Below are positions 1 to 64,000 of a DNA stretch of 64,000 nt, piece after piece. The DNA comes from Spirometra erinaceieuropaei (taxonomy: Eukaryota > Platyhelminthes > Cestoda > Diphyllobothriidea > Diphyllobothriidae). Location: assembly GCA_902702965.1 (NCBI GenBank), contig CACRXP010000011.1:443617-507616 (forward strand), written 5' to 3'. How positions within the stretch are numbered: position 1 is the stretch's first letter; every line of letters starts with the position of its first letter. The position numbers and the translations under genes are program-made. The notes under the pieces are model-generated. The model was not told the DNA's origin. It did no database searches and saw nothing but the letters and a program-made list of their open reading frames with translations.

Positions 1-382
1 CACATCGCGGATATTTTTTTTGAATAAAAGTAAACTTGGAACCAAACAGTACAATACTCGCAGCAGTGGTTTACATTGCTTTGTTATCGCATGCCGGAAG
101 TCCATCGTATAAAAGGATGAAGAGTTTGATACTCGAAAATCAGAATTCATTTTACAAAGAACACGCTTATTTATTAAGACTGCAAAGAGCAGTTACTTGT
201 TGGCCACCTGAACATAAAATAACCGAACATACTCAAAACAGTGTATCCACTCCCATTGCTATTCTCCCGTACGGGTCCCCGCAGTAAATTACTGAGCTGC
301 ATCAATGGTCCTTTTCCAGTAGTCGGCCAAATGCATTGTAGGGTTCTGGCAACATATTTATGTCGACGCATGCAGTACAGAT
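1..382. other. No recognisable feature
   Basis: Short open frames are present on both strands, but none resembles a known protein or carries a splice or signal-peptide pattern. I see nothing supportable here before the Penelope-like tail begins. Confidence 0.4.
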
Positions 383-752
383 AGAAGCGAACAGGCGAGT
401 TCCAGGTAGCAGTTTAGAAGACGAAGATGCGATCACTGGAACAAGAAATTTATTGGCCAGAAATTTCGGATTCTCAGTCGAATCCATCCTCAGAGACATT
501 CACAGAGCAAGGTGATGGTGGCACAAGGACTGCAGTATTTATCGCACGTGCCTGCCGTGGGACCATATGCGTACTGTAATTAACAGCTCTCACAATTACC
601 GCTGGGGCTGTAAATGATGCGGTGGTGGCTTGTCACTCCGAGTCCGAGTTGTTAATGGCCGTGCTTTCGTCATCCGTGTTGGATGCTGGTGTGACAATAA
701 CTCGGCAAATTGGCTCACTGTCACTGGGATAATGGTTCGCCCGCGCAATCAC
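383..752 (-). mobile_element. Penelope-like element 3' tail fragment (left half of an inverted pair)
   Basis: Read on the minus strand this matches, base for base over most of its length, the 3' end of the Penelope-like element at 56,990-57,350. Shared landmarks are the run beginning cgaacaggcgagttccaggt, the hammerhead-like core at 455-497, and the C-terminal coding remnant that includes DEIAAIND-like residues. Only the terminal part of the element is present. It is immediately followed by a second tail in the opposite orientation (753-925), giving a near-palindrome. Confidence 0.75.
455..497 (-). ncRNA. Decayed hammerhead-ribozyme-like motif in Penelope tail
   Basis: On the minus strand the order is gtct, then CTGAGGA (canonical CTGATGA with one change), a GGATTC/GAATCC stem, GAAA, and then a degraded stem III/stem I side. 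The core substitution and the lost GTC make self-cleavage unlikely. It is recognisable only by comparison with the better copy at 59,565-59,606. Confidence 0.5.
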
Positions 753-925
753 GGCGATTAACGAATCGGACTCGGGCCGCATCAATTACGACCCCAGGGG
801 TGATTGCGAGAGCTGTTAATTACAGTGTGCATATGGTCCCACGGCAGCCAGGTGCTATAAATGCTGCACTCCTTGTGCCACCATCACCTTTATCTGCGAA
901 TGTCTCTGATGATGGATTCGACTAA
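753..925 (+). mobile_element. Penelope-like element 3' tail fragment (right half of an inverted pair)
   Basis: In the + direction this translates to a stretch containing SITTPGVIARAVN and NAALLVPPSPLSANVSDDG, closely matching the minus-strand C-terminus of the Penelope-like ORF at 57,084-57,230. The copy stops abruptly inside the hammerhead-like motif, after the first arm of stem II at about 922. It is a reverse-complement partner of 478-640, with the centre near 752. Confidence 0.75.
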
Positions 926-1432
926 ACAAGCGGGCCCTTTGAAACGAGATCCGAAATTTTAAGTCTTCCGAGCTACGAAATTTTCGTTTCTACCTCAGTG
1001 TTAATAGCAAGCCGATCTACAATAATTCACGCGTGGATTGCGTTTTCTCCGATTTCCGGAATTATCTACTCGGAAGTCACGATTCTTTGGCGACAAATGT
1101 GGATTCGCAGGACGCGGACTTCAGCCATTCCTCATTTCTGATGTTTCGGAGCCAAGAAACTCGGATCATCCTTCCATCGAAACATCTGGAACAACTCCCG
1201 CATAGGCTGAGTTACTCTTCTAATCTTATTCGTTGAAAGCATCATATTTCGAACGTAGTCGATAAATAACTGCTCCCTGTATTTGCTCGACGATCCTCGT
1301 TAATACGAAGATATTCATCTTATACGGTGACTCTCAATGACCAGAACGACGCCAAAGGCTTTTCGTCCATCATATAAGGCAAAAATCTCACCTGATTGTT
1401 TTTTCCTGTTGAATATACTAAAGTAGCACAGA
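926..1432. other. Probable 5' flank or untranslated region of the CR1-like LINE
   Basis: There is no protein similarity I can recognise. The segment lies between the Penelope tail and ORF1 of the CR1-like element, so it may hold the LINE 5' UTR. The true LINE start cannot be fixed from this single copy. Confidence 0.3.
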
Positions 1433-2476
1433 ATGGCGAATTCTGAAGTAGTACAAAGTAGTGCCCACTGTGGGGTCGAACCCGGGACCACACTGACGCA
1501 AGACTGCGACGCAGACCACCGCGCTATCGCCGCACACCTGGGCGGTCGTTCTAAAAGCCTTACAAATTGGTTACGACCGACGCACGCGGAAACCTACTGC
1601 AGCGGTTGTCAAACGCTAACCTCAAAGTTAAATCAACTAGAGGAAGAAGTTAGAAACATGAAGAATTTTATCCAGCAGACTTTCATGGCAGAGGATAAGT
1701 TGACAGCCTCTACGCACAGGGTAACGAGGAGTATAGCGCGAGACACCCTGTATAAGCAGTATCAGACCACAGTTATCAGTGATGACGGAAAACCTCCAAA
1801 ATCAGTACAGAATGAGAAAAAGGCTACAGGAAAGACTTTGGAGAAAGGTCGCAAAAATTCGAAGACGAAAGTGTCAGACTCGCCAGAAAGGAAACCGAGT
1901 GCCGAGGATGAAAATGATAAAGATGGACCGACAAAAGAGGAAAACAGTCCCCAGACAGTATGCGCACATCCTGAACCTAATGTGAGGGGAGCGTCGATCA
2001 ACACAAGACCGAATAAAAATGAACCCAGAGTGGGAGTGGAAGTACATACTCTCACGAGTATTCATGCAACTAGCGTCAAGGTCCAACTTGAGGAAGCCTC
2101 ATCATCGGTCAGACCAATTATCCAACAAAATTCGTCGGATGGATGTGCTCTGGACAGATCACGATGCATAGTCGTCCATGGACTTCGTGAATCAACGAAC
2201 GATAACCCCAGATGTAGGATAAATGATGATATCATGACCCCGCAAGAGTGTCTGGATAGCATAATAAAAGAAGATGAAGCCATTAAGATTCTGAATTATT
2301 TCCGACTAAACAGCAAAGACAGCGCGAGCTCTCAAGAGATGAAACCAAGGCCTTTTAAGATAGTTTTAGAAAGTAAACTCCAGAGGGATCTCCAACTTGA
2401 ACGAACAGTAGGGAGGATCCCTGGCCATAGAGATTTTTTTCAAACAGATTACTCAGTACAAGAGAAAATGAAATAG
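1433..2476 (+). pseudogene. CR1-like LINE ORF1 protein (interrupted by a stop)
   Basis: The 347-residue open part has three visible zones. Near residues 60-90 a CxxC pair precedes a short coiled-coil-like stretch (LTSKLNQLEEEVRNMKNFIQ). A charged Lys/Glu/Ser-rich linker covers roughly 120-200. A C-terminal RRM-like part starts at CIVVHGLREST and runs to DYSVQEKMK. In this family ORF1p binds element RNA and chaperones reverse transcription. The TAG at 2474-2476 looks premature: the same frame continues with RALKADLATLKEQEEEGLVI and a typical ORF1 ending to about 2,600. The minus-strand copy at 50,653-50,961 has the parallel phrase CTFIHGLLESN. The start at 1433 is the first Met in an open frame; no other start is favoured. 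Confidence 0.75.
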
Positions 2477-2589
2477 AGGGCGCTGAAGGCGGATCTGGCG
2501 ACCTTGAAAGAACAAGAAGAGGAGGGACTAGTAATAATGAACGGAGTGATTATTCGACGACAAAGACCCCTCCTGTGGAGGACGCCTGC

Positions 2590-3345
2590 CATACCGACGA
2601 AGGCCACACGGCCGGGCAACTAATTCGACGCAACAACCTACATAAAACTAAGTTCTTCTACGGAAATGTAAAAAGCCTCTTGAACAAACTCGACGAACTT
2701 AAAATAATTGTGGCCGAACTATGTCCTGATGTTATTGCATTAACTGAAACGTGGCTCACCCCAGATCTCACAGACCACAAATACAGTTAGATGGTTATCA
2801 AGCGCTAAGACGAGACCGAACCAAAAAGCGAGGTGGCGGAGTTGCCACATATATCAGCAATGCGGTCGAATATAACCCTGTTGAAGAATGTGTAAATGAG
2901 CATGATCTGGAGATGCTGAAGTGTCATTTGCTGGTCCCCAAAGCCGAAAAAGTTACTATCACCATTGTGTATAGTCCTCCAAATCAACCTGCGACAAAGA
3001 TCAAGCGTTAATCCCTCGACTACGAGAGAACAGTCGAAAGCAAAACATTATTATTGTAGGAGATTTCAATGCTCCGCTGATTAACTGGGACCTTATGACA
3101 GTTAAGGGCTACGGTCAAGGATTCGACCAAATGCTATTAGACATGGCATTTGATTAATTTCTGTTTCAACATGTACGAACTGTGACTCGCATGCGTGAAG
3201 GTCAGAGAGCTAGTTGCCTAGACCTTGTGTTTACCAAGAACGAGGAAAGCGTTGATGAAATAAATGTAGGTTCGCCCCTAGGTTCTTGTGATCACATGAC
3301 ATTAATGTGGGAGTCGACAATCGTAGCTGTTCCCGAATGAAGATC
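2590..3345 (+). pseudogene. CR1-like LINE ORF2, EEP endonuclease domain (broken)
   Basis: The nicking endonuclease of a non-LTR retrotransposon. In order I see GNVKSLLNKLDELK and CPDVIALTETWLTP (N-terminal EEP strands with the catalytic Glu), RGGGVATYIS, VTITIVYSPPN, IIIVGDFNAPLINWD (GDFN motif), CLDLVFTK and GSCDHMTLMWE (C-terminal SDH-type motif, here CDH). The frame changes near 2,780 and again near 3,010, and a stop (TAA) interrupts the MAFD region near 3,157. No intact enzyme is encoded. Confidence 0.82.
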
Positions 3346-3559
3346 AAAGTCGTTAAGAAATGTCTAGCGGGGAAACTTTGAGGCAATAAAGTCAGAGATC
3401 AGACACACACTATGGACGGAAGCATTACGAGATATCAACGAATGCTGCACAACCTTCCAATCAACTATGAGAGACCTGATTGAACGATACTGTCCGCTCA
3501 AGAAACATCCAACCGGAAATAAAACGAAATGGCTGACAACATCGGTTAAGAAGGGAATC

Positions 3560-5430
3560 CGAAAAAAACGCAAGCTGTGAAAAATCTTCTGACAAACGGA
3601 GAGCCCAGAAAAACTTCAGGAATTCAGACAACAACGAACCTTATGCAAACGACTCATCCGAGAAGTACGAGCTTCTTATGAACTGAAGCTCCTGGAGAAG
3701 GCGCAGCAAAAACTTAAAGCGTTCTATGCATATTTCGGGAGCAATACGAAAAACCGGGACCATCTGGCAACGTTAAAGGACAAAAATAATCGAATTGTGA
3801 GCGATGGCTTTCAAAAAACCGAGTTTCTTTCCCAGTTTTTCCAAAGTGTCTACAATTAGGAACCACCCGTCCAGTCCTGTTTTCGTCTACTGCTCGCCAA
3901 CCAACCACTTAAAAGCGCAGTATTTTTTACTCCGCATTTAATTTTAGCAGAGCTAAATAAGATGCATCCGGCTAGGTCACCGGGACCAGATGAGATACCA
4001 GGTGTACTCCTACGTCAGTTAGCTGAAGAATTAACAGAGCCACTTCCTATAATCTTCCAAAAATCACTGAAAGCTGGCAAACTACCTGACACATGGAAAT
4101 TGGCAAGGGAGGATCACGACTATGTCTCACCAACTACCGGCCGGTGAGTATGATACGCATTTGTTACAAACTGATGAAAAAGTTAGGTAAAAAATCAATT
4201 ACATCACTCGATACATTCTGCTGTCACATCACTTCAGTTCAACATGGCTTCTGCGAAAAGAGGTCCTGCCTCACAAACCTGCATTCGTCACTGGAACATT
4301 GGTCAAAGGCCATGGATGAAGGACATTTAGTTGATGTCATTTACTTTGACTTCAGCAAGGCGTTCGATTGCGTCCCACATAAGCGCTTCACTCAAATGTT
4401 GTCAGAAGTAGGGATAAGAGGAAATCATCTGAACTGGATTCAAGATTTCCTAGACTGTCGACGACAAAAAGTCACTGCGGGTGGCTACTGCTCAGAATGG
4501 GCAACTGTTACAAGTGGAGTCCCACAAGGGTCAGTTCTTGGGCCGTTCCTATTCGTTATTCATCTAAATGACCTAGTACGGGAAGCGAAATCGAACATAG
4601 CGCCCTTTGCAGACAATCTTAAACTTTGAAGGACGATAAAGGATGAAGATGACGTCAAGGTACTACAAGAGGACGTAGAGAATTTGCACGCATGGAATTC
4701 AACGTCAGAAATGTGCAGTAATGCACGTAGTGTCAGCGAGACGAAGAACAAATGCACCCTCACGACAGTTTCTCCTGGACAATCAACCACTTAAAACCGT
4801 AGATGTGCAAAAAGTTCTCGGTGTATTTATTAAAGACGATCTAGGCGTCACCACTCAGTGTTCTAAAGTCGCTGCGCGGGCAATGTCCGTTATGAGCGCG
4901 ATACGCAGAACGTTTATTCACTTGAATAAAGATGTCTTTGGAAAAGTATACGGGACATTTGTGCGGCCTCACCTGGAATATGCGGTACAGGCTTGGTGGC
5001 CGTGGCTTCGGAAGGATATGGATATCATTGAAAGTGTACAACGGCGTGTTACAAAGGCTGTTCATGGCCTCAAAAATTTCGCGTACGAGCAGCGCCTGAC
5101 GGCCTTGAACCTCTATCCCCTCCACTACGGGCAGGACAGAGGTGATCTCATAGCAACGTTCCAGTTGGTAAAAGAACTTGATCTGGATGTCGATTGGGAA
5201 ACGCTTTTTGAAATGGCACCCAAGTCTAATCTCAGACGACATGATTACCAGCTTAAGAGGGAACTGTGCCACATAAATCAACTTTCCTCCTTATCTCACA
5301 GAGGGTCATTCGCCAATGAAACTCTTTGCCGGAGTATGTTTTTAATTCCCCTACCGTGAACGTGTTCAAGAAACACTGGATACTCACCTGCTGAAAGTCA
5401 ACCCGAACTGCCGAATGCTGATCTAACTGA
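3560..5430 (+). pseudogene. CR1-like LINE ORF2, reverse transcriptase and C-terminal tail (broken)
   Basis: RT motifs in order: RSPGPDEIPGVLLRQLAEEL; NYRPVSMI; HGFCEKRSCLTNL; VIYFDFSKAFDCVPH (motif A with catalytic Asp); SGVPQGSVLGPFLF (motif B); and PFADNLKL, where the second catalytic Asp of motif C is replaced by Asn. Downstream, 4,721-5,359 encodes the thumb and tail (VLGVFIKDDLGVTTQC, HLEYAVQAWWPWLRKD, LHYGQDRGDLIATFQLVK), and the usual FFSxRVVNxWNxLP ending persists in a shifted frame to about 5,430. Frame breaks near 4,140 and 4,630 plus the Asp-to-Asn change mean it is dead. Confidence 0.85.
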
Positions 5431-5720
5431 TTATTTAAACGACTATAAATACGCTACTAACAGGATTTCAACAAATCCTATTTTGTGCGTCAAACCTAGC
5501 CCATATGGATATTTTCACAGTCCGAATGCGGTGAACAAAGTTTTTCGCAATTATTTCGCGAGTACCATACCCCTTTCGCCTTTATGTTACTTTATTAGAT
5601 TTATGAATTCTCCTTACTAAAACTGCAAGCAAAATTTTTCCGCAAATTAACTGTTTTTCTTTACATCTGTACCCTCTAAGTGGAGTTTTCAGGGCTTCTG
5701 TCGTTTACTCCAAATATACT

Positions 5721-5830
5721 GACTGAGAATCCGAAACGTCAAACGAATAAATTTCTTGTTCCAGTGATGGCATCGTCGTCTTCTGGCATGCAGTACATGC
5801 TCAGTCCCGCAGCAATGAAAGCCTAGATCA
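5721..5830 (+). mobile_element. Penelope-like tail, 3' half of hammerhead-like motif onward
   Basis: The sequence gagaatccgaaacgtcaaac followed by ataaatttcttgttccag is the same as the tails at 57,040-57,100 (minus) and 59,585-59,650 (plus). The 5' half of the motif is missing, so this copy is truncated just inside the hammerhead-like element. Confidence 0.65.
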
Positions 5831-8800
5831 TAACACTTTTTATTTAAAATGTAGGCGTGATGCTCGACGTATATGTAAGAGGAGGATTTGATTTGTCTGA
5901 CATCTAGAATTCACACTCGAAACCACCACCGGAGTCATGAAAAGATAAATACAGGAATGCACACGTGGGCAGTAACCGGGGGTGGTACATACTAACTAGC
6001 CTATTATAATTACTATAATTATAATTACAGACATATTCTACGCAGATGGCTGAACATACTGTGATGATTGCTTGTTCGCAATGGTCGTGTCGTTACCTGT
6101 GACGATTATACCGACAGCATTTATTCCCGTTATTATAGTATCTCAGGAAACGGTCTTGCCCTACATTCCGCCCTAGTAATCACCAACTCGTCCAGTCAAT
6201 GTCTTAGCACCAAATATAGAGAAGAATTCAAGGTATTTACTGCTTGACCGTGGGTCGGAAAACCACGAAAAAAACTAAGTTACAGCTCTAACAGTTGTCG
6301 CCTCTCTCGAGGTTCCTAGCCCAGTTGAATTTGTAGCTGCGATCGGGTCCAATAGATTGAGTGACAACTTAAGGGTTGGCGTCACTACTCTTCACTGCTG
6401 CTACGGGTTTGGCTATCTGATTTCGCATTGATCTCCCGTCTGAGAGAAATTATACGACAGCACGGGAGTTTCTAATACGTATCCCCCTCTCTGTGAGGTG
6501 ACTTTATAAATTAGCAGAAAATAGTTGTTCGAATTTGGAAAAGTCTATAAGACGCGTTGCCTCACTTTCAGTCAAGGAACGCTTCGATTCAAGCTTGAAC
6601 ATATAAAAAGAAAAATTCACCAAATAAACGCAAATTTAGATATCAACAATGTATGCAACATTTCCCAGGCGAAATTAGTCGCCACGCTTTTTCTTAAACT
6701 TGATTATTAAAGAAACCCAACTGTCACTCCTTAATACTAAAGCTTATTTCTGGTCCTAGCTCTTCCACTGAGACTTTAGTTGAAACTGCCCCAGATGTTT
6801 GACATCGGGCAGCAGTTTGGAATTACGAACCTCAAACTTAGAAAAAGTATTTGCATTATGGGCGCAATTAGAGATATCGTAGCAAGAGTCCTGCCACCAC
6901 TTTTCACAATTGAATGTCACAGCTTTTCAGTGATCCCTGCCATGTGGAGCCTTAAGATTCACTTCGATCGTAAGAAGAAAATGCAAAGTTCGGCTTCATA
7001 TCGATACTGGGTACCTAGTTTCCATTCATGGGGAAGATATTCATAATCACAATATCGATCACATGGGTTGTGGTATAATTCCCTTGGGCCGATCGGCGAG
7101 CTTAACCCGGTCACTTCCACATTCACAGAGATCATGCTAATGCACTTGGGTGATGTTCGCCAGGAAGAATAACACGGCCAACAAAATGCACCAGAGTTAA
7201 TGTCATTGGCAAATCTCACCTAGTATAATTCACCATAAGTACTCTTAGCTTAGGTTTTAACGAGATCTTCAAAGAAGCCGTAGAGATGATTCCTTGTCTC
7301 CTGTAACATTTACTCCAATTTCACTCCATTTCGAACCCTTTATTATTCAATACATTTGAAGTTATCAGGAGTGAATTTTTAAATTATTCCGAAAATGTAA
7401 GCAGCCTTCGTTCGAATGGTGATAGAATCCGAACATGATGACTGTAAACACTACTGACAACAGAGAAAGGCAGTTCTCCACTTTCGCATGCAGGAACTGG
7501 ATGTAATCGAAAAAAACTTCCATGATCAATGCGCACCAGTTTTGACAGTGCCCTAGGTTTTACGGGAGAATCCGCTGACAAACACCGAGAAGCCAGGACC
7601 CGCTGCAAATTTTTTCTGACCCCGTAGTCAGGCAAATATATGCATATCACTAGCACTTTACTTTCGGAATTTCAGTAGTTTGTACATTGACTAATACAGA
7701 CGTTGCCTCGGATTGTTGGTGGCTGACACCATGGCAAAATTACCAGCTCGACATGTGGAGCCAAAGAGCAGCTGCAAATCGGAAGGTGTTTGCAGACTTA
7801 GTAGGAGACTGATTCCTGAAATACCGGTAGGCTTCTAAGGAGAGGGCAACTGAAGTATTACAATACCTGTAAGTCTGACAGACAATAATGCAGACCCCGC
7901 CACATGTAGAAACAAGAGACTCCATCCCTGTTAGATTTGAAAAGAGAATGAATAGCTATTTTCAAAACTCAATCACAGAGCTGTTTGGTATTAAAATTGC
8001 TATCAATTAATCTCATTCTAAATAATAAAATGAGGGACACACCAGAATATGAATAAGTAAGTGAGCCTAACTATTCAAGGCAACAGTTGTGAATTTTCGT
8101 AAAGTCGATATTGATTGTTTTATTAGCCATCTGTGCGGGTGCTGTAACTAAAAACTAAAATATATCTCAAAAGATATTCATGAGTAAGTTTTGGAATAAA
8201 TATGCAAACATGCTCGGTCTTCAACTTGTGTTTAGAGTGAGCAGCGGGTTAGGAAAAAGTGAGGGAGCACTGAAAAACCTGCCTTCCAAGATTGGCTCAG
8301 AATGGCATGAAATGAATGTGGTTTGCTAACTTTGGGAAGGAAAAACTGTCGCCACTGTGGACAAAAATATTTCCGCTGGAAGGGGTAAGTTGTAATAGTT
8401 CAAATTTTTCCTCGTCAGGGGAGTATTCATAAACCGGATGAGGCTATTCGCTTTAGATACGATCATAAGATTTCTCAGCGGGAACAGCAGCCAAGGATGC
8501 GTGACAGGAGGGACCCACCGCGATCGTCCACAGCCTGCTTATGACCAACAGGAACATCAAAGCGTGGGTAGTTGCGATCACAATACTTTTTTGCTGACTG
8601 AACAAACCTAAATGACAGTTCGACCATCGATTTCGATGATGTACACCGTGTGCCCCACAGCTGCAGCAGCGGTGGGAGCAGGGACGGTGACTTACGCAGA
8701 GGTTTATAGTGCCGGTAGACTTGTGCTGCATCTACCTACACTCTCTCCTCCTCCCTCGCCCGAGCCCGATGTCAAGAGAGAGTCAAGAAGACCGGAGACG

Positions 8801-8899
8801 AGGGAGGCCGCAGGTGGATGGCTCGGACGGATCCTTACCTTGGCGTTCCACCACACCCCCTGGTCCACACAACAATAACCAGGATTTCAAACAACACAA
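5831..8899. other. About 3 kb with no recognised gene
   Basis: No open frame over about 90 codons, no recognisable domain, no large inverted repeat and no tRNA fold that I could see. It may be intergenic sequence or decayed repeats too old to read by eye. Confidence 0.4.
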
Positions 8900-9708
8900 C
8901 CGAGATTGAAGGCTGGCACGGCCGAAGCCGCACCTAGGCGTGCCGCCGACGCCTGGTTCGGATCCTACAGAGTGGGAGTGCCATAAAGGCCACATTAAAA
9001 AGGAGCCATTGCAGCCTGACTCTCAGACCCCCACCAGTCGAAGAGGATGTCCAAGTTGTCCCGTCAGTTGGCAACCTTCTAAGCCACGGCTTTTAGCGCA
9101 CCGTGAGAGCTTCAGGCGCGTCAGATTGTTTATAGTGAGGAGAAAATGCGCAGAGTCGTCGACCTCACTCTCCCTTCCCATTCCCACACCCCAGCAGCTG
9201 TCCGAGCCGGTCAACAGACTGGAGTGGGAAATGGGCGCGGTGGCTGGCATGGTCGACTGATCATGACTGCGCGCGCCACGTGCACGACCTGCCCCCCCCC
9301 ATACACACATACACCAGGAGTTCGCACAACGGGGGTTGAACGGCGTGTCTCTCACTTGCGTGAGAGTGGCGTGGTAGTTGCTGTTTCAGCCCGTCCTCAG
9401 CCCACCGGCCCGCCACTCCACACAACACACACACAACGGGACGAACTGCGTGGACCGAGTGGGGGCGTCAATCAGCAACCTTCCTATCCACGACGCGTGA
9501 CGTGTCGGGATAGTCTCAGACTCAAGTCACCCGTGCAGCCGAAGCCGCATGGGGACCGAGTCGAGATGCACACTTCCCACTTGATTGGGAGGTGACAGTT
9601 GGGTGCTTGCGGTGTGTGAGTGCTGATGTGTGGTGGTGGTGGTGGTGGTGGTGGTGGAGGCAGGGAGGGATGGTGTTATGGTGTGGTGTAGCCGGTGGTT
9701 GTCTACCG
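8900..9708 (-). mobile_element. 3' untranslated tail of the RT plus zinc-finger LINE
   Basis: The tail follows the predicted stop of the zinc-finger ORF at about 9,709 on the minus strand. It is GC-rich and contains the phrase with cactctcacgcaagtgagag (reverse complement of 9,350-9,372), which reappears with changes on + at about 39,455-39,472. That places 38,849-39,760 as a second copy of the same tail. A GTG/CAC microsatellite lies just inside it. The 3' limit near 8,900 is a guess from base composition. Confidence 0.55.
9630..9658. repeat. (GTG)n microsatellite
   Basis: Nine or more tandem copies of GTG/CCA lie in the tail of the zinc-finger LINE. A shorter (GGA)n run at 10,339-10,361 lies inside the same element and encodes poly-Ser on the minus strand. 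Confidence 0.9.
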
Positions 9709-10703
9709 CAGGTCGTCGTGGATGCGCGTGTGGCCGAGTAGGCCAGTGCGATGCGTGAAAGTGCGAGGGCAGTGTGGGCAGTGGAGGCGAGCTTGGTGGG
9801 TATAAGTTGGTGCTCAAGTACTGGTTCGCCAGTCTCTGTGCGATGAATTCGCAAGTGGCCGACTAGGCCGAGGCGAGTGATGAATGCGCGTGTGCAGTGT
9901 GGGCAGGTGAATTCTGTAGTGTCGGTGTCCGTTGCTATAACGGTGATGGGCGCAAAGGGGGATGAATTGGGGATGGGGTTTGGCGTGGTGGGTAAGTCGG
10001 GAGGGCGGTCAATTCCGCTCTCGTGGGTGCGCATTTGGCCGAATAGGCCCATGCGATGCGTGAAGGTGCGAGGGCAGTGTGGGCAGTGAAGGCGGGTGCG
10101 GTGGGTGTAAGTTGGTGCTCCTGGCACTGGTTCGCCAGTCTCTGTGCGATGGATTCGCCAGTGACCGACCAGGCCGATGTGTGAGGTGAAAGTGCGGTCG
10201 CAGTGAGGGCAGGTGTAGTCCTGGTCCTCACCCCTGGAGTCGGAGGTTGGAGGGATGGTGTCTGTTGTTGAGTCATGGATGTGTGTGCTGCTGGTGTGAG
10301 TGACGGCCACCAGAGCGGCCGTGGTTGGTGCAGTGGGGCAGGAGGAGGAGGAGGAGGAGGACGGAAGTGGTGGTTCAGAAGAATTGTCAGAGTTAGTTGG
10401 CGGCGGAGAGGACGTAGCAGAGACGGGCGGAAGGGCGGCGGTTGGTGCAGTATGGGAGGTGCAGTTGGTCCGAAGATGTCCAATGAGTCCAATTCGTGCC
10501 CGGAATGTCCGTTGACATCGAGGACACGTTGGAAGCGGTTGTTCGTCGGCGTTGCGGACGGAGCGTAGCTGTGATTTGCGTGCTTCGCGTTTCACTTTGA
10601 CAGCGGCGATTCGGTTGACCTCATAGATCGCAGCGCCTGTCTTCACTTTCCTCCTCCAGGTCGGTCGGTCAAGGGCGAGCTCTTTCCAGTTGGTTGGATT
10701 AAT
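9709..10703 (-). pseudogene. C2H2 zinc-finger C-terminus of the LINE polyprotein
   Basis: This part follows directly, in the same frame, after the RT tail: a TAA at 10,704-10,706 stands where related copies appear to have Gln (KHL, stop, INPTNW). Five finger-like units are visible: 1 at about 10,461-10,529 (CPRCQRTFRARIGLIGHLRTNC), 2 at 10,145-10,212, 3 at 10,023-10,086 (second-half His changed to Gln, LFGQMRTH), 4 at 9,843-9,907, and 5 at 9,717-9,783. Unit 5 is in another frame because one base is missing near 9,815, and it ends HDDLR then TAG. The fingers share the pattern CPHCxRxFxxRxGLxGHxRIH and are joined by Ser/Thr/Pro-rich linkers. I infer a nucleic-acid-binding role in target choice or RNA binding. 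No intact protein is made from this copy. Confidence 0.82.
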
Positions 10704-11477
10704 TTATAGATGCTTCAGGGAGGACTTCAGAGTATCCTGGTATCGATGAATTTGGCCTCCTTGGCGGCGAGAGCCCGTCGCGACGTCTCCGTAGAAGAGT
10801 CGTTTGGGTAGTCGCTCGTCGTCCATGCGCACCAGGTGGCCGCTCCAGCGCAGTTGCATTTGTCTCAGCATGGTGTTGATACTGATGACTCTCGTCCGTT
10901 TCAGCACATCAGTGTCGGGAATTCGATCCCGCCAGTTCAGCCTCAGGATGCGACGGAGACAACTGAGGTGAAAGTGGTTCAGTCGACGTGCCTGCTTTGT
11001 GTTTACTGTCCAAGTTTCCGCTCCGTACAGCAGCGTCGGCAGGATGACGGCCTTGTACATCTTCAGCTTCGTGCTCAGTTGAAGACCGTGACGATTCCAA
11101 ACTGTGCTTTGGAGGCGGCCGAAGGCTTGACTGGCTTTCGAGATCCTGCGAGCGACTTCGTCATCGATCTTGGTGTTAAGGGAGAGAGTGCTGCCCAGGT
11201 ACGGGAAGTTCTCCACCACTTGCAGTTGGGTTCCGTTCACACTGATTTGCGGCGCGTTGGGAGGAGTGGCTGTGTTGGGTGACGGTTGATGCATGACCAC
11301 CGTCTTCTGCGTGTTGATCACCAGACCGAGGTTCTCGCAGGCGGCAGAGAAGAGGTCCATGCTCCGTTGCATCTCCTCTTCCACGTTGGTGTTCAGGGCG
11401 CAGTCGTCGGCGAAGAGAAGTTCGTGAACGGTGGTTGTGGAGACGCGCGATTGGGATAAAATCGGCGGATTTGGCAA
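10704..11477 (-). pseudogene. RTE-like LINE reverse transcriptase, 5'-truncated
   Basis: The 257-residue open frame starts inside the RT palm. It carries [14 protein letters not shown] (motif C, with both Asp present), then [48 protein letters not shown], and the C-terminal block [23 protein letters not shown] (in two parts). These are the RT tail landmarks of RTE-like flatworm elements. Motifs A and B and the endonuclease are absent, so the copy is 5'-truncated at about 11,480, as is usual for target-primed LINE insertion. The TAA ending this frame is probably a nonsense mutation within one RT plus zinc-finger polyprotein. Confidence 0.88.
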
Positions 11478-11479
11478 CC

Positions 11480-12079
11480 AACTAAAGAACTTGGAAGCAA
11501 AAAATTTGAACGACCGTTATAAGCTGAGCAAGCAAAATATGAAATAAATTTTTTTGCAATCAGGAGTTTGATTTTTTGGGAATAAAACGGGCAATAGTGA
11601 CTTTATGCTTTTCGGAGTGAACTTTTTACGGGATTTCAGTTCGAATGATGAGAAGTTAGGCAACCATCCATGTCCTAATGAGAGGTTACGGCAGGAAAAG
11701 AAAACCGAAGTATGCGCGCAGTTTTTGTAAAAAAATGATCTGCATGAGGTGATAAAACAAGCTTACTTGTCTAACTCAGACCTATAACCTTTATGTTTGA
11801 GCATTCTGAGAGTAGATTATTTTGAAAGATTGTGGGGCGAGGAAGCTTGGTGGGATCAAACTGCATGGAAATAAACCTGAACGAAAAAAATCCGTCTGCC
11901 AATTGGAGGTCTGCATTTACTATCATAGCGTATCAGTGTTGATTTTTTTAACACGAACAACTGCTGTATTCTTTTAATATGAACAAATAACTTGAGGTCG
12001 GCAGCGCAATTGAGAGTTTGTGAATTTCTACTTACTGTCTAAATAGCACTGATGTTTAGCTGGGGGTACTGGCTAATAA
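11480..12079. other. No recognisable feature
   Basis: AT-rich sequence between the truncated LINE and the Penelope-like fragment, with no supportable ORF or repeat. Confidence 0.4.
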
Positions 12080-12657
12080 TAAAGTAAATGTGACGTGGTG
12101 TACAAACTGTAGGTTGGATTACCTTTGAATGAGACGGTGGGATGAAGGCGGACGCCCTCTTTTTGCACCTTGCGAAGGCCACCGAGGCGGGCCAAACTGT
12201 CTCCTGGGCTCTCGCCATGCGTCGGTCAACCCGAATTTTCCAATGCCAGCAGCGTAGCACTGACTTCTCGTATCAGTGTTTTTACGGCTTTGGTTGCGCT
12301 GGGGACATAGGACTGGCGGTCCACCAATAAACGTTTGGCCTTCACAAGGTAGTCTGTCCTGTCCAAAACAACCGTGGAAGGCCCCATGTCCGCAGGCACG
12401 ATGACGATGTCTTTGTCGGTCTTGAGTACTCTTAACGCAGCACGTTCGACCTTGGACAGCAATTCGCGCAGCCTGTAGGCCATAAGGAGCGACAACACTT
12501 GGTGTCGGAAAAGGTTCTTCGTGTCGTCGGTTGCTTCCGTCTGACAGAGGGTGGATTCCATCGCAGCAATCACGTATGGCGTCAGCTGTGCTGAATTAAG
12601 ATTCATGTTGTAGTTCGCAAGTCGCGGCTGATTCGACTGGACCCAATCACGCATTCA
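12080..12657 (-). pseudogene. Penelope-like element N-terminal RT region
   Basis: The open frame 12,226-12,654 encodes the conserved Penelope-like N-terminal block: LLSKVERAALRVLKTDKDIV, then PADMGPSTVVLDRTDYLVKAK and RQSYVPSATKAVKTLIREVS. Past 12,226 the frame shifts and the next block is still legible (GLRKVQKEGVRLHPTVSFKG, parallel to GLPKVHKDGAPLRPIVSLKE in the copy at 58,811-59,356). The fragment stops near 12,080, before the catalytic RT motifs. The Met at 12,654 may not be the native start. Confidence 0.78.
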
Positions 12658-13200
12658 AGGTCGACGAAGCAGAATCCTTGCTAGAGGCGACAACCGCGTG
12701 AGCCGTTAACTACTCGAGTCGTGGTTTTCCGGTCTCCATTCAATCAACAAGCACAACAACCTCCCCGCACCATATTTGGCGCTGAGACTTAGTCTAAGCA
12801 AAGTAGTCAGCCGCAGGAAGACTCGCGGATAACCACTATCTCCGGTATCAATGTCGGCCAGTTAAATCACCCAACAGTCCAAACGGATGATAAAATCCTG
12901 TGGTCAACCCCTCGGCAGCGTGCGATGAGCGTGGGATCCGATAATCTTGACCGGCATAAAGGCGCACAGCAATTGCATGGCGGCAGCATATTTCAACACC
13001 TGGCCGGTCGAGCTGTGATGCAGTCGGGAGCTGCCAACTGTGATAAGCATATAGCGACCTAGAAACTACATCTTGTAAATATTGCAACACCTGGACAATC
13101 CACTTCCCTTATCTGACTCTGTTTCTGATGATGGGTTGGAGTGAGAATCCGAAAGGTCAGGCTAGTAAAGCACTTGTTCCAGCGACCTTGTTTTCTCGGC
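12658..13200 (+). mobile_element. Penelope-like terminal repeat in opposite orientation to the adjacent ORF
   Basis: The + strand tail signature ends this segment (gtcaggctagtaaagc then acttgttccagcgacc at about 13,155-13,185). The neighbouring coding fragment is on the minus strand, so the tail is inverted relative to it, the same arrangement as at 59,356/59,357. Most of 12,700-13,080 is only weakly similar to the other tails. Confidence 0.5.
13119..13165 (+). ncRNA. Hammerhead-ribozyme-like motif in Penelope tail
   Basis: An intact CTGATGA (13,125-13,131) is followed by a weakened stem II (gggttg/gaatcc), GAAA at 13,151-13,154 and GGTCAG. Stem II pairing is poorer than in the 59,565 copy, so this one is probably a decayed relative. 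Confidence 0.5.
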
Positions 13201-13259
13201 CGTGAATGCTGTCACGCTGACCGCATGACCTTCTCGAGATATACAGTTAAGCGTAAAAT

Positions 13260-14080
13260 CGCCGTTTAATTTTCTTTGTTTCAACAGCCTATTCCACTCT
13301 GTCCTGACAGAGCGCCTAACTTTATCGGAACAAAGTGTTCAGATCAAATTTGTTTATCAGCCGTTTTCGTGAAAAAATTGCCTCCTTTGTCTATGTACGC
13401 GTCGCTTGAATATCGAGATGCTGTGAAACCCGCTCATCCCCTAATCAAGGGTAGTGTACGTTTTCTTGGTATGTGCATCTAAGATCTGATTTATACCTTG
13501 CAGGTCCGCCATCTGTGTGCTGTTCTGTCTTTGTTAATAGACTCAGGAGTTCTTCCAAATCTTAGCACGAATAACAATCAGTCAGTCGGCAAAATTAGTT
13601 TATTGGCCCATTCTGACCCTAATAGTAAGGCCTGCTGGGCAACGGTATGGAGAGCGACCCCAGTTAACTGTCAGTAGACTGTGGATCGGATCATATGGGA
13701 TTTTATCTTAGCAGGCGCGCAACCAAACTCATTAATGGACAGGGTTCACTACCCTACGAAAAACAGTTATCCAGTCTCGGCCTTTGTCCTCTGAGTTACG
13801 GGAAACTAAGAGGCGACCTGATACAAACATTCCGTACCATGTGCGGTCGGAACTATTGTCTTTAACCCGAAGACTTCTTTTAGTTAGCAGTCACAACGAA
13901 CCTCCGAGCTCATCCGTGTGATTGGCGCCAGGCTAGACACATCGAAGTCCTTCTTCTCCAACGGATTGGTTGAGACTTGGGATGCTCTGTCTGCAGATAT
14001 CGTCAAGTGCGCATCCTGGATCAGCGTACCACCACACGTCATGGTGCCACCCGACCGATATCGTCTTGACATTCTGTTTT
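13260..14080 (+). pseudogene. CR1-like LINE 3'-end fragment
   Basis: Reading + from about 13,690 gives RRATKLINGQGSLPYEKQLS then GLCPLSYGKLRGDLIQTFRT, the same block as RRVTKAVHGLKNFAYEQRLT and LHYGQDRGDLIATFQLVK in the full copy. Further on, LDTSKSFFSNGLVETWDALS is the CR1/Jockey C-terminal FFSxRVVxxWNxLP block. Stops and shifts separate the pieces. The 13,260-13,680 part is placed here by position only. Confidence 0.7.
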
Positions 14081-17000
14081 AATAGTTTACTACTGTTATG
14101 CTACCGTCTGTATTTCAGTAACGCTTGTGTTTATTTACTTATTGTCCCGAGTCCATTGCATGCGAATGTTGGCACTCACTTTGTCTTCCGCAGATAATTG
14201 AGATAGTACCAATTTGCTACAGCAGAATTATACATGGACTGACTATCGTAAAGTGTATTTATTAACGTTAAAATATCTAACACTTGAAATAGTTCTTTTT
14301 TCTGTCTGGTCTCCATGATTTTCTGTAGTTGTTTGATGTTTCCGTTTTCAAATTTTTGATATACCTCCATTTATTGTAACAAATAGAGAGTTCGTAGGCT
14401 TAACACCTATGTTTCCCTCAAATAAACTAAAATAAACTGAACTAAATGTTCAGTTTACTCCTGCAGTGATACGACGCAAAGTGCATGTAGTTTGTCGAAA
14501 TTATAACTATGCAAGATAAGCTGAATCTGTGTGCCTAGTAGTTGGTTTATTTTAGTGGCTGTCCATAGTCTGAATACTCATTTTGACGTCAGATTTGTGG
14601 ATAAAGTGACAGTCGACTCGGCTGCTGAGCGGGTAAGGCCTTGAGCTCTGACGAGATTGCACTGGACTGTAGTCCGCCGTTTTGCATCTATACTTATCCT
14701 TCTGCGTCCATGTTCATATAATTTGCACTAGATGAAGATGATCACGAGGCAAAAGGAGGTGCTGACTACTGTCGCTTTTCTTTAAGAATATAGTGGTGCA
14801 TAATTCATAAATGTTTAGTTTAGGTTCTAAATAGCGTAAGCATAATTATGCTGTAAATACAAACAAGACGAACAAGCCGGTTGTAGAACAAATGCAGAGG
14901 AGTTGTATGTGTATTTCTCAGTAATATTTTTACTATCTTGTGTGATACGATGCAATGTCGGTCTTCTGAAATCATTTGAGACATACTTAATTAAACTGCA
15001 GTTGAAGTAAGCATGCATGGCAGCCAGAATGACCAGGAATGAAGAAAAAAGCACTTTGTATTGGCCGCTGTATTTGAGGCAACATTCGGCACATAGGACC
15101 AACAGCATGCATTTAATTGTGGACGCTAAATTAATGATGGTAGATATGGACACGAATACTTACAGACTCACGAAATGTTGCCTACTTACTCCCGGTTTTA
15201 AAATGCTAACCTCTTCTGATCATCTAATTCCACATTACTCAATACATATCAAATGTAAGCTCAAAAAATGTATGCCTACGGAAGTGTTGTTCGTTGGCAG
15301 TTTGTGTTCCAAATTGTGCTTTATCATAAGCAAGCACAATTAAAGCTGAAAATTCAATTCCAATTCAAAGTCACCATTTTAATTGCCGCAATGCTCACCA
15401 AGGGGTCTTATTATCTAAACTTATTTCAGCACAAATAGTTGGAATTTTATCTACTTATCCTTAATATAAACGAACCCAAATCATATGTGCCGGCTAGTCG
15501 GTTATAGTAATGCTCCATGATATTAATCGATCAAACAGACATTGTTTTTCAAACCCTTTGTATGAATACCTGGAACGGCGATTTAGCGCCAGCAGTCAAA
15601 ACAAAGGATGAGCAGCCCTGGACACCGGTTGTCTCATGAAAGTAGGCAGTGGAATGAAATATTTTAAACACAGCTAATAACCTGCCATATGAAATGTTAA
15701 CCAAAATAACGAAATGAATTTTTGATTGGGAGGGTTTGCTTAAATGGGGTTGTATTTTTGGTCATCGTTTAGCGCATATTAAGGAAAATTGGGAGGAAGC
15801 TAAAAGGTTACCTACACTTTTGTCCAAGTACTGGAGGCAGAAAATGAGTGGAATGCCTACCTCCCTCCTTTATGTTCCGTTACAGTGTCTCCTTACTTTG
15901 TCTACTCCTTATTGCAGAATATGCATACACATGAAAGGACATTTTTTATTTGTATTAGATTAACTTATATATAGTGAACACTGTCCAGGGTCGCTAGGCT
16001 TAAATTTTTACAGTCAAACATTATGAAGGTAATCAGTCTGTTCACTTACGAAATATTGCGTGGAAGGTGTGATCTGACATCCTGAGATTCTCTGTGGCGT
16101 CAAAGAAGAATATAATCGGACCGCCTATACGAATCGTAAGTCCTCTTAGCTAACTAACTCACAAGTCGGTTCATCACTTGAGGTAAGTATGCGTTTCAAA
16201 AACCTAGCGTTGTTTATATTCTCATTCATGCATCCACTAACTTTGCTGGTTACTTGCGAAAACGCCTCCTTTCCTTGTTACACAGGAGGACCTCCACTCA
16301 CTTCATCAATCATTTTCAATCAGCACCCCAGATGCGCGATCATTCCTGCTTACTCTTTTAAGCCGTAATCTATCGGCGAATTCGAACTCATGACGTAAGG
16401 CTATTGTGCACAGTGCGGGCAGTGTTGATCAAAAGCTAATTTGGTTTAGAACACCTCACTTTAGCAGTTCCGTAAGCCAAGTTGTCCAAGTAAATTAAAA
16501 GTTAAGCTTCTAATCGTTCTGTACTGCCTAAATGACATGTGTACCGCATGATCCAGATGAACACGAAGGTCATTCATTCCTGAAGAACACTTGTCTGACA
16601 CATTGTTTCCCTGGTCACAGAAGTAAGACGTCGGGGCTTTCTTATATTCCCTACTTCTATGCCGGATAAGTGGACGTCGTCTCATAAAAACGGTATGTTG
16701 TAAGTCCCCAGTGGATTCAAAGGCGTTTACGCCAATTGCGAAGGTGCCTCGTGTGATTCACCAAATGAACTTTGAGACGAATGCTGATTATGTATCCTCA
16801 GTTATATTCTTATCTGCCCCCTGTTCAAATAAAAAATAAACTGTCCTTTTAAATTAGTGTCGATGGAGTTTAAAACGACTTTAAGCCCCCGGTAGATAGT
16901 CTTAGGAACGCACCTCTTGTTAACTGTAACACACATCTGTCAGAATTAAGACGTCTACTTGAATTATTCCAATTTTCTACGGGGCTGTTGGCTTCAGCAT

Positions 17001-18831
17001 TTAGAAAAGCGTAGACGAAGACATGCGGAAGCGCTGACTGAAAATTACTTTTACAGGTTATAGGGACTTTGTTTTCGATTCCTTATGTGTAGCACAGGTC
17101 TTTGTACGAGGAAATTTACGCTCTTAACTGGTGGATAAAAAAACGAACAAAGTAGACTTCAAAATAACCCCTGAACTTCAAATTTTTACAAGCTAAATTG
17201 GATTAAGCAGTTACCTGTGTCATCATTGGTCGAGCGCTGCCAGGGTGCGCGTCTGAGTACGACTTTGTTAAGGCGCAATGACTACCTTGAAAAGGTCCTC
17301 AGGCAGATATATCACGTAAACATTTGTGCAAAACAGAACTGCTTAACGTCTGTCGTAAATCATTTCTCCACAACCCTTATCAAAACGGAAAAGAGAAGTA
17401 TTTTCAAAGGACTCAAAAGATATCATCTTTTCGCTTCAAAATGGAATTACGTGCAAGCTTTAACCTCATCATACCATAAGCAAACCTTAAGGAGGGCTAA
17501 CCTTTCGCAGTTCCAAACGGCCGAAAGTATCCATCACACTATCAAATGAAAATAAAATAATTTATGATTCTAGGAACTGACCAAGCATAATAATTCATCT
17601 GCGGTTAAAAGAGAAACACATACGGTTTTGACAGTGCGCCACGATAGTTAGAGTATATTGTAAACCTCATTGCAATGATCGCACTAAAGCCCAGATTTGG
17701 TGTTGCGGCCTCTTTCAGGAAAGAAACAACTGTAAATAAATACTGAGATAAATTGCGCCCACTTCGAGCCCACGTAAATGCTGTACTGCCAATAATACTA
17801 TCGTCAGTCAGTGCAACAACTACGAAATTTCTGGGAGCATATTTCATCAACTAAGCCCACTTACGGCAAATGCCAAGACATAAAGTTAGAACCGTGAGGG
17901 GTTTTTAAAGAACCTGCAAGAAAACGCTATTACAACTGATGAAACAATGGTTTCCTTCTAAGTTATATCTTTGTTTGCGTCCACATCGCTAGACCTTGCA
18001 AACCAATGCACAGAAGATCTCCTGCAGATTCGTGAAACGACTGTTCTTGCAATTATTCTACTTGACATCTAATGTTCATCTGTAGGAACAAAATTTTTAA
18101 TCGCTTAAGGATACCATCAAAATTGGAATGTAGCCTCTGTAAGGGACAAAGTCCCTGGCTTTGTCTTCGATGTCAGAGGGTAAAAATTAGCGGCTACGGC
18201 AGAGAATGACCAATTAAGAATTCGCAGCTGTCCTTTCAAAAAAGACCGAGATTTCCTCAAAGACATGCGGTAGGATGTGTCATTAATACATCGACATGTT
18301 AATGGGAAATACCAACCAGTTGTTAATACAAACACAAGGCAATCATTGGTAGATGCATTTACTGCACTTTAGGCAACGATCTTGGACCCGGTGAAGTAAG
18401 CAACAGTTCCCAAGGAACCGACTTGACTTCAAGTTTTAAAATGTGCGTTTTCCGTTGTAAATACCCCCCGTAATTCTAGACAGCGCTAAGGTTCCATGCC
18501 GTTAATGCTTTACGAATTTTGACTAAAATACTGGCACTCCATCGTAACTTACTGAATTTTATTCAACAATAGGCGAAATTGATAATTGCAGGAAGGTGGT
18601 AACTTTATCATCTACTTTTCATTTCCATCGGAGTAAGGAATTTTCTTTTGTAAAAACTTTACTGAATTAAAAAGCAGCATCCAGGAATGAAGCGATAATC
18701 TACTAGAGGTGGAGTACTATTACGAGTAGCTGCTCATAGAAATTAAAAAAGAAATCCTGGGGTTTACTTCATTTGAACAAGGGATTGCATTGTTGTAGCT
18801 TTAAGATGGAGACCTCTGTTTCAGATCACCC
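14081..18831. other. About 4.7 kb with no recognised gene
   Basis: Only short open frames (up to 110 codons) with no family resemblance and no convincing splice-flanked coding exons. A tRNA-like stretch near 14,620-14,700 was considered and rejected. Confidence 0.4.
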
Positions 18832-19645
18832 TCTCATCACACTCGGTAAAAAATGACAACTTAAATAGCATTCACTTTTCAAGTTGATTTCCGATGGTCT
18901 TATAAATTCAAATATATTTTATAGAAAACATGTACAAAAATGTGCTTTCTTCTACAAGTTTAGTAGAAAATAACATCTTCTTTACGCTTCGTAATCGAAA
19001 AAAGTCTGCAGTTAGATTTTGAAAACGTTTTCAGATTCTCGAATAGTTCTGAGTCAGATCAGCCGTTGTATTAGCGGTCAGCGATTTCAGTCTGCCACGT
19101 CCATACCTTCCACGTAAAAAAACCATCTATTTCTCTACGCCTTCAAGAAGACACCACATAGAGTTAATAAGACATTGTAATGGATGCGGACTATGTTGTA
19201 CATTTCATGACGAGCATTGGTGAACAGACATGCGCGATATTGTACGTGTGTACATCGCACGGCCTCAAAAACCTCATAATTAGAAACTTTTTCAAAACCT
19301 AAATATACTCTTCCTTAGGGTATAAAATGTAAAAAAGATGTTATTTTCTACCAAACTTGTAAAATAAAGCATATTTTTGTGCATGTCTTCTATAACTATA
19401 TTTGAATTTATAAGACCATCGAAAATCAATGTGAAAAATGCATGCGATTTAAGTAGTCATTTTTACTGAGTGTAGTTCCTGCAGGAGGCCTAACTGAAGT
19501 GTATTCAATAGCTGATATCCTGGTGAGTCCGAAATACTATAGGCTCATGACGCATTTTGATCAGTCTTACAGCCCAATTAGGTAATCTTTCCTAATCAAA
19601 AACGCATTTCAGAATTTCGGCCAACATCCCATGAGACTGGTCACG
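18832..19645. repeat. Tc1/mariner-like foldback MITE, subfamily A, left arm truncated
   Basis: The left arm (from cactcggtaaaaaatgac at about 18,838) and the right arm (about 19,260-19,645) are reverse complements, sharing the run aattcaaatatattttatag and the tttagtagaaaataacatctt region. The outer 200 or so bases of the left arm are missing. The right end reads gagactggtcacg, a degraded form of the family terminus GGTCACTCACTG. Confidence 0.75.
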
Positions 19646-19959
19646 TAAGTTTATGGACGAACTGGAAATCGCGGAAGCAGACTGCCACAAAACCCCGATT
19701 TTGAGTCAAGGTCTGCGAGTAGCGAGTGGAAGGAAAGGTTCGTGTCCACAAACATTAGTAACAACTCCACAGGGCAAACGAACAGGGCGGCCGCTGCGTG
19801 TGATACACACGAGAGGAACAGGGGAAGGAGGCTGAAGTTGTGTCACTGTGGAATAATCGGAGGCGCACTATAAAGAGGTTACAGTTGGAGACAGATAACA
19901 AAACAGGGCAGGCAGTAGGCGGGTCGGAGGGCAGGAGTTTGGGTGGGAAAAGGGTGTAG
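19646..19959. other. Possible gypsy 3' flank or LTR remnant, unproven
   Basis: Purine-rich, G-rich sequence just beyond the C-terminal end of the gypsy pol remnant (minus strand). Its position would suit a 3' LTR, but no terminal TG..CA pair or second copy is visible in the window. Confidence 0.25.
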
Positions 19960-20280
19960 GAAGCCGGAAAGGCAAAGGAGTACAGGGTAGGAGGCCAGCA
20001 CACTTCTTCCTTGAGGCAAGTCCGGTGGTTTGTCGGGGGTAGCAGCTTTGATCAGGCCAATGATGACCTGTTGCAAAGAATCCGGCAGGTCAAAGTAATA
20101 CGTGAAATTACCCGGAATGGTCCTTCGTATAGTAGTTCCAGCAGCGAGCGTACACGGTCGCACCAAACGAGTACGTGAGTACAGAATAGCAATACTTTCT
20201 CGGCAGAGCAAGTGAGTTTTGCTATCCCCGAGAAACATGAAGACCGTCTACGCACCACCAGCTGAGCTTACGTTTTGTCC
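19960..20280 (-). pseudogene. Ty3/gypsy pol C-terminal remnant
   Basis: In one minus frame: RVRSLLELLYEGPFRVISRI, the post-integrase block resembling the gypsy PPYxGPxxVL segment. In the next frame: NFTYYFDLPDSLQQVIIGLI then KAATPDKPPDLPQG, matching the usual end where the strand leads into VSxDRLKPA. A frameshift near 20,120 separates them. The rest of pol is missing on the 5' side. This is the tail that follows integrase, a region often linked to integration-site interactions. Confidence 0.65.
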
Positions 20281-20640
20281 AGCTGCTGTCAATCGGCGAA
20301 TAATAGATCGTCGATTCGCCTCGAACTCTCCCCTCGCTAGTGTCACGTCACGTATAGGTCCAACAGCGGACTGCCAGGGAGTGTAGAGCGGACAGAAAGA
20401 CAGCACGAGAAAGCCACCGCACTTGTGACCATGTTAGGCGGCTTGCCGAAACCCTCATTTAGTTTTCCTGTAGATCTAGACGGTTGACGGGGTATGCCCC
20501 GGAAGACTAGCTTCCCGGCTTATCTGTAGCTGACCCCGACTATATAACCTGTCCTCTCCGAACATGGCTTCGAGGAATTACAGAAGGGAGTTGCTGCCAG
20601 TTAAGGAGGGTGTGGAACAGACTCCGTTCACAGTGCGAAT
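20281..20640. other. No recognisable feature
   Basis: GC-richer than its surroundings. A TATA-like actatataacc occurs at about 20,540, but no transcript or ORF can be tied to it. Confidence 0.3.
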
Positions 20641-20810
20641 GATGCGGTCAGTTGATGTAGTATTTTGTACCATGACAAGGGCATCATGTAAATCCTGCGT
20701 TTCTTGTGTGTCAATCATCCCTATCTGTCACTATCTCCGATGATGTGTTGGAGTGAGCATGCCAGAAGTCTGGTGTATACGATTCTTGCTCCGACAACCG
20801 CATCTATCTC
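20641..20810 (+). mobile_element. Old Penelope-like tail with degraded hammerhead-like core
   Basis: Alignment by eye to the 59,520-59,640 tail holds through ctccgatgatgtgttggag, the agaagtctgg equivalent of gaaacgtcagg, and ttcttgctccgacaaccgca. The core (20,735-20,775) has several substitutions, so this is an old copy. Confidence 0.5.
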
Positions 20811-23800
20811 TTCTCAAGCGCGTTCTGGAACTGGCTCCTTTACGTTTATCGATAATCATAATTTCACTGGATTTTCGCATGAGCATTGCACACTCCCTTG
20901 TTTTAATTATAATGCCATAATTTCGGCTCCTGCCGATTTTCTTTAATTCTGGTTCATTGCTGGTCAGCAACCAAACATTTAGTTTCTGCTTAACACAGCT
21001 TATTCTAAATATATCTTAATATCTAATGTTTTTTGTGTACATATTGCGCTGTATTTAGCTTGTGGCAGGCATCATTCATTTCCAATTATTCCACCAATTT
21101 TAGCGTGTTTATAAACGCTCAATTGATTAAGGCAAAGTACACATTGGCCGCCGACTTACATTGGCTATTGCCAGCGATAGAACTCATACTATGCTCTTTA
21201 CTGATTGTAAACGTCCGAACATTCTAGTTCACATAAACTTTACCATACAAATTAAATTAACCTCAGATGCTCTTCAGCGAAATGGTGGCGTAATCTGATC
21301 AGCTACTTGTAAATTCTCATAAGTCATTCGAGTACATCGAATGAAATTTTGCTCGACTAAGATACTTGCACGTTTCAACATTGAATAACTGATAAAAAAG
21401 ATTATTATTATGACACCTAAGACTAATGAGACACCTTTTAAATCGGGCGACTATGTAGACAAGACCTGCAGTACAATTGCATTCCAAGTGGTGCAAGATA
21501 TTGGCGCTTCTCCAGCCATAAAATGCAGATACAGTTGATTAGTTATAGCTTCGGGTTGTAACTCCTTGTAATTAACACAACGAATCTAAGAGTATTCAGA
21601 AATTATTACAGCGGAACATTTTTGAGCTAAATAAACTACGAGGTTAGCTAGTCATCGGTGCAGACGAAAACTTGTGAAATCCAGAATCATAAAACTGCTT
21701 TTGAGAAACATAAGACAGAATTAGAACCACTGCTCAGATAATGCAATTTCCCGATTCAAAGCCATTAGGAAATAGGGAATCCAGTATTAATTGATATGGT
21801 CTATTGTTACAGAACACCGGGTACAGCTGAAAATCAGTTACTGAATTATTTTGTCGGATGACGGCTTTGAGATCTAACTGATTACTGACGTGATGGCAGT
21901 TCAAGAATTTATTTGACTGGCATCTGATCGGAGAGCTGGTAGGGATAATTAAGTTGGAATTCGGGGACGACGATAGCAACCCATTCCTCGTCGAAATATC
22001 AATATAAAACAGACGAGTTTTCTTGTTGCTTCTTCTCATAAATGGACAAATACGCGCATTTTTCGTTTCAACCGATATGATGGAACACCTGTATAATAAT
22101 TCTATCGGAACTACCTGCGAGGACCCTTGAACAGTCGACTAAACAGACCTCACAATCTCCAGTATATATTATCGTATATGTACCGAACAATTTTCCATCA
22201 ACGGAAACAAAATTTATGCTGGAAAAGAATACGCTGTAGATGGTAAATACACCATGCCATCCTCCACGCTATCACATTCGAGCTCTGTTATTGCTACTTG
22301 CAACACTTCTGTAACACTTCTTAAACCATCCTAATTCCGTGTGAGAGTCCAAATACTAGTAGATGACTGTTGGTTGTGCAAATACAAAACCGATGGCGGT
22401 ATCGTTTCCAGTCATTCCTGGTCCCCTGGCAAACGCTGTCCCATATATTTTGACAGGTATCTGCTAGCCTAGACGTCTTTGCATGTGATGGTGAAAACAG
22501 ACTAAGAGCAAGTGAGCTGCCAATTTATATTCGCTTCTTACTCATAAACATGCCTAGAGTTTTGTAACGGGGGAACTTTAAAAATACTAACTGTACTTGT
22601 TCTTGCACATTTGGATGTCAGACCACCTTGCAAAATTTGCTTGGCACAGAAACGTTTTTGGTTAAAACGTGAAGATTATCACGGTTTTTTCAAAGGGCTT
22701 GACAACCATATTTGTCTGCAATTTTATAGATCGCCTCTATTTGCAATTTTTCTGCATCTGGTGGAGAAAAACTTCTTACCTTATCGATAGTACAACGCTT
22801 TAGAGGTGTGAATATCCAGCACCCTGTGCATTATCCTAATGAGTTTTTTTCTGATCCAGCGAGTTGTCCCAGATTGAATGGACTACTTTTTCTTGGTCCC
22901 AGGGTGCCAGGGTTGGAGGATAAGCTTTTGTCACAGGATAAGTTAGCCAAGAGCAACTTGCTTAGGTACAATTATGAATATATTGTCAAGTATTCTGCAT
23001 GTTTTTAATAGAGTTTTCAGGCCCAAGATGAACGAAAACTGACCCGAAGTTCTACGCTTAACCCGTCGATTAACAGCCTATACGCACATCCACAGAATGA
23101 AAACCGTAAATTCAAACCGCGTCTCATAAGAAGTCCTTTATCTTGTCTGCCCGGATTTCTCCACAGAGATCACTATGAATAGGTGCATTTGAGTGTAACG
23201 TTACTTATCATAAAGTAGACCATTATACCAAACTGCCGCGAATAGCCTAGTAACATCTTCATCGACATTAAGTTTGTGGGGAAGGGCAAAGATATTCAGT
23301 AGACCTTTCTCGTTTCTTCTGATAATCTCATGAAGTGCTGAAAGTCCACTTGTAAAACATCCTGGGCGTTCACAGCAGCCAATCCACGACTTGCAAAATT
23401 GACTGCGGTGAACGTCTTTCAAACAATCCATACGCAATTCCCCGTTTCGGAGGTACGATAATGCAAACGCGCGTTGTTAAATGATAACTTTCAGGAGAGC
23501 GTTCCACCGAAGCATTCCTTCATATGTGACTATAGAGCGCAAAGAGCTGAGATTTAAAATGTCTTGACAAGCGGTACGAAAAAAAATTATTCCAGATGGC
23601 AGACTTCATGACTCCAAAGGTTTACGAAGCTATTGCCCGTCAGCCAGAATTTACTGAATTCTGAAGGGCTAGCAGGAAGCAGGTAAGAATTACTGAACGG
23701 TGGGTTTGATTTTTTAAACATTCTTTTTGCAGCCATAAATGCCAGACCTCAGGCAGTTTTATGGTAACGAAAATGTGGCAGCAACTGATTGCTCGAAAAA

Positions 23801-25279
23801 ACCGTTACCCTAATAATGTCTCTGCCGACGAGCTGCACTCGGACTACAACGCTAACTTCATTCTCGTGCAAATTCATAGCGCAGTTTGTAACTCGGACGT
23901 AGAGTATGGCCTGCGGTTTGAAACTCTGCAACTCCATCCAATGACGTGTAATTTTGCCATCCTTATAGTGCGCTGCTTATTCATAGTGAAATAACGTTAA
24001 AGTACTCTCCTGCCTGCCAAACCATCTGTCGGCAAATTTGAAAGTCTACGACTTACCTTTTGCCAATCCCAGGCTCCTTAGAGGATTAAAAAACACAAGT
24101 TTGTGCATAAATGACCCCCAAATCCCTTTCTGAATTCATATTTAGGGTTTAATTTTTTTGCAAATGTAAATTTTCGACTTTTTGGAGAGAGGGAGAGGCT
24201 GTAACGAAAAATGCTATACTTTAAATGGGACGCAGTCAAATTCTTAATAAACAGTCAGATATGCGGCCCACGAATATGTGACAAAATTTTTGCTAATGCA
24301 GGCCAGTTGAAACTGACAAAGTCTGGAGAACTGAAAGCCTGGTCTGTTCAGCAGTTGGCATGCGTTATTTCTCCGCCACCTACTTCATCCACCCTTCCTG
24401 CAGGCTCTTCCAGATTATCAGTATGTGAGACAATTATACAGAGTTTAGGATTACAATCTTTTTTCCTCCAGCAGAACAACTTATATTTTTGTTCTGTTCT
24501 TTTTCCTTTCTACAGAAAAGAGAATAGTTTTCTTCGAAAAACTGCAGGTTTATACCGCTGAAATAAGAAACTATTAGTGAGTTCAATTGTCCTCGGAGTG
24601 CACACTATTTGTCGAAAATTTGAACATCATTTAGAAGCCCAAGAGGATATTAGGATGCAGAATGCATAATAGTCAGACCATCTTATTAAAAGCGACGCAA
24701 AATGCAAGTGGTTTTATAACGGAACACCCATAATGTTGTAGGTGCACAGGAAACAATGCCAGATATGAGAATCATTGTTGAAATAATACAACATCAAATG
24801 TGAAACAAAAGACTGCTCTAAATCTTCCACATGTTTTTCTCTGCAGGAAATGAAACCGTTTTAGAAATAGCACGAATACATTTTTTCTTAAAATAAAAGA
24901 CAAATGCATACCGTTCGCAGTCATTTTCAGCCGGGAAAAGCATCCACAAAATTTTGGAGGCAAAAAACAGGTTGGTGCAAAACTTCCACTTATTAAGAAA
25001 AATATGACTGATTGTAAATCTTAAACCCAACTTGACTCCGTACTTGGTAAAGCATGTGGCCGTGAAAAGAAAAAAACAGTATGTCTTCTGCCTAAATGCA
25101 CTTAACACATTTTCCAACCATTTAAATAACTGCTGGACAAGATCGAGTTGCCAGGATACCTGTTCTTTGACCGTCTACTACCTACAGTGCATAAAGGTTC
25201 ATGAAGATGATCGGGACCAAGACAAAAAGAACAGTAGTCAGTTCACCTTACTATAGTCACCAAATAAGAAGTTTACATA
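20811..25279. other. About 4.5 kb with no recognised gene
   Basis: Several open frames of 60-116 codons (for example 24,211-24,561 +) have no motif, signal peptide or splice context I can support. No large inverted repeat was seen. Confidence 0.4.
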
Positions 25280-26269
25280 CAGCAGCTGTGCTAACTCATG
25301 AAATGTCAACCAAAATTTCGAACTGCGTTCTCGTTTTGAAAAGATAAACAAGTAGTGTTGTAAAACTAATCATGATGCAACATAAATCTATAATTATCCA
25401 GTTACCTCAGGGTATCGGCTTTCGAAAGAACGTATTTTCGGCTGCATGCAAGATCTATACTCTGCAAAAAGTGACTACTTAATCAGTATGCAATTTTCTC
25501 ATTGATTTTCGATGCCCTTGAAAAACCAATTATATTTCATGGAAACATGCATAAAAATATTCATTCTTTTACTTATTCGGTAGAAAATCACGCCTCCTTT
25601 CAAGTTCATACTCAAAAGAAGAGTATAATTCGGTTTTAAAAAAGTTTCTAATTGTGAGATTTTTAATACCGTTAAATGGCCGTTCATGAAACGTCCTGTA
25701 TCTGCATTTACGAATGTGGCTTGTAAAGTTAACAATATTGCTCAAATCCACTGCTTAATTTTATGAACCTCATATGGGATCTTCTTAACACCGTAGAGTA
25801 ATGCATGGTTTTCTGTACACAGAAAATATACAGCTTGTAGTTTTGAAACCCTGAATGCAAGTGTAACAGCAGGTCGAGTTCAAAATTATTCGGGAATTAG
25901 AAAAGCTTTTTAAAACCAAATTATTCTCTTCTTTTGAGTATGAAATTGGAAGAAGACGTGATTTTCTACCGAATAAGTAAAAGAATGAATATTTTTATGC
26001 ATGTTTCCATGAAATATAATTGGTTTTTCAAGGGCATCGAAAATCAATGAGAAAATTGCATACTGATTAAGTAGTCACTTTTTGCAGAGTATAGATCTTG
26101 CATGCAGCCGAAAATAAGTTCTTTCGAAAGCCGATACCCTGAGGTAACTGGATCATTATAGATTTATGCTGCATCATGATTAGTTTTACAACACTACTTG
26201 TTTATCTTTTCAAAACGAGAACGCAGTTCGAAATTTTGGTTGACATTTCATGAGTTAGCACATCTACTG
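25280..26269. repeat. Tc1/mariner-like foldback MITE, subfamily B, complete
   Basis: 990 bp with near-identical inverted arms of several hundred bases. Left end: CAGCAGCTGTGCTAACTCAT. Right end (reverse complement): CAGTAGATGTGCTAACTCAT. The element is flanked by TA at 25,278-25,279 and TA at 26,270-26,271. The arms stay alignable to about 25,650 on the left and 25,900 on the right. The centre is unique and encodes no transposase. TA duplication with a CAGT-type start is the Tc1/mariner signature, so mobilisation in trans is inferred. Confidence 0.88.
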
Positions 26270-27441
26270 TACTCGTCGTCCCGACTCCAACACTTTGTGA
26301 CGCAGCAACTAAGGACATGACGACATAAAAGCACTTGACAGCGCACTATGCATTGGTATCAAAAAAGACGACGGTTGGATGCAGGCCAACCCGCGTCTTT
26401 TGCATGCATCACAAAATACTAGAGGCTCCTAACTAAAATATCTAATGAATATGATATCAAAATAGGCATGAGAGCACCAAAGACTCGACTAACATCAACC
26501 AGACATATCTTAGTTACACAGGTATTTGGTTACTGTAGCATAGGCGATGTCGACCAGTCGTTGAGGACTTATAGCTGCACTCTGGCAGGCTCATATGACT
26601 CATCTGGTGAATAAAGCTAGTCATGCTCTCTCACTTCTCCAAAAAACATACACACTTTTCGACGGAGAATAAAGTGTAAACTTTGAGTATCCTCAGATTA
26701 GTTTTTGGCGCGCGAATGCCGTTCACGATAAAACGAAAATAAAATGGCACTCTATTTTCCTGTAAACTGCAGTAGATTGCTGCGCGAAATCCTTCAATTC
26801 ACATTTTTTCAAGCATTCTCTGTGACAGTTTCTCTACAGATTATACATTTCAGTTGTTTTATGTTGACTTTTACACGATATGTTTCGCAAAAGCTTTCAT
26901 GGATTTCACGGGAACTGTTTATTTGCTGTGTATAATTTTATGGTCAACCAATAAAACCGTATTATTCGGAGTGGACTAGCAATACCTGCGATGTAAAAAA
27001 CAAATGTTTTCTGCCGTTTTGCTGTTCATGACCTATACTAACTGAAAGAAGCACCTGATAGCAGAAGAGAGAAGATATCGTCCTCAAATCAGTTCGACTA
27101 AGAAGAATCGCGTCATAGATTCTATCTCAGATGCGAAGGAGTCGAACGTGTATCAAAAAATCTAACTTATTTCAGCTAATTTCGTTCCTGAGAAATGTTA
27201 AAATATCTGCTGGATTTATTGCCATCCGGATTTTATCAATGTTTAGCAAGGACGCAATAAAAGCAGAGGTTCACGAACGATATTTTTTTGGCTGCAGACA
27301 GTGCTTTTAATCGTAAACATCAAATGACGGGACCCTGGATTGCGTCTGCACGCGGAGACTTTGCCCGCAATTTTTTCGCAGACGAAGTAAAAAGGGGTTT
27401 TTTTGAAAGAGCTACTGAGAAAAACAATAGCTGCAAAACCG
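26270..27441. other. Upstream region of the micro-exon gene; nothing else recognised
   Basis: There is no ORF with family resemblance. The sequence becomes the putative promoter of the micro-exon gene at its right end. Confidence 0.4.
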
Positions 27442-27448
27442 CATATAA
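27442..27448 (+). promoter_or_regulatory. TATA-like box of the micro-exon gene
   Basis: The heptamer catataa lies 38-44 bases before the start codon at 27,486, which would imply a 5' UTR of about 10-15 bases. Spliced-leader addition, known in flatworms, cannot be excluded. Confidence 0.4.
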
Positions 27449-27485
27449 GCAACCACATCAGGTGAAACCCGTTGGCGTCTTCACT

Positions 27486-30361
27486 ATGAAGTTCTTCATC
27501 GGTCTTTGCTTGTTGCTGGTAACGGTGTATGCATTGCCCACAGGTATGATATACCAAGTCTACTTTACATTTCAGTGATAACTACTCGTACACATTACAT
27601 GAAAAACCGTAGCCAATATCCAGAAAAAATATTTAGATATAACCAAAGCAAATCGTTTTGTATTCTGGGAATTATGGCTTCTGTCTACCTAACGCAAGAT
27701 TGTTCTGAAAGCTTAACCAGATTTACGCAGTTGTTTTCAATAGACATAACTCTTCTGATCATTATGACTATTCGTCTAAGTTGCCATGCGGTTTTATGCT
27801 TCCTGTTGTCTCACGTAAAATCTTTCTCGATTATTTGTGCAAAGATCTCTTATATACTTTTGTAGAGAATGGTCACGGATCCGCAAATGGTAGGCAAAAT
27901 AATGTTTTCCTTGAACATTTTTCAGGCACTTAGTAAAAGTAGCATTGCGCTCTTCGTCATAAGCCGGTAGTTACGCACTTGAGAACTGTAGAAACAATGC
28001 AGGAAGCACTTTCTATGCGGCATTATAACAAAACAAAAACTGAAAATAAAAACGGACAGCATTTAATTAACACCGCAATATATCATTGCAAAGTCCCAAG
28101 GACTGTGATAGCCAGAGGCAAAAGGATCGTTTTCTCAGCAGTTGGAATTAACTCATCACTTTATGCGTGGTTTGAAATGGTTGCCTGTATGCAAATGTTT
28201 CTTGAAAAAAAACCTGACCTAACGTAACGCCTTGTAATTTGGGTCATATGCGACGAGTGCTTAAAATGATTAGCGGAATAAAAAAAACTCCCGTGCCAAA
28301 TCAAAACTTGTGCATGCCATGTCACGGTTATGCAAAACAGGTGCCCTCACTGATTCAAAAGACAGAATATTATATGCAATTGATGATCATAGAAAAGAAA
28401 TGCCAAACTTTGTTTTGTAACAAGCCAGTAATTATTGTCGCAAATTAGCGACAGATTGAGAACACTTGCGTTAAATAGGCTAGTAATCATAAGAGGGTCT
28501 TAAGAGTTTCACACAGCATTTTTTCCAAATTAGTTCTCAACCTTCAATACATGTGCCGAAACTGACATTTTTCCTTGAAATTTAAATGTAGCCGTCTCCA
28601 CCGCCGCAAAAGGTTCGTTAAACATGTGCATATATGTTAACAAATAGGCATCATTGGCTTATTAAGAATTACTTCTCAACATTGTGAATGGTGCTATCTC
28701 GAGGATGCCTACATTTGGTTATGTGAATTAAAATGGTTCTATAGTGTTTCCGCTGCGAGCGTTCTGCAAACGTAATCATATAACGGAGACGTGGCTACTG
28801 TTTTTCTTCAAATGTTCCTTATGAGCATACTGAAAACCGCATTGCGTGGTTTAAAATGAATTGCTTGTCAAACTACAAGGATGTACACATTTCTAAGGGC
28901 TTGATGAATAGTCAGCTTACCGTAGCCCCTCAACTACATGCCTATTAGAATACCCCGAAAAATAGCCTCTTTATCTAGTCACGCTAAACGTAACTAATCG
29001 TTGTCTATTTCTGTGGATTATTTTTGGCTCTCCCAAAAGGCTAGTAAGATTCTATTATGTCACAAAACACGAAGAAAGTTAATACTGGTTATCGTTCTCA
29101 GTCAGTAAATCCGAACCTCTTCTTGCACTCGTTTCGTTTTCCCTTCTAACGGAGTTGGTTTATTCCTCCCAGATGAACGTCCAACCAGTAAGTTCTCCTT
29201 ATCATAGTGGTTAACTTGCCCAATGCCTATTCGTATGCAACGCATATTAAAATTAAAACGTCATTGATGTTTCGCACTCCGAAGCAGTTATCGCACATAA
29301 TATTTGAGGAAAGCGTCAATCATTAATAGCCAAACTACACAAAATCCCAATTTAAATATTCACGACATTTTAACCTACTCTTTTGGTTATGAACATTTTA
29401 AACAGGCATATTCCTGAGCATAGAATGCCCGCAACTTGAGGGACATATATGCTACTCAAGATTAGTGTGCACCGGTAGTTTTTGATAATCTGTTTCAATG
29501 ATTGTCTTGAAATTATGGTGACCATTTTTGACCTAGGGGAAAAATTTACGGACATTTTGAAGGGTTTGTCACAACACTAAACTAACATGGCCCATCTAAC
29601 ATGTTTGCTTTGCCGATATTTCGATCATATTACGGTTCTGTACACTATCGTACTTTGCTAACCACAGATATCTGGGACAACTTGCGTAAGTGTCCACCAA
29701 ATTTTTTTGCCCCTTACCTCGCTTAAATCCGTTTAAATACATATTTTTATAATCCGTGAAGAGTTGGGGGCTTTTAAATGATGAGAGTTTGTTCTCCATC
29801 GATTTCACAGTGACCGTCTTGCAATCGTTGTTATGCTCCCGGAATAGAGTCTGGTTGGGAATACAGATTTGTACTTGCTCACTTTATAGCGTACAATGCG
29901 AATTGTTCAACTTTATTTTTGTCTTCATTTTGTAGTACAGCACTTTAAGAAAGTCTTCAAAGGTAAAGTGTCCTAACTGTGCCAGTTCATCTTAAAAATG
30001 TAAGCTTAGTCAATTATATGACTGACTGCCATTTTTATGCATTTAAATACATTAGCAAAATCGAAGAAATTTGGTAAGTCAAACGAACGGAAGATAGAGT
30101 GGAGGGGAACTGGAAGCTTTTAATATTTGTTCGGAGAGTACGGATCCAGGCAATACATGACGAACAAATTTCGTTACCCACCACATCGTCTTTTTTAACA
30201 TCATGCAGCTTGTGAAGTTTTGAAACGTCAGTTTGAAAAAATTATATACAGGATCTGCATTCTTTATTTCGGGAAAAAAAACTTACTTCGAAATTAATTA
30301 TCTAGGTGTGACACGCGCCACATACATTATTTCAGGCTAGCAAGCGAAAACGAATGCTGTC
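27486..30361 (+). CDS. Micro-exon gene, exons 1-9 (signal peptide and N-terminal part)
   Basis: Exon 1 27,486-27,543: MKFFIGLCLLLVTVYALPT, a classic signal peptide with likely cleavage after VYA. Exon 2 27,866-27,889: ENGHGSAN. Exon 3 28,592-28,612: AVSTAAK (weak donor gttcgt). Exon 4 29,173-29,187: DERPT. Exon 5 29,668-29,685: NIWDNL. Exon 6 29,936-29,962: LQHFKKVFK. Exon 7 30,056-30,073: AKSKKF. Exon 8 30,209-30,226: ACEVLK (donor gtcagt). Exon 9 30,341-30,361: PSENECC (acceptor ggctag, donor gtaatc; tentative, and an 18-nt version ending at 30,358 is possible). Each first residue is completed across the junction. Most acceptors have T-rich tracts. The peptides are mostly polar and basic, and hold the only cysteines of the mature chain. 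The upstream in-frame Met at 27,288 was rejected because it would bury the signal peptide. Confidence 0.8.
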
Positions 30362-33300
30362 GTAATCGAAAATTCAGTCCAGATGTACATTAGTTTGCCT
30401 TTTAAGTAAAGATATATAGTGGAACGTCAAATGTTATGACACTAAAAGTCGTAGGAATTGTTTTAGATGACCAATCGGTTTGGATTATATATAAGCACTT
30501 TATTATTTAAGGTCCGTAATACAACGCACAAAAGCCCAGTCAGTCTAGTTTGCTACCCGCTTTCCAGAACCTTACCAATGAGCAGAATGCATCTTGCCAC
30601 GCTTCCAAACAATCGACTAGGCTTATATGCGCACTGTACGCTATAGCATAGATTATTTACCGAAAATTTCGTCCGTGTCATTTAAAAACTTTGCTGTCCG
30701 TGTTCGAAATGTCATCAGTCCGAGTTCAATATATGCTGAAGCAAAGTTTGGACAGCTGCTTGTATAGTACCACACTCAGAAAGACAATTCAAACTCGCCC
30801 ACAGACATAGTAAAATCAATGCAACAGTTTGAACAAGGCGAAGGCGACAAAGCATGCAGAATTCAATGACGTCATAAATTTCGAGACCTCTCATTCAGCT
30901 GCACACGGTCATTGCATAGTTATATTACAAGGCAAAACTGTTCAATCAACGATCGACCTAGAGAGCTTAAACGTGATAGGTAAACTGAAACGTGGGTCTA
31001 GTATGCAGGTGCATATAGTGAGGGGGGAGGGGGAGAGAAGTCATCCAAGTATGAGAGAACTGGTGCGGCGTGATTTGGAGTGCAACGTGCGGGGAGCATT
31101 CAGTCATGCCGGGGAGAGGGGGAGTGGGTGGGGGCGAAAGGAGAGGGCATACATGGGAACAGGGTTTCGTCCATAATCGATAATTACCATGGCAGTGTCA
31201 GGTTTATCACATGGTCCAGCTGAATGAGAGGTCTCGAAATTTATGACGTCATTAAATTCTGCATGCTTTGTCGCCTTCGCCTTGTTCAAATTTATCCCGG
31301 GAAAACACTGCTTCAATGCAACAGTTGTTAGAAGAGTTAAACAGATCTGGAAACGAATTAGATGTGGCTAAAAATAAAACGCGTATGCCTGGAAGTAATC
31401 GTGATCGATAGCAATAATAAAGTGTGGTTGTGACAACATTTTTTCTAAGACGCTGTTTCGAGAACATAAAAGCGAATGAATAAATAAGTGTATTAGGCGA
31501 AAACTGATCACTCAAAAGGCTGTATTTTACATTTGTCAAACAAACAGTTATGTTGCTGAACCATAAGTTTCAAACCAGGGAGTTCTGATGATGGAAATGT
31601 AAAACAACACCAGTCGCCAGCATTATGGACGTCAGATAATCAGATAATACGATCTTCTAAATCATACTTAGGCAAGCTTACACCAAATTTATTACCTAAA
31701 TATGAGGTTTCGCATCTCCTGCTGTCCTGAAGGGTTGTAGATTCATCAATATGACGACTCTTGTCTGCATCTTGACAAAAATGTGTTTTGCATTGCGGGT
31801 GTCTATTTAAAAAATGCCAATTCAATTCTTTAGTCTCATTCATAATTCCATGTTTGGTTTTAATGCGCTTGTTTAATCTAAATGATCTGTTGATTCCGTA
31901 CGATTGGGCTGGTCGCATCTGCCGACCTGAAAGGTCTGCTTGTTAAGGTCATCGTTAACGCCAAGACACTGCACAACAAAGCAGCATTTCGCTTTATGAA
32001 ACTTATATCCACGTTGCCTCGCGGGCCGAAGGATTCCACAAAACAAACAAATCGAAACCTTCGAGACTTGTTTGAATTTCGTCAGAAGTTTAAATCTCCC
32101 ACGAGTTTAGATCCTTAAATGTTCAGCGCAGGACCGAAAAAGTCAGGCTTATTTTGATACAACTGTGCATTACTAACATGCCAACAATAGAATTCCAATT
32201 TCTTAAGACAGTACACATAAAACAGGACAAAAACGCGAAAGGCTATCAAGTAACTTTGTTATATGGTCCGCTTTGTAGCAGGCGCCTTGATCGAATTAAC
32301 GAGTGGTAAGTACCTCCCTAAAATCGCAGATAAATTTTGTGTATCAGATGACTTTCACATAACTGTCATGTTTATATTAAATTTATCTGCAAAAATGGCG
32401 ACACATTCGGATGCTTTCTGTTTATATTAAAGGCGAAACCTGGGGTACGTAAAAGCTTTTATTATGCGTGATTTGATCGAAAATTTACAAGCACTTAGTA
32501 GATATTATCGTAATTATAGAGAGCACAGAATGTGTAGAATATACATCCATCTTCTTTGTTGACCTGCGGACTTGGTTGTTAAAGTTTCAATTGACTAACT
32601 TATTAACAGGTCAGATAATATTTCAAAATTTGCCTTATAACTCTTTTCATATTTTGGTTGTTTAAATTTTAGACGAAGTGGTTCCCAGTCTTTTCGAAGG
32701 TAAACATTCGGCAGGTTGAACCTCCTCATACGCATACAATTGGATGAAGTAATTTGACATGATTGTAGCGCGAATGTAATTTTAATTTAGGAAACGCCAG
32801 TCAAATAGGTAAGCCCTCCACTTGTGAATCAAGCACCTCAAAGGATTTTGAAACGGAAATCTTACTACTCAGTTTCCCAGGAAGCGTTTTAAATAACGGG
32901 CTATTTTAACGAACTTTTACCTGAAAATGATCCGCAATTTCATGAATATTTATTTGAATTTTCTAACAATTTCAGCAAAGGAGTTTCTTGCTCTTTTGCA
33001 AGGTAAGTTTGTTGCCAAAGAAGCGCCTGTTAAACGGGGGTTTGCCAACCACGATTCTGTTTCCTGCATATAATGAAAGCAAATTCGTTTTTGCATTTCT
33101 AGGAAAACAGTCTAACCACAGTAAGATGTTCAGCTTTTTACAGATTTGGACTTTATTTTGGACTTCACTTATTTGTCTACTAGTTAAGGAGTAACAAAAT
33201 TCACTTTGGGTTCTTGAGAATTGGTAATTTATACGCCTACACTACCGGATCTCTACTTGGGCATTCATATTCTACTTTTTTGTGGTGTAGTCTGTGCGCA

Positions 33301-36300
33301 TGTTATTTACTGATTTTCTAATAAAGATATAAGTAATTTTATAAAACCACTTGTCGCAAGATGCTCCCATTATATCAAAACATTGAAATGTTATCGCTCT
33401 GTAGCCAGCATGAAAGAATTCTTCAAAGGTAATGTCGTTGTCACAGGGGATTTACTTTAAAAGGGTGTGCCTTAAAATTCATCCAAACTTTGATTATTTT
33501 AATTGAAATATTCAGATCAGATTGACGAAATGCGTGAGTTGCCATTTCACTTAAATACAGCGGCGTATGGTGAAATCATATCTGATTTTATCTGCTTAAT
33601 TTTTATACAGTTGCCGAGCTTCTCATATTCTTTGGAGGTAAGTGTATTTTGGTACTAATTACTGCTACTGACCTTGTCTGTTCATCGCAAATAGAAACTC
33701 ACATTTCACCATTTTTGCTTAAATTCTAGCAAAGGGGGATGATTTGTGTAAGCAATACTAATGGACTACAGTGGTTCTGATAAATGAACCAAATTCGAAT
33801 CATCTGTCCTAATGTTGCCAGTTTTTATGAATTTTAAAATCGTTTTTTTCATCTTCAGTAACCGTTTCGACCAATCTTGTAAACGGTATGGATGCGGCAA
33901 TATCTTCCGTAAACTACTACATTTCCTTTTGTTATGGCCTGTAAAATTGTCTTCCGTATCTTGTAGACACTACCCACAAATTACGTAAGTCCTTCGATTT
34001 CGCGTGCAAAAGCTGTGTTCCCAATGGCTTGTGCATGTAGTCAGACGATCTAGCATTTTTCCATGTTTATGTTCGATGTGTTCATGCAAACGACGTGGCG
34101 GTTAATGAGTTAATCGTTTTTCAGTGACGGTATTCGCCAGCAACCTATCAAGTGCGTGACATTATTGCACCTCTGAAATTTTGCAATTTCCTCGTTTACG
34201 GTGTATGACCAAACTGAAAAACATTCTGATCGCTTGTGATGTGCTTTAGAGCCGGAAGTTGAAGCCATATCCGGTAGGCTATGAATTTCCTTGACAATTG
34301 TTACCGGCGTCGTATACATCTGCCGATGACTTGTTAAATATCAAATTATCATACTACATTTATCCGCCAGCCGCTGTTAGTGGCATCGGTATGTTGAAAC
34401 CAGCATTTACAATCCTCATATTTCCTATAATCATTTAATAAGCAGGTAGTTCTCTGTTTTTTCAAAATTTATCCGGAAAGCTTCTATGAATCCAGATAAA
34501 AATGTCAGTTTGACAAGGATTCCTACGTCCATAAGCACTTTATTTTAACACGTCAAAATCTATAAGAATACAATTTCCGCGACGAAAACTAGAAATTCCC
34601 TAAAACTAATGTTGTAGTTTTGATGGGGACTAAGAGGAATATAGCAAACAAAGTATCGACACAATCGGTAGAATAAGAAGCAAAATTTCCTGAAAATGTG
34701 TGTTTCATTTTGTTGCGTTAACATTATCATTAATACGATTTTCCTTAGGTGGAACGATTGCGAAGATAGTAATAAGTGAGCTATAGCAGCATTTCCATAT
34801 GTCAATGAATCGCATCACCCAGTTAGAGTAAAATAGTTACACATCAACTATTTTCACGACCTACCTTAATTACCTTCCAGAAACAGAGGACTGGCGTAAG
34901 CTTGTACACAGATTATTCCCAATTTTAATGAAACAATACGCAATCAGCCCCATGAATTGGTTTATTATATAATTTTTGTTATCGTCTTTGTGCATGAACG
35001 TTTGCTAAAAATTAACGCGCCCTATCTTTCCTCTTGCAGTTAAAAACCTCCTTAACTACCTAAGAAGTCAGTGCAAATTATTAAATGCCTCATTTATGCC
35101 ATAGTCTCAACACGTTAGCAAATGTGCTTAACGTACTTGTTTTAAATGCAGAAGAGATGGCCCAATTAGGTATGTTTAATGAAAGAATGTGATGTTCTTT
35201 GCTGTGAGCTTTGCGTTTCGCTGTAGTTTGGATGTCTTTTTTAATCGCAATCTCAGAAAATACATCTTTTTCTATAGTGAAAGTCATTCTTAAACGCTGG
35301 CTCGGTTAGTTGTTAACATCCATTTGTTACTGATAACTAACATATGTGTCGAGCTGTTATCAGAAACATATTGCTATTAGTCGAGTCGGTTTACTCAATG
35401 TATGCTTTACATGAGTTTCATCAAACATTCTCAGATCACGAGGGCATAATATGTGAGTTGTTTCATTGGAAAAGTAGATTAAAGCTCCCATAGCGATCTT
35501 ATTTAAGTGAGAATCGTGCATTGTCTAAAATAAGATATGTAATAAAATAAGTTTTTCTTGCAAAAAAGTCGTTTTGTTCTTCTTAACCCACTGGACGCGT
35601 GCTTTATATTTGCACGTCGTCTATAGTCTTTGTCATATGACATGCATGAATTCAAATTTTAGCTTTTTTGTCTTCGACTGCAATCGGCATTTTATGCCTG
35701 ACTTCTACTAGCCAAAATGAACGCAATTTACTTTTGGTCCACATGGACTTTGCATAAACGTATTCGTTAGTTAAACAGTGACATAAGCAAAGCTTTTGGC
35801 TATTAAACGATTTTTATATCTTTTAATAGACCAAATCATTGAGAAGGTCCTTTCAAGTACGTTGTGCTTGTTTTTAGTTATGAGCGATTACAGCAAGCAG
35901 TTCCGATACCAGTCGTAATATTTTTTGGGTGCTGATGGTTTCTCAACATAGTAGAGTTTCCTAAGCAGGCACATGTAGAGCCCAGAATGCGGTATTTCAC
36001 CTGAATATTTTTAACAATTAGAAAAGCAAATTCACATGTCTGATTTGTTTTCATTGTTTTCGCAAAGTACACGAATTCCAACGTTCAGCCTTCTACAACA
36101 GAGTGAAACCTAACAAACCCACCTGTTCTGAATGAGTGCCCACAGAAAATAACCGATTCATATAGTCGCTAATGACCGGGGCAGTTTATTCAGTCATCCT
36201 GGACACATCTCCTTCTTAGGATTTCGACATAGTTAACCTCTACAGCAATCGCATTTGCGTAAACCATTAATTGTCCACTTTTAGTGATCCAACCAAAGGA

Positions 36301-37121
36301 TATGTAGTAAGTTTTTGCAGACCACTCCCGCGAGAATGGGGTCTTCTAAAATTTATATCTAGTTGCTATATTTGCGAATAATTCGAAGGACCATCCGAGA
36401 AGTGAAGAAAACTTTCAATCCACGCCATCTGCCTTGGCTTGGTCAGAAGTGATCATCAGCTAATAATGTGCACTTGTTAAGAAGAAAACGCCGTTAATTA
36501 AGAGGAAGCCCAGTATCAATGTGAGTGAATTTGTACTGGTAGTAGCAAACACACAGAGTCCTATTCAGAGCGGAGGCGGGTCGGGCGACGGAGTGGGCTT
36601 TTTGTCACGCATAAAAATACTACTGTCCAACCTCACATAAATGCTTGGGAAAAAACTCGGCCTTGCTGTGGCACTGCAGAGTACGGGAGGTAGTTAGCAA
36701 GAAAAGACACAAATGCAATCTTAAAACACTCTACTTCACTGTACCCTCGGTGGCATGGATGGCTTGGCCGTACTTTCTGATTGAGAATGTGTTGTATCTA
36801 CACGGTTGTTATATACCAGAAAACGTATCCGGGGAAAAGTTACAATTCTTACCATGAAAACACGCAGGACCACTCATGTGAGCCCTGATTGTCATAAGCA
36901 ACAGTCGTCAGGGATGGATAGGCGGGTTTGACGCGAATTGAAAAAAGCACGTCAGGGCGCGCATTCTCGGGCCCACTCACGTAAGACACACATGCATGTG
37001 TGCGACACTATTCCTGATCAATCCCCTTAGAAAGAAACATGACTTATTCAAAGTGTCAGCTAGGCATATAAGAATGGTCAGCGTTGACTTTCGCTTTTAC
37101 GTTTTAGAACTGCCAGCTTGA
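27486..37121 (+). CDS. Micro-exon gene encoding a secreted protein of about 218 residues
   Basis: I assembled 29 coding exons by eye. Exon 1 (27,486-27,543) encodes a signal peptide and ends after the first base of a codon. All 27 internal exons are 15, 18, 21, 24 or 27 nt, begin after AG and end before GT, and keep intron phase 1 with no stop. The last exon (37,108-37,121) encodes KLPA and TGA. Coding total is 657 nt. Micro-exon genes (MEGs) with phase-1 symmetric exons behind a signal-peptide exon are established in schistosomes, where many are secreted by host-contact tissues and vary by exon skipping; any micro-exon here could be skipped without losing frame. The product is cysteine-poor with four N-glycosylation sequons: NAS, NHT, NDT and NLS. 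Function is unknown. Exons 3 and 9 are the least certain. I recognise no named orthologue. Confidence 0.88.
30816..31326. repeat. Small foldback element in a micro-exon gene intron, with G-rich centre
   Basis: Terminal arms 30,828-30,901 and 31,217-31,290 are 74-bp inverted repeats with one mismatch (C versus T). A 14-bp direct repeat tcaatgcaacagtt stands at 30,816-30,829 and 31,313-31,326; it could be a target duplication, although it overlaps the left arm by two bases and lies 22 bases beyond the right arm. The internal 31,015-31,140 is very G-rich on +, with four G-runs at 31,111-31,134. It encodes no transposase. It lies between exons 9 and 10. Confidence 0.82.
32279..34388 (+). CDS. Micro-exon gene, exons 10-23 (paired 27/18-nt core)
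   Basis: Exon 10 32,279-32,305 PGALIELTS; 11 32,673-32,699 DEVVPSLFE; 12 32,791-32,808 GNASQI; 13 32,976-33,002 AKEFLALLQ; 14 33,103-33,120 GKQSNH; 15 33,405-33,428 TSMKEFFK; 16 33,516-33,533 DQIDEM; 17 33,611-33,637 LAELLIFFG; 18 33,730-33,747 AKGDDL; 19 33,859-33,885 LTVSTNLVN; 20 33,967-33,984 DTTHKL; 21 34,125-34,151 LTVFASNLS; 22 34,250-34,273 KPEVEAIS; 23 34,371-34,388 AAVSGI. Long exons give hydrophobic-rich nonamers and short exons give mostly polar hexamers. Sequons: NAS (exon 12), NHT (junction 14/15), NDT (junction 19/20), NLS (exon 21). Donors are mostly gtaag-like; exon 21 uses gtgcgt. This dense block gives the strongest evidence for the gene. Confidence 0.9.
34881..37121 (+). 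CDS. Micro-exon gene, exons 24-29 (C-terminal part)
   Basis: Exon 24 34,881-34,895 ETEDW (15 nt); 25 35,040-35,066 LKNLLNYLR (27 nt, donor gtcagt); 26 35,152-35,169 KEMAQL (18 nt); 27 35,435-35,452 DHEGII (18 nt); 28 35,830-35,856 YQIIEKVLS (27 nt, donor gtacgt); 29 37,108-37,121 KLPA then TGA. Phase 1 continues to the end: the base left by exon 28 plus the first two of exon 29 make the Lys codon. The last intron is the longest in this part (about 1.25 kb), so a missed micro-exon there is possible. Confidence 0.82.
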
Positions 37122-37161
37122 ATCCATGCTGAAGGATTTGTGTTAACATTATCTTATTTCA

Positions 37162-37171
37162 AATAAATAAA
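37162..37171 (+). terminator. Polyadenylation signal of the micro-exon gene
   Basis: Overlapping AATAAA hexamers at 37,162 and 37,166 lie 41-50 bases after the TGA of exon 29. The cleavage site would be expected near 37,180-37,195. Confidence 0.7.
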
Positions 37172-37195
37172 GACCTCTGGATATAGTATTGCCTC

Positions 37196-37903
37196 CGTTT
37201 TCACCACTTTTCAGCGTTTATAATGGCGGCGGGTTATGAGGCGTATTTAAAAAGGCTAGTAAACGAGTGGATGATTACATGAAGGGGAACAAATGAGATT
37301 AAATTAGTCTTTTAAAGCACTGTCACCACAGCGTCGGTTCTAAGGAAGCACTGACAGGACAGGCTCTGAGGCCCACTTAAGCATTACAGTCTGCAGATTT
37401 TTCTTCCTGTTCACATCGGCCACATCGTAAACAGTAATAGATTATCATAGTTTTTATAGTTTAAGGCAGGGGAAATGAGAATAGCCATCTTTGGTTAATT
37501 TATGTTCTCTAATCAGACGTTTCAGCTGAAACAACGAAGGAAGCCCAGTTTGGAATACTCTCCGGCGAGACCGAGCTATCGGCGACACGATCCTGATTTA
37601 CTGTGTAACTTTTTACCGGCTAAATGCCTAATTTCCGGTCTTCCTCGCCTGGAAGTATGACCCGTCTGACTGATGTTAATTTGTTGCCAAGATTGCAATT
37701 TTGGTCCACCTACCCTCATACGTACCTATGTTTGCCATGTCCTATTTGGTGGTTGGCTTTGGGCCTGGAACGGAATTGCAGGGCAGAGTGAATAAAATAA
37801 TGCAAAATGGTAGGCGGCCTTCATATGTAACTCTGTCCGCTGCAGTATCTAAGCTACTGATATCAGCATGGTAGATCATTTTAAAGGTATATATACATAC
37901 GTA
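37196..37903. other. No recognisable feature
   Basis: Spacer between the micro-exon gene and the next foldback element; nothing supportable seen. Confidence 0.4.
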
Positions 37904-38848
37904 CAGTGAGTGTCGATCCCATTAAGTATTAGACGAGATTCTGAAATGCGTTTTGTAACACTCATTATTGCGCGGCATATCCCTACAATATTTCGAACTT
38001 GCCAGGATGATGGTTTTTGAATGTACCTCTTTTCGACCTTCTGCAGAAACTGTACTCGGTAAAAATGGGTACTCAAGTAGTATTTATTTTCACATCGATT
38101 TTCGATGGTCTAACTAATTCAAATATATTTTATAGAAAGCATGCACAAAAATATGCTTTCTTTTACTTCTTTGGTAGAAAATCACGTTGACTTTCCATTT
38201 ATACTCAAATAATGAAGGCATTTTGGTCTCTAAAATAGTTTCCTATTATGAGGTTATAAAGACCGTGCTATGTCCATCCGTACAATATCGCACCTGTCCG
38301 TTTATCAGTTCTCCTCAAAAAGTAGGTAACATCTTCCGCGCGAAATCGTGTAAACTTAGCACGACATGTTCTTAAAGGCATAGAGGAGTATATGATTGTT
38401 TACGCAAAGTAAAACTCCTATAGACTGAAATCACGTACTGAAATCAGTATTGCAACGGCTAATCGGGTTCAAAATTATTCAGGCGTCGGAAAACGTTCTC
38501 AAAGCCTAACTATAGCCTTTTCAGTATAAAATGCGAAGGTGACTCGTTTTGCTAAAAACTTAGCAAAATAATGGATACTTTGTGTATGTTCTCTCTAAAA
38601 TATATTCGAATCCGAATGACATTTGAAAGTCAAGGTGAAGATGGGTAGTTAATATGTGGTCATCATACCGAGTGCAGTTTTCATGAGTGGCCGCTAAAAG
38701 TTCGTCCAAAATCCAACATTCCTGCGATTCTGAAATACCATAGGATTTCGCCGTGAGGTTATTAATATCACAAATCCATCAGGTAATTCTCTTAATAGAA
38801 AACGCATTTCACAATTTCGGCCAACATCATAAAATCGGTCCCTCACTG
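37904..38848. repeat. Tc1/mariner-like foldback MITE, subfamily A
   Basis: It starts CAGTGAGTGTCGATCCCATT after TA (37,902-37,903) and ends ATCGGTCCCTCACTG at 38,848. The arms share the internal runs aattcaaatatattttatag and ctgaaatgcgttttg with the other subfamily A copies. The right-hand TA has become CA. Length is 945 bp, with more arm divergence than the 41,583 copy, so it is an older insertion. Confidence 0.8.
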
Positions 38849-39760
38849 CACACTCGCCTCACCCACCTTTACCATCCACATTGTCCACGCCAATCCAAAC
38901 CCAGCATGGGCATATTTGGTAACATGCGCATTAGTGAAATCCCGCGATAAGTCGCCGCGGACACGACCACACGATACATCAACACAATCCCCATTCATAA
39001 ACGCCTCCAAGATCCCACATCACCAGCACCTTCCACGTAAGTGAGAAGTGTCGATTCAAGTTCCTCTCCTCATATGGCTCCTCCGTTGCGCGTGAAATCC
39101 GAGCAATCAACTAACTTCTGTGTGCGTTCGGGGGGCCAGTTCGCGTGTTTGGTATGCGCACACGAGCTGGTCTCAGCTCTGTCAGCCTCCCTCCCAATCC
39201 TAACATCAGGTGATTGGCCGGCTCGGACATTCGACTGATGCCCGGAATATGGTAGAGTGAGCGAGGTCGACTCTCAGGGCATAATTCATCACCAAAAGCA
39301 ATCCGGCGCGTTTTATACATCACAATGTGCTAAAATCCGCGAATTGGACCTTCAGCACCGACCATGCAGTCAGTCCAGCAGTGTGTTTGTGTGGGGTGGC
39401 CGACTGGTGGACTGATTGTCAGGCTGCAATGACCTATTCGTAAGGTGTCACTGGCACTCTCACGCACGTGAGATTCATGCCGCCCACATCGCTTTTTGTG
39501 GAATCCCGGTGCTTGCGTGTGAAAAGGACAGACGAAATCACAGGCTCTCTCAGACCTTGCACTCAATTCCAGCATCAGACGTCTGGTCCCCTCAAACAGC
39601 GAAATGGCATGCGAGAGTAGGAAGACAGAGGTCTATAGTCTCAGCGCATAATTCCTCACCACAAACACTCTGTTGTCATGTCCTGTTTAGGGGGCCATCC
39701 AAGTCAGTCCTCCGGAAACTGGCTTTCGGATAATGGACTGTTAACTCTCGGGCGTGGCCA
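38849..39760 (+). pseudogene. Zinc-finger LINE 3'-end fragment
   Basis: Immediately after the MITE, + translates as HTRLTHLYHPHCPRQSKPSM then GIFGNMRISEIPR, a decayed version of the finger unit RTRLHCPHCPRTFTHRMGLF then GQMRTH in the 9,709-10,703 copy; most metal ligands are lost. The following non-coding part shares the cactctcacgcacgtgag phrase at 39,455-39,472 with the tail at about 9,350. It is a 5'-truncated copy in the + orientation. The right limit is uncertain. Confidence 0.6.
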
Positions 39761-39984
39761 AAACCGGCTCAAATGGTCTGCGCGCGCAAATCAAGACATG
39801 ACTGTACAAGGCGGCATCCAGGGGACATTGCGTGTCAACTGGACGGCATACAAGTAAAACATGCAGTATTTATGCTAACTCGTGCGATGCTAGCCGGAAA
39901 TCTGAAATGTATCTCCGGTCCAAAAGATCACTTCCGTCCCGTCAGGATGTCGGCTTATAAATATACAGCTGTCCGGCCGCCCAA

Positions 39985-40797
39985 AAATTGCACTCTGGAA
40001 TAAAGGGCTACTAAAGTAGGTGGATTTTTTCAGATTGATTTCGATGCCCCCAAAAATTCTAGTATGTTTTGTCGGAATCTTGCATGAAATGTTCGTTGTT
40101 TTATTCATTTGATAGCAAATCACGTCTTCTTTAAATTTTTATATTTGACGATGGAGTATTATTTGGTTTCAAAAATCCTCTTCATTTTATGAGTAATTTT
40201 GAAGTTGACCGGCTTTTGCACTTGCAATCCAGGCTTTCAGAATTCAAGCTGCATATTTTGCGCATAGATGAGGTCAGATATTTATATGCGCCATTACGAA
40301 GGTGTCGTACAGGGTTATAAGCGTTTGCATGGGTGTGGTCCATATTGAATATCCTACAAGCAGCATTGGGCATTATAAGGATGAAGTGCTTTACGAGTGG
40401 ATATTTTACGGCTCTATAAATTTCATAATTAGAAACTTTTCTGAAAAACCGAATGATGCCAAATATTTAAGTATGACATTTGTAAACGGACATGATTTCC
40501 TACGATATGAAAAAAAAGAATGAATATGTATGTGCAGAATCTCGTAAAAATAGATTTGAATGTATAAGGATATCCCAAATCTGTGGAGAATAGCCATCCC
40601 GCATATGGAAACCTTTTTACGAAGTGTAATTTTGCGGATGGCTGGAAAGAAACTCGTCTAAAGGATTTTTTGACGTGACTTAAATATTCTGGGATTTTGT
40701 CGCAAGACAATTATTGAAAAAATCCCATTAAAGTAACATTTTTGAGTTCAAAACCTATTCCAGAATTTCGGCAACATTTTATGAGGTAACACATCTG
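39985..40797. repeat. Tc1/mariner-like foldback MITE, subfamily B, degraded
   Basis: The left arm (ggctactaaagtagg to about 40,180) matches the inner part of the 25,280 copy arm. The right part ends cggcaacattttatgaggta then acacatctg, the degraded terminus. The outer left arm of about 170 bases is gone and the two arms differ at many sites. Confidence 0.6.
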
Positions 40798-41582
40798 TTT
40801 TACTCGTTGATGACCAATCAGCCAGCAGAAAAACCCAGTCCTTCGATATCAGCCCCTAGAATTCACGGTGGTACGGACTTGCTGGAAAAATCTGAAAATG
40901 GGCTGATTGATAATTGCGCATTGCAGAATAATAGTGCTAAGTCTTAAGAGGTTTGCGAATCTCCGCATATATCGCAATCATAATGGCTTTCTAATAATAT
41001 CGTCCTCGACGACGGCTAAACAAATGCGTTTATTTATGTCTCTACAGTATTTATCCTGTGTGATTCAGCCCTTTTACATCCGTCGAATGTCTTGGAACAC
41101 AGAAAATAAATTGAATCATTGGATACAGTTCGATGTTCAATTAACTATTTCAGTGATAGGATTCCGCCAGCACGCGACACTCACATTCTTCTGACTATCC
41201 GATTTTGTATGCAGAGTTGAACCAGATATTAAGAATTCAGTCTCGCCGCTCAAGCTTCAGTTGTTTTTAATAGGGCAGTCGTCTTTTTTTGTTCACTGTA
41301 CTATTTCTAAATACTGATTATTTAATCTTGCCTTTATGCCTTTGAAGGCAAGGGAAAAAGAATGTTTACCCAGACGGTCATATTAAACAATAAATGTGAA
41401 GCCGAGGCCAGAGGTCCAGTCGATAAAAACAGCAATTTCAAACAGCCATTCTATTCACAAACGATATCATCCAACATTAATGTATTGCAAAACGATCGCC
41501 CTTTATGATTGAAAGCGCATACTAGATAGGCACGGCGTAATGCAATCAATTTCTCCGTGTCGCGAAATAACGTGTGGTCGCC
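40798..41582. other. No recognisable feature
   Basis: AT-rich spacer between two foldback elements; nothing supportable seen. Confidence 0.4.
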
Positions 41583-42577
41583 GAATGAGTGACCTATCTC
41601 ATTAAATGTTGGCTGAAATTCTGAAATGCGTTTTCGATTAGGAAGGATTACTTGGTAGCGGTTGTAACACTGATTATCTTAAGGTATACTCTTATAACAT
41701 TTCGGACTCGGCAGGGTGTCGGCTTTTAAATGCACTTCTTTTCAGTCTCCTGTAGAAAGCGTACTCGGTAAGAAATGATTACTTAAGTAGCATGCATTTT
41801 TCCCACTGATTTTCAATGGTCTTGGAAATTCAAATATATTTTATAGAAACCATAAACGAAAATATGCTTTCTTTTAGTTATTCAATAGAGAATCACGCCT
41901 TCTTTATATTTTATACTTGAGGAAGGAGTATAATTAGGGTTTTGCAAAGTTTCTAATTATGAAACTTTTTAAGACCGTGAAATGCCCATTCACATAGCAT
42001 CGTACCTAGCCGTTTACCACTGCTCCTCATGAAATGTACAACATGGTCCGCATCCATTGCAAAGTTTTATGGACTCTGTATGACATCTCTTTAATGGCAT
42101 GGAAAAATATGGGATTTTCTTTACGCGGAACGCATGCACCTTGTAGATGGAAATCACAAAGCGCTAATGCAACGAATGATCAGGCTCCAAATTATTCGGC
42201 AAATGGAAAGCTTTTTTAAAACCTAGCTATACTCCTTTCTCAAGTATAAAATATAAAGAAGGCGTGATTCTCTATTGAATAACTAAAAGAAAGCATATTT
42301 TCGTTTATGGTTTCTATAAAATATAGTTGAATTTCCAAGACCATTGAAAATCAATGGGAAAAATGCATGCTATTTAAGTAATCATTTCTTACCGAGTACG
42401 CTTTCTACAGGAGACTGAAAAGAAGTGCATTTAAAAGCCGACACCCTGCCGAGTCCGAAATGTTATAAGAGTATACCTTAAGATAATCAGTGTTACAACC
42501 GCTACCAAGTAATCCTTCCTAATCGAAAACGCATTTCAGAATTTCAGCCAACATTTAATGAGATAGGTCACTCACTG
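41583..42577. repeat. Tc1/mariner-like foldback MITE, subfamily A, best-preserved arms
   Basis: 995 bp with inverted arms of about 370 bp that are nearly identical: left 41,587 to about 41,955, right about 42,205-42,577. The right end reads GGTCACTCACTG followed by TA; the left end keeps GAGTGACC but its outermost bases have changed. The central 250 bp is single-copy. It encodes no transposase. The close match between arms implies either a young insertion or arm-to-arm conversion. Confidence 0.88.
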
Positions 42578-44395
42578 TACGTCGACCGACTTTATAGGTA
42601 TTCGGAAATTCAGAGTGCAAAGGTTCCATGCCCTGCACCTGATTTAAACATGTTCTGCAGGCATTATCCAAATGACTCAAGTAAATCTCCAATGTTTACA
42701 GGACCAAAGTGCAGCGCAACTATAGTAAAGACGTAAGCAGTATGCGCCAGCGAGATAAGCGAAGCAACCTATGAGCACTGAGGTGATCTAGTTATTCAAC
42801 CAGACTGCAGCCCTTGCCAGAAAATTCATGCTTGAGCGAGACAGCCTTTGTTCCCTCCAATACTAGTTCACGGGATTGAATATTATTTACAAAATTTAGT
42901 CTCCAAGATGACCAGCAGAACAAAGCACACCAGAGGAAGTCCTCGCTCACAGAATACAAATTCAAGTGTGGAAGCCTAGCTCATTCCTCGATGATGCCTT
43001 TTCTGAGTCGTTTTAACCGATAACATCAAATCAAAAAACAGCTCTAGGACAATTCTTAATATGAAGGTAGCGATAACATAAAAATGAGGAGAGTACCTTT
43101 CATAGCAGTCGATCAGCGACAATAAAAACAGCTGTGAGTTTACTGAACTTCCATTGATGCCTTCACGCTGAGTAGCCTTCATAAGACTGAATCGTTGAAT
43201 GGTATTTCCTAGAACAGGCATCTTGAACAAAGTGTAAGCATCTATTCGTGCGCGTTTTTAATATTTTTGTTTTGGACTTTCGTAAGTGGACAGAATCTCG
43301 GCGCACAACCTGGTGGCAATCCGCCATTGCTTAGTCTTTCCCTGCAAAGTGGAAGTAAAATTACCTGTGAGTTGGTGATGCCCAAGAGAATGGACTTTTT
43401 TATTTCATTGAATCCGTCCAAATTTGCTCATAAGCATTTTGTACAATACATTTCATACACGTATTTACTGATTAGCCGAGCGTCTTGCGGTTACATGACG
43501 TCTAAGCAAAACATTTCACTGATGATAAGGGTCAGTTCAGCTAAAATGAATGTCCACTTGTAGACCCCCATCAAATTTGCATTTGTATTTGTGGAAAAAG
43601 CAACGAAAAGACTAAGTAGATCAAATTGACCGTTTTGGCTTATTGGTCATTGTTAGCTAGCCATAAACACACCCAGGTTCGTGAGGCCTGGAATGCAAAC
43701 CTGCACTAATTCGTCATCAAGCTTTTTGTGTCCATTAATCCACTACTGATAATAGAGAAATGACCATCCTAGCCTCTTCTATCTCTCTTTCCTGCATATA
43801 TTACTGGACACTACGCTATTTCCAGAGGGAGTTTTAGATGCACTTCTAATGTGCTACGGAACGTGTACGTGTGTAGTCTAGTCGGTGGTGACTCTTTCTA
43901 TGCACATGCATTCTTGAACGGTTGGTGTGCTGAATTTCGTTATGCTCTTTCATAAAAAGTTCAATTAGAGACCGAGCAGATATTACCGTCACAAAATCAA
44001 CAATTATATAGGACTTTCACCTACTTATGTGAATTTCATAATCCAGTAACGTTTAAATTGTATAGATAATATTATTATTCAAAAAGTGCATGGGGTATCT
44101 AAAGATTGTCTTTAAAATTAACGGAGGTGGCGAAGTCTCTATATTCTGCAATACGAACTGTCATAAAAATGCATAAGTCCTTATCGACATGTGGTCAGCA
44201 ACGATTTTCTGGTGTCATCTGCAGAGGTAGCAGTAATACCTACGTTCATTTCTTGATCTGCTTAACAACTTAAAATGCGTTTTCGACGCCGCATCAGAAA
44301 AAACTTCTTCAGCCGTCCATGATGAGTTTATTATTGGACATGCGTGACAACTTTAATTGCGCGAGTTTACTTCCTTCTATTGTTTTAGTCTTCAG
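42578..44395. other. About 1.8 kb with no recognised gene
   Basis: Short frames only; no motif, repeat or splice pattern I can support. Confidence 0.4.
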
Positions 44396-44399
44396 GATT

Positions 44400-46440
44400 T
44401 CATCAATCGCCACTGGCAACCCCGAAGTGAGGGATTAGGCGACGGTGAGTGGCTGGAGCCGTTGCAATCCCATCATTCGGTCTATCATACTTTTTAATAA
44501 TGAGACGAATAAATCCTACTAACTGGATGGGGGGGGGGGATTGTTTGGACAGAGCACCCCAAGCTTCAATCACTCTGTTGGAGAAGAACTCCCGTACGTC
44601 CAGCCTGGTTTGTTGTGGCTGAAGATTCACAGAAGTCACCAGGTACAAAATAGCAGCCCTGAGGAATACCTCTATCAGACCGCCTCCTAACTCTCTTTAA
44701 CTCAGAGGTAATATATTAGGAATAGTTACGGTATTTCGGAAGGTAATGAACTCTGTCTACTGGCGAGTTTGTTTGCACGCTTTTGAACTTTTTTGGAGGA
44801 TGATGAGGCCTGTGGCGGCCCAGAGTTTCCCTGCTTAAATGGCGTAATCTAACTGTGGCCGCACAAACGTTCGAAAGCCTTTAGCGAAACGATCCTCATC
44901 TGAAATAGAGAGTGCTCGTTTGACAGGGCAGAGAGCTGACATCGCGGACTTAGCTATTTTTAAAGTGTGCAGCGACGGTTTAAGTGAGGTCGTGACCCAC
45001 ATGCCCAAGTCCTAATGGGCGTCAATATGCTGTAATGGTAAACCCTGTTATTTGGAGGTCGGGTTCCACTGACTCGAAGAGTCTTGCTCTTGCTTACATT
45101 GAACGGCAAAAGCCGTTCTTCTGAACATTGCTCGAGCTGTTTCAGATTTGCCTGCAAACGTTTTCGTCAAATTCACTTCGGATGACGCTCCAAAGCTTAC
45201 CATTATCAGCAAACGGATTGGCATCACAATTCAGTTCACTGACGCAGTCGGCGACTTATATAATAAACAGGGCAGGACCAAGAACGGGGCCTTAAAGAAC
45301 ACCGCCTTCAACCTTTATCCCTGTCGACTGTCTGTCATCGACATGGACAACTTGAAAGCGGCCGATTAAGAAGCTCTGAATAAACCTCGGGAGGCCACAC
45401 CTAATGCCTGTTCGGATAAATTTATACATAAGTCGCTGATGTGGTACACCAGCGAATGTCATCTTAAAGTCGATGTGGACCGCATGCTCTGCGTGCCCTG
45501 CATAAACTGCCCAGGCTCAGCATTTCAAACGGTAAATCAGGGTTGTCATGCATGATCTGCATATGCAGAATCTATATTGGGCGTCGCATAGCAGATTATG
45601 CTGTTCTAGGAGAGGCGTTAACTCTCCTTTAATTACTTCTATTCATGACAATGCAGCGGATTGAGCTAAGGCTGGTTGGTCTGTAGTTTTCTGCTGAGAC
45701 CTTGCTACGGCCTTTATACAGTGGTGTAATCTGTGCAGATGTCCAGTCAGCGGGTAAATAATCCACTTCCAACAAGACTTGGAAGAGCATGGATAACGGT
45801 TTGGATAGTTCTCCAGCGAGCTCCTTCAAATATTTAGGCAGTATGGCATCAGCCTAAGTAATTTCTTGCGAACAATAGCGTCAGCGAAAGAAACAGTCTC
45901 AACCTTTGGGCATTTCACTAAGACGCATTCGAAGGAATAGATGCGCTTTCCCTCGTAAAGATGGACGTAGAAAATTGCGTATGACGCTCTGTCTTTGCTC
46001 CATCTTCACTAAGCACTATATTATCCCAAGCGTTCTATATGGGGATTGAGTCTCTCTTTCGTGTAATTATTCCTAAGTAACTAAAGAATAACTTCGGATC
46101 TTCTACGGCCGGATTCAGCGGGCCTTTCTCGAAAGCAGGCTGTATCCTGAGGATTAGTCGCCTAACTATGTTTTTCTGTGCAATGTAGGCATTTATCGAC
46201 ACAGACTTCACATCCAAGGGGAATTTCCTCCACGACCCCGTTTTTATTCACTTCTTTTTAAAGCTTGCGCTAGCCAGGCGTGATTTGTTGTTCAGTTTCC
46301 TCCGTGAAATCGGACAGTGGTCTCTGAGAAGAATGTGCAGTAGGTCACTGGATTAGTCCCAACCCTCGACTGTCTTTCCGGAAAAAGCTGATTTCCAGCA
46401 TAAGTTGTTTATTTTAGCACTCATTTGACCAAAATCGCAA
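44400..46440 (-). pseudogene. CR1-like LINE fragment, RT and C-terminal end
   Basis: Minus-strand landmarks from 5' to 3' of the element: 45,629-45,829 ELAGELSKPLSMLFQVL and WTSAQITPLYKGRSKVSAEN then YRPTSLSSI (RT entry); 45,200-45,320 an LGPALFII, stop, VADCVSEL segment; then PFADNGKLWSV (motif C as FADN); 44,960-45,157 ERLLPFNVSKSKTLRVSG; and 44,403-44,648 RLDVREFFSNRVIEAWGALS (C-terminal block). Gln of SGVPQG has become a stop and more stops follow. The part upstream of the RT (46,020-46,440) duplicates sequence at 46,440-46,760 and at 49,200-49,690. Confidence 0.82.
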
Positions 46441-47010
46441 CGCCAGTAGGTCTTTCTTTAAAATACGCTGTGTTTCGAGGAGAAGTCTTTTAACTAGGCG
46501 TCTATACGGTTTGTACGCATTTGCCGGCACAGTCCCTATTCGTTTGAGGTTCCCTCTACAACCTTCGCTTTTTGTTCACTTTTTTAGCACTTGTGTCAGC
46601 CACTGGGGTGTGCTGCTCAGTCCCTTTCGTGAGACATAATACTGATTTCTGAGAACCAGTGGCTTCTTAACCAGCCAAATCGTCGGCTCTGTTGCTGAAA
46701 AACGCTGATTCCCAGTTTGTGGCGTATATTTCGGCTTTCACTCGATCGAAGTTGTCGCGCCAAATATTTCTCCCAACTCTGGCCGGTCGCTTGAACACAG
46801 AAAAGTTGCAATACTCCTACAGCAGTAGGATGTGGTCGCTTCGACCTAAGGGAGGCAGAGACCTCATCAGTGCCGTCCAGAAATTTCGCGAGCATCAGAT
46901 TCAGACATTTTGCCTGTTGCCTTTCACGTGCCGGAAAACAGGATGCGCTGAGTGTGAAATAACTTGAGCGTCAGGTCTAATAAATGCCGGTCAAAGTCAG
47001 GGTCTGGACG
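46441..47010 (-). pseudogene. CR1-like LINE fragment, end of the EEP domain and linker
   Basis: On the minus strand SLPPLGRSDHILLL (EEP C-terminal SDH motif) is followed by VFKRPARVGRNIWRDNFDRV then KAEIYATNWESAFFSNRADD, the usual EEP-to-RT linker. It stops near 46,440, where the same linker region begins again as part of the 44,400-46,440 fragment. These are therefore separate copies or a local duplication rather than one continuous element. Confidence 0.72.
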
Positions 47011-47179
47011 GGGTGCTTAGACTGAACCCCAGTCACACTTATGGTAACCTGTTTTGTCTGCAACTATTACACCGTGTGTAGCTCATGTGAGAATGCCCCT
47101 TTCCTGTGGCTGCTCGAAGCAAGGCTCTGCCTAGCGGCCACAATCCGGTCACCGACTGGACCGCCGGGTTAAAATAGGT

Positions 47180-48960
47180 GAAATATCTGGTGTTGTGTGT
47201 GTGTCCCTACACACGTTAATTCCTCATCTCATTCCCGTCCCTCTCTACTCTTTTCCTCACACTTCATCCCCTCCCCTCCCTCTCATTTTCTCCTTCTTTT
47301 TCCACTTCAAAGTGTCCAATGGAGAAGGAGACGTTAAACCACTTAAGCGGTCCAGGCTAACTCGTGTGGCTCTCCCAATAATCAAACCTCGACCCACAGT
47401 GGAGCTCTGCAGCCATCTGAGGATGCCTAAGCAGCCTAACTGAAGGACAGCTTTGCTTACCCCTCGAGGCGGGCGTGGCCAGAAAAGGCAAATGCTGGGA
47501 TTAAGTCATCTGCACGCAGACTACGGCTCGAAGATGAAGGACTCACGGTCGAAACCATCAAGTAAACAACAGCCCACGTCCCTATGTCCTCCCACCCCGA
47601 CTCACAGGATGCTTTGGTGGATACACTCACTTTCTCAGCCTGAAATGCTCGTTCCCTTTTAGAAAAGCTGAGGAGCAGTCGACGGAGACGGAGACGCTCA
47701 AAACGTGGATATCGCTGCTCTCAGGGAGACCAGCTTCTCCGAACAGGACCAACTGGACTAGGTGCCGGCTACACCTGGTTCTGGAGCGTCTGCCCAGAGT
47801 TAGAGAGACGCGACACAGGCCACTCGTATGACATTGTAGGACGACTGTCCTGTCTATCGCAGTTCGTAAACAACAGGCTCAGGAGCCTGCGCCTGCCTCT
47901 ATTTCCCATCACTCAAGGCGGTCTACGGATACTTAACCAACGCAACCACGACATATATCAGTTCCGACTAAACAACGCTACTGACGGGAAATCAGAGATT
48001 CTGGAGCGTTTGGCCGAGCACTACAGAAACCTCCTAAACCATCCCTCCACAGTCGCTGTCGCCGCCATCGACCGACTCCCTCAAATGGAAACGAATAATG
48101 ACCTGGATATGTCTCCTCCTCTCCCAAAAAACAATCACTGCGTACACCAACTGTCCAGCGAAGAAGCATCGGAATTTGACGTGATTCCGGCCGAAGTTTA
48201 CAAGAACGGCGCTTTCAACTCGTGAGTCAACTCACAATGTTGTTTCAGGCGATGTGGCGCCGAGAACCAAGTCTTCGGTGTTTCAAGGATGCGAAAGTCT
48301 TCCATCTCAATAAGCGGAAGGGGGACCAGCATTTGTGTAATAACCAGAGAAGATTCTCGGTCTTCAAAACCAACGGGAATATCTCCGCTCGCATCCTCCT
48401 CAACCGGCTCCCTGAAGGTCGGCGTGGATCTCGACGCCACCGCGGAACCACCGACATGATCTTTACCGCCTGCCAGTCGCAAGAGAATTGTCAGGAAATG
48501 CGAACACATTTATTCACTAAATTTTGCCAACGTGACGAAATCCTTCGATACGATGGATCACAATGTACCTTGGAAAATCATGCAGAAATTCGGCTGTCCT
48601 GACCGATTCACGCATACATCGTGTCACCTCGCGATGGAGAGATGGCGAGTGACACTGATCATGGGACCGTTTCGGAGGCATTTGCAGTTACCAGTGGAGT
48701 GAAGCAGGGCTGCGTACTCGCTCCCACCATCTTCAGCTTCATGTTTGCTGCCACGCTGGTGGACGCCTATTGGGATCCGCACCGTCTACATGACCGACAG
48801 TCATCTTCGCAACAGCTGGCGCATGCAGTCCTTTACGCGTTTCTCTGCGGCTATTATTCATGATTAGCCCTTCGCACATGACTGCTTGATCAACAACGGA
48901 ACGCGTGACTCTTCGGCTCCGTCTGCGCCAACCTCAGACTGACCGTTAACACGGACTAAC
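47180..48960 (+). pseudogene. RTE-like zinc-finger LINE, internally deleted 5' half
   Basis: On +: a 5' leader with a C/T-rich tract at 47,220-47,300; an endonuclease start near 47,690 (DIAALRETSFSEQDQL); then a jump past most of the endonuclease to EILERLAEHYRNLLNHPSTV and AAIDRLPQMETNNDLDM (48,000-48,100), followed by QLSSEEASEFDVIPAEVYKN, RRHRGTTDMIFTACQSQENC and AFAVTSGVKQGCVLAPTIFS (RT motif B, about 48,690). Frames change repeatedly. It ends near 48,960 at CANLRLTVNTD, where a Penelope tail begins, so motif C and the zinc fingers are absent. It is the same family as 9,709-11,477. Confidence 0.75.
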
Positions 48961-49200
48961 CAATTGCTGATAGGAGCGAAAAGGCGAGTTCCAGAGGGCA
49001 GTTCAGAAGATGATGAAGATGCGACCACTGGAACAAGAAGCTTATTGACCTGACGTTTCGGACTTTCACTGTAACCCATCATCAGAAGCAGTCGTGACTG
49101 GTGCTTACGTCTGGGGGCCAGGTTATATAATAGGGAAATAGAACATGTGTTTCGCGTGCCCCTTCTTACCCAACCGTAGGGTAACTTCGGACACTGCATC
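48961..49200 (-). mobile_element. Penelope-like tail fragment
   Basis: On the minus strand it carries the hammerhead-like motif, then gtcaataagcttcttgttcc and the agttccag..ttcgctcctatc end seen in the other tails. It sits exactly between the truncated zinc-finger LINE and the CR1 fragment. Confidence 0.7.
49047..49089 (-). ncRNA. Hammerhead-ribozyme-like motif in Penelope tail
   Basis: The minus-strand order is CTGATGA, T, a weak stem II (gggtta/aagtcc), GAAAC, GTC, AGG. All core blocks are present, but stem II is poorly paired compared with 59,565-59,606. Confidence 0.5.
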
Positions 49201-51050
49201 CCGATTAGCTAGGTCTTTCTTGAAAACATGCTGTTTTCTGAAGATAAGTCGCTTAACTAGGTTTTTATGCGATTTAGGTCAGTAGAGGTTAGTATATTTT
49301 AAGAGTAATAGGCAATGCCTTTGAAAACCCTATTGTAAACGGTACATGCAATATGTCACTATAAATAAACATGGTACTAAAATGTTGTCAGTAATATACA
49401 CATTTAACAGAATATTTTCTATGGGAATGTATGCATTTACTGATACAGGGTTCCTAACTGCAAGTGATTTCTTTCATAACCTCCGATTTTTTTCTCACTC
49501 CCTCTTTTAAAACTTCAGTCAGTCCCTAGGAGCTGTTATTCGATCTTATCAGTGAAATCGGACAGTGGTTTCTGAGAAGGATGAACAATAATTCATTAAA
49601 CTATTTCCAATCCCCGAATATTTCCCCAGAAAAAGATTTCCAGTTTGTGCTGTTTATTTCAGCTTTCATTTTATCTCTAACTCTGGTGGTTTGTTTGGGC
49701 ACAGGAAAATGGAATACTCTCACAATAGCACGAGGTGGTATTTTCAACCTAGAGTAGGTAGACATTTCACCTAATCAGTGCTGTCAAGAGACTTCGGAAG
49801 CACCAGATCCAGACAGTTTGACTGTTGCCTTCGAGCACCCTCGTCGGAAACAAGACGTACTGAGTGAAGAACAACTTGACCATCATATCGGACAAACGCT
49901 GGTCATTAAAGTCTACCATAATCAAGAAGTCAGACCAAATAGCAAATCTTCCTACGTCCCCTGGCAGATGAGCGTCGGTCGTGGGACCATTTCTCGACGG
50001 TCGGTAGACTGTCAAGACGTCGAGCCTTGGTGAACCCGACAACTCAGTAGTTAGCTAAATTGACTCGGAAGTGCACACATGTTTATCTTTTTAGTCTGCA
50101 ACTATAAGCCCATGTTTTACGTACGTGAGTGGGCCCCCTCTCTGAATTCCTGGCCTCTCTCTTCTGAACAGCTGGTATCCGAGCATAATTAACTCACGGT
50201 CGTCCACTCTTTGGTATAGCAAGTTACTGTCAGTGAAATTACATTTGGGGACAGTTTAGACAAGTGGATCATCAATTCGTCAAGTTTTGATAACATGCCC
50301 TGAAAAGTTTTGTGCATGAATTTGAATTTGCGACTTTCGGAGGAAGTGCCTCCGATGGGGCTCGTACCTTTGTCTACTTTGTCGGCCGCGCGGTCATCCG
50401 GGTTAAACTCGCTCAAAAGACGGATTATGGGCGCTGCCTGACTTGGTTGATGAATCTAACCAAATTTCATTTTTCTTCACAGAGCCTCTTTTCTAGTTCT
50501 GGAGTTATTAGACGACGTTTCAGCTTCTCTCTTGGCGAAAAATCCGGTTGTAAAAACGTCAGATTTGCAGCCATTTATCCTAAAGCGCCTGGAGAGAATC
50601 GGCCTGGCCTGTTCGCAGCAGATCAGTACAAAGTTAAGAGGTCAAAGACACGTCAATTCTGAAAGATTTTTGCCCATTTTCCAAGACGAGTAGCCCTGAG
50701 TATTTCGACTGCCTCAGTGAGTTCAGAAATATTACCAAATAGACTTTGGAAGATCGCCAGGTGTTCCAAAACCCACATCTCGGGGGTATTGGAGTTTGAT
50801 TCAAGGAGCCCGTGAATAAAAGTACATCTCCCCCTGAAGAGTTCGTTCTCTATGGGGCGTGGCGCTCTGACAATATCGACTGACGATGGCAGCACGAATG
50901 GTTTTTCGCAGTTCTGTTGTTTGACCTCTGCACTGACAGATTTCCGAGAAACCGTTGGCATGGACGACTGGGAATAATAGACTGTAGTTTCAATGATGGA
51001 CTCGATGTCATTGCTCGTGCTGGGTTTATCCAGTTCAAAATGTATCTGAG
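49201..51050 (-). pseudogene. CR1-like LINE fragment, ORF1 through EEP domain
   Basis: Read on minus from the right: 50,653-50,961 is an ORF1 remnant (RCTFIHGLLESNSNTPEM, parallel to RCIVVHGLRESTNDNPRC in the full copy); 50,189-50,416 is the EEP start (GMLSKLDELMIHLSKLSPNV then ISLTVT); 49,767-50,042 has DFLIMVDFNDQRLSDMM (GDFN altered to VDFN). The part to 49,201 is the EEP-RT linker, homologous to 46,020-46,440. The element is cut at its 5' end by the foldback MITE at 51,161 and at its 3' end by the Penelope tail. Confidence 0.8.
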
Positions 51051-51160
51051 GGCTGCTAAAGGTTTAAAGAGTCATGGCGCCAACCGCTATGCACGGGGCG
51101 GTTGTCGAGTATCCGGTTTGAGTGCCGCGGAAATGTTACTAGGACGTGGCCGTCCACTTA

Positions 51161-52152
51161 CAGTGAATGACCGGTCTCATGAAGTGTTGGCTGAAATTCT
51201 GAAATGCGTTTCCGACTAGGACAGATTACGTAGACGCGGCTGTAATACTGATTATCGTGCGAAATAATCCTAGAGTATTTCGGACTTGGTAGGATGTTAG
51301 CTTTTGCATGCACTGCTCTTCAATCTCCTGTGAAAACCGTACGCGGAAGGAGATGACTACTTGTGTAGCATGCATTTTTCTCATTGGCTTTCGATGGTCT
51401 CGCAAATTCAAATATAGTTTCTAGAAAGCCCGAGTAAAGCATGTTTCCTTTCAGCTGTTTGATAGAAAATCACTTCATCTTTATATTTTGCACTCACAGA
51501 AGGAGTATATTCCCGTGTTAAAAGAGTATCTAACTGTGGGATTTTTAAGACCGTGCAATGTCCATTTATACAGCATTGTACCTCTCCGTTTACCACTGCT
51601 CTTCATGAAATGTACAACATATCCCGCATCCATTGCGAAATTCTATGGGCTTTATACGGTATCTTTTTAAAAGCATGGAAGAATACGTGATTTTCTTTAC
51701 GCGGAACTCGTGCAGGTTGTAGACTGAAATCACTAAACAATAGTGCAACAACTGACCAGGGTACAAATTATTTGGGAAAAAGAAAACATTTTAAAACCTA
51801 ACTAAACTCTTTCGTTGAGCGTAAAATGTAAAAATGAGGTAATTTTTTTATCAAACAACTAAAAGGAAGCATGCATTACTCGGGCTTTCTGGAAACTATA
51901 TTTGAATTTGCGAGATCATCGAAAGCCAATGAGAAAAATGCTTGCTACACAAGTAGTCATCTCCTTCCGCGTACGGTTTTCACAGGAGATTGAAGAGCAG
52001 TGCATGCAAAAGCTAACATTCTACCAAGCCCGAAATACTATAGGATTATTTCGCAAGATAATCAGTAGTACAGCCGCGTCTAAGTAATCTGTCCTAGTCG
52101 GAAACGCATTTCAGAATTTCAGCCAACACTTTATGAGACCGATCACTCACTG
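51161..52152. repeat. Tc1/mariner-like foldback MITE, subfamily A, complete with TA duplication
   Basis: 992 bp. Left end CAGTGAATGACCGGTCTCAT preceded by TA (51,159-51,160); right end ATGAGACCGATCACTCACTG followed by TA (52,153-52,154). Arms of about 370 bp hold the shared ctgaaatgcgtttccgacta block at both ends. Arm identity is high. It lies next to ORF1 of a decayed CR1 copy. Confidence 0.9.
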
Positions 52153-52154
52153 TA

Positions 52155-52830
52155 CATAGGGTTTCTTGTTGCCAGATTCCCTTTTTCCTAGGGTTTTCTA
52201 GTTTTCTCGCCGGCTGTCTTTGTTCTGTTTTTACACTGGTTGTTTTGACTTTGTTGTAGATGCTACAGAATTACCCTTTAAACGACACACTTTTACCTTA
52301 CTTATATCTACTCGTCGGTAGGTATGTGTATCGTCAACTGCACCTAAACTACATTATAATAAAATTTTCGTCTGTTCGATCTCTTTCTCAAGACGATTGA
52401 TCTTGATGCCTAACAGCTGTCATCTACTGCGAATTCTATTTTCCTTTGTTCCGCCTATACATCAGATGAGGCTTTGTGGTCGTGATGGGGTATCCGAGTA
52501 GTCTGGTCCGTCGGCCGGTATACCGGTGGGCAGTAAATCGAGTTGGCATTGCAGCGCGTCATCTTGGGCAGCAGGCCACTAGTCCACCGAGCTTTTTAAA
52601 GTTATGTAAAAATGAAAATCTACAGGATTGACGCTTTTTCTATTGTAAGCGTCTAAGGAATAACTTAAAAAATATCTCGAGAGCAGACGGTCTAGTGGGC
52701 GTTTTCACCTAATTCTGACGTCGTAAATGGACAAGGATCTGACTGGGCAGTGCGACAAGCAGAGTTAAAGAAATAACTCAGCCTCATTCAGATGTTGCCC
52801 AGAAACGTTAACAAACAGTTAGAAGAAAGT
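52155..52830. other. No recognisable gene
   Basis: It contains a palindromic ccggtataccgg at about 52,515-52,526 within a GC-rich patch. A tRNA-like reading was considered and rejected; nothing else is supportable. Confidence 0.35.
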
Positions 52831-53463
52831 ATCTTTCGGTTTTGGATGTCTTTAAAATTCCTGAATAGTATTTTGCCTCGCCTGCCGTTGCAATTGCATT
52901 CAAGGTTTCAAAACTACATGCTGTATACATTCCGTCAAAGGAATATCGTACATCTCTTCACGCCATTAGGAATATGTCACAAAGTATTCACAAAATTTTG
53001 ATGATAATGGATTAGATTATATATTTGATAAGTGGCATTTATAAACATGACGATGCTATGCAGTGTGGATGGACATTTCACGATCTTAAAAATCTCACGA
53101 TAAGAGACTTCTAATACCGAAAGATGTTTTCTCTTCACATAGAAAATTGTAAAAACATAGTCCGATGCCAAATACATACGGGGGAAAATATTGTTGTGCA
53201 CGTTCGAATTCATGAGAGCATCAACAATCAGTTGGAAAATTTCATGCTAGTTAACTAGTTATATTTGGAGAGTGTAGTTATTACAGACGACCGAAAGAAA
53301 GCTCATTAAAAGATAGCATCCTGGCATGTGTAAAATATCTTTCAATAAAACTACGCTAAAATTAATGATACCAATCTATTTAAGAAATTTTCTTGAAGCT
53401 ACAACATACTTCAGAATTTTGGTTAACGATTCGTGGGACAAGACATCGGCTGCACACCTACTG
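52831..53463. repeat. Foldback MITE, subfamily B, degraded right arm
   Basis: It ends gcacacctactg at 53,463 followed by TA, the same terminus as the 25,280 and 59,658 copies. The arm 53,060-53,460 retains the cttaaaaatctcacg, tggagagtgtag and cagaattttggtta blocks. The left arm is barely recognisable, so the left limit is approximate. Confidence 0.55.
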
Positions 53464-53759
53464 TATATATACATGTGTAAAGTGAGTGGGTGGCCCAGCC
53501 CATCAAAAGTGTCGAAATTTACGAATGATTGCTAATCATCCGCAAAGCGATACCAATTCGTGGACTCAATATCCATGTTAGTGAAACACAACTTTAAGAC
53601 AATTAATAACTTAAACTAAATAATAGAAGCAATGTGGCGTAGTTTAGAAATTGCAATTTTTTGGAAAAGCGAAAAATCCCGAAAACGTTCAAAATGGTTG
53701 CAATCTAATAAACTTTATTTTTAAATTTTCAAAACGTCTGTCGTGCAAATAGGTGAGTG

Positions 53760-55690
53760 AATACTTGCTTACTTACTACTTTTACTTGATACGGCTGCGA
53801 TCATGCCTGATCTAGCCGGCCTCGACGATGTCCCGAACTGTACCTCTCCACGCGTGACGATCCGCGGCAGCAGATCTAGACAGCTCAACCCATTCCCTCG
53901 GCCAACGACGGAGACCGAATACCGAAAGTCCAAGAACCACCTCCATGTCTTGACGAACTGTGTCCAGCCAGGTTTTGAACTGACCCCCTCTTCGACGCCT
54001 CCAATGGAACAGCGGTGACCGATCGAGGGCAGTAACACTGAGCTCCTGAGGTGGACAACGAAGAACATGCCCGAACCACCTCAGTCGTCTTTCTTGGATG
54101 GCCTGAGTTATCCTTGAGATGTTGTCGCATCGAGCGGGGACTGTTTCATTTGAGACGAAGTCGGTGAATTTCACTCGAAGGATGGTCCTCAAGCAGTGGT
54201 GGTCAAATACCTCCAGTTTTCGCTCGTCCTCCACGCGCAAATCCCAGCATTCACAACCGTAGAGAAGGACAGACCGGACAGATGCACGGTACACGCGAAT
54301 CTGTGGCGATGGAGAGGTCACGTCGGTTCCGTAGGCATTTCCGAAGGCCTGAAAAAACCCAGCGGGCAGCATCGATTCGGGAGACAATGTCGTCCTTACT
54401 CTGTCCATTAGGCAGCAGCCTCGCCCCAAGGTATTTAAAACTGTCTACTTCTTCAAGTTGACAGTCATCAATCCCGAGGGATGCCTTCTCCTGGTCAGGG
54501 ATGCAGCTTGAGAACACTTTGGTCTTCCCAGCGTTTATGGACAAACCGACTGATTTAGCGACCTCGTTCACGCGTGACACCATAGACTGTAGATCACCAA
54601 AACTTGAAGCAAGTAAGGCGATATCATCGGCATAGTCGAGATCAGTCAGTCGATGTCCGGGTGCAAATTCACCGCCGTCACTCTCGCGTAGGGCCCTCCC
54701 GAGGATCCGGTCAATAGCGTAGTTGAACAGTATTGGTGACAGGATACAACCCTGTCGGACGCCAGACCGAATAGCGAACGGTTGGGAAAAATTGTTGCGG
54801 ACCAGGACTCTCGCGGTAGTGGAGCGATAGTAGGCCTTGATCATGGAGATGATTTTTGCCAGTACACCATCTAGCGCCATTATCCGCCACAGGGACTCAC
54901 GGTGAACGGAATCGAACGCGGCGGCAAAATCAATGAAGCAGACGGCCGTCGGTTGTTGGTAGCTATGGCGAAATTCGAGAATGCGCCTCAATGTGAATAT
55001 CTGGTCTGCGCATCCAGCACGAAATCCAACTTGGTTGGACCCCGTCCTTGAGTCACGCACAGCCTGGAATCGCCTGAGTAGGACAATAGCGAATATCTTC
55101 GCAGCAACGTCGATGAGACTTATGCCGCAGTAGTTTTCGCATCTCGTCTTATCTCCCTTCTTGAGGATAGGTACAAGGATACCTAATCCCCAGTCATCAG
55201 GAACAACCTCGTCTCTCCACGCTCGTTCAATCACCTCATGGAGCCAGGGCGCCAGTGTCGACACAAGACTTGAAAATTTCAGCGGGTATACCGTCCTCTC
55301 CGGGTGCCTTATTATTGCACAACTTTCGTATGGCATCGGCGACTTCTTCCTCGGAGGAGGGATCGCATGGCACTGCATAGATAGGAAAGGGAAGAAACTC
55401 CGCTGAGGAGGAGAGCAAGGATGATGTAAGTTGGGTATCGAAGTTGAGATGGTGCTCAAAGTGCTCACGCCATCGCTCGACTTTGGCCGAGTTGTTAGCA
55501 ATAAAGCCGCCGTTCACATCGCGAACAGAGTCACTCAGTGTAGAGGGCTTACAGCTAACTTGGCGAATCTAACGGTAGAGCTTTCGAGTGTCACCCACTT
55601 TCGAGGCCTGTTCCATGGAGGTCGCTATTTCAGCCCAACAGCCGCTCGGATTGTTTGTTCGAGGTTGTCTCCTCTAGCGCTTTGGCTTAA
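53760..55690 (-). pseudogene. RTE-like LINE reverse transcriptase with two frameshifts
   Basis: On minus: 55,236-55,517 DPSSEEEVADAIRKLCNNKA then PGEDGIPAEIFK; after a shift near 55,250, 54,251-55,501 carries APWLHEVIERAWRDEVVPDD, CENYCGISLIDVAAKIFAIV, AVCFIDFAAAFDSVHRESLW (motif A), IRSGVRQGCILSPILFNYAI (motif B) and LTDLDYADDIALLASSFGDL (motif C, YADD intact) and DSFKYLGARLLPNGQ. After a second shift near 54,400, 53,812-54,429 encodes the tail (LLYGCECWDLRVEDERKLEV, RRLRWFGHVLRCPPQELS). It ends in a short repeat-like agtaagtaag tail near 53,765, as RTE elements often do. The 5' end (endonuclease) is missing; weak coding continues to about 55,690. It has no zinc fingers, unlike the 9,709-11,477 family. 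Confidence 0.85.
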
Positions 55691-56985
55691 AAACCTAACC
55701 CCAAGGCAGCGGTGGCAAGTAAACTTATTTAATGGCGGTTTAGGGTCGCCATGTCACAATGCCGTCATTGGGTTTTGCGGCACTTTATAAGGCTTTCAGC
55801 GTGCCAGACTTCAGCCCACCGCACCCTGGTAGCAATGTCGCTGCTGGTCCGCGTCTGCTTATTCGTCAGACCTGGGTCTGCTTATTTCGCAGATGAATAT
55901 AAAAGTACAAATAGAACAACAGTTAAATATAGTTTTATAGTAAAATTTACGTTTAAATATCTCCTAAGAATTAGTGTAATTTTAGGTGTGACGGTTTGCC
56001 AGCCGCCTACAGTCTGAGGATAGATTCCAAGACGGCTTTCCAAGGATCCTGGTTTTCGTGACTCCTTTGCGTTGGTTGAACTGCGGTTCAGCAAGAGAAA
56101 CAGGATTTTACTTGATTTCACCGATAGGGACTTCGTAGGAACAAAAGTCTTCATAAGGTCAAATGCTTCCAGGTCGATCGGTGATTAAGAAATTAAAAGA
56201 GAATTGACAGGCGCAATCGTATACATAACATTTGGTGTTTATGAAGGGAACTTTTCTTCCGGCAAATTACGTCGCACATTTTGTATGTTCAGGATTAGGC
56301 TGCATTTTAGATCGACCTTAAAGAACCGGTGAATATTCCACGATTTCCAGTGTTTTTAATGGATTGCCCATAAGGACAGATTCTGTTTTATGAGTTTGTT
56401 AAAAATTTTAAAGTAAGGTACTCCTTGGAGGCATTTAACGAAGTATCGAGTGTTTGGGCTTTATTTTCCGTTTGGAACGTTGTCTGGGTCATATTTGAAG
56501 ACTCGCGCAAACAGGAACACTCAACGTCGAATATAACTGTCCCCCACAACGAAAGGTAACAACGAATATGACTAAGATCAATCAGAAAACTCTCCCAAAT
56601 AAATTACCCCTTAAAGGAGTGCTTTGATACCGCCTCCCGTTGACGGATGTCTCTGTAAATTAATTTTTTATAGAATGGGGCCAAGCAAAAATTTCGCCTT
56701 TTAGAGCGTTTCTTTAACTTTGCTAAAGGATTCTGATATTTATCCATCGCCAAAGAAGGAACCTGCCTTGTTAATTATATTGTGGCCACTTGAATTGGTT
56801 TGCTCAAATATAGAATCCGTTTTACGATAATGAATGGACGGCAGAGTCACTGAATGCATACTGATAGTATGCTGAAGATACTAATGTTTTGCTCGTTCCA
56901 TTTCTGAATTAGGTTTTCGAGGAAGCCAGACTGCGCAAAAAGTAGTATTTCATAAGTTCAAATCTGAAAATGACAGTTCGGCTGC
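55691..56985. other. About 1.3 kb with no recognised gene
   Basis: Short frames without family resemblance. The left end may hold a further remnant of the RTE-like element; nothing else was seen. Confidence 0.35.
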
Positions 56986-56989
56986 TGCT

Positions 56990-58740
56990 GACAGAAGCGA
57001 ACAGGCGAGTTCCAGGTAGCAGTTCAGAAAAGGAAGATGCGATCGCCGGAACAAGAAATTTATTTGCCTGACGTTTCGGATCCTCACTCGAATCCATCAT
57101 CGGAGACATTTGCAGATAGAGGTAAAGGTGGCACCAGGAATGCAGTATTTATAGCACGTGGCTGCCGTGGGACCGTATGCGCACTGCAATTAACTGTTCT
57201 CGTAATCACCACTGGGGTCGTAATTGATGCGGTGGTGGCTTGTCGGTCCGAGTCCGAGTCGTTAATGGCCGCGATTTCGTCATCCGTGCTGGATGCTGGT
57301 GTGACGATTGCTCGGCAAACTGGCTCACTGTCACCGTGATGATTGCTCGCCCGCGCCCTCCCCACGTGACTGATTCTCCTGCCCAGGGAAAATCGCAGTA
57401 CGCTATAGGGTACCGGGAGGTCATTGTGTTTGTTGATGGATTGCGGGCCTGAGAACCATGACTCGAGCAGCTCGCGGCTCACGCGGTTGTCACCCCTTGC
57501 GAGGATTTCGGCCTCTTGAAATTTGAAAATATGGCCGGATCCCGTCGAGTGTGCCGCCACCTGAGAGTTAGCGTCTCCCCGCCTCACTGCTGCTGCGTGC
57601 TCGGCAATTCGCGTACGGAGTAATCTCCCAGTTTCTCCGACATAATTGCTTTGTCCGCAACTACACCAGATCCAGTAAATGACTCCAGACGTGTCCTGCT
57701 GTGGCAGTGGGTCTTTTGGCCTCATGACTTGGCGCCTAATGGTTGCTTCCGGCCTGCGTGCAACCCCAACTCCAAGTGGAGTGAGAAGACGACTGACGGC
57801 TTCCGAGACGTTCTTCACGTACGGAAGAGCCCGCCAAAATTTGGGTCCGGTTGGATTTGGTCTCTGGTGTCCTTTTCATATGCACTGGTTGACAAAGTTG
57901 CGCGGGTAACCATTGGCTCTCATTACCCGTCGGAGGTATTGTAGTTCGGCAATTTTGTCTTCCGGCTCACTGCAGTGCGTTTCGACACGCCGATAGAGCG
58001 TCCTTACACAACTGCGTTTGTGGCTGATTGGGTGGTTGCTGTTGAAGTTCAGTACTTACATCGTATTTGTCGCTTTCCTGAACACTTTGGTCTTTAGTCC
58101 ACTACCATCTTTGCGGCATACGAGGACATCCGGGAAGGCCAGCTGGTTGTTCTCTTCTTCCTCCATCGTAATTTGAATGTCCGGGAAGACGGCGTCGAGA
58201 TGTTCTTTGAATGTCAACACCTGATCCCGTTCGATGACGACGAAGGTATCATCCACATACCGGGCCCAAAACTTCGGTCTGTGGTGTTAGAAGATCAGCG
58301 ACTCTAACCTCTGCAGGACCGCCACGGCGATGAATCCCGAAATCGGCGAACCCATTGGTGTGCCCTTCACCTGTTCGTAGATTGTCCCGTCGAACGTGAA
58401 GTACGTCCTGAGACAGAACTTTAGGAGCTGAAGGACTTGGGCATGTCCGAGACGATTCTCCGTTTCATCGTATTTGTTTCGTAGGAGTAGCTGGACGGTC
58501 TCGATTGCCAGATCCTGGGGGATAGAAGTAAAAAGGGACGTGACATCAAAAGATACCATGACCTCATTGGGCAAGAGACTTACTCCTTTAAGCTTCTCCA
58601 GGAATTGCGTTGACGAACAGACCGTGGTGTCCGAATCGGCGGTCAGAAATTTGAGGCGCCGAAACAGCCATCTTGCCAGTCCGTACGTTGGAGGGGATCT
58701 TGGAGAAAGGCCGCCAAATAGAGAGCCCTGTACAGATATG
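56990..58740 (-). pseudogene. Penelope-like element: RT, linker, GIY-YIG endonuclease and 3' tail
   Basis: A single minus frame runs from about 58,700 to 57,084, broken only by TAA at 58,287-58,289, TAA at 58,056-58,058 and TGA at 57,876-57,878. Order: LARWLFRRLKFL, then EVMVSFDVTSLFTSIPQDLA (RT motif A), YEQVKGTPMGSPISGFIAVA (motif B), FWARYVDDTFVVIER (motif C, YVDD), NNQLAFPDVLVCRK, a linker with KFWRALPYVKNVSEAVSRLL, then the GIY-YIG domain (GVIYWIWCSCGQSNYVGETG, RTRIAEHAAAVRRGD, VAAHSTGSGHIFKFQEAEIL). Penelope-like elements are telomerase-related retroelements; the GIY-YIG enzyme opens the target. The 3' tail with its ribozyme-like motif follows to 56,990. It is 5'-truncated; the N-terminal block next door belongs to another copy. 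Confidence 0.92.
57066..57107 (-). ncRNA. Hammerhead-ribozyme-like motif in Penelope tail
   Basis: On minus: gtct, CCGATGA (one change from CTGATGA), T, then GGATTC/GGATCC (stem II with one wobble), GAAAC, GTC, aggc. The stem I arms gtct/aggc pair with one G-T wobble. The U-to-C change in the core would be expected to weaken or abolish cleavage. Confidence 0.6.
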
Positions 58741-58810
58741 TAGACGTTTGCAGACCGCTGTTGAAAGCAAATATGAGATATGCTTTACCGGCGCAAAATG
58801 ATAGGAGTAA

Positions 58811-59356
58811 TTACTGTATCTTTTGTTGGGGGGGACAGAGCCTCAGGAGCTGAAGGATTTGAGCGTGTCCATGACGAATCTCCGTTTCATCGTATTTGCT
58901 TTCTAGTAGCGGCTCGATTGTCTCGATCGCCAGGTCCTTGGGAATAGAAGTAAAAAGGGATGTAACATCAAAAGATACCATGACCTCATTTCGATGGAGG
59001 CTTACCCCTTTGAGTTTCTCCAGGAATTGTGCTGACGAAGAGACCGTGGTTTCTGACTCAGCGGTCAGGAACTTGAGACGCCGGAACAGCCACTTAGCCA
59101 TTCCGTACGTTGGAGTCTCTTTGAGCGACACGATGGGTCGGAGAGGAGCGCCGTCTTTGTGCACCTTAGGGAGGCCATAGAATCGGGCAAAAGCCGTATC
59201 TTGGGGTCTCGCCATGCGTCTGTCGGTCGGTGTTATTGCGTCGGACTTCTCCAAGTCCAAAAACGTAACACTAATTTCGCGTGTCAGCGCTTTTACAGGG
59301 TTCGTTGCACATGGGAAACAGAACTGTCGGTCCTCCAGTAAACCTTTGGTTGGTTC
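58811..59356 (-). pseudogene. Penelope-like element, N-terminal block and RT start, second copy
   Basis: It encodes PTKGLLEDRQFCFPCATNPV then KALTREISVTFLDLEKSDAI, PTDRRMARPQDTAFARFYGL, PKVHKDGAPLRPIVSLKETP, and EVMVSFDVTSLFTSIPKDLA (RT motif A). It stops at QLLRLC, after which unrelated sequence leads into the other copy. It overlaps in content with 58,400-58,740, so the two are distinct copies lying head to tail on the same strand. The 183-codon frame is open throughout. Confidence 0.85.
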
Positions 59357-59655
59357 GAGCAATCATCACACCAACATCCAACGCATGTGATGAAATTGCA
59401 GCAATTAACGACGTGAATGTCGGCCATCAAACAATTAGCACACCAAGTACAACGACCCCGGATGAAGGGGGGAGCCGTGAATGTTCATAGGTATGCGGTA
59501 GCATGGCGACTGCATCCTATGAATACTGCAGCCCCTTGTGCGTGAATCACGCGTATCTGCTGTTGTCTCTGATGATGGATTCGAGCAAGAATCCGAAACG
59601 TCAGGCTAATAAAGCTCTTGTCCCAGCGATCGTGTCGTCTTCTTCTTTTTCAATA
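59357..59655 (+). mobile_element. Penelope-like tail in inverted orientation, abutting the N-terminal copy
   Basis: The + strand reads RAIITPTSNACDEIAAINDV, the same C-terminal coding remnant that ends the minus-strand ORF at 57,084-57,300, followed by the tail and the best hammerhead-like motif, ending gtcccagcgatcgtgtcgtc. It joins the oppositely oriented N-terminal copy at 59,356/59,357 with no spacer. Confidence 0.8.
59565..59606 (+). ncRNA. Candidate type I hammerhead ribozyme, best copy
   Basis: Stem I arm gtct (59,565-59,568), CTGATGA (59,569-59,575), an extra T, stem II GGATTC (59,577-59,582) with loop gagcaa and GAATCC (59,589-59,594), GAAA (59,595-59,598), then CGTC and the second stem I arm aggc (59,603-59,606). 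Stem II is six perfect pairs. Stem III would be only the loop-less palindrome ACGT, so activity may need a dimer. Hammerheads in Penelope-like elements are established; the extra base after the CTGATGA box is unusual. Confidence 0.68.
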
Positions 59656-59657
59656 AA

Positions 59658-60635
59658 TCATGAACTGTCAAGCGAAATTCCGAATTACTTTTTCGTTTCG
59701 AAAAGAATAATTAAGTAGTTTTGTGAAACTTGTCGGCCTAGAACATATTTCCATAATTTTTCTGTTATCTGAGGATGCCGGCTTTCGATAAAACTTCTTC
59801 TCAGCTGTATGCAAAAACCTCACTCTGTAAAAAATGACTACATATTTAGCAGGAGTTTTTCTGATTGCTTTTCGATGCCCTTAATTGTCCAATAATGTTT
59901 TATGAAAAACATGCATAAAGATATTCATTATTTCTCTCATTCGTTATATACTTACGTCTTCTTCCAATCCTATACTCGGGGATGGGTATAATTCGATTTT
60001 AAAAAACTGTTCCAATTCCCGAATAATCTTGGACTCGCTCTAGCGTCACATTGTCATTTAGGGTTTCCAATCTGCAAGCCGTATATTTTCCGTTTACCCA
60101 AAACTACACATTTCTCTACGGTACTAAAGGGGGACCATATAGTGTTCCTAAATTTAAGCAGTGGATTTTATCCATATTGTTAACTTTACAAGCCTCGTTG
60201 GTAATTGCAGGGACATGACGGTTTATGAACGGCCATTTCACGGTATTTAAAAGTCCGACAATTATAAACTTTTTTAAAACCGTATCATGACCCTCCTTCA
60301 AATATAAAATTAGGATAAGACGTAACTAGCCACCGAATGAGCAAAAGAATCAATATTTTTATGCATGTTTTTCATGAACTATAATTGGACTTTTAAGGGC
60401 TTTGAAAATCAATAAGAAAAATTCATGCTACTTAGTTAGCCATTTGCTACAGAATGTAGTTTTTGCATGCAGCCGGAAAGAAGTTTTTCCGAAATCCGGC
60501 ATCCTGAGGTAACTGAAATATTGTAGGATTATGTGGCAGGCTGACTAGTTTTACAACCCTACTTAATTAATCTCTTCGAAACGAAAGCGCATTTCAGAAG
60601 TTCGGTTGACATTTCATGAGTCAGCCCACCTACTG
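59658..60635. repeat. Tc1/mariner-like foldback MITE, subfamily B
   Basis: The right end reads catgagtcagcccacctactg and is followed by TA (60,636-60,637). The left arm starts aatcatgaactgtcaagcga, lacking the outermost bases. Arms correspond over about 350 bp, including the tcgatgcccttaattgtcca block and its complement at 60,380-60,410. It sits directly after the Penelope tail, so either the tail is its insertion site or its end was lost when the tail arrived. Confidence 0.78.
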
Positions 60636-62405
60636 TAAATATATACATATTGAAAGGTAAGCACCTCAAGAAATACACATTGAAGTCGAAGGCGTTCTTT
60701 CGTAAAAGGAACTTTACTGCCTTAAATTTTCGACGTCGATTCGCAAGGTGGTCTGCAGGTGCAGACTGAATGTAAATGTACCGAGAACAGTTAACATCTG
60801 GCAGTGCACTTGATAATCGATAGTCGTTGGCGTTTGTGTCCGTGAACGGCCGCCATCTGTGTCATTCTGGCCCGAGTGGCTCTCGCCTCTTCCATTTCTC
60901 CTTGAGACTTTGTACGCGCCGTCGCGTTTATCTTCTTCCGAAGAAAATGGGAAAGAAGAGAGTGTGAGGTTATGGGCCAAGTCGTATTTAAACCGACGTT
61001 TGAAAACTTTCTCTCGTTTTCATCACCGGACATTTGCGCTTGCTGCCTGCCAGCTGTGTTAGAAGTGGTGATCTGTATGGTTTTTGACATTGCGTTTAAC
61101 CAGCTTGATGTTTTATTGCCCGATTTGTTGATATAATTGCACTGCTTGCAATAAATGGGGAGCTTGAAAGTGCGAGTGTGAATTTGTGTTATATAAACTG
61201 GATTGAAATGAACGCCGTCGGTCAGTCACGGCAGTAAAGCAGCGAATCTCCGTCCACAACGGGATTGTGACGGTCAAGGATGTGAGATGAACTTAAACCA
61301 CGCACAATAAGTTCGCTTCGTCTAATGACAAGTCAGAGAGCTAATGAGGACTAGTTTATTCTGTACACAGGGCAGGTTGCCGTAAGTTGGCTATTTGCTT
61401 GCAACAGAAATAAGCGTCCGTTCTCGGAGAGCGTCAGTCGCGGTGTGTTGTTTACGCGGGGGTGAGTGTCTGGGTCAGCAGGAGGGGTGACTGGCTGAGT
61501 GTTGGTCGTGTGATTGGGCAAATTAGGGGAGGAATGGAGGGCGCATACTCACAAGGCCTCACGGGAATCAAGCCAGAGCGTTCGACGCGCGTTAGGTGAT
61601 ATTAGTTTGTGAGGGCGGCCGGGAGTCACTGCAGCTGGACAGGAGGGGCCCCAATTCCAGCCGATGTGGGTGCTCGTGTGTCAGCGGCCTGTCAGTGCTT
61701 GTCGCGGCCATCGACCGACAAAACGGAGCCGGAGAAAAGGGGCGCTGGAGCGGCTGCTACAGGATTAGCCAGGAGGGTTCGAACTTGGGGGATAATACTA
61801 GCGGTGCGAATGAAATAAAGCGTAAGCGCATGCTGCCAGAATTAGGGTAAGACGAATGGGTCGACATAAAGAGATTAGGCGGGAGCATCAGACAGTTGGT
61901 TAGAGTTGAACACGCTGGACAGGATATAGAGAACAAAATAAGTGAGACGCGCAAGAAACACGTGTGACAATAGAGAAAGTGTGCAACAAATTAAATAACA
62001 TTCAATGTAAACCGACGGGGTGAGGAAAAGGGGAGTTAAGTCCGAGTAAGAGGCGGAGGTAACCGTGAACCTTGTAGTCACCACTAGCAGCCTATATGTT
62101 GCGAGTCTTAGCCAGTAATCGCGGTGAGAAACGACAGCATAAAAAGTCACTAGGGGAATAAAAGCAATATTCAAGAATCAAGTCCTCATCTCCAGGTCCA
62201 TATTTAATTTACGTCTGCCTTAAAGCGTTGTTCCTTGCTGCGTTAATGCAAACAGTACAGTTAAGAAAAAATTAACCAGTGTTAATGCTCAGTTAGTCTG
62301 GCACCTCGACACAAACCTAGGCCTGAAGTGGTTCGCATGCCTTTCGATTTTTTCCGTTGTTGTTGATAGCTTGAACAAAACGTCTCTCGACCTCCCGGTA
62401 ATACC
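60636..62405. other. About 1.8 kb unassigned, possibly including a gypsy 3' LTR
   Basis: No protein recognised. 61,440-61,760 is G- and C-rich and 62,000-62,300 lies where the 3' LTR of the neighbouring minus-strand gypsy element should be. I could not find paired LTR ends or a primer-binding site, since the other LTR would lie outside the window. Confidence 0.3.
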
Positions 62406-62409
62406 CTCT

Positions 62410-64000
62410 GCTCACGCCTTCCCTCCAGGTTTGTAACTAGGGGCAAACATCTCTTCTTTCAGAAAGTTGCGTTCTGGTGGCTGGGCAAGTCGCACCTATG
62501 GTCGAGGCACTGTAGACGTATAGCAGACTGTTGACCCAAAGACGTGCGACTAGATTTTGTCTGCCAAGATCACATTGCAGCACTATTGTGTACATGGGAA
62601 GGAACATGTCAAGTTGGTACACTTTACTGCCTACGTTCCACATCTTGAGGATATTAACAAAACGTTCTGCCTGACACTTTGATTGGGAATGAAATGGTGG
62701 TGTTGTCGCATGAGGGATTCTTCATTTGTAGCACAATTGCTGGGGCAGTGTTGACGGAAACTGAGTGCCACCATCCGTCACAGTCCCTTCGGGGGGTCAT
62801 ATCTTGAGGTGAGTTCTTCCGTCTTCTTTACTGTTATATCAGGAATAGCTGCCGTGTCCATGTCTCGACAACTATACGATTGAAAATGGCCCAGCAGTGT
62901 CAGCATGAACTCTCATTCACGGTCCTTCTAACACCGTCCATGGCAGGGGGTACTTTTGGCGGGTCCCCAACCTCACGTCCACGTGGGCCGCAGATTTGAA
63001 CGAAAGAGTCGACGCCGTCATCAACTTCTTTCGGGCCAGTTGCTTCGTGCGAGTAATACCCTGATGTCAGGCACGATTTGCCGTTTGACTGGTCATACAC
63101 TATGCACTTTCTTGTGATGTAAAATAGTTTATTTGATCTCTGAAGTGCTTTACAGATGGATGTGCTCTGTCTTCAACAAGCAAGCCGTTTAGAATAAACA
63201 TCTTTATCTGGCGTAATAGTGGTCTACTGCAGTGGTGTCCCGATATGGTCAGTGGTGAGAAGCATCTGTCAGATAACGCATCTAAGTTCTCCGTCGTTTT
63301 GCATCAGAGCTCTTGCAATCACCACGCCTTCGTCGCCTAAGTTCAGCCGTGATATGGAGTCCAAAACTCCGACATTGTGAGCGGAAACATGCAGGACTGT
63401 GAAGTAATAACTCAGAAGGGTCGTACTCCAACATTGGATCTTTATACGCGTGTGCTGCAGCTCGCTCCCAATTCATGCTCGGCGAAAAATTCAATAGTTT
63501 TTGACCATTTGGAGTATGAAGTGTCTGCCGTAAAGCAATTTGTGAAATTCCTAAAAATGTCTAGCCGACTGTTAATATTTCCTTTTTCAAGTGGGCTGTA
63601 GTTTCGCTCTACCTATGTGAGTCATTGGGACACGCATGAAGGGCCAGATGTTACATTCTGGAGCCTTCCGAGAGCGAATGTTGCCTGCCAATAACAAGAC
63701 ACATCCGCCTAGACGACTGTTTCGTTATCCATTTCGAAATACGGAAGTACGATTGACTCAGTAATCTTCTCCTTTATCTTGTCGAATGCCTCCTAACAAT
63801 CCGCAAACCACTCAAATTTTGCATCTTTGTGAAGTAGTCGTTTTAACGGTGGCTTTTGGCTGTGGAGCCCGAAAATATATGACGCGTGGTAACTGACTAG
63901 ATCTATAATTTTTTCTAATTCCCGTGCATTATTTGGTACTACCACGTTCTTGAATGCTGCAACTCTTTCTAGATTCTGTGAATGCCTGTTCGCGCTTACC
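62410..64000 (-). pseudogene. Ty3/gypsy pol remnant: RT end, RNase H, integrase (runs off the window)
   Basis: Minus-strand order from the right edge: AAFKNVVVPNNARELEKIID then LVSYHASYIFGLHSQKPPLK and DAKFEWFADC (RT thumb and connection, 63,760-63,970); LYGRHFILQMVKN and HTRIKIQCWSTTLLSYYFTV, HNVGVLDSISRL (RNase H end with the usual DALSRL equivalent, 63,340-63,560); VTDGGTQFPSTLPQQLCYK then TTPPFHSQSKCQAERFVNIL (integrase core, about 62,655-62,790); and a C-terminal piece at 62,437-62,643 ending in a CPATRTQLSER segment like the RHxNQLRxR block. There are many stops and shifts, so it is an old inactive copy. Its 5' part lies beyond base 64,000. Confidence 0.8.

Follow-up and report, generated by a model that had tools for sequence, protein, structure and literature searches.

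The forward strand of the window (the whole stretch of 64,000 nt of Spirometra erinaceieuropaei DNA analysed here) carries at 27486–36307 a micro-exon gene (MEG), and the best overall explanation, to which we assign a probability of about 0.6, is that its product is a secreted, cysteine-free, helical protein acting at the host interface. In the corrected model, obtained by matching the window to a public protein of Spirometra sp. Aus1, the gene opens with a signal-peptide-like exon of 58 nt, continues through 29 micro-exons of 12–27 nt, and closes with an exon that contributes 23 coding nucleotides, giving 31 exons in all. The 720-nt coding sequence translates letter for letter to AAHC03_09992 (P0001), titled "hypothetical protein". 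The first-pass annotation had described a signal-peptide exon followed by a run of exons between AG and GT, and this design is indeed present, with all internal exons divisible by three, in phase 1, and open; its count of 27 micro-exons has to be raised to the 29 of the public model, and its size range of 15–27 nt extended to include one of 12 nt.

The architecture leaves little room for doubt that the gene belongs to the MEG class. Tapeworm MEGs have been defined, in the cited text, as genes of seven or more exons in which half or more of the exons are shorter than 70 nt and divisible by three, with a run of at least four (Olson 2020, PMC7653826); here, 29 of the 31 exons are micro-exons in a single run, so the MEG reading proposed earlier agrees with the published architectural definition. 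A further criterion, as worded in the cited text, is that about 80% of the coding region lies in short symmetric exons of 6–36 bp (PMC5825161), and the 29 symmetric phase-1 micro-exons of 12–27 nt make up 639 of the 720 coding nucleotides (88.8%). By contrast, four patterns covering some, not all, of the S. mansoni MEG motifs given in PMC10526429 (FL-phi-phi-F-X6-W-p-(K/H/R) or red-clade) occur in none of the four proteins P0001, P0002, P0004, and P0005, and protein database searches that depend on shared 5-residue words detected no homology to schistosome or any named MEG.

Exon 1 (27486..27543, 58 nt) bears the start codon and the signal-peptide-like sequence MKFFIGLCLLLVTVYALPT; judging by the hydrophobic N-terminus and a VYA site, both read from the sequence, it probably encodes a signal peptide. 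A possible TATA box (TATAAG, 27444..27449), found by pattern search and of putative function, starts 42 nt 5′ of the ATG. The micro-exons follow on the same strand: 2 (27866..27889, 24 nt, ENGHGSAN); 3 (28592..28612, 21 nt, AVSTAAK), which has a weak donor, gttcgt, and matches P0001; 4 (29173..29187, 15 nt, DERPT); 5 (29537..29563, 27 nt, REKFTDILK), also with a weak donor, gtttgt, and a match to P0001; 6 (29668..29685, 18 nt, DIWDNL); 7 (29936..29962, 27 nt, LQHFKKVFK); 8 (30056..30073, 18 nt, AKSKKF), with a weak acceptor (score 1.2); 9 (32279..32305, 27 nt, AGALIELTS), with the tandem acceptor tagcag; 10 (32433..32444, 12 nt, GETW); 11 (32673..32699, 27 nt, DEVVPSLFE); 12 (32791..32808, 18 nt, GNASQI); 13 (32976..33002, 27 nt, AKEFLALLQ); 14 (33103..33120, 18 nt, GKQSNH); 15 (33405..33428, 24 nt, TSMKEFFK); 16 (33516..33533, 18 nt, DQIDEM); 17 (33611..33637, 27 nt, LAELLIFFG); 18 (33730..33747, 18 nt, AKGDDL); 19 (33859..33885, 27 nt, LTVSTNLVN); 20 (33967..33984, 18 nt, DTTHKL); 21 (34125..34151, 27 nt, LTVFASNLS); 22 (34250..34273, 24 nt, KPEVEAIS); 23 (34371..34388, 18 nt, AAVSGI); 24 (34749..34775, 27 nt, GGTIAKIVI); 25 (34881..34895, 15 nt, KTEDW); 26 (35040..35066, 27 nt, LKNLLNYLR); 27 (35152..35169, 18 nt, KEMAQL); 28 (35278..35304, 27 nt, VKVILKRWL); 29 (35435..35452, 18 nt, DHEGII); and 30 (35830..35856, 27 nt, YQIIEKVLS).

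The coding part of exon 31 (36285..36307, MIQPKDM and stop codon TAG) matches P0001, and its IQP is common to the paralogue P0004. The gene had been thought to end in a TGA followed by AATAAA; an alternative last exon of this kind (37108..37121, KLPA and TGA) is open and well placed, with an acceptor score of 6.4, but the public model ends in the TAG of exon 31, and the TGA-type end matches the end of no protein found. Two overlapping AATAAA signals, at 37162 and 37166 (37162..37171), are the sole AATAAA/ATTAAA in 36301–37300. The alternative TGA is located about 40 nt 5′ of the one at 37162.

That the gene is real is practically certain. In a splice-signal scan of 27544–37109 (its splice-site matrices, like the hydrophobicity values used below, were set by hand), the best plus-strand chain of symmetric open phase-1 micro-exons has 30 exons and a score of 203, while 200 shuffles gave a mean of 33.8 (SD 15.0) and a maximum of 77.5, which bears out the earlier claim that such a chain is very unlikely by chance. 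Splice-flanked candidates of 9–36 nt in the same interval, sorted by length modulo 3, number 36/8/10 on the plus strand and 6/8/9 on the minus strand, the means in dinucleotide shuffles (n = 100) being 11.6/10.8/10.6; among the window segments tabulated, the excess of multiples of three is confined to the gene segment. Compared with the annotated relative, the signal-only chain recovered 25 of the 29 micro-exons, missed four, and added five extra ones. Scans do give chains elsewhere, e.g., one of 16 exons with a score of 78 on the minus strand of 1–9566, as would be expected if the whole were a chance chain or a decayed pseudogene. However, such an origin is extremely improbable and was rejected by the comparison with shuffles; besides, the frame is open throughout, its translation exactly equals an annotated protein, and P0001 and its paralogue P0004 agree in hydrophobic/polar class at 93 of 105 positions of the 9-mers and 50 of 60 positions of the 6-mers.

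A different gene structure is implied by a public S. erinaceieuropaei protein (P0003), whose mapping onto the window agrees with the tapeworm origin proposed in the first-pass annotation. P0003 joins five exons of the gene (9 and 21–24) to DNA 13 kb downstream, with matches at 32263–32304, 34121–34150, 34252–34272, 34370–34390, 34748–34774, 47665–48222, and 48349–48456. If it were right, these five exons would be part of a different gene reaching 48456, and indeed the window accounts for the entire protein except two single residues, while S. proliferum P0005 likewise connects the blocks of exons 9 and 21. On the other hand, P0003 begins just upstream of exon 9 in sequence that is intronic in the other model, omits 11 open micro-exons, and then runs into sequence absent from P0001, P0002, and P0004; moreover, the full chain recurs in Spirometra sp. 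Aus1 and nearly in full in S. proliferum. After mapping to the window the fusion was rejected as very probably wrong, the chance that P0003 is correct being very small; the public model was probably fused across 13 kb because micro-exons are hard to call.

The Spiro_Aus1 gene models draw on RNA data from spargana, obtained both as short reads and by Nanopore direct sequencing (PMC12249497). Relatives of P0001 were found in AAHC03_09990 of Spirometra sp. Aus1 and in SprV_0401651600 and SprV_0401652100 of Sparganum proliferum, all titled "hypothetical protein". The S. proliferum orthologue (P0002) is 68% and the paralogue P0004 (AAHC03_09990), which lies outside the window, 46% identical, both aligning exon by exon with few gaps. 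The Aus1 model carries all 29 micro-exons, nearly all with an S. proliferum counterpart; the orthologue model exactly lacks one whole micro-exon, exon 10, and differs in the N-terminal blocks. Counted from the alignment, P0001 and P0002 share 54 of 101 residues in exons 2–15 and 90 of 112 in exons 16–30. A second gene copy was not found in the window, where P0004 yields just isolated hits of 5 residues (12 rows). No protein outside Spirometra/Sparganum was returned by database searches with E up to 1, 10, and 10 (3, 4, and 6 rows), but since they depend on shared 5-residue words, distant kin may be missed. No Pfam match above the cut-off was obtained for the conceptual product, P0001, P0002, P0004, or P0005; all Pfam/NCBIfam hits were below curated cut-offs (the best, DNAPKcs_CC3, with 17.6 bits vs 28.9), no relative of solved structure was accepted (best E 0.4), and Rfam gave no match at the gathering score. 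As stated earlier, there is no named orthologue, the relatives found being titled hypothetical protein or unnamed protein product; the suggestion that the gene may be undescribed holds only with a qualification, as the Aus1 gene set already contains a complete model, though the records found do not call the relatives MEGs.

The predicted mature product, of about 223 residues, has no cysteine and four N-glycosylation sequons, and it is likely to be secreted and mainly helical. From exon 5 on (exons 5–30), exons are alternately long and short, in most cases 27 and 18 nt (9+6 residues), with hydrophobic positions in a fixed register (equalled in 0 of 20,000 permutations for 9-mers and 6 of 20,000 for 6-mers) and a strongest hydrophobic period of 3.75 residues (15/4), of helical type; paralogue exon borders in this analysis were taken from the alignment, not from DNA. 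By BLOSUM, the 9-mer register was reached in 0 of 5000 permutations, with a mean score itself slightly negative (−0.42), and mean hydrophobicity differs weakly between long and short exons (659 of 20,000 permutations). An AlphaFold2 model built on three sequences contains helix and coil only; with a mean pLDDT of 39.2 (very low confidence), it lends no support to any particular fold.

Such a product may be released at the host–parasite interface, where its amphipathic helices might bind host membranes or proteins by analogy with several schistosome MEGs, while exon gain, loss, or skipping might vary the protein surface. In the cited texts, the amphipathic helices of MEG-8.2 lyse host cells (PMC12998952), and other schistosome MEGs likewise have amphipathic helices (PMC5825161). 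A binder of host membranes or proteins is put forward tentatively, and regulated splice variation somewhat more so. All 29 single-exon skips keep the frame open, and a stop is created at only 3 of 465 possible junctions; almost every exon block is present in each of P0001, P0002, and P0004, and regulated skipping is thus not directly indicated.

The same features could belong to a constitutively spliced secreted helical carrier, e.g., of lipids, whose micro-exons are relics of exon duplication and play no part in variation. Small helical lipid-binding proteins (antigen B/HLBP) are known in tapeworms, and the lack of cysteines, the amphipathic period, the better conserved C-terminal part, and the near-complete correspondence of micro-exons between the Aus1 and S. 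proliferum models are consistent with a carrier. Nevertheless, this is rather unlikely: no lipid-binding family is matched above the Pfam cut-off, and one whole micro-exon and N-terminal blocks set the S. proliferum model apart, as exon gain, loss, or skipping would do. A further, rather improbable idea is that helix geometry sets micro-exon lengths in this family, so that splicing would switch helix faces with the exon pair as the unit of splicing and evolution. The 15 residues from a 27+18-nt pair span about four helical turns, and gain, loss, or skipping of such a pair would therefore keep the hydrophobic stripe roughly in register; the computed offset per pair is 60° at 100° per residue and 0° at 96°, whereas skipping a lone 27- or 18-nt exon rotates the stripe by 144–240°. 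Against this stand the low DNA-level kinship of exon pairs (for the 12 cassettes, the best-scoring of 66 pairs reaches 32, a value also attained by the best of 1320 shuffled comparisons), the 12-, 15-, and 24-nt exons that break the 27/18 pattern, and the fact that the sole difference seen at the level of whole exons concerns one 12-nt exon.

The gene, in our preferred reading a MEG whose product is secreted, helical, and active at the host interface, adds Spirometra, which causes sparganosis, to the organisms with well-supported micro-exon genes; a literature search found no paper joining the terms micro-exon genes and Spirometra. The gene is a further example of the MEGs known from parasitic flatworms, and the public records found do not call it a MEG. 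Being unusually regular, with most of its 29 micro-exons falling into pairs in helix register, it offers a testbed for why MEGs are built so, and the fused public model illustrates the probable misannotation of a micro-exon gene across 13 kb.

Tapeworms have neither a gut nor an oesophageal gland, and the lysis attributed to schistosome MEGs in the oesophagus is therefore not directly transferable to them. MEG-8.2, which works in the oesophageal gland, resembles the Spirometra gene in its micro-exons of 12–33 bp and its amphipathic helices, but it has 17 exons, 15 of them micro-exons, vs 31 and 29 here, and no homology was found between the two (PMC12998952). Nor was any sequence relation found to the schistosome MEG-26 family (PMC5825161); in the Spirometra gene, by contrast, what recurs over most of the length is a long exon paired with a short one, usually 27+18 nt. 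Among tapeworms, the study cited for the definition likewise reports a tandemly expanded MEG family; the consensus of the H. microstoma Chr6 family ends in CPKQCP, which, by eye, the Spirometra gene lacks (PMC7653826). The present gene is diphyllobothriidean, and the database searches returned no protein from tapeworm genera beyond Spirometra/Sparganum; it fits the same definition as the 35 MEGs of Echinococcus multilocularis and the 52 of Hymenolepis microstoma given there (PMC7653826).

The gene at 27486–36307 on the forward strand is a real micro-exon gene (MEG), in which a 58-nt signal-peptide-like exon is followed by 29 micro-exons and a last exon at 36285–36307. Direct reading of 26,500–38,000 and a scan that used hand-set splice matrices to find AG|exon|GT candidates both reveal short symmetric exons in a run on the plus strand. 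Among candidates of 9–36 nt with both splice scores at least 4 within 27544–37109, 36 of the 54 on the plus strand have a length divisible by three, with 33 of these 36 open in phase 1; the corresponding values on the minus strand are 6 of 23 and 3. In 100 shuffles, candidates divisible by three number 11.6 on average and open ones 8.0, with at most 17 open. The best chain in the gene region on the plus strand comprises 30 exons and scores 203, while 200 dinucleotide-preserving shuffles reach a mean of 33.8 (SD 15.0) and a maximum of 77.5, with no more than 16 exons. Thus, the claim of the first-pass annotation that a phase-matched open micro-exon chain exists here beyond chance is upheld. When 12 overlapping segments of the window, ending at 62179, were scored on both strands, plus-strand segments clear of the gene gave at most 59.7 and minus-strand segments at most 78.1. 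The minus strand of 1–9566 carries 60 dense splice-like candidates (length modulo three 23/17/20; chain score 78), which lack a clear multiple-of-three bias and are probably repeat sequence.

A database search with the scan-derived conceptual product returned three public proteins: AAHC03_09992 from Spirometra sp. Aus1 (P0001), annotated as a hypothetical protein, SprV_0401651600 from Sparganum proliferum (P0002), and an unnamed S. erinaceieuropaei product (P0003). P0001 adds exons 28592–28612 and 29537–29563 and another last exon, and the translation of the 31-exon, 720-nt model that includes them equals P0001 exactly. Its 29 internal exons measure 27 nt (12), 18 nt (10), 24 nt (3), 15 nt (2), 21 nt (1), and 12 nt (1). 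A chain built from splice signals only recovers 25 of the 29, together with five exons outside the model. Symmetric, open, splice-flanked candidates of 18–27 nt also lie outside the annotated model at 28745–28771, 30209–30226, and 36569–36592; cryptic micro-exons, lost ones, or chance are all possible origins. According to PMC12249497, BRAKER3 produced the P0001 gene set from sparganum RNA, sequenced as short reads and as Nanopore direct RNA reads, with protein models from two species, S. erinaceieuropaei and Sparganum proliferum, as further input. Two exons with weak donors and the 12-nt exon missing from P0002 would be hard to account for without read support. The last exon at 36285 is supported by the paralogue AAHC03_09990, IQP being common to both ends; the S. 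proliferum model ends differently. The last exon proposed earlier, at 37108–37121 with a TGA stop, is a candidate alternative end.

The gene has very probably been mis-modelled in one public gene set. P0003 (269 aa) is matched in the window at all residues except 24 and 47, which are exon-join positions. The matches lie at 32263–32304, 34121–34150, 34252–34272, 34370–34390, and 34748–34774 on the side of exons 9 and 21–24, and at 47665–48222 and 48349–48456 downstream; at the margins of the stretches, a few bases are intronic and agree by coincidence. The window is therefore from S. erinaceieuropaei or from a Spirometra of identical sequence, and P0003 joins exons 9 and 21–24 to sequence 13 kb away. 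The DNA behind its 3′ part, 47665–48456, could be a gene of its own or a fragment of a repeat. The S. proliferum paralogue SprV_0401652100 (P0005) likewise lacks the blocks of exons 10–20, its exon-9 block being followed directly by that of exon 21, so that models of different copies omit the same 11 blocks. An annotation error common to both models could explain this jump, as could genuine skipping of the 11 exons.

Searches with growing alignments found three, then four, then six proteins, all from Spirometra or Sparganum, with no schistosome protein among the matches; in the last search, scoring was confined to the 8000 candidates with most words in common. Copy A comprises AAHC03_09992, SprV_0401651600, and P0003, the first two sharing 160 of 234 aligned residues. 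Copy B comprises AAHC03_09990 (106/231 identical to copy A), SprV_0401652100 (117/159 identical to AAHC03_09990), and P0006, placed from its N-terminus by eye. The gene numbers AAHC03_09990 and AAHC03_09992 are two apart and their contigs are recorded with equal lengths, and the former is absent from the 64-kb window. Aside from the N-terminal block, which in S. proliferum copy A contains a repeated TVTNSTK block, and the last exon, the sole gap in that model coincides exactly with exon 10 (12 nt, GETW). Whole-micro-exon change is therefore visible between species, whether it arose by gain, by loss, or by skipping.

The most interesting part of the gene is the pairing of its exons in helix register, the basis of which is statistical. 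Exons 5–30 alternate between long (24–27 nt) and short (12–18 nt), with 21–22 as the single exception. Introns within long-to-short pairs span 81–130 nt (n = 12) versus 77–2205 nt for short-to-long introns (n = 12; Mann–Whitney p = 0.0014); for comparison, mean introns of 2.4–2.9 kb are given across the columns of the table in the Spiro_Aus1 paper (PMC12249497). The hydrophobic register is fixed in the twelve 9-residue modules, most strongly at positions 4 and 8 (0/20000 within-module permutations), and in the ten 6-residue modules (6/20000); copy B, with borders inferred from the alignment, gives 0/20000 and 2/20000, respectively. Hydrophobicity is most strongly periodic at 3.75 residues in copy A (peak height reached in 12/500 shuffles) and in S. 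proliferum A (9/500), and at 3.7 in copy B (0/500). The value 3.75 equals 15/4, i.e., the length of a 9+6 pair spread over four turns, and the strict repeat is broken by modules of 4, 5, and 8 residues. The mean BLOSUM score between modules is −0.42 (reached by 0/5000 within-module shuffles), so the modules are unlike one another in overall sequence.

Intron 8 contains a MITE-like element of 463 bp (30828–31290), whose inverted terminal repeats are 77 nt long and 97% complementary. Elsewhere in the window, an ORF with C2H2 zinc fingers adjoins a reverse-transcriptase fragment (9522–10646 and 10704–11477, both minus), and there are RVT_1 ORFs at 4093–4629 (plus) and 54251–55501 (minus) and a below-cut-off GIY-YIG match at 57084–57818 (minus).

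If cleaved after VYA, the mature protein would have 223 aa (25.0 kDa, pI 6.3); it would lack cysteine and carry four N-glycosylation sequons. Over 18-residue stretches, the helix moment peaks at 0.685 (residues 47–64). From an alignment of three sequences, AlphaFold2 builds a model of nothing but helix and coil, the longer helices spanning several exons; its scores (mean pLDDT 39.2, pTM 0.30) back no more than the helix content. No Pfam or NCBIfam family scores above its cut-off for the product.

In the literature library searched, no paper joins Spirometra with ‘micro-exon gene’ or ‘microexon’. A broader query matched 512 papers, and neither term occurs in the 40 of them that were listed; micro-exon terms are also absent from the main texts of three Spirometra/Sparganum genome papers. 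The gene fits the tapeworm MEG definition and the schistosome description in PMC7653826 and PMC5825161, as the first-pass annotation had proposed. By definition it is a MEG, whereas its membership by sequence in the S. mansoni MEG protein superfamily is not borne out: the motifs tried, taken from PMC10526429, occur in none of four proteins. For amphipathic MEGs, membrane lysis or binding is described in PMC12998952 and PMC10526429, and, by analogy, the product probably acts like them.
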